Positions 1 to 64,000 of a stretch of DNA of 64,000 nucleotides are shown piece after piece; position 1 is the stretch's first letter, and each line of letters starts with the position of its first letter. The translations under genes and the position numbers were made by a program. The stretch is from Cordylochernes scorpioides. Its lineage: Eukaryota > Arthropoda > Arachnida > Pseudoscorpiones > Chernetidae. A model generated the notes under the pieces. The model did no database searches, had not been told where the DNA came from, and was given only the letters and a program-made list of their open reading frames with translations. The stretch lies in contig CP092880.1 of NCBI GenBank assembly GCA_030710605.1, positions 21,729,652 to 21,793,651 of the forward strand, in the 5' to 3' direction.

Positions 1-844
1 TTAGCATATATATCGGGATTCAGACCATAACTCTAAAAGATATTACAGTGATCCTTATTGAAGACATACGAGATAACCAAGTGTGAACAAAATGGCCTCT
101 GTCTCCTTTAAAACTTGAGGAAGTTGAACCTTTTAGCATATATATCGGGATTCAGACAATAACTCTAAAGGATATTACAGTGACATTTATTGAAGACACA
201 CGAGATAACCAAGTGTGAATAAAATTGCCTCTGTCTCCTTTTAAACTTGAGGAAGTTGTACCTTTTAACATGTATATCGGGATTCAGACAATAACTCTGA
301 AAGATATCACAGTGACCTTTATTGAATACACACGAGATAACCAAGTGTGAACAAAATTGCCTCTGTCTCCTTTAAAACTTAAGGAAGTTGTACCTTTTAA
401 CATGTATATCGGGATTCAGACAATAACTCTGAAAGATATTACAGCAACCTTTATTGAAGACACGCGAGATAACCAAGTGTGAATAAAATTTCCTCTGTCT
501 CCTTTAAAACTTAAGGAAGTTGTACCTTTTAACATGTATATCGGGATTCAGACAATAACTCTGAAAGATATTACAGTGACCCTTATTGAAGACACACGAG
601 ATAACTAAGTGTGAACAAAATTGCCTCTGTCTCCTTTAAAACTTAAGGAAGTTGTACCTTTTAACATGTATATCGGGATTCAGACAATAACTGATAGATA
701 TTACAGTGACCTTTTTTGAAGACATACGAGATAACCAAGTGTGAACAAATTGCCTCTGTCTCCTTCTTCTTCTTCTTCAAAAAAAGACAGACAACCGTGG
801 CGACATTGGACTTTCCTCTTCCTTAAGTTTTGTCCAGGAGTGTA
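1..844. repeat. MITE family A, internally tandem-expanded (131-bp units), cut by window start
   Basis: About six head-to-tail copies of a ~131-bp unit run from base 1 to ~760 (the phrase ttttaacatg recurs near 264, 395, 527 and 658). The right edge ends in ccttaagttttgtccagg-agtgta at 844, the inverted form of the family terminus TACACTCATGGACAAAACTT. The terminus begins with TA, as expected for Tc1/mariner-type MITEs. There is no coding capacity. The repeat is the body of the element seen complete at 8336-8550, amplified in tandem. Confidence 0.8.
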
Positions 845-941
845 GATGTTGACCGTCTACCTTTAGTCTAAATCTGCTCTTTGAAGAGCAAGAGATCCAA
901 ACCACGCAGTTTTGTGTTTAATAAACAAACCTAATACGAAA

Positions 942-1080
942 AGTGAAGAAATAGTACAAATGTGAAATAGTACTGGGATAAGATGAATAACTTAAGAAAA
1001 TAGCATCGCCTTATCGTGTAACTGAAAGTTTCTGATGGCTTGTGCCATATCTAGGAATATATATCAACTATCGCTTCAAA
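942..1080 (-). repeat. H-family (hammerhead-linked) repeat, fragment without ribozyme
   Basis: Carries the family marker ccttatcgtgtaactgaaag and the gatggcttg(t/c)gccat block in the minus orientation. Same family as 19290-19505, where the ribozyme is intact. Only the part distal to the ribozyme is present here. Confidence 0.6.
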
Positions 1081-1094
1081 AAAATCACATTAAT

Positions 1095-1250
1095 AGGTAC
1101 CGCTCAGCAAGAGCAACCTAATTCATGATAATTGAAACAATGAATAATATGTGATGGTTAATCTCATATTAAACAAAATTTTAACGCGGGATTCATTCCC
1201 GGTTCATGACTGTCGGGAATCGAGGGTGTTACCCACTCATCCATCTTTTA
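1095..1250 (-). mobile_element. tRNA-derived SINE, family B
   Basis: On the minus strand the head reads gatgagtgggtaacacc (A-box-like) and, ~40 nt later, gggaatgaatcccgcg (B-box-like, the T-arm hairpin). The body continues through attttgtttaatatgag to gagcaacctaatt-like sequence. The same order occurs at 3358-3510 (-) and, split by a LINE, at 54470-54978 (+). Pol III promoter boxes are inferred from sequence only. Confidence 0.65.
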
Positions 1251-1267
1251 TTCGCCAGTTCCAAATA

Positions 1268-1450
1268 AATTTATTAGGTGCAGCTCAAAAAGAGCAACCT
1301 AGATCATCATATTAAAAAAAAAATCAACTATTCGTTGATTTTTCGAATAATTAAAAATCAACGTATACTTAATATTTACTCCAATATATAACGCAAGCCA
1401 TCAGCAACTTTAAGTTACACGAAAAGGAGATGCCTTTTTCTTAACTATTA
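1268..1450. repeat. SINE-B 3' fragment followed by an H-family fragment
   Basis: 1268-1312 repeats the SINE-B end (gagcaacctaga). 1313-1441 is an H-family piece in plus orientation (cgcaagccatcagcaac, then aaggagatgcctttttc). No ribozyme core is present. Confidence 0.5.
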
Positions 1451-1954
1451 CGAACGTTTTTTTTTTCTTTTACAATTACTGTACTCAAAACATTGTGATT
1501 AAAGAGATTGGCTTTCTCTGTGATATTTAGTCAGAAGTTCATATTGATTATTCATCGATTGAAATAAAATAAATGGTAATTAAGATTAATTAAAATATTA
1601 TAACAAAAGATAAAAGTAAGAATAAGGTGTCTTTTCATCATGGAACTAAAATTTACTGATGGTGTATGAAAAAGTGAAAGTTGTATAAGCTTATGATTTT
1701 GCTTTGTTTTAAAAATGAATCGATGTTGGTTCCATATGCTTGAATTTATTATTACACCTTAGTTCTATATATTTTATTGCTTAAAAAGGAACACAACAAA
1801 ACAAAAAAGAAACTACAATTTCAAAAATGATTTGATATCTAACTAAGAAAAAAAAAAACAATATCCAGAAAAATGATGATGATAAAAAATTGAATATGTC
1901 TGCCGGAAAAATGTTTCTATGAATTGATAAAGCACAATTTGGATTATAGATTAT
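1451..1954. other. AT-rich intergenic sequence, nothing recognised
   Basis: No ORF of note and no repeat shared with the rest of the window that I could find. Confidence 0.5.
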
Positions 1955-2057
1955 AATAAAAGAAAATAAGACCTAATCCAAATAATTTATTACAATGTTG
2001 TTGCCGAAACGTTACACACTAATAAATTATTTGGATTAGGTCTTATTTTCTTTTATT
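1955..2057. repeat. Perfect 38-bp-arm hairpin
   Basis: Arms 1955-1992 and 2020-2057 are perfect reverse complements by eye, around a 27-nt loop containing gttgccgaaacgttac. The gccgaaacg core and the palindrome aacgtt resemble the GAAAC-plus-palindrome part of a hammerhead, but the CUGANGA half is missing. Probably a very recent foldback element. Confidence 0.8.
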
Positions 2058-2084
2058 GTTTCTATGAATGAAAAAAAATAATAA

Positions 2085-2368
2085 TACACCTATCCCCCGA
2101 TTTACACGGTACTTGTTTTACACGTTTTCGCTTTTACACGGTTTTCCAAATAAGTTTTTTTTTGTTTTTATCGCACTATACTAACGAAATACTATACGAA
2201 AAAATTGTAGAGCAATTGCCATCTTCTTCTTCAACTGAATAGAAGCCAAATTTTTTGGCAAGTAATGGCTGGTTTGAAAGATTTAAAATAAGACATTCTT
2301 CTTTTTTTTCGATTTACACGTTTTTCTCAGGAACGTATCTACCGTGTAAATCGGGGGGGATAGGTGTA
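2085..2368. mobile_element. MITE with ~27-bp terminal inverted repeats
   Basis: Left end tacacctatcccccgattta and right end in exact inverted form (taaatcgggggggataggtgta) at 2347-2368. Total length is about 284 bp with TA at both tips. Non-coding. Tc1/mariner-like assignment is inferred from the TA tips. Confidence 0.75.
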
Positions 2369-2559
2369 ATTACAAAATTAACATATAAACTTCAAACAGA
2401 TGGTTTGCGTTATCTGTCTGAATAAATTTCAACTAATCGTTATATCGAATAAGACGAATAGTTGATAGAGGAAAAATACAGCCACATTAACCAATAGTTT
2501 AACTCTAGCCTGTGGTGCAGTGGACATTGTTGGGAGGTAAAGTAAACCCTCTATATGAT

Positions 2560-2890
2560 CAAGTCTTGTTCTGGTAACTTGATGCTGTAACCAGGAGGGA
2601 TACTCCCTCTTTAAAAATCTCGAGTTCAACTGACCCGGTTGATGGACCTCAGCAATAATCCCACTCCAAGGATACGGAGGAGCTGTGTCTATACTCATGT
2701 TAGAGTTGACAGTAAAGGCTTCCATGTTAGAAACAGCCTCAAATTACAGGCAAAGTCAGACTTTCACCAAAGTGTGCCTGGATCATGGTGCCACATCAAC
2801 GAAAGCTGCACTCTACAACCCATTCCATGAGATCGTGAAATCATGGAATTCGTGTAATCTTTACACAAGGGGATAAGAAACAACAACAAC
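2560..2890 (+). mobile_element. Diverged LINE 3' end, L5-like
   Basis: Shares layout with the 310-bp L5 fragments (18695, 30617, 38325): a ctgacccggttgatgg block, a catgttag block twice, then a purine-rich tail (ggggataagaaacaacaacaac). More diverged than the other copies. Small ORFs here are incidental. Confidence 0.45.
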
Positions 2891-3059
2891 ATAGTTTAAC
2901 TCACGACGCTTCAGTAACTTTCTGTATTCTCTTCAGGGGAATGATTCACAGCAAATCACTGAAACATCAGGAATTAAATAAATCATTGGTTAATGTGTGG
3001 CTGTGTTTCCCTCTATCAACTTCCAACCAACCAAAATCTTCGGAATTGTTGATATTCAT

Positions 3060-3135
3060 ACGAACAGATAGCGCAAGCCATCAGAAAATCAATTTTCACA
3101 ATCAGAAGATGCCATTTTCTTAATTTATTCATCTG
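3060..3135 (+). repeat. H-family fragment
   Basis: Contains agcgcaagccatcag and cagaagatgccattttctt, the distal part of the H-family repeat. No ribozyme core. Confidence 0.45.
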
Positions 3136-3357
3136 GTCCCTTCCAAAATCACTTTATTATTTATTTATTTATTTAAAAATTGCAGAATACACGCTATATC
3201 CACAAATCGGATATTTGCGTGTGAAATATATACATTTAAATGAAAAACAAAAAGGAAAAAGTAGTTTAAAGAGATATATACATATTTACATATAAGTATG
3301 CAAATTGATTACATTAGTAGTCACTTATTTAGTTAAGTAAATTCTGCAGAATTTGTC

Positions 3358-3510
3358 AAAAAGTCAAAAAGAGCAACCTAGTTTATAATATTTACAACAA
3401 TGAATGTGTGAGTTATTCACATATTAAACAAAATGTTAACGCGGGATTCGATCCCAGTTCATGGATGTCGGGAATCGAGGGTGTTACCCACTTGTCCACC
3501 GATTCTCATC
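3358..3510 (-). mobile_element. tRNA-derived SINE, family B
   Basis: Minus-strand head gtggacaagtgggtaacacc followed by the T-arm-like gggatcgaatcccgcg. The body runs to gagcaacctag near 3375. Co-linear with 1095-1250 and 54470-54978. Confidence 0.65.
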
Positions 3511-4596
3511 TGATCCCAGTACAACTTTTGTACTATTTTTTTTCACAAAAGTGAAAAGGTTTGTGAAAAAGGTCGAATCATTACGTAGATCCGATACAGG
3601 ACTATATATAACACTATTTTCAGTCATATAAGCCAATTTTAATGGTAACTGGTCGTATATGAGTCGTTACGCGCTATTTAGTACATTGTTCAAATTGAGA
3701 ACACTCTGGACTTGTGAAAACTCTGTCGCTAACCTGGCGTAGCTTCTGAAAGAAACGTTTTTCTGTATGAAAATTACACCAAATTTTTAACAGAAGAACC
3801 TGCTGGTTGATAATATGCTTAGTATCCACTTCAGTGTTAAGTGAGCAACACTAAATTGGTTTCTACTCATTTTTAAAGTTTAATTTGAATGTTTGCAGTG
3901 ATGGCTTCATTAGGTTGGGCTAACCTAAAGCTAAATTAACTAAGCAATAAAGCAAAACTAAGGATTAAATTGTACAACTGCCAACAATCAGCAACATAGG
4001 GAGATAGGTTTTACTACCAAAGCTTTAGCCTTAGTGAAGACATTTTTAAATCATTTCAAATTTGATTTTAGAAAGGTGGTAGACACTTGTATTCTCAGTT
4101 TAAAAACTTGCATAATTGCATTCAACAATTCTCCTTTACTAAATTCACTTCAATATGAAATATTGTAGATACGTTTTTCTAAAGTACTAATGATATAACG
4201 CCAATCTAATCTAAAGAATGATACTCTTTAATTGGAAGAATGATTATTAAAAATAGTGTCTAGATAGATTTTAAATGTTACGACCTTAAAACAAGGTCAT
4301 TGCGAGAATTCTGAGCATGGGTTAATGCAATACAAGTTGGCGGACTAACACAAGGTTGCCAAATTATTTTAATTAAAATCTGTGGTCATACTCACAGAGT
4401 AGCGGAACCTTGACGATTTACTGCAGAAAATTCTAACATTGAGTGCAAGTTTATTCATAATTCTTATTGCAAGTCGTTCTTCAATTTGAAATTTACTGTA
4501 ATATTGCCTTAGCAATAATCTTCGCTTGCTTTCTTGGCTGTGTATATCAAAAAAAAATATAAATTCAATTGCCATCTATCGTTAAAATTTGTAATA
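3511..4596. other. AT-rich sequence without recognisable features
   Basis: Short ORFs only. The 68-codon minus ORF at 4369-4575 has no recognisable domain. No repeat match elsewhere in the window was found. Confidence 0.5.
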
Positions 4597-4786
4597 AATA
4601 AATTTACTGGCAATGTGTTTCTTTTTCAATAATATCATCAAATATTATCTCTACATACCTTACTGCAATGATATAAGTTATTGAATGGGTTATCTCACTC
4701 AATAACTTATATCATTGTAGTAAGGTCTGTAGAGATGATTTTTGATGATATTAATGAATATAAAACACATTGCCAGTAAATTTATT
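4597..4786. repeat. Foldback element (~190 bp inverted repeat)
   Basis: Outer arms aatttactggcaatgtgttt (4601-4620) and its inverse (4762-4781). Inner arms around aataacttatatcattg also pair across a short centre near 4690. Imperfect palindrome over its whole length, non-coding. Confidence 0.75.
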
Positions 4787-5099
4787 GTATATTTCTGCAA
4801 TTTTTAAACAACTTTACTATGGAAAATGGAACTTAAAGGTAAATTCAGAGCAAAATACCTTAATGTAGTTCATCACAAATGAGATAATTGACGAACTGCT
4901 GATCAATTTCCTGCAGCAATTGGTTCAGACTTTCGCCCTGCAACAAGAACAAACGTGACCCACCATTAGACGGCCATTGTCTGAGCAGACTCGATTGGCC
5001 ACTTTTCGTCCAATTTGGATCAGGGCAACCGCTTTGACACGGTGACACGCCTAGTGTCTCTCTAGACAGCTTTTTACATTCCATCTTTACTTTCCTTTA

Positions 5100-5350
5100 A
5101 TCCTATGACAGATATGTGAAGTGTGAAAAAATAGTATAAATGTGAAATTGTATTGCGTATCACTGCAACCAAAAATATTTTGGTCCTAGAGGCTTTTTGA
5201 GAAACCAAGAAATGTGTATTGTATTGCGGATTATGATTTTTTTGTGGATTAAGGTGGATATATTTAGAATTAAAAGCATATCTTGATCGCTCAATTAAAG
5301 TTGAAGATAGTTGTATACTATCAGGAGATGCCGTTTTTTTCTTAAGATAT
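5100..5350. repeat. H-family fragments
   Basis: 5115-5160 matches the gtgaaaaaatagtacaaatg flank. 5162-5225 matches the ccaaaaa...ttggtcc...gaggctt segment also found beside the ribozyme at 14970-15030. 5290-5345 carries tatcaggagatgccg. The order is scrambled relative to intact copies. Confidence 0.45.
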
Positions 5351-5359
5351 GTGAGAGTT

Positions 5360-5939
5360 ATGTAAATTGTGACAGAAAAATATGTAAAATTTAGTTAAAA
5401 TGTTAAGCACAAAATGCTTATAATTTGAGAACTTGTTAGTTTTTTTTTTTAACATAATGCAAGAAATGAATACTTACATAAACGGGGTCTATCAGAAACA
5501 CCAATATTTTCCTGAGGAGAAACTGAACAAAATGCTCTTCACCTTATCTACGACTGTCCGAACTTTACAGAAGTGAGACATCGTTTGTTCCCTGATCTAA
5601 ATGATTTAGCTCTTTTATATCAGCTACTTTGTCTATATACATTTTATGAACTCTGTAGAATAATACATGTAAATTTGTAAATATTTAATTCTAAGTTTCA
5701 ATTTGTTTGTTGTTTTGTTTGTTTCCTCTATAATAGGCGCAAATATTATAATATCGCGCCTGGTTGATTGATAAATGAATAAAAAAATATAATACAAGAG
5801 ATTGAAGAGCCAATTTTGAATCTTCAAAAACTTTCAATTTGTTTGAAATCTCTGGAAGCACCAGGGTATCAAACTTTCGACATGTGTGAACATGTTAGCA
5901 TTTAGAGACAGTCACATAACTCTGTCTATCATATCATCG
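5360..5939. other. AT-rich sequence, nothing recognised
   Basis: No supported gene, RNA or repeat. The minus ORF at 5633-5827 is low-complexity. Confidence 0.45.
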
Positions 5940-7725
5940 TATACACTCATAGACAAAACTTAAGGGAGTACAAAGTGTTTAATGTTAACTGTGTCGTCTT
6001 CTTTTTTTCAAGGAGACAGAATCAATTTTGTTTACACTTGGTTATCTCGTGTGTCTTCAATAAAGATCACTGTAATATCTTTTAGATTTATTGTCTGTAT
6101 CCAGATACACATGCTGAAAGGTAAAACTTCCTTAGGTTTTGAAGGAGACAGAGACATAATTGTTCACACTCGTGTGTCTTCAATAAAGGTCACTGTAATA
6201 TCTTTCAGAGTTATTGTCTGAATCCTGATATACATGCTAAAAGGTACAACTTTCTTAAGTTTTGTCCATGAGTGTATACACACTTGGTTATATCTCGTAT
6301 GTCTTCAATAGAGGTCAATGTAATATCTTTCAGAGTTATTGTTTGTATCCAGATAAACATGCTGAAAGATACAACTCCCTTAAGTTTTGAAGGAGACAGA
6401 GACAAATTTGTTCACCATTGGCTATCTTGTGTGTCTTCAATATAAAGGTCACTGTAATATCTTTCAGAGTTATTGTCTGAATCCCGATATACATGCTAAA
6501 AGGTACAACTTCTTTAAATTTTGAAGGAGACAGAGGCAATTTTGTTCACAATAGTCTGTCTCCGATGAAGGTCAGTGTAAAATCTTTCAGAGTTATTGTC
6601 TCAATCCAGATATACTTGCTAAAAGGTACAACTTCCTTAAATGTTGTCCATGAGTGTATCTTTCAGAGTTATTGTCTGAATCCCGATATACATTCTAAAA
6701 GGTACAACTTCCTTAAGTTTTGTCCATGAGTGTATCTTTCAGAGTTATTGTCTGAATCCCGATATACATTCTAAAAGGTACAACTTCCTTAAGTTTTGTC
6801 CATGAGTGTATCTTTCAGAGTTATTGTCTGAATCCCGATATACATGCTAAAAGGTACAACTTCCTTAAGTTTTGTCCATGAGTGTATCTATCAGAGTTAT
6901 TGTCTGAATCCCGATATACATTCTAAAAGGTACAACTTCCTTAAGTTTTGTCCATGAGTTTATCTTTCAGAGTTATTGTCTGAATCCCGATATACATTCT
7001 AAAAGGTACAACTTCCTTAAGTTTTGTCCATGAGTGTATCTTTCAGAGTTATTGTCTGAATCCCGATATACATGCTAAAAGGTACAACTTCCTTAAGTTT
7101 TGTCCATGAGTGTATCTATCAGAGTTATTGTCTGAATCCCGATATACATTCTAAAAGGTACAACTTCCTTAAGTTTTGTCCATGAGTTTATCTTTCAGAG
7201 TTATTGTCTGAATCCCGATATACATGTTAAAAGGTATAACTTTCTTAGCGTCGTTATATCTTGCCAGTCGAAGGGCTTTTGCCCGAAAGCTCGCTCTTAT
7301 GCACCAATAAAGATACTCGTCTTCCTTCGCCTTGTTATTATCGTATAAGTTCATTCCAGGAAGAATTACTCTACTATTTTTCTTAAGTTTTGTTCATGAG
7401 GGTATCTTTCAGAGTTATTGTCTGAATCCCGATATACATGCTAATAGGTACAACTTCCTTGAGTTTGTCCATGAGTGTATCTTTCAGAGTTATTGTCTCA
7501 ATCCAGATATACATGCTAAAAGGTACAACTTCCTTACTTAAGTTTTGTCCATGAGTGTATCTTTCAGAGTTATTGTCTCAATCCAGATATACATGCTAAA
7601 AGGTACAACTTCCTTAAGTTTTGTCCATGAGTAAATATTTCAGAGTTATTGTCTCAATCCAGATATACATACTATAAGGTACAACTTACTTATTTAAGTT
7701 TAGTCCATTATTGTATATTTCTGGG
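5940..7725. repeat. MITE family A, with tandem 76-bp end repeats
   Basis: Begins with a family-A terminus (tacactcatagacaaaactt) and continues through several copies of the ~131-bp body. From ~6655 to 7225 and again from ~7400 to 7690 it becomes a 76-bp tandem made only of the terminal block (tctttcagagttattgtctg ... gttttgtccatgagtgta). The unit consists of one MITE end, so the array probably grew from an end rather than from the whole element. Confidence 0.8.
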
Positions 7726-8021
7726 AGGTCGGTGATTCACACAAACAACCCGGTCGTCTGTTCCACATCTACCCACACCCAGTCATATTTTACATGGGAC
7801 TCCGCCCCTCTCTTTTTTCTACAGACTTCATCCATAGAATCACTAATATGTGCTGTTCAAATAGGACATGTTATTCATACATCTACAAGTTAGGAATTTA
7901 CATCGAACTACCATTCATTAATTTTTTACTCGATTTCAATTTATTCTTGAAATTTCAAGAAATCTCGTGAAAGAATTCATGTAGTACTCAAGATCTAGTT
8001 TATATAAGTCATTTATACACT
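7726..8021. other. No recognisable feature
   Basis: A 60-codon plus ORF at 7711-7893 has no recognisable domain and no support as a gene. Confidence 0.4.
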
Positions 8022-8325
8022 CGGGGGTCGATGGAAGGATGGTCTAAACCGTTGGTTTTCGACCGCTACGACCCGGAATCGAATCCCGCATTGGGAACTT
8101 TTTCTAATATAAAAAAGAAATGCTCCAATGTCCCTCGATTCTTGAAAAGGATCAATCCCACCAGCGAGTACAAGTAACCAAATGGGGCTCTGACACATTT
8201 GTAAGGGCAAAAGTCGAACTGTTTTTCACATGCGTAGATATGTGGTGCACTTACAGTAAAAGCAGTCGCCAACTTTACCCACCATGATTATCATGGCCTG
8301 TACCACCTGTACTAGGGATAATAAA
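8022..8325 (+). mobile_element. tRNA-derived SINE, family A
   Basis: The head has tggaaggatggtctaaacc followed by the T-arm-like ggaatcgaatcccgc. The body runs through a conserved block with tttgtaagggcaaaagtcg and ends in actagggataataaaaataa, an AATA-type tail. Three other copies occur at 18614-19226 (-), 30985-31175 (+, diverged) and 37297-37589 (-). A functional tRNA is excluded by the lack of an acceptor-stem pairing. Confidence 0.75.
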
Positions 8326-8335
8326 AATAAATGCA

Positions 8336-8550
8336 TACATTCATGGACAAAACTTAAGGAAGTTGTTCCTTTCAAAATTTATATATGGATTCAGACAATA
8401 ACTTTGAAAGATATTTGATACACAGTGACCTTTATTGATGATATAGGAGATAACCAAGGGTGAACAAAATTACCTCTGTCTCCTTCATAAAAACAGACAA
8501 CCAACGACATTAAAGACTTTCCACTTCCTTAAGTCTTGTCCATGAGTGAA
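8336..8550. mobile_element. MITE family A, complete single copy
   Basis: Ends tacattcatggacaaaactt (left) and the inverted aagtcttgtccatgagtgaa (right), ~215 bp in all. The interior carries cagtgacctttattgatg and aattacctctgtctcctt. This is the reference copy for the family, which is expanded in tandem elsewhere. Confidence 0.8.
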
Positions 8551-8587
8551 TGAGAGCATTTCCAATTTGAAAGAGTTTCTACTCGTA

Positions 8588-8726
8588 GAAGAGCGTCTTT
8601 TATAAAAGGACGATCGTACACGCTTTCGTGCAAGACATTCTTTTACCGGTACGAAATGACACGAGTTTGTACTCCAAGAAAAGCGTTTTGACCGAAAGTA
8701 CGATTGTCCTGTTATAAAGGCTCTTC
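8588..8726. repeat. Imperfect inverted repeat
   Basis: gaagagcgtctttt...ggacgatcgtac on the left faces gtacgattgtcct...aaggctcttc on the right. A related left half occurs at 15745-15800. Confidence 0.5.
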
Positions 8727-8757
8727 TCTCCAACTTATCGTTCTTCTTCTATAGCGA

Positions 8758-9130
8758 ATTGGGAAATTATTGTTGTTGTCGTGTCCAATGAAGAGCCTCA
8801 GATATCTCCATACATCTCTATCACAGCATTCGCAATGTCCTCTATCTTGGGTGTGTAAAGCTTCTGCTCTGGGTCCATGCCAATTTTCTGTTGTTGTTGT
8901 GTCCAATGAAGAGCCTCAGATGTCTCCATACATCTCTATCACAGCAATGTCCTCTATCTTGGTTGTGTAAAGCTTCTGCTCTGGGTCTATGTCAATTTTC
9001 TGTTGTTGTTGTTGTTGTGTCCAATGAAGAGCCTCAGATGTCTCCATGCATCTCTATCACAGCAGCAGCAATGTCCACTATCTTGGGTGTGTAAAGCTGT
9101 TGCTATGGGTCTATGTCAATTTTCTGCAAG
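8758..9130 (-). mobile_element. Tandem copies of LINE-L1 3' end
   Basis: Three successive copies (starting near 8767, 8889 and 9003) of the L1 3' end in minus orientation. Each encodes the end of the ORF (YTPKIEDIA..VIEM(Y/H)GDI, stop) followed by ggctcttcattggaca and a (caa)n tail. The copy nearest 9130 is continuous with the coding relic at 9034-9548. Confidence 0.8.
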
Positions 9131-9548
9131 GCTGCGGCCATTGCTAGGCATGAGAATATGTGAGTAGGTGTTAGTTCCACACTAGGACAGTTGTTGCATG
9201 TCCTATAGGTTCTTGTGCCATCTGGATGTATTATCAGTCCTTTATAGTGTTTTGTTCTGAGTCTTGTTATAGTTTTTGTAATTATTCTCTCAGAGTTCAT
9301 TTCACATATTTGATCTTTTCTTATTTTTTGGTTTAATTATCTTGTTTTTTTTTTGCCAAAGCATCAGTGTCAAATACTGACATTTGTTCTTTCCTTTGGC
9401 TCAACTTTCTGGTTTCCTTTGCCAATTCATCTGCCATCTCATTACCCTCGATCCCAACATGGGTAGGAATCCATTGTAGAATGCAGTTTTTCTCCAATTG
9501 TTCCAGTTGGGTGAGTAATGAGTGTATTTTCTGTGTGATTTTAGTCAT
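9034..9548 (-). pseudogene. LINE L1 ORF2 C-terminal relic (RNase H and cysteine-rich tail)
   Basis: Minus-strand reading gives the end of an RNase H domain (WIPTHVGIEGNEMADELAKE), then RLRTKHYKGL...DGTRTYRTCNNCP, a cysteine/histidine tail (C-x2-C ... H-x4-C) typical of RNase H-bearing non-LTR retrotransposons, then DI stop at 9034-9036. A frameshift and stops lie near 9333-9339, and a second break lies after KIDIDP near 9103. Endonuclease and reverse transcriptase parts are absent, so this is a 5'-truncated dead copy. Clade (Jockey or I-like) is inferred only from this tail. Confidence 0.8.
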
Positions 9549-9840
9549 TGTATTTCATCATAGAAATGTAAAGATTGCCTTTACAAAGTAGATTTGCTCC
9601 ATGAAACTACTTCACATTATAAAATTCTAAGAAGTACAAATAAAAATTTCACAGTTTCATATGATGACCTAATTAGATAATAAATGTTGAAATTTAATGT
9701 GACATAAATTAAGTAATCACACAAGAACTTTACAAATTCTCAAAGAATTCTTAAACAGTGTTGTAATAGAATCTCTCTAGACGCTAGTTAGGTAAATATG
9801 TAAATTAATTAAAAGTTGCATACACCTCACAATTCCACTT
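9549..9840. other. No recognisable feature
   Basis: AT-rich; no ORF or shared repeat seen. Confidence 0.4.
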
Positions 9841-9849
9841 AGACACAAT

Positions 9850-9975
9850 TAAAATGAAGAAAAAGACATCTCCTGATTGTGCAACTAAAAGTTACCGGTG
9901 GCTTTCGCCATCTATCGGAATTAATTAAAACAAATCGTTGATTTTTTTAATAGATTATATTTATTCCAACAACAC
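9850..9975 (-). repeat. H-family fragment
   Basis: Minus-orientation block gacatctcctgattgtgcaac, gtggctttcgccatctatcgg and a following atcgttgattttt. Ribozyme half missing. Confidence 0.55.
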
Positions 9976-10204
9976 TAATTCAGTAAATATCATCCCCAGC
10001 CTTCCCGTGCTCACTCTTAGTTGTAATTTCGCCCGTTGAAGAGAGAGACAGAAAATTTTGAAGTTTACTATTAATAAAACACTTTTAAAATGTTTTCCAA
10101 ATTGGAAGAGAAAGAGAGATTGAGATTGAAACTATCTTTATCCATATAAAATTATAATAGAGTTATATGATAAAATATAATATATTTAAATATATAAATA
10201 TCTA

Positions 10205-10395
10205 CTTCAGACAAGATCCCTCTCTGAAGGGACGTCTGGTCAATGTCAAATGTTCAAGGCCGCCCTGAGTTCGGAAAGGCCCGTGCTTATAACGGTTTTT
10301 TTTTTGTCTCCAACGTGCTCAATTGCACCGCCGAGAAATTCGTAGACAATTAAAATAATTTTATTGACATCTTGTCAATACATGCAAGGTGCACA
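10205..10395 (-). mobile_element. LINE-L4-like 3' end
   Basis: Contains the inverse of the L4 ORF end (caaggccgccctgag, compare KAALSS at 15937) and, separately, ttttattgacatcttgtc, an L4-type 3' terminus. The reading frame is broken. Confidence 0.5.
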
Positions 10396-10419
10396 GTCTG
10401 CACTATTTAAAAAAAAGGT

Positions 10420-10625
10420 AATATGGATTATATACACTATGTACAATGAATATGGCGCCTCTGACAGCGCTGCAGAGTTTGGTGGAGAATCGCCAGTGGG
10501 TCTCCAACGACACCACGTATTTCGCGATCTACGAAGAATACGTAGATCGCGTACTTCGCCGCTGAGGAGATGGCGTGGTCCTCGAGACCAACTGGAGACC
10601 AAAGGGAATTCGTAGAGAGATAGAG
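10420..10625. repeat. Repeat family F
   Basis: A ~150-bp block (ctgcagagtttggtggagaa, gtctccaacgacaccacg, acgtagatcgcg) shared with 18075-18225 and 53010-53135. It is GC-richer than its surroundings. Overlapping ORFs on both strands do not look like a conserved protein. Confidence 0.5.
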
Positions 10626-11010
10626 AACTCGAAGGTTTGCGGTATTTAGAATAAAGAAACTTATCGTATAAAGTTTTTTAGATATTTTATATAATTATAT
10701 CGAAATTTTCTTATATCTGAAAGTTAACTGTATCCAAAATAAGAAGTGAACCTACAGAATTTGAACGTATTTAGTTGATTGAAGAATGCTGGAAGTTCTG
10801 AGGGAGAAACGTGACCTGTTAAAACACTTGTCACTTGATAGCTGGCGAATACCGGATCTATAGTATAATTTACAGAGAAGCGTTTGCTAGGTGATACCCT
10901 GGTAGGGTCTTAATGCCTCCAGTTTCTACAGTTGATGTCTACCATGAGTTTTGTGGCTCTTTCCAGATCTCTATATTCTTATTTCTATTATCCGATTGTA
11001 TATTATATAT
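10626..11010. other. No recognisable feature
   Basis: AT-rich with no supported gene or repeat. Confidence 0.4.
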
Positions 11011-11014
11011 GGTG

Positions 11015-11815
11015 ATAACGTTGTTGTTGTCGTGTCCAATGAAGAGCCTCAGATGTCTCTGTGCATCTCTATCACAGCAGTTGCAATGTTTTCTATCTTG
11101 GGTTTTTAGAGCTTCTGTTCTGGGTGTTTGTCAATTTTCTGTTGTTGTTTTTGTTGTCATGTCCATTGAAGAGTCTCAGATGTCTCCATACATCTCTATC
11201 ACAGCAGTCACAATGTCTTCATCTTGGGTATGTAAAGCTGCTGTTCTGGTTCCATGTTAATTTTCTGTTGTTGTTGTCGTTGTCATGTCCAATGAAGAGC
11301 CTCAAATTTCTCCATGCATCTCTATCACAGCAGTAGCAATGTCCTCTATCTTGGGTGTGTAAAGCTGCTTTTCTGGGTCCATGTCAATTTTTTGTTGTTG
11401 TTGTCATGTCCAATGAAGAGCCTCAGCAGTTCCAATATTCTCTATCTTGGGTGTGTAAAGCTGCTTTTCTGGGCCCATGAAGAGCCTCAGATGTCTCCAT
11501 GCATCTCTATCACAGCAGTTGCAACGCTTTCTATCTTGGGTTTGTAGAGCTTCTGTTCTGGGTCTTTGTCAATTATCGGTTGTTGTTGTAAGGTGATAAC
11601 GTTGTTGTTGTCATGTCAAATGAAGAGCCTCAGATGTCTTCATGCATCTCTATCACAGCAGTCGCAATGTTCTCTATCTTGGGCGTGTAAATCTGCTGCT
11701 CTGAGTCCATGCCAATTTTCTGCAAGGCTGCGGCCATTGCTGGACATGAGAATATGTGGGTAGGTGTTAGTTCCACACCAGGACAATTGTTACATGTACT
11801 GTAGGCTCTCTCAAT
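11015..11815 (-). mobile_element. LINE L1 3' end with about six tandem tail copies
   Basis: Minus-strand L1 C-terminal coding relic (11700-11810, matching 9120-9210) followed to the left by six or so tail units. Each tail has the ...VIEM(Y/H)GDI stop and ggctcttcattggaca-cgacaacaac. Units vary in length (some lack the catctctatcacag stretch). Same arrangement as 8758-9548, in a separate insertion. Confidence 0.75.
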
Positions 11816-12009
11816 TTATAAACTGCACAGCGCTCGGGATCCGGTTGTTGTCGACAATGGAAGTTTCATCCCGCCCCAATTATATCATCAGTCACATAAT
11901 TGGCGCGGAAATCTGCCCCGCGATATGTAAATGAAGGTCGTTCGTAAAAATTTGTCACCCGGTTATTCATGGGGGGTTGTCCTCTACACTGTCGATCTCT
12001 CTCCGTATA
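11816..12009. other. GC-richer unassigned patch
   Basis: Includes part of a 63-codon minus ORF (11866-12057; core FTYRGADFRANYVTDDIIG). No domain recognised. It could be an exon fragment or transposon sequence; I cannot tell. Confidence 0.3.
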
Positions 12010-12720
12010 CTCAACCGCTCTCATAGACATAGCTTGAGAAGTTGTACCTTTTAGCATGTATATCAGGATTCAGACAATAACTCTAAAAGATACACTCATG
12101 GACAAACTTAAGAAGGTTGTACCTTTTAGCATGTATATCAGGATTCAGACAATAACTCTGAAAGATACACTAATGGACAAACCTTAAGGATGTTTTACCT
12201 TTTACCTTGTATATCAGGATTCAGTCAATAACTCTGAAAGATACACTAATGGACAAACCTTAAGGAAGTTGTACCTTTTAGCATGTATATCGGGATTCAG
12301 ACAATAACTCTGAAAGATACACTAATGGGCAAACCTTAAGGAAGTTGTACCTTTTAGCATGTATATCAGGATTCAGACAATAACTCTGAAAGATACACAC
12401 ATGGACAAATATGAGAAGTTGTACCTTTTAGCATGTATATCAGGATTCAGACAATAAGTATGGAAGAATATGGTATACAGTGACCTTTTTTGATATTTAT
12501 TTTGTGTGTTAAATACACTTAAGGAAGTTGTACCTTTTACCATGTATATCGGGATTCAGACAATAACTCTGAAAGTTATTTGATACACAGTAACATATAT
12601 TGATATTTATTTTGTGTGAAATACACTCATGGACAAAACTTGAGGAAGTTGTATCTTTTACCATGTATACCGGGATTCAAATAATAACTCTGAAAGATAT
12701 TACTATTACTATTATTCCTA
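12010..12720. repeat. MITE family A, tandem end repeats
   Basis: About six ~75-bp units of the family-A end in the orientation opposite to 6655-7690 (ggacaaacttaagaaggttg ... cagacaataactctgaaag), then body-type units with cagtgaccttttttgat. Confidence 0.75.
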
Positions 12721-12854
12721 TATGTACTCTACATTTCTGCTTTGAGAATCTGTATAAGATGAAAAGATTTTAATAAACCTTTTGTTTTGTTGTATATTGA
12801 ATAGGGAAATAATGGTGAAACGGGTAGTTAAGGCCAGATTTGCGTGAGACCGCG

Positions 12855-12975
12855 ACACAAGATGAAAAAATAGTACAAATGTGATATTGTAGTGGGATAA
12901 GGTGCATAAATTATGAAAAAGGGATCTCCTTATCGTGCAACTGAAAGTTGCTGATGGCTTGCGCTTATAATAGTT
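12855..12975 (-). repeat. H-family fragment
   Basis: gatgaaaaaatagtacaaat, then ggatctccttatcgtgcaac and tgctgatggcttgcgc, as in the ribozyme-bearing copy at 55355-55625. Truncated before the ribozyme. Confidence 0.6.
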
Positions 12976-13530
12976 TCGAATTTAAAAAAAAAAGCTCAGA
13001 AGCATCAACTATTTAAAAAAACTATTTATTATTGTATATATACTCAGAAATCTTCCCTTTCAAACTACAGCCATCTCTGAATATACAGAACTGTGAGAGT
13101 GTTTCCTATAAGGAAAAGCGCTCAGGCAACTATGAAATAAGTTATTCACTGACGAAAACAATTTCTCAAGTTTCCTTAATTATAAAATTTCAATAGGCTC
13201 TAAACCGTCTTTTGAAATATGAATTAAATAGATTGTTTTTAATATATCTATAGAAAGTGTCGAAAGCGATAGAAATTTTGAATGTAAATTATATTTACAA
13301 TCTTACAGGAAAAGAGACTGGAAATTCACGAAATTTCGGGGCTAACTCACTATAATGAACAACATGTATATAAAATTTTTACTACTCTCCTGCTGGATAA
13401 AACATTTGTTTATAAATATTTAAAAATTTTCAAGGCGATTGATAAAATGAGGGAAGAAGTGCTTTAATCCACAGACAACGACTGATTGCTCCCCCTCCCC
13501 TCTAAATTGCTTTTCCTCCTCACTCATATA
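12976..13530. other. AT-rich sequence, nothing recognised
   Basis: No ORF, repeat or RNA supported. Confidence 0.4.
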
Positions 13531-13815
13531 CACTGTATAACAAAAAAATCGACGCACCAAGAAGGAGTTGTCAGATTAGGACAAAAATTGGTGTATGTAA
13601 AGAGCATGTATAGGGGAAAAAACGATTAAAATTTCAGAACAATTAATTGTTTTATTTCAGAGTTTGCTCGTCACAAATTGAGAATGTCAATATGTCGTTG
13701 GACCCCCACTGGCCTGGATGCAGGCTGCCACCCGGCGTTTCATGGACTGATAAAGATTCCGGATGGTGTGCTGCGGGATTTCTTGCCAAATTGTCTCCAA
13801 CTGTCGGTCTAAATA
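13531..13815 (-). pseudogene. Tc1/mariner transposase, 3' relic with one terminal repeat
   Basis: On the minus strand, 13808 down to a TGA at 13687-13689 encodes LETIWQEIPQHTIRNLYQSM, then KRRVAACIQASGGPTTY and stop. This is the standard C-terminus of Tc1-type transposases (W..IPQ..IRNL..SM.RR...I...GG.T.Y). The element end tataacaaaaaaatcgacgc lies at about 13536, after a ~130-bp 3' UTR. Everything N-terminal, including the catalytic triad, is missing, so the copy is dead. Confidence 0.85.
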
Positions 13816-13849
13816 GTATAATATACCCTAATCAATGTAATCAGTGACA

Positions 13850-14400
13850 ATTAAAAATAGTTTATTGACATCTAGTCAACAGTCAAGAGAGAGTTTACAA
13901 AGTTTAAAATAGTAGGGAAAATATATACACCAGACGAGGCCTTCTTCGAAAGGACGTTTGGATTCTATCAGGAGCTTAAAGCCGCCTTGAGTGTGCACAG
14001 GCTCTTGCCAATGGCGGAGTTCTTTTCCCCAACATGCTCAATGACAATGTTGAGGAATTCGGTGAGAATTACCTTGTTTCCAGGCGAGAGTTCCTCGGAG
14101 AGTATCATCCTTTCTTGGCTGTCTAGAATCCCGGCAAAGATTTCTACCCTGTAAATATTTCATATAGGAGGCTCAGGAAAGACCGATCGTTTAGCTCGTC
14201 CAGCTGTTTCTCGTCCTCCGTAACAATAAAGGGATCAGAGTCGGACTCGGACGTAATCAGTGATGTCATTGGACATGTGCCCATGCGATAAAACGGCTAT
14301 GAAATGAGAAAATCACCGCGATGACACAGACCTCATATTTCCCTAATTCTATTATGGCATCAGCCATCCATTGTTGGCCCAATAAGTATTTGCGGGGTGT
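13850..14400 (-). pseudogene. LINE L4 ORF C-terminal relic
   Basis: Minus strand near 14340-14400 reads PITPRKYLLGQQWMADAII and near 13960-14110 reads LSPGNKVILTEFLNIVIEHV, ending ...LKAALSS stop. The latter matches the L4 ORF at 15937-16218. The 3' terminus carries tttattgacatctagtc (13860-13876). Stops and shifts interrupt it. Function unknown; it is treated as retroelement because the related copy at 15805-16258 has a 15-bp TSD. Confidence 0.6.
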
Positions 14401-14496
14401 AATGGGGCAGAGGATCTGGGGCTTCTATTGTCTCATCTCACAATACAGCGGGGCATTCTTCCTTTTTTTGGCCTCATCCCTGAAGTATGCATCCGT

Positions 14497-14651
14497 TTAA
14501 CACCATATTTAGGTCGTTGGAACCTCACACTGTTATTTGTCTGCATGATAGAATTTCCAAAATTCCAGAAAATTTAACACCATATATAGGTCGTTGGAAC
14601 CTCACACTGTTATTTGTCTGCATGATAGAATTTCCAAAATTCCAGAAAATT
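14497..14651. repeat. Two tandem copies of a 77-bp unit
   Basis: taacaccatatttaggtcg at 14498 and taacaccatatataggtcg at 14575, with near-identical following sequence. Confidence 0.85.
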
Positions 14652-14759
14652 TCATCTAGTTCTATTATAGTATCAATAAATTAGGTCACAGGAAATACCT
14701 TTCATACTACCATCTTTTAAAAACTGATTATTTGAGGACTATGATTACAGAGTAGGTTA

Positions 14760-15060
14760 TTAAAAATAAAGAAGGCATCTCCTGACCACGAGCACATGCG
14801 CTTTCTAGATGGCAGAGCGCCATCTAGCGGAGCAAAAATAAACTAAACGTTTATTTAGCTTGCTCCGTGATATTTGGCCAACCCAATTTCTTAATAAATC
14901 AAGAAAAGCTATCCACGAACGCGTTTCGCGCTGTTGGTGCTCGTCAGCGTGGAGTAGGCTGTAACCACTGCGACCAAAAAGATTTTTGATCCCAGAGGCT
15001 TCTTGGGAAATCAAGAAATGGGTATTTAAAGCCAAATTTGCGTAAAGACGCTTAACACAC
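14760..15060 (-). mobile_element. H-family element, B-type, with hammerhead
   Basis: Order from left: atctcctgaccacgagcaca, an agatggcagagcgccatcta palindrome, gtggagcaaaa-like block, ttggccaacccaatttctt, then the minus-strand ribozyme at 14909-14962, then a ccaaaaagatttttgatccc block. B-type copies have a different distal half from H copies but share the hammerhead end. A fragment of the same type follows at 15105-15178. Confidence 0.7.
14909..14962 (-). ncRNA. Hammerhead ribozyme (type I, minimal stem III)
   Basis: Minus strand reads CCACG, CTGACGA (core CUGANGA), stem II GCAC-CAACA-GCGC, GAAAC, GCGTT, CGTGG. Stem I (CCACG/CGTGG) is perfect. Stem II has three pairs and one A-C mismatch. 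Stem III is only two pairs (AC/GT) with a two-nucleotide loop. Predicted cleavage is 3' of the T before CGTGG. Minimal stem III is known from hammerheads of Penelope-like elements and retrozymes, which often act as dimers. Activity is inferred, not shown. Confidence 0.75.
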
Positions 15061-15104
15061 GAAAATACAATAGAAAAAATAAATGTGGGTCAGGTGTTGA
15101 TATT

Positions 15105-15178
15105 AAAAATAAAGAAGGCATCTCCTGACCACGAGCACATGTGCTTTTTAAATGGCAGAGCGCCATCTAGTGGAGCTT
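15105..15178. repeat. B-type H-family fragment
   Basis: Repeats the first ~75 bp of 14760-15060 (atctcctgaccacgagcaca ... agagcgccatctagtgg). Confidence 0.65.
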
Positions 15179-15179
15179 A

Positions 15180-15789
15180 TATATATATATGTAGTAATGT
15201 AGTTGGTGTATCTTGTTGGATGAATGCAGTGTGGCATGTTGGTTGAGTTGTCGTGGTGGCCACAATGTTTAGAGTGGGTTCAGGCGTGATTGGGATTACA
15301 CAAAAGGACACATCATGACTATTGTGCTCTAAATCATAAATTAAATAAATCACTATATCAAATAAATCACTAAATCAATTACACAAAAGGACGAGACATG
15401 TTAGATGTCACCACAGAGATGGTGATAGAGTAAGTGTAGCCGACGCCTGTCAGGGGAGAACTGTCTAGAGGGGTCTGTCAAACGTGTGTCTCGAAGCAGA
15501 CTAATCTGTTTGCATAAGAAGGGGGCATACCCGACTTGTTTTTCGGACCCTTTTCCGGCTTTCCGGCGCCGACTGTAACTCACTCGATTTTATTTGGCAC
15601 TTTGGCAATTACATATACATCTATACAACACATGGAGACATAGATATATTTTGGAATATATTACAACATATATACAGTAGTAGCTTATATAAATCTATCA
15701 TCATCGTAGAAAAAGAAACACAAGTCAGGGAAAAGAGCTTCTTTATAAGAGGATGATCGTACAAGCTTTCAGTCAAAACGTCCTTATAC
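15180..15789. other. Unassigned; GC-richer patch at 15395-15590
   Basis: Begins with a (ta)n run. 15395-15590 is GC-rich for this window and unique here, without a recognisable protein. 15745-15800 matches the left half of the inverted repeat at 8588. Confidence 0.35.
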
Positions 15790-16273
15790 GGGTACAGAAT
15801 GACAATTGACAATTAAACAACTTTATTGACATCTCGTCAATCTTTACACTCAAAGGGAGTTATAAGGTAATAATAATGGTAGGAATGAAGAGAGATATTT
15901 ACAATCGACGTAACCCTCTCCGAGGGCACGTCCGGATCAGGAGCTTAAAGCCGCCTTGAATCTAGACAGATCCCTGCCATTTGGGGAGTTCATGTTCGGA
16001 ACATGTTTGATGATAATGTTGAAGAATTTGTCGAGAAGAATCTTGTCTTCAGGCGTGAGTACCCCGATGACCCATGAGCTCCTGACCGCTCCTACACCCC
16101 CTATAGCTCTCACTCCTGAGGGCGATATGGACATAGAAAAGTTACTCATCCGATTGAAGGATCGAAAATTCCTGCACTCCATATATAACAAGAATAATGT
16201 GGTCAGGATGGATATCATACTCGCGGTCTATTACGAAGAAGAAACGGAGCACCTCCTCGGGTACAGAATGACA
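15790..16273 (-). mobile_element. 5'-truncated LINE L4 insertion with 15-bp TSD
   Basis: The inserted segment 15805-16258 is flanked by gggtacagaatgaca at 15790-15804 and at 16259-16273, a perfect 15-bp duplication. Orientation is minus: the 3' terminus (tttattgacatctcgtcaat region) is at the left and the 5' truncation at 16258. Length and TSD fit target-primed reverse transcription of a non-LTR retrotransposon. Confidence 0.85.
15937..16218 (-). pseudogene. LINE L4 ORF C-terminus (unknown domain)
   Basis: A 93-codon open tail ending TPEDKILLDKFFNIIIKHV, then NMNSPNGRDLSRFKAALSS and stop. No enzymatic motif is visible. The helical EDK..L..F.N..I..V pattern recurs in three other L4 relics (13960-14110, 31870-32052 and, less clearly, 10205-10395), so it is the conserved C-terminus of one retroelement family. 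Because the copy is truncated at its 5' side, it cannot be an independent gene. Confidence 0.6.
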
Positions 16274-16639
16274 TGAGTTGTGAGTTAAACAATTATAAAA
16301 GTTTCTGGAGATGAGTTTCTTTTTATTTTATTAAAACCATCTTAAGCTTTCAGACATCTCTGCCCTTCTACAGAATAACATATATAATGAAAAAAACGCC
16401 GCCTGATGCTAAACTCAAGAGATATTAATCAATTAATTAGTTGTGTGTTGGCAATGGTTTATATACATATACTTCCATGAACATTTTGCACATAATTCTA
16501 TTTTTTTCTAAGATATTATGCAAAGTGGAAAAAGATTGACAACATATATGGTTCAAATATATAAATATATGCAAATCCAATCATGCATTATGGAAAGAAG
16601 GAAGAAGTACAAAAGAGACCAGAAATTCAAAATTAGTGG

Positions 16640-16770
16640 TCAGGATTGCAGTCCACGTTTATTTATTCAACAGAAATACGCTCGCTGGAGAACCGCTGGC
16701 GATCTTCAAATGAACCCTTTTCCGTTAGGGAAGTCATTGTACATAATAGCTTATATATCATTGATATACA
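16640..16770 (+). repeat. Repeat family G, copy 1
   Basis: gtttatttattcaacagaaa, gagaaccgctggcgatcttc, ttccgttaggg; the same block recurs at 17505-17625. Overlapping ORFs are incidental. Confidence 0.65.
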
Positions 16771-16964
16771 CTCATGGAGAAATGTCAGGATTAGTAAAAA
16801 AAAAATTATTATAAATGTCTGATAATTTTATCTTTTTATTAATGCTGTGAAGTTTGTTGGATGCTATTGCTTCCAACACCAATCTTTGGTGAAAGATCGG
16901 ATCATAGTGAGATTTTGTAATGTAAGCATTTTGATTATGTGCATTTTAATTCATGCGTTGGGTA

Positions 16965-17240
16965 GTCCCAAGTAAGGGACTGCCCTTTAGGGGGAAGTAC
17001 GGTGTCGTGAGCCCAGAGCCGCTACGGTAACAGTGAACAGGGAACTCTGAAATGTGGCTGACTAACAGGGCAATGGCACCCCCCCCCCCCTTCTATGGAG
17101 TAACAAAATCAAAAATTAGGAGTCCATGCTACTGCCCTTGATATCAATCCAGAAGAGGATATGCATACGGACAAGGCACCTCGGTTGGCTGATATTGTGA
17201 TCAGGGTGCATGGACCGATCTGATCTGCTTCATGGACAAG
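16965..17240 (+). mobile_element. LINE L2 3' ends, two subtypes in tandem
   Basis: 16965-17100 is the tail subtype with aagtaagggactgccc, gtacggtgtcgtgag, a 12-C run and a ccttctatggag end. 17110-17235 encodes LDINPEEDMHTDKAPRLADI, then VIRVHGPI and stop, followed by catggacaagacaccacaac. This layout (D-IVI..HG-I stop, then tggacaagacaccacc) parallels L1's ending, so L1 and L2 are related LINE families. Confidence 0.65.
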
Positions 17241-17504
17241 ACACCACAACCACCAATTCACACGTTGTCTGTCTCTCCGTCACTGCTCCTCTGGTGGCAA
17301 TGTACTGGCTGTTGGCCTTGCATGCCTCATCCCAGCCTGTCTGTATCGCCTGGGGCTCCAGTCGCTTGCCCACCGCTACTGATCCTGCAGCTCCCTCTTA
17401 TCAAATAGGGTTTATCCATCATCAGACGTCCTCCAGACTTAGTTCTTTATCTTACCGGTGGGCCTCAGAACAACGCCATTTCCCTCACCGGAAAAGTTTG
17501 CGGT
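17241..17504. other. GC-richer unassigned patch
   Basis: Part of a 231-codon plus ORF (17210-17905) that runs across at least three unrelated repeats (L2 tail, family G, MITE A), so it is not a real gene. The 17241-17470 stretch itself is unassigned. Confidence 0.45.
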
Positions 17505-17625
17505 TCACGTTTATTTATTCAACAGAAATATACGCTCGCCGGAGAACCGCTGGCGATCTTCAAATTAACTCTTTTCCGTTAGAGGAATCATTGTACATAC
17601 CAGCTTGTATATCTTTGATAGACAC
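17505..17625 (+). repeat. Repeat family G, copy 2
   Basis: Near-identical to 16640-16770 (attcaacagaaatatacgct, gagaaccgctggcgatcttc). Confidence 0.65.
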
Positions 17626-17955
17626 ACATGGACAAAACTTGAGAAAGAATGATATCACTAGTCGGTTATTTTTAAAGAGACAGAGACAATTTTATTCACA
17701 CTTGGTTATCTCGTATGCCTTCAATAAAGATCACTGTGAATCAAATGTATTTCAGAGTTATTGTCTTAATCCCGAAATACATGCAAAAAGTACAAATTTT
17801 TTAATTTTTGAAGAAGACAGAGGCAATATTGTTCACACTTGGTTATCTCGTGTATCTTCAATAAAGGTCTGTGTATTTCAAATATATTTCAGAGTTATTG
17901 TCTGAATCCTGATATACATGCTAAAAGGTACAACTTCCTTTGTCTATAAGTGTAC
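17600..17955. repeat. MITE family A, two body units
   Basis: Terminus-like acacacatggacaaaacttg at 17623, two body units with ttcaataaag and cagagttattgtct, ending in a shortened right end (tttgtctataagtgta). Confidence 0.7.
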
Positions 17956-18019
17956 TTTATTTAGGTCTATGATTATTCATTATATGTTTTATTTCATAAA
18001 TAGTACTAATTAGGTATTA

Positions 18020-18300
18020 TACTTTGTTTGGTATTTAACTAGATGTCAACAATTTGTTTATAATTATCATTGTCTCCGCCGTCTATTACCATTACGTACA
18101 CTATTACGTTTTCTTCGTAGATCGCGAAATACGTCGCTGAAGACCCGCTGGTGATTCTCCACCAAACTCTGCAGCGGTGGAAGAGGCGTTATGTACATTG
18201 TACATAGTGTTATGTATATATATATATAAAATTATCATTATGAAATAATAGTGAAGACTGTGTACTTCTGCATTTAATGACATATCATTAATAAAATTAT
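18020..18300 (+). repeat. Family F block plus L4-type terminus
   Basis: 18110-18215 repeats family F (cgtagatcgcgaaatacgtc ... aaactctgcagcggtgg) and 18250-18295 resembles the L4-type 3' terminus (gactgtgtacttctgcat ... ataaaatt). Confidence 0.45.
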
Positions 18301-18613
18301 GTTAATTGTTATTATCTTTTTAATGAATGGTATATATATATTCCTGAGGAGAAAATTAATTATAAAAATAGAACACCTTTCCTGTCAAAATAGGCGTAAT
18401 CCAAACATTATGAGCCATCTGTTGACCCTATCAGTAATCTAACAGCATCGTGGCGATGACATAACATCTGTTTTGGCAAATATGGCACATCCTACTGGAG
18501 AATATGATATCAGACTATGGGTCTCGTCAGTATATAACGGCTTTGATTTCCTAAGAGCCACAAGGGATTCAGGAATTCTGAATTTCTCAAAGAGATATAC
18601 GAATATTACTTTT

Positions 18614-19226
18614 TTGACTATCCCTAGTACACGTGATGCAGGCCATGATAATCAGTGTGGGTAGAAAAAGGCGACTGCTTTTCCTGTAAATGCAACTCCG
18701 CCTTTGTCGGTCCCAAGCCCGGATGAAAAAGGAGGAGGGGGAACAGTAACAAGCTCGGTAAAAAACCTGGGATCAGCTGACCCGGCTGATAGTACCCTGT
18801 AAGGGCTCCTAATCTAGGGATACAGGATGAGCATCGTTTGTACTCCATGTTAGGAGCGGCTTCACATGGTGTCTGTTCCTCATGTCAGAGGCGGCCATTT
18901 CTTTTGGAGCTAAGTCGGCCTGCCACTGAGTAGTGCTCCCAGTCTTAATGACAAAAGCAGATGCATTCTACTTCATCCAGTGTGGAGATAAGAAAGAAGA
19001 ATACTGTAAGTGCACTATTAGTCTACACATGTGAAAAGCAGTTCGACTTTTCACTTACAAATTTTCCAGAATACCGTTTGGTTACTTGCACTCGCTGGTG
19101 GGGTTGGACTTTTGTAAGAATCGGGGACCATTTGCATTTTTTTAAATAAAAAAAAGTGCCTAATGCGGGATTCGAACCCGGGTCATAGCAGTCGAAAACC
19201 AACGGTTTAGACCATCCTTCCACTAG
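18614..19226 (-). mobile_element. SINE family A split by an L5 insertion
   Basis: The SINE tail and body (18614-18694) and head (19004-19226, with the T-arm-like gggattcgaacccggg and aacggtttagaccatcc) are separated by 309 bp. The interrupted site is duplicated: ctgtaaatgca at 18684-18694 and ctgtaagtgca at 19004-19014, one mismatch. The SINE therefore predates the L5 insertion. Confidence 0.75.
18695..19003 (+). mobile_element. L5 retroposon insertion (309 bp)
   Basis: Starts actccgcctttg, includes cagctgacccggctgatagt and tactccatgttaggagcgg, and ends with a purine tail (aagaaagaaga). The same ~310-bp unit is inserted at 30617-30930 and 38325-38625. Two of the three copies start at almost the same base, which could mean a SINE-like unit rather than random 5' truncation. 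Confidence 0.75.
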
Positions 19227-19289
19227 CTTTCGAAAGCTAGAGAATTGTGAAATGAATATTTAAAAATTAAACATATCTCTGTTTTTTTT

Positions 19290-19505
19290 TTTTTGGTCGT
19301 TGAGGTACAGCTTGTACCACGCTGATGAGGGCCAACAGCCCGAAACGCGTACGTGGTTAGCTTTTCTTGATTAATCAAGAATGGGTATTTGGCCAATTCT
19401 GGAATAATTATAAATCAACGAGATTAGTTGATATTTATTCCGATAGATGGCGCAAGCCATCAGCAACTTCCAGTTGCACGATAAGGAGATGTCCTTTTCA
19501 TAAAA
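19290..19505 (+). mobile_element. H-family element with intact hammerhead
   Basis: Order: ggtcgttgaggtacagcttg, hammerhead (19309-19362), ttcttgattaatcaagaa palindrome, ttggccaattctggaataat, an atcaacgagattagttgat stem, gatagatggcgcaagccatc, agttgcacgataaggagatg. This is the clearest complete copy. There is no ORF. Other members lie at 942, 1313, 3060, 9850, 12855, 48350, 48540, 55355, 55745, 55902 and 56580, with related foldbacks at 54141 and 61381. Confidence 0.75.
19309..19362 (+). ncRNA. Hammerhead ribozyme (type I, minimal stem III), canonical core
   Basis: ACCACG (19316-19321), CTGATGA (19322-19328), stem II GGGC-CAACA-GCCC (19329-19341), GAAA (19342-19345), CGCGT, A51 (19351), CGTGGT (19352-19357). 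All conserved core bases are present. Stem I has six perfect pairs, then an internal loop, then AGC/GCT. Stem II has four pairs with the conserved G-C next to the core. Stem III is two pairs (A-U, C-G) around GC, and ACGCGT is palindromic, so dimer action is plausible. Predicted cleavage follows A19351 (GUA site). Cleavage itself is inferred. Confidence 0.88.
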
Positions 19506-20293
19506 TCTCTATTCAACCTGATGTTTACAACTTAACATAGTACATAGTTTCAGCGCCTATTTTAAAGGGAGAGGTTCATTTTCTCGTTATAAACGATTAC
19601 CCTAGAAGATTAACAGACAATTTACCAGTTCTCTCAGCTAATTCGAAAGATTTCTTGAATCCCTTGTGGATCATATGAAACCGTCTTATACTGACCAAAA
19701 TTATAACCCGAAATCATGGCTACTAAGTGGCTATTTCCATTTTTCCAAAGCTGGTGTTGTGGCTATGTCACTGACTCGAGTCTATTCGAATGCGGAAATG
19801 GTTAACAGATTGCGCAAAGGTTTTTAGTCTATTTTGATAGGTGAAGCCGCTTTCATTTTATGAATTGTATTTTTAAAGAATATTTTAGATTAGTAATTAA
19901 TTATACCGAGTGTAACGTTTCCTATTTAAAATATGGAGTAGTTACCATAATTTGTGTTTTAATATTTAATTGCATTACAACAAGGTTATTCATAATATAT
20001 AAACAAAAATTAACTTATGCAAAATTAGAGAAAAAAAGAAAGTACAGTGGTTCCGACTGTCTAACTAGGACGAAAATCAAACAATAATTAAATATTTTAC
20101 ATAAATAAATACAAAGCATGTTTTACTGAGAAAGCTTAAGATAGGCTAAGTCTTTAGAAAAAGTTTTTAAAACCGAAAGTGACAGTTTTCAAATGATTTT
20201 AGAGGTCTAGCTAACCATTTTGATGCTTCTTTGAAACCTAAAATGTTCCTCTTTATTAAAATATTTTAAATAATCAAATATATTCTATATATA
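19506..20293. other. No recognised feature; one short membrane-like ORF
   Basis: A 75-codon plus ORF at 19860-20087 contains a hydrophobic stretch (YGVVTIICVLIFNCITTRLF) followed by a basic tail, but nothing identifies it and its AT-rich context makes chance likely. Confidence 0.4.
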
Positions 20294-21163
20294 TGTTAAA
20301 ACTATTTTTATAGATCCTTTTCTTTTGTACATAGAATGAAGATCTTAGGTGAAGGGAGACAACGAGCAAGATATCGACATGGTCGGGGAAGCCCCCGCTG
20401 AGACGAGGGGGCAAAGGTCAGCAGCGGGGACGCAGAATCACGTGGACACCCGCGATGTGATTGGTTGTTCTGAGAGCCCCGGGATGTGGTGTCAGTTGGC
20501 AGGATTCCCTTGTTAGAAGCGGAGGGGAAAGTTGAGTTCCCTTGCCAGACGGAGAGACGTCTAAAAGCTATCCTGCAAGCAGCGTCTTGTGGAAGGAAAG
20601 ACGTTAAGCTATCCTGCAAGCAGTGTCTTGTGGAGGGAAAGACGTCAAGCTATCCTGCAAGCAGCGTCTTGTGGAAGGAAAGACGTCAAGCTATCCTGCA
20701 AGCAGCGTCTTGTGGACGGAGAGAACGCATTGGAGTATCCCTCAAGCAGCAGCTTGAGAGCGGAAAAGACACTTAGACAACCAACGAGTCGCGACAATTG
20801 GACATCGCACAAGACAAGCCAAGCCAAGCCAAGCCTGCGACGGTGCTGCCACGAGGTACTGTGTAAACAAACGCTCGACACCCCCCGCCATTTATTTTTG
20901 TCTTCCCTTCCCTAAGACTACTTTAATTTTACTTTACTTTTTTTGCTTAACCTTTTTTATCTGGTTTTTTTAGCTCTGTTTTAATCTTTAAATACAACCA
21001 TAATTCTATATATATATAAGTGTAATAGTTTTTTTTATCCCTTTTGTTTTTAATTTTTAAAATAAATCCTTTTATTATACTGTGCAAGTGTGCATTTATT
21101 TCCCCCATTGTTTTTCCTTTCAGTCGATCACCATTTATTTATTTTTTTAAACGAACACGAACA
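20294..21163 (+). repeat. 5' LTR of the BEL element
   Basis: Contains four 41-bp direct repeats starting at 20567, 20608, 20649 and 20690 (gctatcctgcaagcagcgtc...), probably part of the regulatory or leader region. A (aagcc)n stretch follows near 20817. A tatatataag motif (near 21011-21018) and an aataaa (21061) near the 3' side are candidate TATA and polyadenylation signals, which is inference. Antisense and sense ORFs within the LTR arise from the 41-bp repeat and are not genes. Confidence 0.93.
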
Positions 21164-21181
21164 TTTTGGTGAGCCAGACGT
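21164..21181 (+). promoter_or_regulatory. Putative primer-binding site
   Basis: ttttggtgagccagacgt starts directly after the LTR terminus ACGAACA, where the tRNA primer site is expected. I could not assign the priming tRNA from memory. Confidence 0.5.
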
Positions 21182-21199
21182 GATCGATTTAAAGGAAAT

Positions 21200-24100
21200 A
21201 TGGAGGAAATGGATGCAATTAAAAAGCGCAGAAAAGCCATAAGAGGTACTTTCACTAGAATTATTAATGAAATAAATGGGGAATTTGAAAAGTCTCAAAT
21301 TGATAGGAATGATATTTATTCTAAGTTTAATAGACTAGAGTCTTATTACACGAAACTTGTAGTTCTAAACGAAAAATATCAGGCTTTATTGGTAGTGAAA
21401 GAAGGGATTACAGAGGAAAGTATTGATAAGGAATGCCAAGAATGCGATAAATATGAAGAGGAAAAGTTTGATATTCAACAGAAAGTCAGTGTATTACGGA
21501 ATCCCGATAAAGAAGAAACAATCCCGATTGCTAGCGAGGACACTGTAATAAATGTGAAATTACCAGAGTTAGCCCTAAAAAGCTATGATGGCTCTCTGGA
21601 AGGTTGGTTGCCTTGGTGGGCGCAGTTTTCGAAAATTCACGAAAATAAGAATTTATCCGATAGCGACCGGTTTTTATATTTGCGTCAAGCAATTGTACCA
21701 AATTCAGAAGCCTATCGTGTTGTAGCAAGCTATCCCGTTACAGGCGCCAACTATGCTTTGGCGGTACAAGCCCTACAGGAGCGATTCGGTGACCCGAATA
21801 TACTGACAGAACTATATGTCAGACGTCTATTGAATTCGGTTATATCTAATGTAAAGAAAGAAAATAGAAATTTAAGCAGTTTGTACGACGAACTGAGCAG
21901 TCACCTCCGGTCGTTAGAGACATTGGGCATTGATCCCCAGTTGTCGGGTATTTTTTTATACCCTCTTGTCGAGTCTTCATTACCTTCGGATATTTTGAAA
22001 ATATGGCACAGACATCCTTCTTCGGGTTATGGTCTGGAGTTAGCAAAACGGGAAGAGTCAGATAAAGGGGTTGGAGGAGCTCAAGAAAGGCTAAGGTTAT
22101 TATTGGACTTTCTAAAAGCCGAAGTAAGGAGTGCTCAACGGCTGAAATTTGTGGAAAAAGGCTTTAAGCAGGAGGAACCCTATAAAAGGTCTTACAATGA
22201 TGGGACCAGAACCAGGAGCAATTTCAGACCCGCCACTGTGTCTAGTCTGTTCGGAGGGCGAACTAATATAAAATGTTTCTTTTGTGAAAGAACAAATCAT
22301 GCGAGTCATCAATGCCGCTCCATAATGAAAATGTCTCCGGGAGAGAGAAATGATAAAATCCGTAGTGCCCATCTATGTTTCAAATGCTTAAGAAAGGGAC
22401 ACATACAGAGTCAGTGCCGAGAACAATTGGAGTGCAAAAACTGTGGGAGAAACCACTTGGAAGTTTTATGTGAAGGAAATTCTTCTAACCGGTTAACGAA
22501 ACCGGGAAGAGAGAATCTAAAAGAAAATGCACCTGAACCCATTGCATCGCTTTCTAGTCAAGCCTGCACAGGTCAGGTCTTGCTGATGACCACGGTAGCA
22601 CTGTTAAGAGGCCCAAATGCCTATAGAAGGGTTAGAATTCTCCTCGACAGTGGAAGTCAGTTTTCGTATATCAAACAGTCGTTAGTCTGGAGTATAGGAA
22701 TAGAAAGAAAAGGCGAAATAACTATAGCTAAAAGTCTTTTTGGAGGTAATAAGATTGGTGAAGAAAAGCACGGTAAATTTATGTTAGAATTAGAGAATTT
22801 AGGTAATAAAAGAGATGTGATCCATATTGAGGCGCTGGATCAACGTAAAATTTGCGACGCCATACCACCTTTGCCAAAAGGAGACTGGTTAGAAAAATTG
22901 AAGATTAAGGGCATAATATTGTCTCAGGACAATTTTAAAGGACAAGAGATTGACATATTGATTGGTGCTAACTATCTAGGTATGATTTTGACAGGAAAAA
23001 TAGTTCAAGTTGAAGCAGAATTAACTGCGGTGGAAACGAAATTAGGTTGGACACTAATGGGCAATTCGCCAATTATTGATAGCAATGACAATGTGCAGCA
23101 GACTTTGAATCTGCTAACAACGCGATGCGATTTAAAGGATTTGTGGGATCTAGAAGTACTAGGCATTAGGGATCCTGTTGAAACTTGCTCCAAAGAGACC
23201 AGATATCAGAAAATAAAAGAAAAGTTTATAACAAAAATTAAAAGACAAAGTGATCAGAGATATTCTGTAGGTCTACCTTGGAAGGTAGAAAAGGAGTCAA
23301 TCCCCAGCAATCTTGACATAGCGATAAAAAGGTTAGATATAAGCACTAAGAAAATGACCTCACAGAATAAGTTGACCGAATATAGTCAGATCTTTAGAGA
23401 CTGGCTGACAGAAGGACTCATTGAAAGAGTCGAGGAAAATCCTCTCGAGAGAAGAGGCTATTATTTACCTCACTGCCCTGTGTACAAGATGGAATCTAAA
23501 ACGACGCCCATACGTCCGGTTTTCGATGCTTCTTGTCTAGGCCATAATGGACTATCTTTGAATCAATGTTTAGAAAAGGGACCGAATTTATTGGAAATAA
23601 TCCCTGAAATGATGATAAGATTTCGGGAAAATAAATTTGGAGTCACGGCAGATATAAGAAAAGCATTCCAGATGGTGGCGATTGAAGAATCTGAACGGAA
23701 CTACCTTAGATTCCTTTGGTGGGAAAAGGAGAGCGATAGAAAACTAATAGCTTACAGGCATAAGAGACTTGTATTTGGCTTAAACTGTAGTCCTTTTGTG
23801 CTGAACGCCGTAATAGAATACCATCTTCAATCAATAAGGGGACCACTTGTTCAATGGGCAAAGATTTTAGCTCAATCCTTCTACATGGACAATTGTATTA
23901 CCTCGCTGGAAACAAAGCAGGAAGTGCAGGAATTTCAAAAGGCCGCAATTGGAATTATGGACAGGGCTAAAATGGACTTACGAGAGTGGGAATATTCTCT
24001 AGAGGAAAACCCTGAAAAGGGGACTTGTACAAAAATATTGGGTGTTGTCTGGAATAAAATGGAAGATTCATTAAAATGCGAACTCCCTGACATTTTGAGT

Positions 24101-26449
24101 CTTCAACCCAAATTAACGAAAAGGTTGGTACTGTCCATGGTTCAGCGGATATTTGATCCACTTGGATTTTGCGCTCCAGTATTCTTGCCACCAAAGTTGT
24201 TACTGCAGCGATCATGGGGACTGAAACTAGGTTGGGATACATCTCTACCCGAAAGTATGGCCCAGGAATTTCGAACCTGGTTGGATCAAATAAAATTCAT
24301 AGAGTTAATAAAGATACCGAGATATATGTGGAATGATCTCATTTTCCCTACAGAAGTTCATATCTTTTGTGACGCTAGTCAAATAGGCTATGGAGCTGTA
24401 GCCTATTTAAGGAGCGAAACGGGACGAGAAAATACTCTAACTTTGATTTGGAGCAAAGTCAGATTAGCTCCTATGAAGAGTATTACGATCCCTCGCTTGG
24501 AATTAATGGCCATGGTACTAGGAGCTAGACTAGCCAATGCAATCCAAGCTGCCTTGAAGAGAAAATGTGAAACAACTCTTTGGTCTGACTCTACTACCAC
24601 GCTAAGTTGGATAAAGAAAGAAATTGAGTGGAGAGTTTTCGTGAGAAACCGAGTCAGAGAAATACAGGCCACTACCAATTTGAACGATTGGAGGTTCGTT
24701 CCTAGTCAGTTGAACCCGGCCGATCTTCTGTCTCGAGGTTGCCCTCCAAGCCAGTTTGTGCAAAGCAGATGGTGGGAGGGCCCCGAATGGTTGAAAAAAC
24801 CTAAAGAATTCTGGCCCAATTCAGAGTTCTCGATAAATCCAAAAGAAATAAAGGTTGAAGAAAACATTATGAAAACCAACATTAATTTGAACATCGATTA
24901 TAAAGACTGGATACTGACAAGGAGGTCTAATTACTCTCTCAACATCAGGGTAATGTCCTATGTTTTAAGATTTTTAGGGAAACTTAAAAAACAGTCAACT
25001 GAAACAGGACCTTTGAAAGTTTCAGAATTAGACTTGGCAGAAAAAAAGCTTATCCGAATGATTCAGGAGAAAGGCTCTATAGAGAAATCGAATGCAACCA
25101 AGAGTTTTAAAATATTAAAAAACACTGACGGACTTTGGTGTGTAGAAAGCAAACTTTTACATGGACAGGTCCCAGAAGAATTTAAAACTCCTATCATTCT
25201 ACCAGGCGACCATCCCTTCGTAGAGCAACTTATATGGGAAGTGCACCTGAAGAATGGACATGTAGGGGTGCAATTCATTTTATCAAAGCTGAGAGAGAAA
25301 TTTTGGATAATCAGGGGAAGGAAAACGATAAAGAAAATTATCAGTAAGTGCATTGCTTGCAAGAGACTTAAAGAAAAGTCTCTGCAAAGACCAATGGCAG
25401 CTTTGCCAGAAAACAGAATTGGACTGGGCAAACCCTTCCAAATTACAGGAGTTGATTTATTAGGCCCTCTTCATTTGAAAGAAGGTGGGAAAGTGTGGGT
25501 AGCCGCCTTTACTTGCGCCGTCTATCGCGCTATTCATCTGGAGTTGGTGAAGAGTTTAGAGACAGGAGTCTTCATGATGGCCCTCCATAGGTTTATTTGT
25601 CGGAGAGGGCGCCCCGAGAAAATATATAGCGACAATGGCACCAATTTCGCAAAACTTAATAGAATATTCAAGAGATTGGATTGGACTAGAATTGAAAGGG
25701 AAACCTCAATTAAAAGGATACAATGGATTTTTATCCCTCCTTCCGCTCCTTGGTGGGGAGGATTTTGGGAAAGAATGGTTAGGACAATAAGGGAAATGTT
25801 GATAAAGATGCTAGGTCACAGGAAGCTGAAATATGTACAACTGCAGACTGCCCTTTGTGAAATCGAATCTATCATTAATAATCGACCCCTCACTTATGTC
25901 TCTGAAGACGACAATGATCTAAAACCGTTAACTCCTAATGAGTTTTTACAAAATGGTCCAGAGTCTAGCTTTCCTGAATTTGAAAATTTAAAGCCAGAAA
26001 TGTTGCACACTAGATACAGAGAGTTAGGTCAACTGAAGAGAGAATTGAAGCAGAGATTCTTAAAGGAATATTTAGGCGCGCTGATTCAGAAATCCGAAAA
26101 TATTGATAGAAGACAGTTGAAAGTAGGAGACGTTGTACTGATCGGGCAAGAAAATCTTAAAAGAATGTTTTGGCCTAAAGGGCGAATAGTAAATCTCATA
26201 CCAGGTAAAGATGGAATTGTGAGAGTGGCCCATGTTAAAACATCCACAGGAACCTTGATCAGGGCTCTACAACGCTTACACCCTCTTGAAATATCCTCGA
26301 ATGTTGAGACGATTCAAAAGGACAATTCAAATACCGAACCCCTATCTGAAGCATTTTTAGGAAATAGGCCCAATATTGAATCCAGGGACTCTAGAAATAG
26401 ATATGGTAGGGTAATCAGAAAGCCTGCAAGGTATGACTCGAAGGACTAG
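21200..26449 (+). CDS. gag-pol: BEL/Pao Gag-Pol polyprotein
   Basis: A single intact 1749-residue ORF, with gag and pol in one frame as is usual for this superfamily. N-terminal coiled-coil-rich gag (DUF1759-like; KLPELALKSYDGSLEGWLPW near 114). Three zinc knuckles: CFFCERTNHASHQC (from 359), CFKCLRKGHIQSQC and CKNCGRNHLEVLC (to ~425). Aspartic protease with LLDSGSQ (D~483). Reverse transcriptase with TADIRKAF (D818) and FYMDN (895-898). RNase H with FCDAS (D1058), PRLELMAM (E1101) and WSDST (D1130). Integrase with an HHCC finger (H1349 ... C1384, C1387) and the D,D,E core GVDLLGP (D1419), YSDNGTNF (D1478) and WGGFWERM (E1524). A C-terminal DUF5641-type domain (LKVGDVVLIG ... LQRLHPLE). The second Asp of the YxDD box is Asn. 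ATG 21200 lies 36 bases after the LTR. Possibly still mobile. Confidence 0.95.
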   Translation: MEEMDAIKKRRKAIRGTFTRIINEINGEFEKSQIDRNDIYSKFNRLESYYTKLVVLNEKYQALLVVKEGITEESIDKECQECDKYEEEKFDIQQKVSVLRNPDKEETIPIASEDTVINVKLPELALKSYDGSLEGWLPWWAQFSKIHENKNLSDSDRFLYLRQAIVPNSEAYRVVASYPVTGANYALAVQALQERFGDPNILTELYVRRLLNSVISNVKKENRNLSSLYDELSSHLRSLETLGIDPQLSGIFLYPLVESSLPSDILKIWHRHPSSGYGLELAKREESDKGVGGAQERLRLLLDFLKAEVRSAQRLKFVEKGFKQEEPYKRSYNDGTRTRSNFRPATVSSLFGGRTNIKCFFCERTNHASHQCRSIMKMSPGERNDKIRSAHLCFKCLRKGHIQSQCREQLECKNCGRNHLEVLCEGNSSNRLTKPGRENLKENAPEPIASLSSQACTGQVLLMTTVALLRGPNAYRRVRILLDSGSQFSYIKQSLVWSIGIERKGEITIAKSLFGGNKIGEEKHGKFMLELENLGNKRDVIHIEALDQRKICDAIPPLPKGDWLEKLKIKGIILSQDNFKGQEIDILIGANYLGMILTGKIVQVEAELTAVETKLGWTLMGNSPIIDSNDNVQQTLNLLTTRCDLKDLWDLEVLGIRDPVETCSKETRYQKIKEKFITKIKRQSDQRYSVGLPWKVEKESIPSNLDIAIKRLDISTKKMTSQNKLTEYSQIFRDWLTEGLIERVEENPLERRGYYLPHCPVYKMESKTTPIRPVFDASCLGHNGLSLNQCLEKGPNLLEIIPEMMIRFRENKFGVTADIRKAFQMVAIEESERNYLRFLWWEKESDRKLIAYRHKRLVFGLNCSPFVLNAVIEYHLQSIRGPLVQWAKILAQSFYMDNCITSLETKQEVQEFQKAAIGIMDRAKMDLREWEYSLEENPEKGTCTKILGVVWNKMEDSLKCELPDILSLQPKLTKRLVLSMVQRIFDPLGFCAPVFLPPKLLLQRSWGLKLGWDTSLPESMAQEFRTWLDQIKFIELIKIPRYMWNDLIFPTEVHIFCDASQIGYGAVAYLRSETGRENTLTLIWSKVRLAPMKSITIPRLELMAMVLGARLANAIQAALKRKCETTLWSDSTTTLSWIKKEIEWRVFVRNRVREIQATTNLNDWRFVPSQLNPADLLSRGCPPSQFVQSRWWEGPEWLKKPKEFWPNSEFSINPKEIKVEENIMKTNINLNIDYKDWILTRRSNYSLNIRVMSYVLRFLGKLKKQSTETGPLKVSELDLAEKKLIRMIQEKGSIEKSNATKSFKILKNTDGLWCVESKLLHGQVPEEFKTPIILPGDHPFVEQLIWEVHLKNGHVGVQFILSKLREKFWIIRGRKTIKKIISKCIACKRLKEKSLQRPMAALPENRIGLGKPFQITGVDLLGPLHLKEGGKVWVAAFTCAVYRAIHLELVKSLETGVFMMALHRFICRRGRPEKIYSDNGTNFAKLNRIFKRLDWTRIERETSIKRIQWIFIPPSAPWWGGFWERMVRTIREMLIKMLGHRKLKYVQLQTALCEIESIINNRPLTYVSEDDNDLKPLTPNEFLQNGPESSFPEFENLKPEMLHTRYRELGQLKRELKQRFLKEYLGALIQKSENIDRRQLKVGDVVLIGQENLKRMFWPKGRIVNLIPGKDGIVRVAHVKTSTGTLIRALQRLHPLEISSNVETIQKDNSNTEPLSEAFLGNRPNIESRDSRNRYGRVIRKPARYDSKD

Positions 26450-26591
26450 TGAAAGTACCTGTAGAAAAAAAAAGTGTAATATGTGTATTCTTTTATGTGT
26501 ATTTTATGTAATGTAATAGGCATATCTACTCTTGTGTGTATTGTGTATATATATGCTCTTTTGTCTTATACTTAATTTTGGCTTCTTTCAG

Positions 26592-26611
26592 AGCAAAATT
26601 TTGTGGGAGAA
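26592..26611 (+). promoter_or_regulatory. Polypurine tract before 3' LTR
   Basis: gcaaaattttgtgggagaa directly abuts the 3' LTR TGTT. The ggga-rich end fits a plus-strand primer. Confidence 0.6.
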
Positions 26612-27478
26612 TGTTAAAACTATTTTATAGATCCTTTTCTTTTGTACATAGAATGAAGATCTTAGGTGAAGGGAGACAACGAGCAAGATATCGACATGGT
26701 CGGGGAAGCCCCCGCTGAGACGAGGGGGCAAAGGTCAGCAGCGGGGACGCAGAATCACGTGGACACCCGCGATGTGATTGGTTGTTCTGAGAGCCCCGGG
26801 ATGTGGTGTCAGTTGGCAGGATTCCCTTGTTAGAAGCGGAGGGGAAAGTTGAGTTCCCTTGCCAGACGGAGAGACGTCTAAAAGCTATCCTGCAAGCAGC
26901 GTCTTGTGGAAGGAAAGACGTCAAGCTATCCTGCAAGCAGTGTCTTGTGGAGGGAAAGACGTCAAGCTATCCTGCAAGCAGCGTCTTGTGGAAGGAAAGA
27001 CGTCAAGCTATCCTGCAAGCAGCGTCTTGTGGACGGAGAGAACGCATTGGAATATCCCTCAAGCAGCAGCTTGAGAGCGGAAAAGACACTTAGACAACCA
27101 ACGAGTCGCGACAATTGGACATCGCACAAGACAAGCCAAGCCAAGCCAAGCCCGCGACGGTGCTGCCACGAGGTACTGTGTAAACAAACGCTCGACACCC
27201 CCCCGCCATTTATTTTTGTCTTCCCTTCCCTAAGACTACTTTAATTTTACTTTACTTTTTTTGCTTAACCTTTTTTATCTGGTTTTTTTAGCTCTGTTTT
27301 AATCTTTAAATACAACCATAATCCTATATATATAAGTGTAATAGTTTTTTTATCCCTTTTGTTTTTAATTTTTAAAATAAATCCTTTTATTATACTGTGC
27401 AAGTGTGCATTTATTTCCCCCATTGTTTTTCCTTTCAGTCGATCACCATTTATTTATTTTTTTAAACGAACACGAACA
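26612..27478 (+). repeat. 3' LTR of the BEL element
   Basis: Nearly identical to 20294-21163, including the 41-bp repeats at 26884, 26925, 26966 and 27007. Differences by eye: one T fewer near 26626, c for t near 26922, a for g near 27052, c for t near 27153, c for t near 27323, and small homopolymer or TA-repeat length changes. Confidence 0.93.
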
Positions 27479-27483
27479 ATATA

Positions 27484-27790
27484 TATTTATATAATTTAAA
27501 ACTTGTATCTATGGTTTTAGCTAACATAGGTACAGATATCTTAGGCGATTTAGATCGACAAAGTAAGACAATATCATAGAAGAATGGAATAGTAAAGCGC
27601 GAAAGCAAAGAGCCGTTGGATCATCCGGAAAGAGCAGCACCTCTTAAATCTCTGCCATCAAAGATCTAATGACATCGATAACAAGTTGACGGTCGTGACT
27701 CAACGCCATTAGTGGACAGTCATTGTGGCAGCTCGGAATGCCTATGGGTGGTACAGTGATGCCATGAAGATACCGTTGCCTCTTTGTTGC
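27484..27790. other. Unassigned
   Basis: A 73-codon minus ORF (27644-27865) reads LMALSHDRQLVIDVIRSLMA near its end. It overlaps the SINE head and is not recognised. Confidence 0.3.
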
Positions 27791-27794
27791 CTTT

Positions 27795-28795
27795 ATCAGA
27801 ATCCTACTAGATGGATCGGTGGCGTTTGTATCAAAACCACGTCTTGGGATCGAATCCTGAGGCACTTTTTTTCTTAAAATAGCTTCAATTGTCTTCGAAT
27901 TTTACGCAAGGTCAACCCCACTAGTAATCTACTTATATATTTGCCTTATTCTGTCTGTTTGTCTGTTTGTTAATAACCGAATAAAGCTCTGATACCTTGT
28001 ACTTATGTATATTCAAATAACGAACTGTTTTTTGCATGTGTAAATATTTTATGCAAACTTTTTCAGTATGAAAGATATTTGATACACAGTGACCTTTATG
28101 GATAGGTGCACTGACGTTTGTATCACAACCACGTCTTGGGTTCGAATCCCGGGGCACTTTTTTTTTCTTAAAATAGCTTCAATTGTCTTCGATTTCTTGA
28201 GCAAGGTCAACCCTACCAGTGAATGTTAGTAACCAAATAGAGTAATGACACCTTGTTTATACAAATAGCGAACTGTTCTTTGCATGTGTAAATATGTTAT
28301 ACAAACTTCCAGAAAGAGCAGTCGCAAAACACTATATAGCATATATATCAGGATTTAATAACTCTAAAAAATATTTGATACACAGTGACCTTTATGGATC
28401 GGTTCACTGTCGTTTGTACCAAAACAACGGGATCGAATCCCAGGACACTTTTTTTTCCTACAACTAGCTTCAATGGTCTTCGAATTTTACGCAAGGTCAA
28501 CCCTACTAGTTATTGTTGATAACCAAAAAGAACAATGACACCTTGTATATTCAAACAGCGAACTGTTCTTTGCATGTGTAAACATGTTATACAAACTTCC
28601 AGCAAGAGCAGTCGCAAAACACTATACATGTTTTTCGAGTTTTAATAACTCTGAAAGATATTTGATACACAGTGACCTTTATGGATAGGTGCACTGTCGT
28701 TTGTATCACAACCACGATTCAGGATCAAATCCCGAGGCACTTTTTTTTCTACAAAAAACTTCAATTGTCTTCGATTTCTAGTAATTGTTAGTAAC
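27795..28795 (+). repeat. Tandem SINE-C units (~290 bp, 3-4 copies)
   Basis: Each unit has a tRNA-like head (gtttgtatcacaaccacgtc, then gggttcgaatcccggggcac or a decayed form), a t-rich run, cttcaattgtcttcga, and a gcgaactgttctttgcatgt block. A MITE-A piece (gatacacagtgacctttatg) starts units at 28079, 28376 and 28663, giving periods of 297 and 287 bp. The composite of SINE plus MITE piece has been amplified together. The first unit (27795-28078) lacks the MITE piece and carries a 40-bp insertion (27929-27968). Confidence 0.7.
27929..27968 (+). mobile_element. Helitron 5'-end fragment
   Basis: tctacttatatatttgcctt, then attctgtctgtttgtctg, interrupts the SINE-C unit. It matches the 5' terminus of the Helitron at 36344-36852 (minus strand). 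Only the tip is present. Confidence 0.5.
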
Positions 28796-28799
28796 TAAT

Positions 28800-29174
28800 G
28801 CTTCCTCAATTCTTCAAACTTTGGTTCAAATAAAACATATATAAAGGAAAGTTTTCAACTTCCTCAACAGGCAGCGCACTCAATGTAAAAATGGAAAGAA
28901 ATCCCAAAGGATTAGTGACGTTTAGAAAGAACGTGCGTCAGATAACGTCAGTGACAAGATTACATCACACATGGCAAGAGGAACTGCAATAATGAACAAC
29001 GGTTTACTGAACTTATTCTGTGATGTTATCAACATCAATCAGGTATATAAATAGATGACAGCAGCACCTTCCTTCCTTGGAGCCGTTCCATGTCACACCC
29101 ATGTTTGGGTGGACTCCAGAATCTCAAATCTCTCCACGACTGCCACGAGTTTACAGAACACAACTGATGAATAT
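28800..29174. other. No recognised gene
   Basis: A 62-codon plus ORF (29055-29243) runs into repeat K and is not supported. Confidence 0.35.
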
Positions 29175-29310
29175 CATACACATACAGCTTTATTAAGACC
29201 ATCGGTCTTATACAGATTCAGTACAGAAAGGAAGCATGGGTAGATCTTCTATACTCCAGGCAGCACAGAACCCAACAGCCTACAGGTCCGACACATGTCC
29301 AGTAGCCACA
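29175..29310 (-). repeat. Repeat family K (3' end with AATAAA)
   Basis: In minus orientation it reads ggacatgtgtcggacctgt ... gaatctgtataagaccgatg-gtcttaataaagct. The same ~140 bp is found in plus orientation at 60480-60633. It looks like a transcript 3' end (polyadenylation signal aataaa), probably of a retroelement. Confidence 0.55.
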
Positions 29311-29815
29311 GAATCCACCGTTTATAAGTTAAAGTATCACTGAAAAGACGAGTGTGAAATCAACCGCGTTTCAGTCTTCGTTTTCCTCATCCAAATGGAC
29401 CACGACATTCAGCGATTCTAGTAATCTCCTCCTAACGGTATGTGTTATACAAAAATTATTTAATTTTAAAATTAAAACTTTTAGAACAAACTACTCTGTA
29501 AAGTCGACCAACAGATGCCACCGATTTCCCTTTATAAATCATTGTTGTTGTTTCCCGTTGGCCGGCTCAATTCTTTCTGTAGATATGTAAATATGTAACG
29601 TTTTATTTATTATTTACGCCTCAAGTCACGTACTACTTTCTCAAATTATGTATTCAGTACTTCATTAGCATAATTGAAGAAAATTGTTATTTAAACTGTT
29701 TTATTGTATTTTCCACGACTTCAAACAATACCACAATATCATTGTTAAAACATTCATGTATTCAAACCAAAAGTAAGCTAATAATCTTAATTTTCTTTTC
29801 AACAAAAATATTCAT
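29311..29815. other. AT-rich, nothing recognised
   Basis: No supported feature. Confidence 0.4.
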
Positions 29816-29960
29816 ACACACACAAAAACCTTTATTAGGGATCAAGCCCCATACAGGATTCTCCCAGTATAGCAATTGTTTTAATTGAACATAAATCAAA
29901 TACTATATACAATTCAACATGAGCCCAAAAAAGGAAAACTATTTACACATGTTTCTCATC
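29816..29960 (-). mobile_element. LINE L3 3' end
   Basis: acacacacaaaaacctttat, tagggatcaagccccatac, aggattctccca. Same 3' terminus as at 54557-54885 and 60634-61043, in minus orientation. Confidence 0.6.
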
Positions 29961-30195
29961 ATTCTCACAAAATTTGTATAAATCTATTGTGTCTACTTCT
30001 CACTGTTTCTGACAGCAGGACATAGAGTGATGAAGATTTATTTATGGATTGCTCTATTTTCAAAATGTATTTTTATATAATATATTTGAGTGCATTGTAA
30101 ACTAATTATTGTTTTGTTAAATTTTGTTATAATTTTCTTTTGAATAAATATTTGAAAATATATATTAAAAATTACCATTTAATTTTTACCGTTTT

Positions 30196-30290
30196 TACTA
30201 TTTAGCAACTCTCCGCTAAGAGGACATCTCTCTCTAAAGGACACCTTGGCTCTGTAATTAGGTGTCCTTTACAGGGAGGTTTTACTGTAT
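30196..30290. mobile_element. Fragment of a pogo/Tigger-like MITE
   Basis: Right end tgtcctttacagggaggttt-tactgtata is of the TATACAGTAAAACCTCCCTG type. The left part contains ctaagaggacatctctct. Only one clean terminus is visible. Confidence 0.5.
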
Positions 30291-30605
30291 ATACTAAAAT
30301 GTTGTTTAAGTTTTGTCCATGAGTGTATATTAGGAGGAACAAGAAATAGAAGGAGGGAACCTTGAGAGTGTTCCGAGAGATAGAGTGGCTAGATAACAAC
30401 ATGATTAGAGTATCTGACGGGTTCTTTACCTTTTTTTTTCTTTGTGTCGGCGGCAGGCGTGGTTTCTTATTGTTTGCATGGGCGCCAACTGGCGTCTTCA
30501 ACGACGTCTTATCTTGGGAAGCTGGTGGAGAAGACTTTGATAGAATACTCCATACATAACTGGAATAGGTTGTATTTACAGTAAGGTCATTCAATTCTTA
30601 TTTAT

Positions 30606-30941
30606 ACGAAAAACATAACTCCGCCTTTGCCGATCCCAAGCCTGAATGAAAAAAGGAGGAGAGGGAGCAGTAACAAGGTCACTAAAAAAACCTGGGCTCA
30701 GCTGGCCCGGCTGATAGTACCCTGTAAGGGCTCCTAATCCAGGGATACAGGATGAGCAGCGTTTGTACTCCATGTTAGGAGCGGCTGCACATGGAGTCTG
30801 TTCCTCATGTCAGAGGCGGTCATTTCTTTTGGAGCTAAGTCGGCCTGCCACTGAGTAGTGCTCCCAGTCTTAATGAAAAAGGCAGACGCATACTACTTCA
30901 CCCAGTGTGGAAATAAGAAAGAAGAAGAAGACGAAAAACAT
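30606..30941 (+). mobile_element. L5 retroposon insertion with 11-bp TSD
   Basis: Insert 30617-30930 (314 bp) flanked by acgaaaaacat at 30606-30616 and 30931-30941, perfect. Ends in agaaagaagaagaag. Matches 18695-19003 along its length. Confidence 0.88.
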
Positions 30942-30984
30942 CGCATTTATATTTTAAATATTTATATGGCAATAACGCAACATA

Positions 30985-31175
30985 CATATTGTTGCACTCA
31001 GGTTCAGCTTGACCGCTAAGACCCGGGTTCGATTCCCGCATTGAGCATTTTTTTCTGGTTAAAAAAATGCTACAGTAGCCCCCGATTCTTGCAAAAAGTC
31101 GAACCCCAAACGGGGTTCTGGTACATTTGTAAGTGCAAAGTCGAAGTTGCAGCTTTGCAGGGTCATCGACCTTGG
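30985..31175 (+). mobile_element. SINE family A, diverged copy
   Basis: Head gctaagacccgggttcgatt, then cccgcattgagc, a t-rich run, gcccccgattcttgcaaaaa and a tttgtaagtgcaaagtcgaa block. The 3' end differs from other copies. Confidence 0.6.
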
Positions 31176-31179
31176 TTTC

Positions 31180-31865
31180 CTCCTTCTTGGTGTTATACAC
31201 CGAGCGGGTTTCCATACTTAAAGTAAATAAATAAAAGTAAATAAATTACCTTTTAAAGTTATTGTGTTTATTTATTTGTTGTCTTCCTTGTAGGTCGTGA
31301 TCCGCAGTCTTCGTCTAGGTTCTCTCTCGCTTCAATAACCAATCAAGATATATGTACAATATAATATTACAGAAGGAATGAAACCATAGTATATAATATG
31401 TTTCAAATATTAATATTAAATATCATAGAATATTTTGAATAAATGTAGGGTGCATCAAAAGTGATACAAACAATATATGACAAATAAAAGCATCAAATCA
31501 CGAACGTTTCTATAAATAGAACAAAAAAATAATAATATTTCAGAAATTTTTTATCCTTTCTCAATTCATGGAACTATCCTATTTTGCTGAAGAGTTATGC
31601 AACAAGCCGTCATAGATTAGATCAATGAGTTAATCTTGTATTTCAATAGATTGTAACACCTTTGTGTTTGTTTTGACGCTGTAAAAGCCATAGTATGAAG
31701 TAAATAGAAAGTTTGAAAGAAAAACTCTTTATTTACGCATCCCGATGCATTGTTATATGCTAACCTGAATTTGATAATAACCAATATACAACACTACAAA
31801 GTGTCAACCGTGACAATAATTTACTCTCTCGCTGATTCATTCCTATATCCCCTCTATGAGGAGGT
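31180..31865. other. AT-rich, nothing recognised
   Basis: No supported feature. Confidence 0.4.
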
Positions 31866-31869
31866 TTGT

Positions 31870-32052
31870 AGGTTTTAAGTGGTGCACGCGGTCCTATACC
31901 AGCATGTCAGGGATGTACTCTCCGAGACACTCTCGACAGAAAACAAGATAATTCTGCGAGATTTCCTCAACATGGCAATTGAACAAGTTGGGGATAAGGA
32001 CCCATTTATAACCAAGGTCCTATCCGAATTCAGGATGTCTTGTAGCCCTTGA
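31870..32052 (+). pseudogene. LINE L4 ORF C-terminal relic
   Basis: Plus strand reads STENKIILRDFLNMAIEQVG, then DKDPFITKVLSEF...SCSP and stop at 32050-32052. It aligns with the L4 C-terminus at 15937-16218 (EDKILLDKFFNIIIKHV). 5' truncated. Confidence 0.55.
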
Positions 32053-32237
32053 TCTAAACCAATGAAGCCTGTATAGATTTCATTATGTATATTCATCCAT
32101 GTTATTATTTTCTTTAGTTTTCATCTGTCACCATAAATTTTTATGAACAATGTAATAAAAGTTGATTCAATCTCTCTCTCTCTCTTTAGCGGAATCTTTC
32201 CAACGGTGGGCGCCACCAATGATGACATTGTATATAA

Positions 32238-32744
32238 TGTCGCGTATATGGGCCTGAAAACACCTACAACCTCCGCCAATAGATGGCGCTTTCGCTTATT
32301 TATGGTATGCAACTTGTGCGGGAATCGCCGATTGCTGTGGTCCTATTTCCTGGAGTAAATAATGTAAATAGATGTTCATATTGGCTCTGGTGTGTAAATA
32401 ATTGTAAAAACCCGTTGAATGATATTCGAGTTATTATGTAATATAGTTAAAAAGAAGACAATAAAAGAGGAAGAGTGTTAGAAGACTTGATGCCGGTTGC
32501 TGTTGTTACTCTTGCCAACACCACAGTCGCTACTCTTCTGGTAAGTCTCTCGTGTTCCCCCACCAGTGGTAAGGCCGAGAGATACTGCCAGAGGAAAGGA
32601 GTTACACTTGAGTGGTGGTTCTCGGAAACTTTGGGTGGACTGCAGGGTAGAGCTGCAGAGGTAAAGCAACGGGAGCCCGGGCAGGTGATCCACGAAGGAG
32701 GAAGCGGCGTCGTAGCGAAGAACCGGAGGGGGCAACGCGCGACA
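32238..32744. mobile_element. Solo LTR, TGTCGCG-type
   Basis: Begins TGTCGCGTATATGGGC and ends GGCAACGCGCGACA. It shares the interior block with a second copy at 38821-39234 in the opposite orientation (cctccgccaatagatggcgc here; ctcccgttgctc and cctgcccgggct there). TG...CA ends and ~0.5 kb length fit an LTR, probably Ty3/Gypsy. A clear TSD is not seen. ORFs within it, including 32475-32759, are incidental. Confidence 0.6.
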
Positions 32745-33086
32745 ATTTTTTATATATAAATTTATGTATATTATATTTATGTATATTTATCCATTATTTT
32801 ATATATTTACATCTATTTATATATCCTTAGATTATCTCAGCTAGTAAAAAAAAAAACAGAAGACACCTTCATTTAAAGATAGATACATAGAGGCAAACAA
32901 TTCCAAGTGATTTAATTCGCGAATTATTTTATTTACACCTTTATAAACTTTGGAGGGTAAAATTCCTTTTTTTTTTTTACAAATAGACACGGAACATAAA
33001 GATAATCTTCTACAAGCAGATGTAATCTATACAAACGGATTCAGAAGGATTAACTTTTTTTTTTGTCCCAGGTCTGGACTTCAAGT

Positions 33087-33295
33087 CTAGACCAGATCCT
33101 GAAGGCCTCTCTTTATCACCTCAATGACCACAGCTGGGTCGGTGTAGATGTCTGTTCGGCAATGCCCGATGTGATGTGTTCTGGGCTCGCTGGAGAATCC
33201 TGACATTTCGTGCAATTCGGAAAAGTTTTGGATCCACTTGTGAAAATCATTGGACGTAGATGACCTGTTCTAAGACGGAAAAGCATGGTGAAGGA
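33087..33295 (-). pseudogene. LINE L6 ORF2 C-terminal relic
   Basis: One minus frame gives MLFRLRTGHLRPMIFTSGSK, then FPNCTKCQDSPASPEHI, the C-terminal RLRTGH...C..C...SPEH signature of RNase H-bearing LINEs. A +1 shift later gives IYTDPAVVIEVIKRGLQDLV and stop at 33087-33089. So the copy is frameshifted. Confidence 0.75.
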
Positions 33296-33524
33296 TGAAG
33301 AAACTAAAGCACTCTAGTTCAATAGAACTCAGCTGTATTCTACGATTATTTGTATACAGACGAATAGCTTCACGTTTCATGTATATTTGTGATAAATTCA
33401 ATTTACCCTAGATAATTAAAGAGTTCAAATAAAATAATTAGTGAATTAAATAACTTGGAATTGTTTGGTGTCACTATTTATACACATGCCCGCGGGTGAA
33501 TCGTTATATGAAAAGAAAAACATA

Positions 33525-34095
33525 TACACTCATGGACAAAACTTAAGGAAGTTTTGTACCTTTAACCATGTATATCGGGATTCAGACATTAACTCTGAAA
33601 GATACACTCATGGACAAATTTTAAGGTAGTTGTACCTTTTAGCATGTATATCGGGATTCAGATAATAACTCTGAAAGATACACTCATGGACAAATTTTAA
33701 GTTAGTTGTACCTTTTAGCATGTATATCGGGATTCAGACAATAACTCTGAAAGATACACTCATGGACAAAACTTAAGGAAGTTATACCTTTTAGCATGTA
33801 TATCGGGATTCAGACAATAACTGTAATTTGATATACAGTGGCCTTTATTGAATATACACGAGATAATCAGGCGTGAACAAAATTGCCTCTGTTTCCTTTA
33901 AAACTTAAGGAAGTTGTACCTTTTAGCATGTATATCGGGATTCAGACACTTATTCTGAAAGATATTACAGTGACCTTTATTGGAAACACACGAGATAATC
34001 AGGTGTGAACAAAATTGCTTCTGTCTCCTTCAAAGCAACAGATGAGCGACATCAAATACTTTCCATTTTATTGAGCTTTGTCCATGAGGTTTTCC
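33525..34095. repeat. MITE family A, tandem end repeats plus body
   Basis: Four ~76-bp end units (acactcatggacaaaactta ... cagacaataactctgaaag) followed by two body units and a right end (attgagctttgtccatgagg). Confidence 0.75.
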
Positions 34096-34289
34096 GAAAT
34101 TTGAAAAAGTAGTGTGGTGGCAAATATCTGGTAGTTTTAAGGGATGATTGGAAGACAGCACATACCTCTGACCTCTCTTAACATAAAAATGCCGCTGGAA
34201 TCAAGGCCAAGCCCCCTACAAGGTCCCGTAGTGAATTAAAGCTGAAACCTTTCATTTTGTCTCTTTCCTTGTTTTTACTGTTGACGAGC

Positions 34290-34785
34290 AATTACACTCA
34301 TGCGCAAAATTTAAAGAAGTGGAAAGTTTTGAAGTCGCCCTTCGTCTTTTTTATTTGAAAGTAAACAGAGGCAATTTTGTTCACACTTGGTTATCTCGTC
34401 TGTCTTCAATAAAGGTCACTAATATCTTTCAGAGTTATTGTCTGAATCCCGATATACATGCTAAAAGGTATGACTCTAAGTTTTTTCCATGAGTATATCT
34501 TTCAGAGTTATTGTCTCAATCCCGATATACATGCTAAAGGGTATAACTTTAAGTTTTTTCCATGAGTGTATCTTTCAGAGTTATTGTCTCAATCCCGATA
34601 TACATGGTAAAAGGTACAACTTCCTTAAGTTTTGTCCATGAGTGTATCTTTCAGAGTTATGCATATACATGCTGAAAGGTACAACTACCTTGAGTTTTAT
34701 CCATGAGTGTATCTTTCAGAGTTATTGTGTGAATCCCGATATACATGCTGAAAGGTATAGCTTATTAAAGTTTATCAATGAATAA
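34290..34785. repeat. MITE family A, body plus tandem right ends
   Basis: Left terminus ttacactcatgcgcaaaatt, one body, then five copies of the 76-bp right-end unit. This is the clearest case where one element has one left end and many right ends. Confidence 0.75.
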
Positions 34786-35159
34786 GTGGGTCATCATATT
34801 ATTTTCTAATAAATATCCACTGAAAGATCCTAACTGCTCCTTTAAATTTTATCTGCCTTGTATGTCCTGTTGGCGAAACAGACGCGTGGCATCTCCACGG
34901 GGTAGGTTGGCATTGATGATCGCCCCAGATCTCTCAGGTAGGTACCACTGGTGATTGGAGTATGAATGAACTCAATCAGAAGGAGGGAGACGGCTTGATG
35001 TTTCAAGATAGATTCTTCAAACTTTTGGAAACATTTTCAGAAGACAGATACAGTTCCTCGTAGATTCGATCAAGGCAGAAAAGGAACGAAAATCACTCAA
35101 AAATATCGCTTCAGAACATTTATATCCTATGTTTACGCACACACAAAACCATCGGGACG
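34786..35159. other. Unassigned
   Basis: A plus frame from about 35041 reads QFLVDSIKAEKERKSLKNIA but no family is recognised. Confidence 0.3.
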
Positions 35160-35530
35160 GCTATATGAGAGATGACGTCATGCGAAAAAGGGTAAACCAG
35201 CCAACCTCAGAGTCCACTGAAGAATGTAGTCCTGGGCGAGATTTGCTGGACAACTGCCTGTCCCTATACCTGATACAAAGAGGGATCCTGATTAGTGACA
35301 GGTATCGTGATGGAATCTAGGTTCCTCTTTTTGTCAAGACATTCTATAACGGTTCGATTTATTTTAATGGGAAATGATTCCAGGTCACACAAGGCTAGGG
35401 TCAATCAGTCAACCCCAGGGACCACTGCAGAAAGAAGTCCGGGATGTCATTGTGCTGGACAGCTGCCTGTCCCTATACCTGATAGAAAGAGGAATCCTGA
35501 TTAGTGACAGGCATCGTGATGATTTCTTGG
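35160..35530 (+). repeat. Two copies of a coding-like unit
   Basis: LSLYLIQRGILISDRYRD (35129-35320 frame) and LSLYLIERGILISDRHRD (35374-35598 frame) are encoded by two copies ~210 bp apart. The piece between belongs to the Tc1 relic. The peptide is helical and possibly from an older gene or transposon; not identified. Confidence 0.4.
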
Positions 35531-35915
35531 GTCATCTTTTTGACAATATATTCCATTATTTTGAAAATAGAGCAATCCATAAATATAGCTTTAAATAAAA
35601 AAGCATATATTGGATCAAAATATAATTTATTTTACCAATATATTTAGTTGGCCGAACGCCATATTGGTAAAATGAATGATATTTGATCCAATATAAGCTT
35701 TTTTATTTGAAGATTTCATCATGGTTCGATTAATTTTAACGGGCAATGATGCCAGGTCACACAAGGTTAGTTATGTTAACAATATCCTTGAAGATCAGGA
35801 TTTTCGTAGGATGGGGTCGTTAGCAAGATCAACAGATTTGAATCTCATTAACTATGTAGGGGATGCTTTATGGGGGGTAGGAGGGAACACCCTCTTAGAA
35901 CTTTATAGGAACTGA
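35340..35915 (+). pseudogene. Tc1/mariner transposase relic, interrupted
   Basis: Plus frame at 35721-35915 reads LILTGNDARSHKVSYVNNIL, EDQDFRRMGSLARSTDLNL, then INYVGDAL. This follows the Tc1 order (DNARPH.AR.V...L, .I..M.WPARSPDLNPIEHVWD). The second catalytic Asp and the Glu of the DDE triad are changed (GND for DDN; IN for IE), so it is inactive. A first partial copy (FILMGNDSRSHKARV) lies at 35350-35405; a foldback (35593-35708) separates the two. Confidence 0.7.
35593..35708. repeat. Foldback element, ~116 bp
   Basis: Arms aagcatatattggatcaaa and the inverse ttgatccaatataagctt; centre contains gttggccgaacgcc. Related to the larger foldback at 39875-40328 (same tip sequence catatattgga). 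Confidence 0.75.
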
Positions 35916-36102
35916 AAACTTTGCTTTTGGAAAAGAATAATTCTCTTTCTAGAGATACCACATATCCACTTTCAATATACTAACCAACAGCAGGAGGTCA
36001 TGCTGTAACATTTACATTGCCGCTTCAACGTTCAACACCTATCTCTTTCACATAAAAACTACTCCAACCAAATTTTGAAGGAGCTCTCCTTTACCCTGTA
36101 TA

Positions 36103-36312
36103 TACACTTATGGAGACAAAACTTAAGGAAGTTGTACCTTTTAGCATATATATCGTGTTAATCGGGACAATAACTCTGAAAGATATTTGATATAACAGTG
36201 ACCTTTATTGAAGACACACGATATAACAAAGTATGAACAGAATTTCTTCTGTGTCCCCTTAAAAAGAAAACAACGACTTTCCAGTTTTTTTTATTTTTCT
36301 ATATATGAGTGT
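36103..36312. mobile_element. MITE family A, single copy
   Basis: Left end tacacttatggagacaaaac, right end degenerate (tttttctatatatgagtgta). About 210 bp with body cagtgacctttattgaagac. Confidence 0.7.
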
Positions 36313-36343
36313 ATTTCTATTATAAATAATTGGTTATTTATTA

Positions 36344-36852
36344 CTAGACGAATGGCCCGGGCAACGCCCGGGTTTTACCCGAGTGCGTATATATTTTAAA
36401 AACGTTTTAATTCAAATACTATTCGTTACAATTATAAATTGGCGCCATGGATGTCACTCTTGTGAAACGTCCCGTTCCAAACTGTGTGTTTTTAAAATGT
36501 TTTAATTAAAATACTATTCGTTACAATTATAAATTGGCGCCGTGGATGTCTCTCTTGTGAAACGTCCCGCCCCAAACTGTGTGTGTCTTGAAAATATAAA
36601 AATGTGAATTTTCATAAAGATTTCATCATGTCGATTTTTTTTTGCATTTCACCTACTAAATTAACTTTATGAACGGAAAAATATGTCCAGGGTAGCCTAG
36701 TGGTCATGACATCTGCCCGGTAAGCGGAAGGTCGTGGGTTAGATTCCCATCCCTTGACACTTTTTTTATTTTATCCATTCTGACCAAAATCTATCCGTGA
36801 ACTTCACACAGTGAACTTCACACAGACAGAATAAGGCAATTATATAAGTAGA
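36344..36852 (-). mobile_element. Non-autonomous Helitron, 509 bp
   Basis: On the minus strand it starts TCTACTTATATAATTGCC (5' TC) and ends with a GC-rich hairpin cccgggcgttgcccggg, 7-8 nt, then CTAG. The flanks are A before TC and T after CTAG, the AT target expected for Helitrons. The interior holds two 95-bp direct repeats (36405-36499 and 36500-36590), and a tRNA-like stretch. No Rep/helicase ORF, so mobilisation would need a partner. Confidence 0.8.
36686..36758 (+). tRNA. tRNA-Thr(GGT)-like sequence inside the Helitron (probable pseudogene or SINE head)
   Basis: Acceptor arms gtccagg/ccttgac pair 6 of 7. The anticodon stem tctgc/gcgga encloses ccggtaa, which would put GGT in the anticodon position. 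The T arm gtggg-ttagatt-cccat pairs. The D arm does not fold well, position 33 is C rather than T, and TTAGATT replaces TTCGATT. A functional tRNA is unlikely. An A box (tagcctagtgg) and B box (gggttagattcc) are present. A T run follows. Confidence 0.5.
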
Positions 36853-36859
36853 TATTTAA

Positions 36860-37290
36860 TGTATCATTGTGAAAACAATTTGAATAAAATATTATAAATT
36901 TTGAGAAGATATATATGAATATAGTTTATATATATATATATAGTAAAAAAAATTGTGAGTCAATTTTGTTCACCATTATAAAAATAATTTCAAATTTGTG
37001 TTTATAACGTTCCAGATATCTCTATTTAGTTACTTGTACTTGATGGCGGGTTTGTACTTGTTCAAGAGAATCAAGGATCATTGATGAAAGTATTCCATTA
37101 AGGTGCTCAATGCATACATCTCTCTCGGTTCTCGTTGCACCATTTGGCCTCCACAACGCTTGTGTAAACGTATAGGATTTTGTAAACACTTATTGAAATA
37201 AATAATTAATGTTTTTAATTAATTCCGTTTAAGAGCAATTATCATTTGAAAACTAGTATTTTAAAATAAAAATAAACTAATTTTCCTTTG
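36860..37290. other. AT-rich, nothing recognised
   Basis: (ta)n near 36930; otherwise no supported feature. Confidence 0.4.
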
Positions 37291-37296
37291 CTTATC

Positions 37297-37589
37297 CCTA
37301 GTACACGTGATACAGGCCATAATAATCTTGGTGGGTAGAAGTAGGCGACTGCTTTTATTGTAAGTGCACCACATGTCTACACATGTGAAAAGTAGTTTGA
37401 CTTTGCACTTACAAATTTGCCATAGCCCCGTTTAGTTACTTGCTTCCGCTGGTGGGATTGGACTTTTGCAAGAATCGGTGGCTATTGGAGCATTTTTTTT
37501 TTTTTAATCAGAAAAAAGTACCCAATGCGGGAATCGAACCCGGGTCGTAGCGGTCGAAAAACAACGGTTTAGACCATTCTTCCACTGAA
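37297..37589 (-). mobile_element. SINE family A, near-complete copy
   Basis: Minus-strand head with the T-arm-like ggttcgattcccgc and the aacggtttagaccattc block, full body, and tail at the left (tatccctagtacacgtgata). Followed directly on the head side by a 25-C run. Confidence 0.75.
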
Positions 37590-37614
37590 CCCCCCCCCCC
37601 CCCCCCCCCCCCCC
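37590..37614. repeat. Poly-C run (25 C)
   Basis: Uninterrupted C run at the head end of the SINE. Length may be affected by assembly error. Confidence 0.8.
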
Positions 37615-38314
37615 TCCCTGGAACTAATATTTATAGTGTTTAAAGGCTTTTCACAATTTCATCTTGAATTAAGCGTCTAAGTGTATTTCATCTTTCATCA
37701 TTACCGTGTCTCTGCCGTGTAGATAATACCCGGGTAGAGAAACACATGGCGACATTACTTATCTACCTGATTATATTGTCTACGGTTCTAAGTAGTGTCT
37801 TCTCTAGCGGGGACTACAACTCTATGGTTCAAACTGCTTTATTCTTTCAAGTGCAAATATAATAATCTATATATGTATATAGACGTATATCTCGAGATAT
37901 CGTTCAACCAGTACGCATCATCCACTATGTACATTGGAGACGCCAGTTATGTAAATTTCTCTTTTTTGCTTATTCAGCCAGAAGATTTACATATTTTTAA
38001 ATATAATTCTGTATATAAGGATGTGTAAGTTTAATAAACGTGTGTCAGTTATAAATCAGGTATTGGTGAATTATTAGTGTCATCAGTGTGTTGTGGGCAC
38101 TTTTAAGGAAGCATATAGGCTTCGGTTGGAGACCAGAAGAAGTCTGGCAAGAAGATACAGTCAAGCTCTGCCATAACTATTTAGATAAGGCCAGACATAT
38201 CCAGGATGCGGCAAGCTTTCCGAGCTTAGTAAGTGAGGCAGTGATTGCATCCGAAACACACATAAAAGTTGTTTTACACACAGAAATAATGTAAAATATA
38301 TTTCTCTCAATATT
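37615..38314. other. No recognised feature
   Basis: Plus ORFs at 37795-38028 and 38088-38294 have no recognisable domain. Confidence 0.35.
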
Positions 38315-38635
38315 ATAAGTATTTCTTTTTCTTCTTTCTTATCTCCACTCAATCATATTAGGATGTCAAGTTGTAAAGCTTGAGACTTTTGATGGTGTGG
38401 GTGAAGTAGAATACGTCTGCCTTTGTAATTAAGACTGCGAGCACTACTCAGTGGCAGGCCGACTTAGCTCCAAAAGAAATGGCCGCCTCTAACATGAGGG
38501 GAAAACGCCATGTGCAGCGCTCCTAACATGGAGTACAAACGCTGCTCATTCTGTATCCCTGGATTAGGAGCCTTTACAGGGTACTATCAGCCGGGCCAGC
38601 TGAGCCCAGGTTTTTTAGCGAGCTCATAAGTATTT
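38315..38635 (-). mobile_element. L5 retroposon insertion with 10-bp TSD
   Basis: Insert 38325-38625 (301 bp) flanked by ataagtattt at 38315-38324 and 38626-38635. Minus orientation; the tail (complement of tctttttcttctttcttatc) is at the left. Third copy of the L5 unit. Confidence 0.85.
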
Positions 38636-38694
38636 AAAATATGTAAATAATAATGTATATATAAAAATAGTATTTATCATAAAATTTGTTAACG

Positions 38695-38745
38695 TGATAA
38701 TTCTGTTGAAGGACTGACAAGTCCGAAAGCTTGGAAATAAAAGGT
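38695..38745 (+). ncRNA. Decayed hammerhead-like motif
   Basis: ctgttga, then stem II-like aggac-tgaca-agtcc, then gaaagcttgg. Stem II is perfect and GAAA is in place, but the core has CTGTTGA instead of CTGANGA (A6 lost) and stem I pairing is poor. AAGCTT could be a palindromic stem III. Probably inactive, or coincidence. Confidence 0.3.
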
Positions 38746-38820
38746 TTTCTCAAGGAACTTAGCCCTGGCAGCTTTAGTTATTTTATAATAATCTAGATGT
38801 ATTTCGTGAATTTATAATAT

Positions 38821-39234
38821 TGTCGCGTCTTGACCCCTCCGGTTCTCTACGACGATGCGCTTCTTCCGCCGTGGATCACCTGCCCGGGCTCCCGTTGCTC
38901 TTCCCTGTAGCTCCTCCCTGCAGGCACCCCGAAGACGTCCAGTAGCAACGATGATGGCGATGGCGAGAGTAACGACAGAAGGCGGCACGGAGACTTTAAA
39001 CACTAACTTTATTGTTATCCACTACTAAACATTACATTTAAATGAGATAATAAACAATGGTTATTTACATTATGTTACATCCTGGGGCCAACATAAAAGT
39101 GTATTTACAATTACCTTCCCCAGGAAACAGGACCACAGCAGTCGGCGACTCCCACATCAGTTAGAGAAGGCAAACAGGCAAAAGCGCCATCCATTGGCGG
39201 AGGTCGTAGTTATTTGGAGGCCTTACACGCGACA
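38821..39234 (-). mobile_element. Solo LTR, TGTCGCG-type, with 4-bp TSD
   Basis: Ends TGTCGCGTCTTG and (right) ACACGCGACA; flanked by atat on both sides (38817-38820, 39235-39238). 414 bp. Homologous to 32238-32744 in the inverse orientation. Ty3/Gypsy is suggested by ends and TSD size only. Confidence 0.65.
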
Positions 39235-39239
39235 ATATT

Positions 39240-39704
39240 AATATTTGCGGGCATTCATTGATCGATCCAAATTGATTGAAAGTTGAACCTGTATTTTTAA
39301 GGAATGTTAGCTTTTAAAGAAAAGAAATGAGTATATTTATAATCACATTTCTTCACTCAATCGCATATTAGGGTATCAAGCCTGTAGAGCTTGTTGATGG
39401 TGTCTATGGGGATGAATATAGCTCATTAATATATTTTCATCACAGTAAGGACAGTAGAAGTTTGATTTATTTGTGAAAAGAAACATTCGCGTCTTAATGT
39501 TTCCATTTGTTATATATAGATGGCGTGTTATTGCTTTGTGTCATCAATATATGCGCCAATACAGTCTATGATGTGGTTTGGGGTTGCAGGAGGTGTATTT
39601 ATGAAGAAAACGTATATTAATGAATGTTCCAATTATATATTCCAATGAGTATATATTCCAAACAGTTCCAAGTATAGATAAAGAATTCTTTCTGATTTGA
39701 AATT
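39240..39704. other. Fragments only
   Basis: 39340-39410 resembles an L5 piece (cactcaatcgcatattaggg). 39430-39525 is half of the foldback at 56038-56349 (catcacagtaaggacagtag). Confidence 0.4.
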
Positions 39705-39810
39705 AAACGAAAAAAACCATGGTGAAGGAAGACGAGTTTCTTTTATTGATGCATAGGGGCTTATGCATCAATAAAAGAAACTAGACTTCCTTCACCATGT
39801 TTTTTCGTTT
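39705..39810. repeat. Near-perfect hairpin
   Basis: Arms include catggtgaaggaagac...gtttcttttattgatgcata and the inverse, with a very short loop (ggggc). About 49-bp arms with one or two mismatches. Confidence 0.85.
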
Positions 39811-39874
39811 AAGTTCCATGTGTATATATATAAGTTCTGAAAATAGAACAATCCATACTTGAATCATTAGATAA

Positions 39875-40328
39875 TAAAAAGGCATATATTGGATTGAATA
39901 AAAGATTTATTTGCCAATATTTTAGTTGGCTGAACGCCAACCTTTATCAAGGCATTACATTTTTGTATACACAAACTCAGCGCCGCATAGTGTTATAATA
40001 TCACAGTTGAAATCATTTAAAATACAAAGTAGGTGGGAGAAATTTGTGCATGATAAAATTATTATAAAAATTACAATCATTATTTTTTATTTAATATTTT
40101 GAATTATTTAACTTATTCTAATTATAATTTTTATAATGATTTTTGAATGCACACAAATATTTCCCCCACCTACCCTGTATTTTAAATGATTTCAACTGAG
40201 ATATTATAACACTATGCGGCGCTGAGTTTGTGTATACAAAATTGTAATACCTCGATAAAGGTTGGCGTTCAGCCAACCGAAATATTGGCAAATAAATCTT
40301 TTATTCAATCCAATATATGCCTTTTTAC
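39875..40328. mobile_element. Foldback element, 454 bp
   Basis: Arms of ~200 bp (ggcatatattggattgaata ... inverse at 40300-40325), AT-rich centre. Each arm has a hammerhead-like relic: on the plus strand at 40247-40290, tcgataaaggttggcgttca, then gccaaccgaaatattgg has a strong stem II (GGTTGGC/GCCAACC) and GAAA, but the CUGANGA core is broken. Non-coding. Confidence 0.75.
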
Positions 40329-40789
40329 TATATATATAAGTATATATTATAAGAATCAAGCCTGTATGTATCCAAGACATGATGATGTATTCAAGAATTA
40401 AGAATGTCTTTAAAAGGCGAAGTCATGGTAAAGGACCCACAATACAAATCAATACACCAATATGATCTTTACGCAGATTAGCGAAGAGAATTAATTGAAT
40501 GAATTTATCAGAATATGATATTCAGTCAAATTGAGAAAATCATAACCAGACATCAAGGACATTATAATGTCAATGATATCATTAACAGAAGTCTGATGAC
40601 CTTGTTGAGAGTTTCCTCTTACGTTATATAAAGACCATCGCCCCAGGACAGAACTATTATTGATCAGCCTCTCTCTGGTTTCGAAATAAAAAAAAAGAGT
40701 GAAAAGTAGGTTATTCCTCTGATTAACACACTCCCTACTGGGTAAATCAGTTTTCACACCCCGAGGCCGGTTTGTCTTTGGCTCTGATT

Positions 40790-42900
40790 GACTTTGGTTC
40801 AGACTAATTGACCAAACAAGATCATGGTCTCATTCGACGTAGAATCCCTAATCTTTCACATCAGTTGATTCTAAGCAGCACTGAAGAGTTAAGAGAAAAC
40901 CGAATATTACCTATCGTCATGCAGAAAATAACTCATATCTCTTTGTATCAAAACAAGTATCCTTACATATGATATAAAACCTTAAAACAGATTAAAGGAT
41001 CTCTAATGGGCAGCCTTCTTTCCACTTCATGTCCTAGGCCAAAGGTCACCAAACTTTTGGGTCGGACGAGTCAAAAATTACAATTTACAAAGTTTTTAAA
41101 GAGCCACAATATTTTTTCTTGCCAACAATATGCAATACTCAAATTTTAAACTCAACCAAACAAGATTATGATCTCATTCGACATAGAATCCCCAGGTTTT
41201 CACATCAGTTGATACTAAGTTGCACTGGAGTGTCATTAAGAGAAACCCGAATCAATCCTTTAAAGAAAATAAATTCAGCCATTCTTAAGAAGAAAAACGC
41301 CTCATTCTTAATTTTTATAGATGCAATACTCAAGTTCTAAACTCAACCAAACAAGATCATGGCCTCGTTTTATGTAAAATCACATCAGACTTCCACATCA
41401 GTTGATACTAAGTAGCACTGAAGTGTCATTAAGAGAAAACCGAATAGATCCTTTAAAATAAACTAAATTCAGCCTTTCTCAAGCAGCAAAACTCCCCTAT
41501 TCTCCATTTCGAACACCACCATATTCATAAAAGAAATACTCAAGTTCCAAACTCAACCAAACAAGATCATGGTCTCATTCGACGTAGAATCCCAAGTCTT
41601 TCACATCAGTTGATTCTAAGTAGCACTGAATTGTCATTAAGAGAAAACCGAATAGATCCTTTAAAAGAAATTAAACTCGGCTTTTCTCAAGCAGCAAAAC
41701 TCTCCATTCTTCATTTCAACATTACCATATTCATAAAAGAAATACTCAAGTTCCAAACTCAACCAAACAAGATCATGGTCACGTTTTATGTAAAATCACA
41801 TCAGACTTCCACCTCAGTTGATACTAAGGAGCACTGAAGAGTTAATAAGAGAAAACCAAATAGATCCTTTAAAAAAAACAAATTCAGCCTTTCTCAAGCA
41901 CAAAAACTCTCCATTATTCATTTCCAACAGCAACATCTTCACATAAAAGAAATACTCAATGTCCTAACTCAACCAAACAAGATCATAGTCTCATTCGACA
42001 TAGAATCCCTAATCTTTCACATCAGTTGATACTAAGCAGCAATGAAGTGTTAAGAGAAACCCGAATCGACCCTATTGTCATACAGAAAATATCTCAACTC
42101 ATATCCCTTTGTATCAAAACAAGTATCCTTACATATGATATGAAACCTTATAAACAGATTAAAGGATCTACAATGGGCAGCCCTCTTTCCCCTTCAGCCA
42201 CCTAAATCACGATGCATGCCATAGACAAATGGATAACCTCATTATTCCCGGTAGACATAACCATATGACGCAGATACATTGACGCCATCTTTTACATCTG
42301 TTCTGAAATCAAACCAACAATCATCTAACTTATCTTGACAGTTACCATCCCGACCTTAATTTCACTTTTTAAAAAGACACCAACAATTTTCTTTCGCCCC
42401 AAGATATGCAATTATTCACATTTAACAACAGTTCCAAACAACCGTGTAGTATTGACTGTCTTTTAACATCAACTATATCCGAATTTCTTCCTACTGCAAT
42501 CTCAGCCATAAAATGAATACAGTTAAGCCTGTCTATAGCGTCTCCCTCTCTATAGCGCCCGATTTTAAATACGTAGTACGATGCGATTTACATTAAAAGT
42601 GACATGTCTATAGCACCCCCTCTCTATAGCACCCTATTTTGGTGAGTCCCAAGAAGGGGCGCTATAGACAGGTTAACTGTACTGTTAAGACCTTAACTAA
42701 ACGGATTCATACCCATTGCTCATTTCAAACCTTTAAAACGGAAGAGACGCATAATATCTTGAAAAGTCTTGAATGAAAAGAGAGTAATTGTGTAGAACAC
42801 TTTATAGAAAATCTGAAGAAGAGATAAACAATCACTGCTGAATTTCACGATTTACCATTTCAAATGTCTCAAACTCTAGTCTACTTACCTGATCTAGCTT
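40790..42900 (+). pseudogene. Penelope-like element (PLE) reverse transcriptase relic with internal tandem copies
   Basis: KIMVSFDVESL (40819 on) matches PLE RT motif A (SFDV.SLFT). QIKGS(L/T)MGS(L/P)LS at 40990-41030 and 42155-42200 matches QI.G..MGSPLSP. RRYIDAIFYI near 42250 corresponds to RYVDDIF with the catalytic pair lost. The thumb-like VKTLTKRIHTHCSFQTFKTE, then CVEHFIENLKK (42685-42800) follows. The motif-A segment is repeated at 41156, 41347, 41558, 41762 and 41970, ~205 bp apart. Multiple stops; no GIY-YIG endonuclease seen. Dead. Confidence 0.7.
42518..42681. mobile_element. Pogo/Tigger-like MITE inside the PLE relic
   Basis: 164 bp. Left tacagttaagcctgtctata and right tatagacaggttaactgta are inverted repeats, tipped by TA. 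Interior has ctctctatagc twice. It splits the PLE frame between SAIKMN and VKTLTKR. Confidence 0.85.
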
Positions 42901-43149
42901 CTTAGCGATTTAATTCTCTTCCACAATTTTGAAAGTGCAATGGGGGATAAACTTTTTCAGGAAATAATGACCATCACCGCTGTGAGTACATTTAACACTT
43001 TCAATATGAAATGATTTTAGTTATTTAATACTTGCAATAATGAAATCAGCTTCCAAAGATAAGTTTCTTGCTTTATTTATACATTCTCTAAAGCTTTCGG
43101 CTATTATAAAATTCTTCTACAGGAGTATATGACTCATATATTCCTGTAG
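42901..43149. other. No recognised feature
   Basis: AT-rich. Confidence 0.35.
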
Positions 43150-43540
43150 AACTCGCCCAGAAGTCCTCCTCTACGTGGCGGGCGGGAGAAGCAGCATAAG
43201 TAAGGGACTGCCCTGTAGTACGGTGTCGTGAGCCCCGAGCCGCTACGGTAACCGTGAACAAGGAACTCTGAAATGTGACTGACTAACGGGGCAATGGTAC
43301 TACCCCCCTTACCATGGAGTGGACAAGACACCACCACCACGCTATATCCTCCAGCTCAGAAGTCCTCCTCTACGTGGCGGGCGGGAGAAGCAGCACAAGT
43401 AAGGGACTGTCCTGTAGTACGGTGTCGTGAGTCCCGAGCCGCTACGGTAACCGTGAACAGGGAACTCTGAAATGTGGCTGACTAACGGGGCAATGGCACC
43501 TCCCTTTCCATGGAGCATGGATAAGACACCACCACTTCTG
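43150..43540 (+). mobile_element. LINE L2 3' ends, two in tandem
   Basis: Two ~200-bp units, each with agaagtcctcctctacgtgg, gtaagggactg(c/t)cctgtag, gaactctgaaatgtg(a/g)ctga and an end ccatggag...gacaagacaccacc. Inverse copy at 58590-58745. Confidence 0.7.
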
Positions 43541-44057
43541 TAGAAATTTTAAAATACCCGAAGGCCTGAGAAAATATATAAATAGAGCAAGAGAATTATC
43601 TTTAGAGGCCGTTTTTATTTTTGCGTACATTTCAGAAGTTTCTAACTTTTGTATTTAATCTTTCCTCATAGAAATGGAAGGAATAATTATCTAAAATATC
43701 GTACCAAGATCAAAGAAAAAGCAGATCATTTAGGTATGTAATTATATGCAAATATGTAAAAAGATAAAAGGTTTCGATATATCATTGTTATTACAATTTA
43801 AAAAAAAAGAGTATTTATGTAAATAAAATCAAATTTTGTGTGAAAAAATGAATTAAGATGATTAATAAGCATAAGGTACAGGTTCCCCTTGTGTAGAAAG
43901 AATAGTCTGCTGTTTGTTTTGTTTGAAGGGATTCTTTACAATGTGTCGTTCTGGGAATGGATGCTTTTTGTTCTCTAGGGACGATGTCGTGACATCAAAT
44001 TGGGACGTGCGTGTACTGGATGTGGGACAGTGTTGGCCAAGAGTGTCGTCCCATCAT
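43541..44057. other. No recognised feature
   Basis: AT-rich, no shared repeat found. Confidence 0.35.
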
Positions 44058-47000
44058 GGCGTGTGTAGATTATACCTGACTTGTTAACTGTAGCGCTCAC
44101 ATCATGGCGTGGTTGATACATGGCATGTGTAGATTATACCTGACGTGTTAACCGTAGCGCTCACATCATGGCATGTGTAGATTATACCTGACGTGTTAAC
44201 CGTAGCGCTCACATCATTGCATGTGTAGATTATACCTGACGTGTTAACCGTAGCGCTCACATCATGGCATGTGTAGATTATACCTGACGTGTTAACCGTA
44301 GCGCTCACATCATGGCATGTGTAGATTATACCTGACGTGTTAACCGTAGCGCTCACATCATTGCATGTGTAGATTATACCTGACGTGTTAACCGTAGCGC
44401 TCACATCATGGCATGTGTAGATTATACCTGACGTGTTAACCGTAGCGCTCACATCATGGCATGTGTAGATTATACCTGACGTGTTAACCGTAGCGCTCAC
44501 ATCATGGCATGTGTAGATTATACCTGACGTGTTAACTGTAGCGCTCACATCATGGCGTGTGTAGATTATACCTGACGTGTTAACTGTAGCGCTCACATCA
44601 TGGCATGTGTAGATTATACCTGACGTGTTAACTGTAGCGCTCACATCATGGCGTGTGTAGATTATACCTGACGTGTTAACTGTAGCGCTCACATCATGGC
44701 ATGTGTAGATTATACCTGACGTGTTAACTGTAGCGCTCACATCATGGCATGTGTAGATTATACCTGACGTGTTAACTGTAGCGCTCACATCATGGCATGT
44801 GTAGATTATACCTGACGTGTTAACTGTAGCGCTCACATCATGGCGTGTGTAGATTATACCTGACGTGTTAACTGTAGCGCTCACATCATGGCATGTGTAG
44901 ATTATACCTGACGTGTTAACTGTAGCGCTCACATCATGGCATGTGTAGATTATACCTGACGTGTTAACTGTAGCGCTCACATCATGGCATGTGTAGATTA
45001 TACCTGACGTGTTAACTGTAGCGCCCACATCATGGCATGTGTATATTATACCTGAGGTGTTAACTGTAGTGCCCACATCATGGCATGTGTATATTATACC
45101 TGACGTGTTAACTGTAGCGCCCACATCATGGCGTGGTTGATACATGGCATGTGTATATTATACCTGACGTGTTAACTGTAGCGCCCACATCATGGCATGT
45201 GTATATTATACCTGACGTGTTAACTGTAGCGCCCACATCATGGCATGTGTAGATTATACCTGACGTGTTAACTGTAGCGCTCACATCATGGCATGTGTAG
45301 ATTATACCTGACGTGTTAACTGTAGCGCTCACATCATGGAATGTGTAGATAATACCTGACGTGTTAACTGTAGCGCTCACATCATGGCATGGTTGATACA
45401 TGGCGTGTGTAGATTATACCTGACGTGTTAACTGTAGCGCTCACATCATGGCATGTGTAGATTATACCTGACGTGTTAACTGTAGCGCTCACATCATGGC
45501 ATGTGTAGATTATACCTGACGTGTTAACTGTAGCGCTCACATCATGGCATGTGTAGATTATACCTGACGTGTTAACTGTAGCGCTCACATCATGGCATGT
45601 GTAGATTATACCTGACGTGTTAACTGTAGCGCTCACATCATGGCATGTGTAGATTATACCTGACGTGTTAACTGTAGCGCTCACATCATGGCATGTGTAG
45701 ATTATACCTGACGTGTTAACTGTAGCGCTCACATCATGGCATGTGTATAATATACCTGACGTGTTAACTGTAGCGCTCACATCATGGCATGTGTAGATTA
45801 TACCTGACGTGTTAACTGTAGCGCCCACATCATGGCATGTGTATATTATACCTGACGTGTCAACTGTAGCGCTCACATCATGGCGTGGTTGATACATGGC
45901 ATGTGTAGATTATACCTGACGTGTTAACTGTAGCGCTCACATCATGGCATGTGTAGATTATACCTGACGTGTTAACTGTAGCGCTCACATCATGGCATGT
46001 GTAGATTATACCTGACGTGTTAACTGTAGCGCTCACCTCATGGCATGTGTAGATTATACCTGACGTGTTAACTGTAGCGCCCACATCATGGCATGTGTAT
46101 ATTATACCTGACGTGTCAACTATAGCGCTCACATCATGGCATGTGTATATTATACCTGACGTGTTAACTGTAGCGCTCACATCATGGCATGTGTAGATTA
46201 TACCTGACGTGTTAACTGTAGCGCTCACATCATGGCATGTGTAGATTATACCTGACGTGTTAACTGTAGCGCTCACATCATGGCATGTGTAGATTATACC
46301 TGACGTGTTAACTGTAGCGCTCACATCATGGCATGTGTAGATTATACCTGACGTGTTAACTGTAGCGCTCACATCATGGCATGTGTATATTATACCTGAC
46401 GTGTTAACTGTAGCGCTCACATCATGGCATGTGTAGATTATACCTGACGTGTTAACTGTAGCGCCCACATCATGGCATGTGTATATTATACCTGACGTGT
46501 CAACTGTAGCGCTCACATCATGGCGTGGTTGATACATGGCATGTGTAGATTATACCTGACGTGTTAACTGTAGCGCTCACATCATGGCATGTGTAGATTA
46601 TACCTGACGTGTTAACTGTAGCGCTCACATCATGGCATGTGTAGATTATACCTGACGTGTTAACTGTAGCGCTCACATCATGGCATGTGTAGATTATACC
46701 TGACGTGTTAACTGTAGCGCCCACATCATGGCATGTGTATATTATACCTGACGTGTTAACTGTAGCGCCCACATCATGGCATGTGTATATTATACCTGAC
46801 GTGTCAACTGTAGCGCTCACATCATGGCGTGGTTGATACATGGCATGTGTAGATTATACCTGACGTGTTAACTGTAGCGCTCACATCATGGCATGTGTAG
46901 ATTATACCTGACGTGTTAACTGTAGCGCTCACATCATGGCATGTGTAGATTATACCTGACGTGTTAACTGTAGCGCCCACATCATGGCATGTGTATATTA

Positions 47001-47505
47001 TACCTGACGTGTTAACTGTAGCGCTCACATCATGGCATGTGTATATTATACCTGACGTGTTAACTGTAGCGCTCACATCATGGCATGTGTATATTATACC
47101 TGACGTGTTAACTGTAGCGCTCACATCATGGCATGTGTATATTATACCTGACGTGTTAACTGTAGCGCTCACATCATGGCGTGGTTGATACATGGCATGT
47201 GTAGATTATACCTGACGTGTTAACTGTAGCGCTCACATCATGGCGTGTATAGATTATACCTGACGTGTTAACTGTAGCGCTCACATCATTGCATGTGTAG
47301 ATTATACCTGACGTGTTAACTGTAGCGGGTAAATCATGGCGTGGTTGATACATGGCATGTGTAGATTATACCTGACGTGTTAACTGTAGCGGGCACATCA
47401 TGGCGTGGTTGATACATGACATGTGTAGATTATACCTGATATGTTATAACTGTAGCGGGCACATCATGGCGTGGTTGATACATGGCATGTGTAGATTATA
47501 CCTGA
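44058..47505. repeat. 48-bp satellite array (~70 units)
   Basis: Unit tgacgtgttaactgtagcgc, tcacatcatggcatgtgtag, attatacc = 48 bp. Period 48 is 16 codons, so one minus frame reads the peptide CHDVSATVNTSGIIYT over and over (e.g. 347 codons at 44102-45145). A 16-bp insert (gtggttgatacatggc) recurs at about 44110, 45134, 45390, 45886, 46526, 46830 and 47182, at spacings of n x 48 + 16, and shifts the frame. After 47300 the units decay (gcgggcacatcatggcgtgg). Differences between units are not concentrated at silent sites. Read as satellite, not as a gene. Confidence 0.9.
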
Positions 47506-47539
47506 TAAAAGACGCCAATTATTAACCGTCTCCGTTGAC

Positions 47540-47700
47540 TAGAAAACTCAGGTCGGCGACAAAGCCACAGCACCAGCTTTGGCAAACTGAGAAGCGTCCA
47601 CCTGTAGTCCATTGTTCCAAGCTAATGGCCTTCGTCAGCCTAGGACGAGCTTTATTCCACGAGATCCACACGGGATCCAATGAAATCTTCACAATCTACC
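47540..47700. repeat. Repeat shared with 59330-59425
   Basis: gtcggcgacaaagccaca(g/a)c, ggcaaactgagaagc(g/a)tcc. GC-rich, unassigned. Confidence 0.5.
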
Positions 47701-47854
47701 AAAAAGGTGTTTAGCTGGTAAAGTGGCTAAACCAAATCTATGACCAAAATATAGATGGAAATATTGCCGGTAGGAAATTGAACTACGAAAATGAAGGTTC
47801 CCTTTACCCTCAAAATAGACGTCAACTATTTGTTACCGACCCGAGGAGCGATGT

Positions 47855-47970
47855 ACAAAGGATATGTACAAGAAGCGAGCGTATGTACAAGAAGAGAAGA
47901 GATGAACAAGAAGCGAGCGTATGTACAAGACGCGAGAAGCATATGTGCAAGAAGAGAGGAGACGTACCAT
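47855..47970. repeat. Short degenerate tandem repeat
   Basis: gtacaagaagcgagcgtat recurs with variants (24-30 bp spacing). ORFs in three frames result from it. Confidence 0.6.
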
Positions 47971-48204
47971 AGTACATTCCAGATAAACGATTACCTGCAT
48001 ACATCCGCTACAAACGACTTCCTCTGCTCAATCTGATAGAATGCTTCCGTTTCTCAAATTCCAACGGAAGCCGGCTCTCGTCTCCTTATAAATCCAAACT
48101 CTCGAAGTACGAAGAGTATATACATTTATATACAGGTTGCTATATAGAGTTATATACAAAATCGTATATAGAGAATTATATACAGATTCGTTTATAGAAT
48201 CGTT

Positions 48205-48330
48205 TGATTAAGACAAACTAGATAACCAAGTGTAGACTAAATTGCTTCTATTTCCTTCTCAAAAACAATTAAATATATGGTCGGCGACATCAGATATTTT
48301 CCACTTCCTTAAATTTTGTCTATGAGTGTG
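48205..48330. repeat. MITE family A, right end
   Basis: gataaccaagtgtagactaa, attgcttctatttccttct, then cttccttaaattttgtctat, the family-A right terminus. Confidence 0.65.
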
Positions 48331-48349
48331 TATAATTTAAAAAATTAAC

Positions 48350-48660
48350 GATTAGTTTATATTTATACCGGAAGATGTCGCAGGTCCTTAGCAACTTCCA
48401 GTTGCACAATCAAGAGAGGCTTTTTGCTCTTCATTTATTCACCTGTATACTTTCACTTTGATACTATTGTTCATATAGTTTGTTGTTAACATCACTAACG
48501 ATCCTAAATACTGATTCCTTGATTTTTCAGAAAGAATTTTTATTGATTAATCAACAGTGTGTGTTTGGCCGATATTCTGGCATAATAAAAAAAGAACGAT
48601 TCGTTGATATTTTTTACGACAGATGGCGTAAGCTATCAGCAACCTTTATTTGATATAAGA
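48350..48660 (+). repeat. Two H-family fragments
   Basis: 48350-48440 (agcaacttccagttgcac, then aatcaagagaggctttttgc) and 48540-48655 (attgattaatcaacag, ttggccgatattctggcata, cagatggcgtaagctatcag). No ribozyme core. Confidence 0.5.
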
Positions 48661-48756
48661 ATGGAGAAGTCCGACTACACTAATCCCCCCCTGAACTCTT
48701 GGAATATTTGACTAAATTCTGGTCCAAGGTGACTTACGTGGCAACGGCACCCATTT

Positions 48757-51700
48757 TCTAAAATAGATAATATTGCGACTGCTGTGATTGAGATACATGG
48801 AGACATCTGAGGCTCTTTATTGGACACGACAACAACAACAATACAGTATACACACACAAGATAGAGGACATTGCGACTGCTGTGATAGAGATGTATGGAG
48901 ACATCTGAGGCTCTTCATTGGACACGACAACAACAACAATACAGTATACACACACAAGATAGAGGACATTGCGACTGCTGTGATAGAGATGTATGGAGAC
49001 ATCTGAGGCTCTTCATTGGACACGACAACAACACCAATACAGCATACACACCCAAGATAGAGGACATTGGTACTGCTGTGATAGAGATGTATGGAGACAT
49101 CTGAGGCTCTTTATTGGACACGACAACAACAACAATACAGTATACACACACAAGATAGAGGACATTGCGACTGCTGTGATAGAGATGTATGGAGACATCT
49201 GAGGCTCATTATTGGACACGACAGCTTCAATACAGTATGCACACCCAAGATAGTGGACATTGCGACTGCTGTGATAAAGATATATGGAGACATCTGAAGC
49301 TATTCATTGGACACGACAACAACAATACAGTATACACACCCAAGATAGTGTACATTGCGACTGCTGTGATAGAAATGCATGGAGACATCTGAAGCTCATT
49401 ATTGGACACGACAACAACAACAATACAGTATACACACCCAAGATAGAGGACATTGCGACTGCTGTGATAGAGATGTACGGAGACATCTGAGGCTCTTCAT
49501 TGGACACGACAACAACACCAATACAGTATACACACCCAATATATAGGACATTGCGACTGCTGTGATAGAGATGTATGGAGACATCTGAGGCTCTTCATTG
49601 GACACGACAACAACACCAATACAGTATACACACCCAATATAGAGGACATTGCGACTGCTGTGATAGAGATGTATGGAGACATCTGAGGCTCTTCATTGGA
49701 CACGACAACAACACCAATACAGTATACACACCCAAGATAGAGGACATTGCGACTGCTGTGATAGAGATGTATGGAGACATCTGAGGCTCTTCATTGGACA
49801 CGACAACAACACCAATACAGTATACACACCCAAGATAGAGGACATTGCGACTGCTGTGATAGAGATGTATGGAGACATCTGAGGCTCTTCATTGGACACG
49901 ACAACAACACCAATACAGTATACACACCCAAGATAGAGGACATTGGTACTGCTGTGATAGAGATGTATGGAGATATCTGAGGCTCTTCATTGGACACGAC
50001 AACAACAACAATAGAGTATACACACCCAAGATAGAGGACATTGCGACTGCTGTGATAGAGATGTATGGAGACATCTGAGGCTCTTCATTGGACACGACAA
50101 CAACACCAATACAGCATACACACCCAAGATAGAGGACATTGGTACTGCTGTGATAGAGATGTATGGGGACATCTGAGGTTATTTATTGGACACGACAACA
50201 ACAACAACAGAAAATGTCATGGATACAGAACAGCAGCTTTACACAGATAAGATAGAGATGATTGCAACTGCTGTGATAGAGATGTATGGAGACATCTGAG
50301 GCTCTTCATTGGACACGACAACAACACCAATACAGTATACACACCCAATATATAGGACATTGCGACTGCTGTGATAGAGATGTATGGAGACATCTGAGGC
50401 TCTTCATTGGACACGACAACAACACCAATACAGTATACACACCCAATATATAGGACATTGCGACTGCTGTGATAGAGATGTATGGAGATATCTGAGGCTC
50501 TTCATTGGACACGACAACAACACCAATACAGTATACACACCCAATATATAGGACATTGCGACTGCTGTGATAGAGATGTATGGAGATATCTGAGGCTCTT
50601 CATTGGACACGACAACAACACCAATACAGTATACACACCCAATATATAGGACATTGCGACTGCTGTGATAGAGATGTATGGAGATATCTGAGGCTCTTCA
50701 TTGGACACGACAACAACACCAATACAGTATACACACCCAATATAGAGGACATTGGTACTGCTGTGATAGAGATGTATGGAGATATCTGAGGCTCTTCATT
50801 GGACACGACAACAACAACAATAGAGTATACACACCCAAGATAGAGGACATTGCGACTGCTGTGATAGAGATGTATGGAGACATCTGAGGCTCTTCATTGG
50901 ACACGACAACAACACCAATACAGTATACACACCCAAGATAGAGGACATTGGTACTGCTGTGATAGAGATGTATGGAGATATCTGAGGCTCTTCATTGGAC
51001 ACGACAACAACAACAATAGAGTATACACACCCAAGATAGAGGACATTGCGACTGCTGTGATAGAGATGTATGGAGACATCTGAGGCTCTTCATTGGACAC
51101 GACAACAACAACAATACAGCATACACACCCAAGATAGAGGACATTGGTACTGCTGTGATAGAGATGTATGGGGGCATCTGAGGTTATTTATTGGACACGA
51201 CAACAACAACAACAGAAAATGTCATGGATACAGAACAGCAGCTTTACACAGATAAGATAGAGATGATTGCAACTGCTGTGATAGAGATGTATGGAGACAT
51301 CTGAGGCTCTTCATTGGACACGACAACAACACCAATACAGCATACACACCCAAGATAGAGGACATTGGTACTGCTGTGATAGAGATGTATGGAGACATCT
51401 GAGGCTCTCCATTGGACACGACAACAACACCAATACAGTATACACACCCAATATAGAGGACATTGCGACTGCTGTGATAGAGATGTATGGAGACATCTGA
51501 GGCTCTTCATTGGACACGACAACAACACCAATACAGTATGCACACCCAAGATAGAGGACATTGGTACTGCTGTGATAGAGATGTATGGAGATATCTGAGG
51601 CTCTTCATTGGACACGACAACAACAACAATAGAGTATACACACCCAAGATAGAGGACATTGCGACTGCTGTGATAGAGATGTATGGAGACATCTGAGGCT

Positions 51701-52142
51701 CTTCATTGGACACGACAACAACAACAATACAGCATACACACCCAAGATAGAGGACATTGGTACTGCTGTGATAGAGATGTATGGGGGCATCTGAGGTTAT
51801 TTATTGGACACGACAACAACAACAACAGAAAATGTCATGGATACAGAACAGCAGCTTTACACAGATAAGATAGAGATGATTGCAACTGCTGTGATAGAGA
51901 TGTATGGAGACATCTGAGGCTCTTCATTGGACACGACAACAACACCAATACAGCATACACACCCAAGATAGAGGACATTGGTACTGCTGTGATAGAGATG
52001 TATGGAGACATCTGAGGCTCTCCATTGGACACGACAACAACACCAATACAGTATACACACCCAATATAGAGGACATTGCGACTGCTGTGATAGAGATGTA
52101 TGGAGACATCTGAGGCTCTTCATTGGACACGACAACAACAAC
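48757..52142 (+). repeat. 98-bp tandem array of LINE-L1 3' ends (~34 units)
   Basis: Each unit in plus orientation is ...YTPKIEDIATAVIEMYGDI stop, ggctcttcattggaca, cgacaacaac, then tacagtatacacaccca and on into the next copy. Units are 98 bp (95-98). Longer repeats also occur: variants with aatgtcatggatacagaa (near 50213, 51219 and 51832) and a near-identical 613-bp block (51222 on and 51835 on). Same sequence in one to six copies at 8758-9130, 11015-11815 and 62203-62370 (all minus). It is thus an LINE-derived satellite. ORFs on both strands are incidental. Confidence 0.9.
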
Positions 52143-52413
52143 TCTTCCCTCAGATAAGTCTTTCTTCGTTGAGGGGATCATGTTGAGAGGCCAACAAGTG
52201 GTGTCGTAATATTCCTGCAAACTGCCAGACACCTGGCAATAATTCATAGCCGTCTATTAGCCCAGCCATCTTTCTTCTGCTTCCTTTCGTCACGCTTCAT
52301 CGCACACATCTACAGAGAATCTTCCTCCCACTGCTGTAATGTATGGATACACACCTGAGGATAGTGGTCTCTTATTGGGGGTCGGTGGTCAGACCATTCA
52401 AATCTCTTATCTT
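52143..52413. other. Unassigned, with a faint L1-like end
   Basis: ctgctgtaatgtatggatac followed by ctcttattggggg near 52333-52380 is a decayed L1-type end; the rest is unassigned. Confidence 0.35.
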
Positions 52414-53135
52414 GATTCAAACATCTTCAGCCGCACAACGGTAGACTAATGCATATCTACAATACTCTATAGTGGATAAGTACGCGATCTACGTTTTCTT
52501 CGATCCAAACATCCTCAGCAGCAAACGGTAGACTAATGCATATCTACAATACTCTATAGCGGCAAAACACGTGATCTACGTTTTCTTCGATTCAAACATC
52601 CTCAGCCGCACAACGGTAGAATAATCTATATCTACAATACTCTATAGCGGTTAAGCACACCATCTACGTTTTTCTCGATTCAAACATACTCAGCCGCACA
52701 ACGGTAGACTAATGCATAGCTACAATACTCTATAGCGGTTAAGCACGCGATCTACGTTTTCTTCGATTCAAACATCATCAGCCGCACAACGGTAGACTAA
52801 TGCATATCTACAATACTCTCTAGCGGCGAAACACGCGATCTACGTTTTCTTCGATTCAAACATCCTCAGCCTCACAACGGTAGACCAAAGCATATCTACA
52901 ATACTCTCTAGCGGCTAAGTACGCGTTCTACGTTTTCTTTGATTCAAACATCCTCAGCACAAACAGTAGACTAATGCATAACTACAATACTTTATAGCGG
53001 CGAAGCACGCAATCTACGTTTTCTTCTTAGATCACGAAATACGTGGTGTCGCTGGAGACCCGCTAGCGATCTTCCATCAAACTATACAGCATGTCAGAGT
53101 CTATATGTACATATTAACTGTACATAGTTGTATAT
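52414..53135. repeat. 88-bp tandem array (seven units) plus family F
   Basis: Units start at gattcaaacatcctcag: 52414, 52502, 52589, 52677, 52764, 52852 and 52940 (87-88 bp). Each has acggtagactaatgcatatc and gcgatctacgttttcttc. The array runs into family F (53010-53135). A single unit recurs at 55680-55740. Confidence 0.85.
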
Positions 53136-53189
53136 AACAGAAAGTTTCGGGAGGATTCATGTACTTAGAGAGGAACCTCTCCCTTCAAT

Positions 53190-53425
53190 CATGAATTAGA
53201 ACGATGTATTATATTCATCACTATAGTCAAAACCTTTATTAATGTTGATGAAGAATGAGCCACAAAGCTGGGCAAATCCATACAGGTGATGTGACTCTCT
53301 CTCATTGGTCTTGAGTTGGGTAATGCCAGCCAACACATCGACCTGCCCATTCTGTAGGAAAGAACTCTCGCAGTCCATCGGTGGCGGAGTCTTTCCCGCG
53401 ATGGGCACCACCAATAAAGACCTTG
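53190..53425 (-). other. Possible LTR-element leader fragment
   Basis: Minus strand reads ttggtggtgcccatcgcggg, then a frame (VDVLAGITQLKTNERESHHL, YGFAQLCGSFF). The ggtgg(c/t)gcccac(c/t)g segment and a following gaaagattccgc recur at 32190-32235 next to the solo LTR, which suggests a primer-binding/leader region. The peptide is unrecognised. Confidence 0.35.
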
Positions 53426-53870
53426 TATATATATTTATATATATATTTATCAATTATTTTTATATTTATATCTATATATTCATATATATTCATAATTATA
53501 AAATCTTATTCATTCATATTTATATCTATTTATTCCTATATTTATCATTATATAATCATATTCATTCCTATTCATATTTATTCTGTATTTAACCTTATAT
53601 AATCTTATATGTACTTTGAAATAAAGTAGTTTCAATTTCAATCTCTCTCATTTTTCATCATTACTAGAGAGAGAGAGAGATATATATATATTTATAACCC
53701 AGGGAGCACAGAACACCAACTACCCGGGGAATCCAGCTCACTAGTATGAACTAGTGTTGAGCGCTTTTACTCGCGTCCTGTTTTGATTGCTGAGTTGAAC
53801 CAATTGACCAGGAAGTTCCATGCTGAGGTTGAATCTGGAAGGCTGGCTATAGATGTAGGATTGAGGTGGG

Positions 53871-54101
53871 TCAGTCCAAGCAGGATAGCTGTTTGTGTAT
53901 CCTATGTCTTAGGAATGCTGGACAGCTGAAGAGAAGATCAACTGTCTGTGGCTCTTCTGAACAGTGGATACAGGTAGGGTCTGTTTCGGGATGCATACGG
54001 GTAATGTTTGCCAGTACAGGGTGATAAAAATAATACATCTTGTTCTGCTGAATAAAGCGTGTTCGTGTAGTCTTCTCTAGGAATATAGTTTTATATGCCA
54101 A
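53871..54101 (-). pseudogene. LINE L7 ORF2 C-terminus
   Basis: Minus frame reads TRTRFIQQNKMYYFYHPVLA...PTCIHCSEEPQTVDLLFSCPAF and ends at 53871. C-x2-C-x8-H/D-x4-C like tail (CIHC...LLFSC) is that of RNase H-bearing LINE proteins. N-terminal parts are missing. The 3' UTR-like segment runs to about 53700. Confidence 0.65.
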
Positions 54102-54140
54102 AAATATTTTTTTTAAAAAAGGTCAGGTATTGGTATTGAT

Positions 54141-54427
54141 ATCAAAAAAGGCATATCCTGACCAGGAGTACACGAGCTTTTTAGATGGCAGAGCGCCATC
54201 TAGTGGAACAGAAATCAACTAAACATTGATTTAACCTGTTCCCTGATATTTGGCCAACCTATTTTCTTAATTAATCAAGAGAAGCCAACCACGAATATCA
54301 AGAAAATGGGTTGGCCAAATATCAGGGAACAGGTTAAATCAACGTTTAGTTGATTTCTGTTCCACAAGATGGCGCTCTGCTATCTGAAAAACGCATGTGC
54401 TCATGGTCAGGATATTCCTTTTTGATT
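54141..54427. mobile_element. Foldback built from two inverted H-family B-type halves
   Basis: Arms of ~135 bp: gcatatcctgaccaggagta, ggcagagcgccatctagtgg, aacagaaatcaactaaacat, ttggccaacctattttctta and the inverse. The ribozyme that normally follows is missing at the centre (only accacgaatatcaag). Confidence 0.75.
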
Positions 54428-54469
54428 TTAATAGTTGTGTATATGTATCTAATTATTTAAAGCTAATAG

Positions 54470-54978
54470 TGAAGTCGGTGGACGAGTGGGTAACACCCTC
54501 GATTCCCGACAGTCATAAACCGGGATTGAATCCCGCGTTAACATTTTGTTTAATATACACACACACACAAAGCCTTTATTAGGGACTTGCCCCATACAGA
54601 TTCTCCCAATTAGGTAAGGTAATAATCATCTTGTGTTATTTACATAGAAATTGAACTGGCTTTACTCTTCGTCTCAAAGTCATTCACTTGTTAACTGGTC
54701 CTTACATAATGTTGATCTAAAATATTTATAGTAAGCTATTGCCTTATATTGTTTGCTGGTATTTTGGAAAGCAATACGTAGGGTGAAATGTTGGTACATT
54801 TTATTTGTTGATATAGGGCCTTCCTTTCTTCATCAAGGGCTGTACAATTAAGCAGGTAATGGGGGAGATCTTCAGTAATTTACTTCATTTTGTTTAATAT
54901 GTGAATAACCTTCATATATTATTCATTGTTGTAAATATCATAAACTAGGTTGTTATTGTTGAGCGGTACCTAATAAAG
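54470..54978 (+). mobile_element. SINE family B split by an L3 insertion
   Basis: Head gtggacgagtgggtaacacc and T-arm-like gggattgaatcccgcg at 54479-54540, body resumes at 54901 and runs to gagcggtacctaataaag. Split by 54557-54885. Confidence 0.75.
54542..54900 (-). mobile_element. LINE L3 3' fragment with 15-bp TSD
   Basis: Insert 54557-54885 (329 bp) flanked by cattttgtttaatat at 54542-54556 and 54886-54900, perfect. An (ac)n tail and aagcctttattagggacttg at the left show minus orientation. Confidence 0.9.
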
Positions 54979-54994
54979 TGATTTTTGATTTGGA

Positions 54995-55060
54995 GTTAAT
55001 AGTACAGACTGTGCACTTTTGCATGTATTGACAAGATGTCAATAAAATTGTCATTGTCTA
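54995..55060 (+). repeat. L4-type 3' terminus
   Basis: agactgtgcacttttgcatg, tattgacaagatgtcaataa; inverse of 10360-10395. Confidence 0.5.
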
Positions 55061-55354
55061 CAGTGCTTACTATAGGTTCGACAGTAGCTCCACACAGCGG
55101 TGTCTGTGAGAACGTCACCCCGAGGTCACTGAATGTCACCAAATATTTGTCAAGTGCTGTCTCGCTCGGTATCCATTGACGTTGTTCGTCTATGTTCTTC
55201 TATTCCCCAGCTATTCCCAAAAAGTCTAAAACCCTTTGCTTTCATCTTTTTGGATTTTCTGAACTTCTCTCTGTTTTAGAGCATTTTATTTATTAACTCA
55301 ATGTGATATATTAGCGTGCCATATGTTATGAGAATTCGACACTATTATAGACAT
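55061..55354. other. Unassigned
   Basis: No supported gene or repeat. Confidence 0.35.
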
Positions 55355-55625
55355 GTGAAAAAAATAGTACAAATGTGATATTGTACTGGGATAAGGTTCA
55401 TAAATTATGAAAAAGGCATCTCCTTATCGTGCAACTGAAAGTTGCTGATGGCTTGCGCCATCTATCGGAATAAATATCAACTATTCTCGTTGATTTTTAA
55501 TTATTCCAGAATTGGCCAAATACCCATTCTTGATTAATCAAGAAAAGCTAACCACGAACACGTTTCGGGCTGTTGGCCCTCATCAGCGTGGTGCAAGCTC
55601 TACCTTAGCTCCAAGCTGCCTTTTT
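55355..55625 (-). mobile_element. H-family element with intact hammerhead
   Basis: Complete minus copy: gtgaaaaaaatagtacaaat end, aaggcatctccttatcgtgc, gatggcttgcgccatctatc, ttggccaaatacccattc, attaatcaagaaaagc, then the ribozyme and a gcaagctctaccttagctcc end. Confidence 0.75.
55544..55598 (-). ncRNA. Hammerhead ribozyme (type I, minimal stem III)
   Basis: Minus strand: CACCACG, CTGATGA, GGGC-CAACA-GCCC, GAAAC, GTGTT, CGTGGT. All core bases are present; stem I and II are perfect. Stem III has two pairs (AC/GT) with loop GT. Predicted cleavage is after the second T of GTT (allowed H). The ACGTGT segment is less palindromic than the ACGCGT at 19345. Confidence 0.82.
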
Positions 55626-55679
55626 CATAATTTATTATAGACATGTATGATTATTTTTTTTATCATATATATTTTTTAC

Positions 55680-55900
55680 AATACTCTCTAGCCGCTAAGC
55701 ACGTGATCTACGTTCTCTCCTTAAATCATGAAATGCGTAGTGTCATTGACTGATCGTGAAACTAAAGGTTACTGATGGCTTGCGCCATCTATCGGAATAA
55801 ATATCAACTATTCTTTGAATAAATAATCACCCTTTTGGTCTAAATACCTGTTTCCTGATTTTTAAAGTCCCCCCCCCCCAAAAAAAAGAGCTTTTTTTAG
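55680..55900. repeat. 88-bp unit fragment, H-family fragment (-), poly-C
   Basis: 55680-55740 is one 88-bp unit (gccgctaagcacgtgatcta). 55745-55860 is an H-family fragment in minus orientation (gatggcttgcgccatctatc). A C run follows at 55870. Confidence 0.5.
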
Positions 55901-55901
55901 T

Positions 55902-56037
55902 CGTTGAGGTACAGCTTGTACCACGCTGATGAGGACCAACAGCCCAGAAACGCGTACCTCATTAGCTTTTCTTGATTATTCAAGAAAAAGTATTTGGCTA
56001 ATTCTGTTTTAATTAAAAATTAACGATTAAAAACATT
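55902..56037 (+). repeat. H-family copy with decayed hammerhead
   Basis: gttgaggtacagcttgtacc, CTGATGA at 55926-55932, ggaccaacagccca, GAAAC at 55947-55951, cgcgtacctcat. An extra A before GAAA and loss of stem I (CCTCAT for CGTGGT) predict no activity. Confidence 0.65.
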
Positions 56038-56349
56038 AAAGACGCGAATGTTTCTTTTCACAAATAAATCAAACTTCTACTGTCCTTACTGCGATGAAAA
56101 AAAAAGTATATTGGAAGGGCTTGGCTCATCAGTGGTGAACACTCCTAGGGGTTTCACCAATTTTTTTAATCTACCAGACCGCTTCTTTAGAGCTCTAATA
56201 CTGTATTGGATCATTCTGCTTATATATGTTACACTGAAGGGTGGAATCTCAGAAATGGTATTTAAACAAACTATGGACATAAGCTTTTTTCATCACAGTA
56301 AGGACAGTAGAAGTTTGATTTATTTGTGAAAAGAAACATTTGCGTCTTA
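56038..56349. repeat. Foldback element, ~312 bp
   Basis: Arms gacgcgaatgtttcttttca, caaataaatcaaacttctac, tgtccttactgcgatg and the inverse at 56284-56349. Half copies at 39430-39525 and 56455-56500; a shorter relative is 60018-60240. Overlapping ORFs are incidental. Confidence 0.75.
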
Positions 56350-56449
56350 AATGTCTTCATTCGTTATATATAAATGGCGCGGTATTGCTTTTATATTATG
56401 ATACATTAACGCGCCATCTGTTATGAAAATTCGAAACTATTATAGACGT

Positions 56450-56695
56450 GTATGATTCTTTTAAAAATTAAACAATTTCTACTGCCCTTACTGCAATGGA
56501 AAAATTAATGGGAGGGCCTGGCTCATCAGTAGTGAACCCTACCAATGGTTTCGCCAGTTTAATCTACCATTAAATCATTGTATTAAATCAACGATTAGTT
56601 GATATTTTTTACGATAGATGGCGAAACCCATCAAATTTTTAGTTGTACATCAGGAGATGCCTTTTTTTCTTAATGTCTATTCATTGTTGTACATT
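56450..56695. repeat. Foldback half and H-family fragment
   Basis: atttctactgcccttactgc at 56475, and an H-family fragment at 56575-56690 (atagatggcgaaacccatc, tcaggagatgccttttttt). Confidence 0.45.
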
Positions 56696-57790
56696 TTTTT
56701 GTGCATTCGGGATAAAATGCTCCCAGATTTTAAGATTTAGAAAGATTTATTATTATTTTATTCTGGATTTACGTGTATTCTTTTTCACATAATACATATG
56801 ATTTAAGGCCAGGCTATATCTATTTTTATATATTTATTCTTCAATATAAATTAATAACTGTAGATACGTTTAAGGTTAGAAATAATCGTTATTTCTCCTT
56901 AAAATAAATTTCGATTTTTCGCTCAAAAGAAAACACATGCGGGATAAATTTAAAATGTCGTTCTACAATTATAAGCCACATTATATTGTATTATACGTTT
57001 CATATATGTAAATCCTTATTTGTGAAGTTTGGAATATTCACGCTAGAAATGACCTGTAAAATATTATTCTTTTGACGTGTATCTGAAAAAGAATATACCA
57101 AATCATAAACGTGTATTTGTTCAATGCATGTTTGTTTATATACACAACAAGTATGCACTAGTACTCATTCTTCTTTCGAAATAAGATAAAAATAGAATAT
57201 GATAATCATTACTAATGCCTCTTTAAATGCTAGTAATAGAGAAAGGCTAAAATTACTCGTTTGATTTATCAACAATAATTTTGTTTATACATTTTTTTAT
57301 CGTTAATATAAAATATAGCTTTATAAATATCATTAGGATTAAGCTATAAATGTTGTAATATATTATGAAAAAACATTATAATATGTATATATAATAATTA
57401 TAACGTTATATGTAAATATTTTAAATATTTTAAAATGTTTAGGTCGTTATTTACTTAAACGAGGTTAGTGTGTGTTTATCGTTTGTTTATAAATGTTCTA
57501 AATATTCTAAAAACAATTTCTAACTATAATTTAATTTTTAAAACATCTATATAACTATGATTCAATACATTTTTATTCTTATTTTTTTTTAACGATTAAT
57601 ATTTTGATTTTTAATTTAAATCGCTGTATTTTTCCTTTGTAGAATATATGCAGTATGTTTGCTGTTCGTTTGGTAATAAAATATACAAAAAACAATGTCC
57701 AAATTTAGATATTTCTTTAAGAATTAAAAAGAATATGAATATATATAGTTATATATATAAAATAAGTGTAATTATTTAATGCAGTATGTA
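56696..57790. other. Very AT-rich region; one inverted match to 63898-63972
   Basis: 56868-56945 (gttagaaataatcgttattt, ctccttaaaataaatttcg) is the reverse complement of 63898-63972. Otherwise nothing. Confidence 0.5.
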
Positions 57791-57791
57791 A

Positions 57792-57932
57792 AATAGGTGT
57801 AAACAAAGGCGCCAGCACCCACCTGCAAAATCGTCTGCTGACATCAGATGTCGTCTGCCCCACTACCAGCGTGCAACCTGTTGGCCCACAAACTGCACTG
57901 CCATCTACCGACGTCGTTGCGAACTACCATAG
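57792..57932 (+). other. GC-rich island with a short cysteine-containing ORF
   Basis: In a frame ending at TAG 57930-57932 the sequence reads RCRLPHYQRATCWPTNCTAI, then YRRRCELP. It lies in ~190 bp (57795-57985) clearly richer in GC than its AT desert flanks. Could be an exon or a fragment of an unrecognised element. No start codon or splice site is convincing. Confidence 0.25.
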
Positions 57933-58087
57933 TGACGTGGTAGTCGGCTGTTTGAAATTACGTCATGGCATTACGTGCTTACGTTGGCGTCTGCTTCCAT
58001 ATTTACAATGTGATCCAAAAATAAAAATACATTCTTGCAATTGCTTCTGAAATGTCAATAGTAAATGATAAAATGAAGTGAATAAAA

Positions 58088-58745
58088 TACATGCGTAATG
58101 TGGTGGTGTCTTGTCCATGGAACAGATCAGATAGGTCCATGCACCCTGATCACAATACCGACCAACTGAGGTACCTTGTCCGTATGGATGCCCTCTTCTG
58201 GATTGATGTCTGCCATATAGAGGGCTGCAAGGATGGTTGGGTAACTGTATATATGGTCCGGAGTGGTTGTGGTGTCTTGTACATGGAACAGATCAGATTG
58301 GTCTGTGCACCCTGATCACAATACCGGCCAACTGAAGTGTCTTTTCCGTATGGATGTCCTCTTCTGGATTGATGTCTGTCATATAGAGGGCTGCAAGGAT
58401 GGCCGGGTATATATGGTCCGGAGTGGTGGTGGTGGTGTCTTGTACATGGAACAGATCAGATTGGTCTGTGCACCCTGATCACAATACCGGCCAACTGAAG
58501 TACCTTGTCCGTATGGATGTCTTCTTCTGGATTGATGTCTGCCATATAGAGGGCTACAAGGATAGCCGGTCAATTTGTTTCTCCATGGAAAAAAGATGGG
58601 GGTGCCATTGCTCCGTTAGTCAGCCACATTTCAGAGTTCCCTGTTCACGGTTACCGGCTCGGGGCTCACGACACCGTACTACAGGACAGTCCCTTACTTG
58701 TGCTGCTTCTCCCGCCCGCCACGTAGAGGAGGACTTCTGGGCGGG
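58088..58745 (-). mobile_element. LINE L2 3' ends in tandem (three or more copies)
   Basis: Three ~170-180-bp units in minus orientation (gtggtgtcttgtccatggaa, accctgatcacaataccg, gtccgtatggatg, atatagagggctgcaagg), each carrying the L2 C-terminal coding end, then the second L2 tail subtype at 58590-58745. Overlapping ORFs are incidental. Confidence 0.75.
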
Positions 58746-58749
58746 ACAT

Positions 58750-59094
58750 GCGTAGTGTAAATATATGTAAAAATAAAGTGATATATGTTTTCATATTAGG
58801 AATTAGCGGAAAATTTTGTGCATTTATGGAAATAATTCAATTTTTGTATAAATGTGAAGTTTGAGGTTATTAGAAATTATGATTACGGAAAAATTAGATA
58901 TAAATTTATCATTGGATTGATAAAATGACATTTTGATTATGAAAAAAGTCAGGAGGTTCAGAGCTCCTCCTGGGTTCACTCCACTGTACCAACTGTGCTT
59001 AGGTTGGATCCTCCAGTTCTTGTTTATTTTTGTTTTGGCTACTGTTTCTATTTATTTAAAAGTCAGGTTATTTTTCTGTGGCAAGGGTTCTTTT
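58750..59094. other. Unassigned
   Basis: No supported feature. Confidence 0.35.
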
Positions 59095-59160
59095 GTACCT
59101 TTTTTTCGCTAGCGCATCAGCTGCTTCATTGCCTTCAATGTCAAAGTGTGAGAGTATACA
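59095..59160 (-). pseudogene. LINE RNase H fragment (L8)
   Basis: Minus frame reads SHFDIEGNEAADALAKK, the conserved end of LINE RNase H domains (..H.GI.GNE.AD.LAK). Only ~20 codons. Confidence 0.65.
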
Positions 59161-59329
59161 CAAAAGGTGAATTTATGAGAGTATTATTAAAAGAATTCTA
59201 AAACAGGCAAATACCAAATTCAATAAGATATTGTCGCTTGTTACACCTGGTCATTCGTGACATGTGTCTTCTTTTAAAGAAGTATAAGGCGCCTCTGCCG
59301 TCAAATTAAACGTCAAAATTAGACGCCAT

Positions 59330-59425
59330 CTATTGACTGTCGCCGCAAACTAGCGGCCTCGGGTCGGCGACAAAGCCACAACACCAGATTTGGCAAACTG
59401 AGAAGCATCCACCTAGAGACCATGG
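59330..59425. repeat. Repeat shared with 47540-47700
   Basis: gtcggcgacaaagccacaac, ggcaaactgagaagcatcc. Confidence 0.5.
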
Positions 59426-59657
59426 TTTCAAGCCTATGCTTCTTTAAATCAATATCCTCCTGACAAAATTCTCCATCCGTGTCTTCTTACCGTGGGTAAC
59501 CATCTCTGGCGCATTTGCGTTAACTTTGCAGCTTTATCTTGGGAAGGCACAAAGCTCTCTGGAACCACAATCACAGTAGAATTGCTTTCCTTCTAGAAAT
59601 TTGTAGACATCAACTTCCAATTACCATAATTATAATATAAGATTATAAACTCAAAAG

Positions 59658-59915
59658 GAGAGCTTCTTCTATAGAACATATTTATTTCGCTACATTTCAA
59701 ATGACATTGTTCTTCAACGGGTGTAAAGACAAGGTATGATGTGAGATGTGTGCAATTATATAGACGTACATTGAGAGCACGTATATTTGTATATATATAA
59801 TGTACCGTATATAATTGCATGCATCACACATCACACCTTGTCTTTACGTCCGTTGAAGAACAATGTTGTTTGAAATCTAGCGAAATAAACATGTTCTATA
59901 GAAGAAGCTCCTCTG
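59658..59915. repeat. Foldback element, ~258 bp
   Basis: Arms ggagagcttcttctatagaa, catttcaaatgacattgttc, ttcaacgggtgtaaagac and the inverse at 59830-59915; centre is AT-rich. Confidence 0.75.
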
Positions 59916-60017
59916 GAAGTTCCCTCAACCTTAGCATTGGTAGATGGAGGTCGGCAGTTGTCATCTTTTGTTTTATTAATTATTTTAGTCTTACAATGCA
60001 CTAGCGCGCCATCTGTT

Positions 60018-60240
60018 ATCAAATTACAAAACTATTTTAGACGCGTAATATTCTTTTTAAAATAAAACAATTTCTACTGCCCTTACTGCAATGGAAAAAT
60101 TAAAACTGGTGAAACCGCTGGGAGGGTTCACCACTGATGCGCCAGGCCCTCCCTTTAATTTTTCCATTACAGTAAGGGCAGTAGAAATTGTTTTATTTTA
60201 AAAAGAATATTACGCGTCTAAAATAGTTTCGTAATTTGAT
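60018..60240. repeat. Foldback element, 223 bp
   Basis: Arms atcaaattac(a/g)aaactatt, ttagacgcgtaatattcttt, aacaatttctactgccctta with the inverse, nearly perfect. Centre gtgaaaccgctgggagggtt. Confidence 0.85.
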
Positions 60241-60305
60241 TTTAAGTCTTGTCTACATCCTCGACATAATAAATGAAGACTGCTGAAACATCGACCCTTT
60301 ATATA

Positions 60306-60424
60306 GCTTCAGCCTCGACGATTTCTTCATGGACCGCGGAAGAACCGAAATTAGATTTCTCATGAACAAACCCGAGTACGATATATACAAATTCTTCCAT
60401 TTGGAAAAGGAAAGCGAAGACTAG
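60306..60424 (+). pseudogene. Coding relic, possibly L4 upstream part
   Basis: Plus frame reads FSLDDFFMDRGRTEIRFLMN, then KPEYDIYKFFHLEKESED and stop. The REYDI-like segment resembles sequence upstream of the L4 C-terminus. Identification is weak. Confidence 0.35.
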
Positions 60425-60479
60425 AACTCGGCTGATTCCACACTAGTCTGTTCAGTGATACGCTAACCATGACGTATGC

Positions 60480-60633
60480 ACGAAGGAACGTGTGGCCATT
60501 GGACATGTGTCGGACCTGGAGGCTGCTGTTGGGTGCTGAGCTGCCTGGAGCATAGGAGCTCCATCTATGTTTCCTTTCTTCTCGTAGTGAATCTGTATAA
60601 GACCGGTGGTCTTAATAAAGCTTTATATATACA
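60480..60633 (+). repeat. Repeat family K (3' end with AATAAA)
   Basis: Inverse copy of 29175-29310; ends gaccggtggtcttaataaag, then the L3 insertion site. Confidence 0.55.
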
Positions 60634-61060
60634 ACAACAACAAAAAGCCTTTATTGAGGACCTCTCGTCCTATAAAGGATTCGACAATTTACAGAGTAAG
60701 AGAAGAGAACTAAGAATACAGAGAGAAACCTATATGTAGTAGGTATAGTATAGTATTTTCTACACTGTGACTATATACAACCGCAACAACAAGCCTTTTA
60801 CTGAAATCAAAGTCCCATACAGGATTCGTCATTCTAATCCTGACATATATTATTTGCATATAATTATTTACATCAATTAGATTATTATATAGCCTCCTCT
60901 TCTCTTCAGCCGTCTTCCAAAATTTGAACAACGCAAAAGCTCCAGCTCTGCTTCTCACCACCTCATTCAACAGGAGCTTCAAAGAGATTCCCTCAAGGCC
61001 TATTTCACTGAGGAGCACTTCTCGTTCGTCTTAACAAAAAAAAAAAGCTTTATATATACA
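60617..61060 (-). mobile_element. LINE L3 insertion with 17-bp TSD and a doubled 3' tail
   Basis: aaagctttatatataca at 60617-60633 and 61044-61060 flanks a 410-bp insert. In minus orientation the insert holds coding sequence (VLLSEIGLEGISLKLLLNEV, then SRAGAFALFKFW), a 3' UTR, then the tail block (caacaacaagccttttactg) and a second tail block (caacaacaaaaagccttta). The doubled tail parallels L1 and L2. Confidence 0.85.
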
Positions 61061-61380
61061 AGGTCTTCGTAGATGAAGATTTTATTGTACCTCATCTCTC
61101 ACTAACCATTTAGTGTCAATTTTGAAGTCTCAATAAAGATCGTTTTTGTCTTAAGTCTTGTCTAAGAATGCTGAGTCTTATTAGAAGCTCAACACGGATA
61201 ACTCTCCGATATTCATGAAGAAGCTTCTGTTTCTAATTTCTTCGATGTTAAGGGAATATTGATTGAAAGGGCGACACACACACAACACCTTTCCCTTGAT
61301 AATTTATACTTTTTTTCAATCTCATCAATATTCTCTTTTTGTTATGTTTACAAATTGGTTCTTTATCATAGTATATAAAG
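61061..61380. other. No recognised feature
   Basis: No supported gene or repeat. Confidence 0.35.
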
Positions 61381-61630
61381 AAAAAGGGCATTTTCTGAGC
61401 GTGAAATTGAAAGTTGCTGATGGTTTTCGCCATCTTTCGGAATAAATTCCAACTAATGGTTGATTTTTAATTATTCCAGAATTGGTTCAATACCCTTTCT
61501 TGATTAATCAAGAAACAGTATTTAACCATTTATGGAATAATTAAAAATCAACGATTAGTTGATTTTTATTCCGATAGATGGCGCAAGCCATCAGCAAATT
61601 TTAATTGCATGATCAGGAAAAGCCCTTTTT
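61381..61630. mobile_element. Foldback built from two inverted H-family halves
   Basis: Arms gaaagttgctgatggttttc, attattccagaattgg and the inverse (ttggaataatta-type, agatggcgcaagccatcagc). Centre ttcttgattaatcaagaa. No ribozyme present. Confidence 0.75.
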
Positions 61631-61639
61631 TCTCGATTT

Positions 61640-62200
61640 ATCCATCTTATCCAAATATAAATTCATTTTTGTACTATTTTTCACAAAGTATATGAGTTGA
61701 TTTGTTTGATAAGGCAATTTTGACTTCAGTGTCTGCTTCATCATTTTCTTGTATTGACAAAAGTTACTTTGTACGGCTTTACACACAAACAAACAAAATT
61801 CTAGGACCTAAATTAAAAGTAACTTAACACAGAGAAAACACTCAGAAACCCAACAAAATATAAAAACGAAGGACACAAATAAAACCATTCGATTAGTTTT
61901 AACAAAACCAGTACTTATCTTTTATAGCAGCGATGATAATGAGCGGACCGGGGTTACACAGGTATGTGAGGAGATCCCCAGACACGGACACAGAATGCTT
62001 TAAGCATCTCCACACAATCCCTCCAGGAGAGTCCACGCATTCTCTTTGCACCCTCTTATATACAAACATGGCCACATTTGTCCATTGAGAAGACGTGGGA
62101 GATCAGTTCACTTAACAAACAAACAACGTTCTTCCCACAAAACACAGAGAAGTTTAAAACTGCGTTTGTTTGTCAAAATAATTTGACAGTATACATGAAT
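61640..62200. other. No recognised feature
   Basis: Adjacent unique sequence; no supported gene. Confidence 0.35.
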
Positions 62201-62202
62201 GT

Positions 62203-62575
62203 TGTTGTTGTCGTGTCCAATGAAGAACCTCAGATGTCTCCATATATCTCTATCACAGCAGTCGCAATGTCCTCTATCTTGGGTGTGTATACTGTATTGT
62301 TGTTGTTGTCGTTTCCAATAAAGAGCCTCAGATATCCCCATGCATCTCTATCACAGCAGTCGAAATGTCTACTATCATTCCTTCGTGTCCTTTCCCTTAT
62401 AGGAAAGAGTCCGTGCTTCTGTAAACATCTTGTTTACAAGAGAGAGATCTCGGTGTTTGTATCCGATGGCTTCAATGAATGATTGACTATCGCTGTGTAT
62501 GAGTGTGATAATATTGATTAATGAAGCAATTTCTTTACTCAAATCTTTACTACCTCCTGGAAGATGATACATTCT
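62203..62575 (-). pseudogene. LINE L1 relic with internal deletion and two tails
   Basis: Minus frame 62375-62572 reads IHSDSQSFIEAIGYKHRDLS, an RNase H segment (SDS.....A). It jumps directly to the ORF end and two tail copies (62280-62370, 62203-62280), so the ~100 codons seen at 9103-9548 are missing. Confidence 0.7.
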
Positions 62576-62999
62576 TCATTCATTCTAAAAAGCATCTCTT
62601 CAGTCAATGTTTCCTCTTCGTACGCTATTAATGCGCATCCTGTTCCTTGACACGTTTGGAGATATCTGTGTAGATACTTTTCCAAAGAACAGTCTGTTAT
62701 GTCTCTGACGTGAAAATTTCAATGCTATATAAGTTTACCTTTGATTGGAGAAGTTTATGGCAACTTATGGTTCAGTAGCGGGATATAGATATAGATCTTT
62801 AAAATTATAAAGCTGATTTCTACAGAAGATCCCTAGGTGTAGATGTATCTTTCGGTTAAGAGAACAAGCGGTTTAGGTAGAAGTTGATCTTATTATAGAA
62901 GAACGATAATTTCCTTAATACGAGTAGATACAGAATTCTTCTATAGAGAATAGAGGGAGATTATGGTTGTCTTAATTCAAACTCTATCGGCGTGTATAA
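62576..62999. other. No recognised feature
   Basis: No supported gene or repeat. Confidence 0.35.
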
Positions 63000-63660
63000 T
63001 TGGATGGAAGTGGTACTTCTAGAATTCCCGTTGAAGGGCATATTGGCCTGAAGCCTTGAGAAATAAAGAGTGGAACAGAAATCAAATAAACGTTGATTTC
63101 ACCTGTTCCCTGATATTTTGCCAACCCATTATCTTGATAAATCAAGAAAATCCAACCATTTTGCATAGGGAAGTAGTACTTCTAGATCTCTTGTTGAAGA
63201 CAAATTGGCCCGAAACCTTGAGAAATAGAGAGTGGAACAGAAATCAATTAAACATTAATTCAGCCTGTTTCCTGATATTTGGTCAACCTATTTTCTTGAT
63301 AAATCAAGAAAATCCAACCATTTTGCATAGAGAAGTAGTACTTCTAGATCTCTTGTTGAAGGACATATTGCCCGAAACCTTGAGAAATAGAGAGTGGAAC
63401 AGAAATCAACTAAACGTTGATTTAGCCTGTTCCTTGATATTTGGCCAACCCATTATCTTTATAAATCAAGAAAATCCAACCATTTTGCATAGGGAAGTAG
63501 TACTTCTAGATCTCTTGTTGAAGGGCATATTGGCCTGAAACCTTGAAAATAGAGAGTGGAACAGAATTCAACTAAACGTTGATTTAGTCTGTTCCCTGAT
63601 ATTTGGCCAACCCAATTTCTTGATAAACCAAGAAGAGTCAACCACGTTGTATAGGGAAAT
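63000..63660. repeat. 162-bp tandem array (four units), B-type H-family derived
   Basis: aatagagagtggaacagaa recurs at 63062, 63224, 63386 and 63548 (162 bp = 54 codons), which keeps a 160-codon plus ORF open (63056-63538). The unit is the B-type H-family half (gtggaacagaaatcaactaa, ttggccaacccattatcttg, aaatcaagaaaatccaacca). The ribozyme place holds an unrelated segment. Confidence 0.8.
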
Positions 63661-64000
63661 AGGAAAAGGTATATTTACTAAGCCGAAGTAATTGGATTAC
63701 TAGTTAATGCTTTGTTTGATGTTTCAATTATCTTCCTTCTTATTGTCTATGAGAAGAGTCCTCAAGTTCTTCAGTCAACTTCATTCATCATCATCAAATA
63801 ATTTTATTGTTTCAACTATGGTACAGATTGAGGCTATATATACTGTAGGTTGTGTTCAGGACATATACACTCTGTAGAACGACATTTGAAAATTATTCCG
63901 CATGTGTTTCTTTTGAACGAAAAATAGAAATTTATTTTAAGGAGAAATAACGAATTTTTCTAACCTTAAAAGTATGAAAGGATGAATTGTGAAGAGTAAT
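63661..64000. other. No gene; inverted match to 56868-56945
   Basis: 63898-63972 matches 56868-56945 in inverse orientation. Confidence 0.45.

Follow-up and report, generated by a model that had tools for sequence, protein, structure and literature searches.

A hammerhead-bearing 339-bp repeat of Cordylochernes scorpioides with insertion marks of the Penelope-like type

The genome of the pseudoscorpion Cordylochernes scorpioides harbors an abundant 339-bp repeat with a type I hammerhead ribozyme, which is probably a retrozyme-like retroelement that is not autonomous and that Penelope-like elements (PLEs) mobilise in trans with their reverse transcriptase/endonuclease. Metazoan retrozymes, insects and crustaceans being among their hosts, consist of 150-450-bp units in tandem, from dimers to multimers, and combine type I hammerheads with a low GC content, target duplications of more than 4 bp and circular RNAs (Cervera & de la Pena 2020, PMC7229834). 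The same article names PLEs as a strong candidate for the retrozyme helper, because both kinds of element have type I hammerheads, both form tandem copies and the two co-exist (PMC7229834). The anatomy of the insertion sites, in a genome that contains about 17,000 exact cores of subfamilies A and B together, provides an independent line of evidence on what moves animal retrozymes. Its PLE-type character turns the suggested helper into a testable claim, and the repeat is a family in which this helper can be sought by its tail. In addition, the head-to-head pairs described below bear on a debated point in how PLEs integrate, namely whether they rely on double-ended priming or on self-priming. 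The window is the whole 64-kb stretch that was analysed (C18:21729652-21793651), and the genome searched comprises 2.62 Gb in 24 contigs.

The hammerhead at positions 19309-19362 is real. Its complete conserved type I core, claimed by the original prediction, can be read directly from the sequence and recurs as an exact 35-mer throughout the genome. Its parts, all on the plus strand, are the following.

19309..19362, plus strand: type I hammerhead ribozyme, H17 = A19351 (sequence; also in the 24-copy alignment and the pair counts)
19309-19312 with 19359-19362: outer pairing AGCT/AGCT (AGCU in RNA), beyond stem I and a small internal loop
19316-19321 with 19352-19357: stem I, six pairs, ACCACG/CGTGGT
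19322-19328: CTGATGA
19329-19332 with 19338-19341: stem II, four pairs, GGGC/GCCC
19342-19345: GAAA
19345-19350: palindrome ACGCGU (ACGCGT in DNA), inside which the weak stem III forms two pairs
19364..19381, plus strand: perfect 18-base palindrome TTCTTGATTAATCAAGAA, directly 3' of stem I

Cleavage is expected between 19351 and 19352. The label "canonical" given to this ribozyme was too strong, as stem III has two pairs only and the Rfam models remain below threshold. No Rfam hammerhead family reached its gathering score in the 64-kb window; at E<=5 the sole family to appear was Hammerhead_HH9, which matched two of the three intact copies with 24.3 and 22.1 bits (gathering score 52), whereas 19309-19362 itself had no Rfam hammerhead match even at this level. 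The absence of an Infernal hit, named beforehand as a sign against the ribozyme, is therefore literally what was found at Rfam gathering scores. Another such sign, a random placement of the core among genome copies, is contradicted by the 35-mer counts and the alignment of 24 copies. Short third helices have a precedent in salamander hammerheads, in which helix III has one or two pairs and a palindromic loop, and dimers cleave better (PMC7229834). The loose pattern CTGANGA..GAAA gave 13 matches in the window versus 4.5 expected, a number reached by 0 of 100 shuffles; nine of the 13 lie outside the hammerhead repeat family, five of them in a single tandem array, and the genome-wide count of exact cores is the stronger test.

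The exact 35-base core with C at position 17 was found in 8,819 places of the genome (4,472 + 4,347), and with A or T at this position in 748 (373 + 375), T being present in 11 of the 100 A/T17 places listed. G was the rarest base at position 17, with 23 places (13 + 10), and G17 is the one base that the hammerhead does not cleave. Mutation bias may explain part of this rarity, since C-to-G is a transversion. The exact core of subfamily B occurs in 7,610 places (3,766 + 3,844), and the reversed-pattern control was 0 for every exact-core search. The common lineages carry C, A and, in subfamily B, T at position 17.

The core alignment includes 24 copies, 23 of them distinct, after leaving out two sequences without a regular core, one head-truncated copy and the loci L001, L028 and L029 (see below). 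The 16 hammerhead pairs are formed in 91.8% of its cells, and the covariation score is 0.089 versus 0.045 +/- 0.010 in shuffles, none of 500 reaching the observed value. The number of pairs with two-sided changes is less telling: there are three, a number reached in 84 of 500 shuffles, and sliding the structure by -1 yields four. Subfamily B shows compensatory changes from A-U to U-A in stem I and from G-C to C-G in stem II, either of them in 3 of the 23 distinct sequences, and these reflect the single split between A and B. The consensus sequences of the two subfamilies keep the hammerhead core and differ in much of the remainder.

The host repeat, originally taken to be ~200-270 bp long, proved to be a unit of 339 bp (q1-q339) that occurs in tandem, as derived from the alignment of the 30 best copies; its predicted cleavage site lies between q187 and q188. 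Numbering of subfamily B begins at window position 15080 by choice, with the B 3' end, q323, at 14758. Subfamilies A and B cover 3,050 of the 64,000 window bases, including the following copies.

19288..19503, plus strand: subfamily A copy, q124-q339, shortened on the 5' side at a T tract, no 3' tail (BLAST with the 339-bp unit, 96% identity)
14758..15176, minus strand: subfamily B partial tandem, made of fragment 15101-15176, tail-like linker 15081-15100 and unit 14758-15080
14905-14963, minus strand: hammerhead core in this B unit, stem II GCAC/GCGC, one mismatch
55405..55605, minus strand: subfamily A copy, q139-q339, intact hammerhead core at 55544-55602, 98% identity
55353..55404, minus strand: ~50-nt 3' tail (q1-q51) of the copy at 55405..55605
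55892..56026, plus strand: subfamily A copy in which the hammerhead has decayed, with an additional A preceding GAAA and a disrupted stem I
54144..54433: two subfamily B copies joined head-to-head, 54144-54295 on the minus and 54296-54433 on the plus strand
61378..61685: head-to-head pair of A arms with the palindrome as their common centre, minus arm 61378-61515, plus arm 61496-61629, tail 61637-61685
12808..12964, minus strand: partial A copy, q286-q339 then q1-q103, unit junction read through
940..1071, minus strand: partial A copy, q260-q339 and tail q2-q52
1345..1444, plus strand: partial A copy ending at q339
63069..63646, minus strand: four B-like fragments starting at B q164-q166 (cleavage site q164)

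The two further copies said to keep the core were recovered, both on the minus strand (14905-14963 and 55544-55602), and so was the decayed one (55910-55968). Depending on the alignment, the left arm of the pair at 54144..54433 starts either exactly at the cleavage site or two bases earlier; the strongest Rfam microRNA match of the window, at 54181-54387, turned out to be this head-to-head pair itself. The fragments at 63069..63646 are spread through a 162-bp tandem array and were hence counted as one event.

The units are arranged head-to-tail with contiguous q339-to-q1 junctions. The first 100 exact A cores listed, which cover contig C1 up to 46.8 Mb, include three arrays of at least three cores with a spacing that is constant within each array (338x4, 339x2 and 347x2), reaching up to five exact cores at 338 bp. 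The GC content of the unit is 0.404. Across three tandem units the longest stop-to-stop stretch is 69 codons, in agreement with the early view of a repeat without an ORF; because the unit contains no ORF for a reverse transcriptase (RT) and GIY-YIG endonuclease, it is not itself an autonomous PLE. The predicted circular fold of the consensus unit has -113.6 kcal/mol versus -69.8 +/- 4.4 in 200 dinucleotide shuffles (z -9.9). Tandem 339-bp units, 40% GC, the lack of a long ORF, a self-paired predicted circle and target duplications all strengthen the earlier suggestion of a retrozyme-like non-autonomous element. Judged by the sequence features tested, the repeat is a member of the metazoan retrozymes, with an Rfam score short of the threshold.

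In 20 random 10-kb loci drawn from 15 contigs, subfamilies A and B cover 2,749 bases (1.4%) and are present in 8 of the 20. The A copies of at least 150 bp diverge from the unit by 3.3% on average and by 0.9% at least (44 copies; L001, which is the window, and L028 and L029, which resemble the L020 stretch, were left out). Units within one tandem insertion range from the 10th to the 44th percentile of likeness among unrelated copies (3 insertions). For the idea that each tandem insertion copies one circle, the evidence points both ways: its units are not clearly more alike, yet array spacings are constant.

The ends of the copies follow a distinct pattern. For subfamily A, 46 of 102 3' ends fall at q334-339, another 31 fall at q46-57 and 25 are scattered, so that 77 of the 102 belong to two sharp ends about 50 nt apart. 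The clustering at q334-339 and q46-57 therefore indicates two 3' ends, with a tail of ~50 nt that is optional. Among 20 rows of subfamily B, 12 have their end at q322-323, and five of these 12 then carry tail-like sequence like TCAACACCTGACCCAC (rows below 79% identity, those with A-type borders, and L001, L028 and L029 were excluded). Loci L001-L030 were picked by similarity to the window copy, and the counts of 3' ends and of direct repeats are thus not from a random sample. The 5' ends are spread over the whole unit (101 A-type ends), that is, 5' truncation is variable; L001, L028 and L029 were omitted from this count as well as from those of inverted pairs and arm likeness. A start of the copies at the ribozyme cut site was considered, as 7 of the 101 5' ends lie in q185-191 versus 2.1 expected (P 0.005 if all are independent). 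This result is weakened by the fact that three of the seven belong to one tandem array, which leaves five independent ends, and that three lie 3 nt outside the site. The 5' ends near the cut site are a hint, with no clear pile-up.

Neighbouring matches within 60 bp of each other are biased in orientation. In 48 sequences 23 were head-to-head, two tail-to-tail and 37 tandem, and the 20 random loci gave five head-to-head and no tail-to-tail neighbours. Exact cores within 1.5 kb of each other behaved alike, with 16 head-to-head versus one tail-to-tail (first 100 A and first 100 B places listed, contig C1). Direct repeats of at least 10 bp were detected between the flanks of 17 of 40 insertions versus 2.3% of mismatched flanks, ten of the 17 being 12 or 13 bp long; two 31-base flanks were compared, the repeat was free to lie off the insertion ends, and insertions below 90% mean identity or within 60 bases of the locus end were excluded, as were L001, L028 and L029. 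The flanks have 78% AT versus 65% in the sample. Among the head-to-head insertions tested, 11 of 19 had such a repeat, and eight were left once three in TA repeats (L020, L027 and L033) were removed; since direct repeats surround them, at least these pairs look like single insertions. The alternative that inverted pairs are chance neighbours is disfavoured by the orientation bias and the shared duplications.

At the head-to-head junctions the arms begin at different unit positions in 21 of 23 cases, and in 9 of 11 pairs the arms are no more alike than unrelated copies, L026 and L023 being the exceptions. Asymmetric junctions and unlike arms argue for priming from both DNA ends over snap-back. 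The combination of tails, head-to-head pairs, 5' truncation and duplications is new for retrozymes: the literature searched by title and abstract opening gave no account of retrozymes with PLE tails or with head-to-head insertions, and the words "inverted" and "tail" have 0 occurrences in the main text of PMC7229834.

In PLEs, by comparison, partial tandems, head-to-head inverted copies, an optional 31-bp tail and duplications of 8-10 bp are hallmarks (PMC3846280). For a purified PLE, reverse transcription was reported to begin at two adjacent internal sites, with both strands being extended (PMC11167929). Insertion by this in vitro system was unaffected in dead hammerhead mutants, so integration may proceed without the ribozyme; it is also reported for the PLE tested that no RNA-seq reads start or end at its hammerhead cut site (PMC11167929).

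The genome contains PLEs of its own. The GIY-YIG domain gave at least 146 matches (150 scored of 17,015 candidates), and among the matches listed all 11 neighbours within 20 kb are arranged minus-then-plus. The PLE at locus L046, whose RT (29.2 of 29.6 bits) and GIY-YIG (16.2 of 22.6 bits) domains are both under the Pfam cut-offs, has 524-bp inverted arms with 99% identity and a 9-bp repeat that touches the right end and is separated from the left arm by 29 nt, as would be the case if just one arm carried a tail; a repeat of at least 9 occurs in 1.7% of 300 random window pairs. This PLE has the same insertion layout as the hammerhead repeat, and in L036 there are two PLE frames that mirror each other. 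None of five GIY-YIG/PLE loci (L002, L036, L046, L051 and L052), of which L036, L046 and L052 include the 3' flank, had the tail or the ribozyme of the unit as a part of its own. L002, at one point taken as a PLE with an upstream ribozyme, is actually a subfamily B pair inserted into a PLE ORF.

Two side observations concern these loci. At L046:6806-8946 the PLE is flanked by inverted hammerhead-like motifs with the core CTGTCGA instead of CTGANGA, which are probably inactive. In L051 an open frame starts in the GIY-YIG match, and Pfam finds no family in the L051 piece; the frame presumably runs on into RT-like motifs, as in PLEs with permuted domains.

Other repeats and genes were recorded along with the hammerhead family. 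Twister-P1-like ribozymes lie at 18689-18743 (plus strand, 38.0 bits) and 30612-30667 (plus strand, 31.1 bits), with a gathering score of 67.2. A twister-like ribozyme stands at the start of a ~308-bp repeat (18694-19001), itself inside a tRNA-like repeat that is uninterrupted at 8327-8032 and 37287-37586 and whose two halves overlap by 13 bp, as target duplication would. Matches to the ~308-bp repeat start at the presumed cut site or one base away from it (window 30617 and L043), and the exact 32-base twister core occurs in 9,953 places genome-wide. A tRNA-Thr-like sequence at 36685-36760 (plus strand, 43.3 bits, ARAGORN anticodon ggt) is perhaps a tRNA-derived repeat, and a weak tmRNA-like match (B-box-like) was noted at 19164-19203 on the minus strand. 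Positions 21173-26449 (plus strand) hold an uninterrupted BEL/Pao-type frame of 1758 codons with the domains DUF1759, RVT_1, Peptidase_A17, Integrase_H2C2, rve (below cut-off) and DUF5641; it is flanked by arrays of one 41-bp unit (20565-20724 and 26882-27041), which are perhaps inside the LTRs of the element. Satellite blocks are present at 44119-47505 (48-bp unit, long open frames on the minus strand) and 48772-52142 (98-bp unit, 221-bp variants). Tandem units of 76 and 132 bp, which look related by eye, occur in both orientations at 1-765, 6034-7721, 12038-12457 and 33524-34759. Genome-wide, the cuticle domain PF00379 had at least 150 matches (150 scored of 333 candidates), many of them in clusters, which by itself marks the genome as very probably that of an arthropod.

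According to the proposed mechanism, transcripts spanning at least two 339-nt units would fold, and the weak stem III with its palindrome would let hammerheads pair as dimers, cut after H17 and release unit-length RNAs to be ligated into circles. The PLE protein would bind the unit RNA and cut AT-rich DNA on both strands. Reverse transcription by this putative enzyme would begin inside the RNA at either of two sites ~50 nt apart, corresponding to the two 3' ends observed, and would pass one or more units before stopping at varied places, which matches the observed tandems and 5' truncation. Often both DNA ends would be primed and the two cDNAs would join at their 5' ends, giving the structure that is observed, a head-to-head pair inside one target duplication. 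A broader proposal, favoured by a narrow measure, is that animal retrozymes are sequence parasites of PLEs, with reverse transcription starting at two internal sites of a hammerhead-made RNA and priming from both strands of one staggered break; the head-to-head pairs would be the fossil record of double-ended target-primed reverse transcription.

Of the other origins that could be given to the repeat, the one with most in its favour, though unlikely, is that the 339-bp unit is the pseudo-LTR (pLTR) of one unsampled autonomous PLE, most copies being solo or tandem pLTRs. Rotifer PLEs have pLTRs of 193-218 bp with palindromes and optional tails (PMC3846280), minimal type I hammerheads are borne by PLE pLTRs (PMC7761336), and every insertion hallmark fits, with three PLE 3' flanks examined. 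Against this stand the five cores at constant 338-bp spacing, which leave no room for an ORF, the PLE loci examined, which carry other sequences, and the existence of two subfamilies with at least 7,600 exact cores each. A variant that alters one step, and to which a rather low probability is assigned, forms the head-to-head pairs by self-priming (snap-back) instead of priming from both DNA ends. For rotifer PLEs, junction palindromes led to the proposal of self-priming (PMC3846280), and symmetric junctions at window 61378-61629 and L033 6664-6791, the palindromic PLE of L036 and the unusually similar arms of L026 and L023 would suit it; against it, different unit positions are joined at 21 of 23 junctions, and in 9 of 11 arm pairs the likeness does not exceed that of unrelated copies.

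It is very improbable that the repeat is SINE-like and owes its movement to the twin priming, in the style of L1, of a LINE (RTE or other). L1 twin priming inverts the inner piece of one RNA, whereas many pairs have their own 3' end or tail outside on both arms. Variable 5' ends and target duplications are LINE features too, and the other short repeat of the window has a 5' twister-like ribozyme, as stated for RTE elements in a work mentioned as in preparation (PMC7761336); on the other hand, a choice between two 3' ends, together with an optional tail, is a mark of PLEs (PMC11167929). Least credible of all is a fold-back or MITE-like DNA transposon with an incidental hammerhead match: inverted structures and AT-rich flanks speak for it, but 5' ends scattered over the unit, tandem read-through, compensatory stem changes and the few G17 copies are at odds with such an element.

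Under the preferred reading, a retrozyme-like repeat moved by a PLE, the family can be compared with the known systems closest to it. With PLEs that have pLTRs and minimal hammerheads it shares partial tandems, 5' truncation, head-to-head copies, an optional tail of ~30-50 nt, short target duplications and AT-rich targets (PMC3846280, PMC11167929, PMC7761336), and it differs from them in that the 339-bp unit is without an RT-endonuclease ORF. The metazoan non-LTR retrozymes, in the descriptions given, likewise have a type I hammerhead, tandem units of 150-450 bp, low GC content, target duplications of more than 4 bp and a strongly self-paired predicted circle, and are described as being without LTRs, a probable further likeness to the repeat; by contrast, the 339-bp repeat has a two-pair stem III, PLE-type tails and head-to-head double insertions (PMC7229834). 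From the newt satellite and the axolotl HHR_Amex1, as these are described, it is set apart by a host of another phylum and by its PLE-type insertion marks (PMC7229834).
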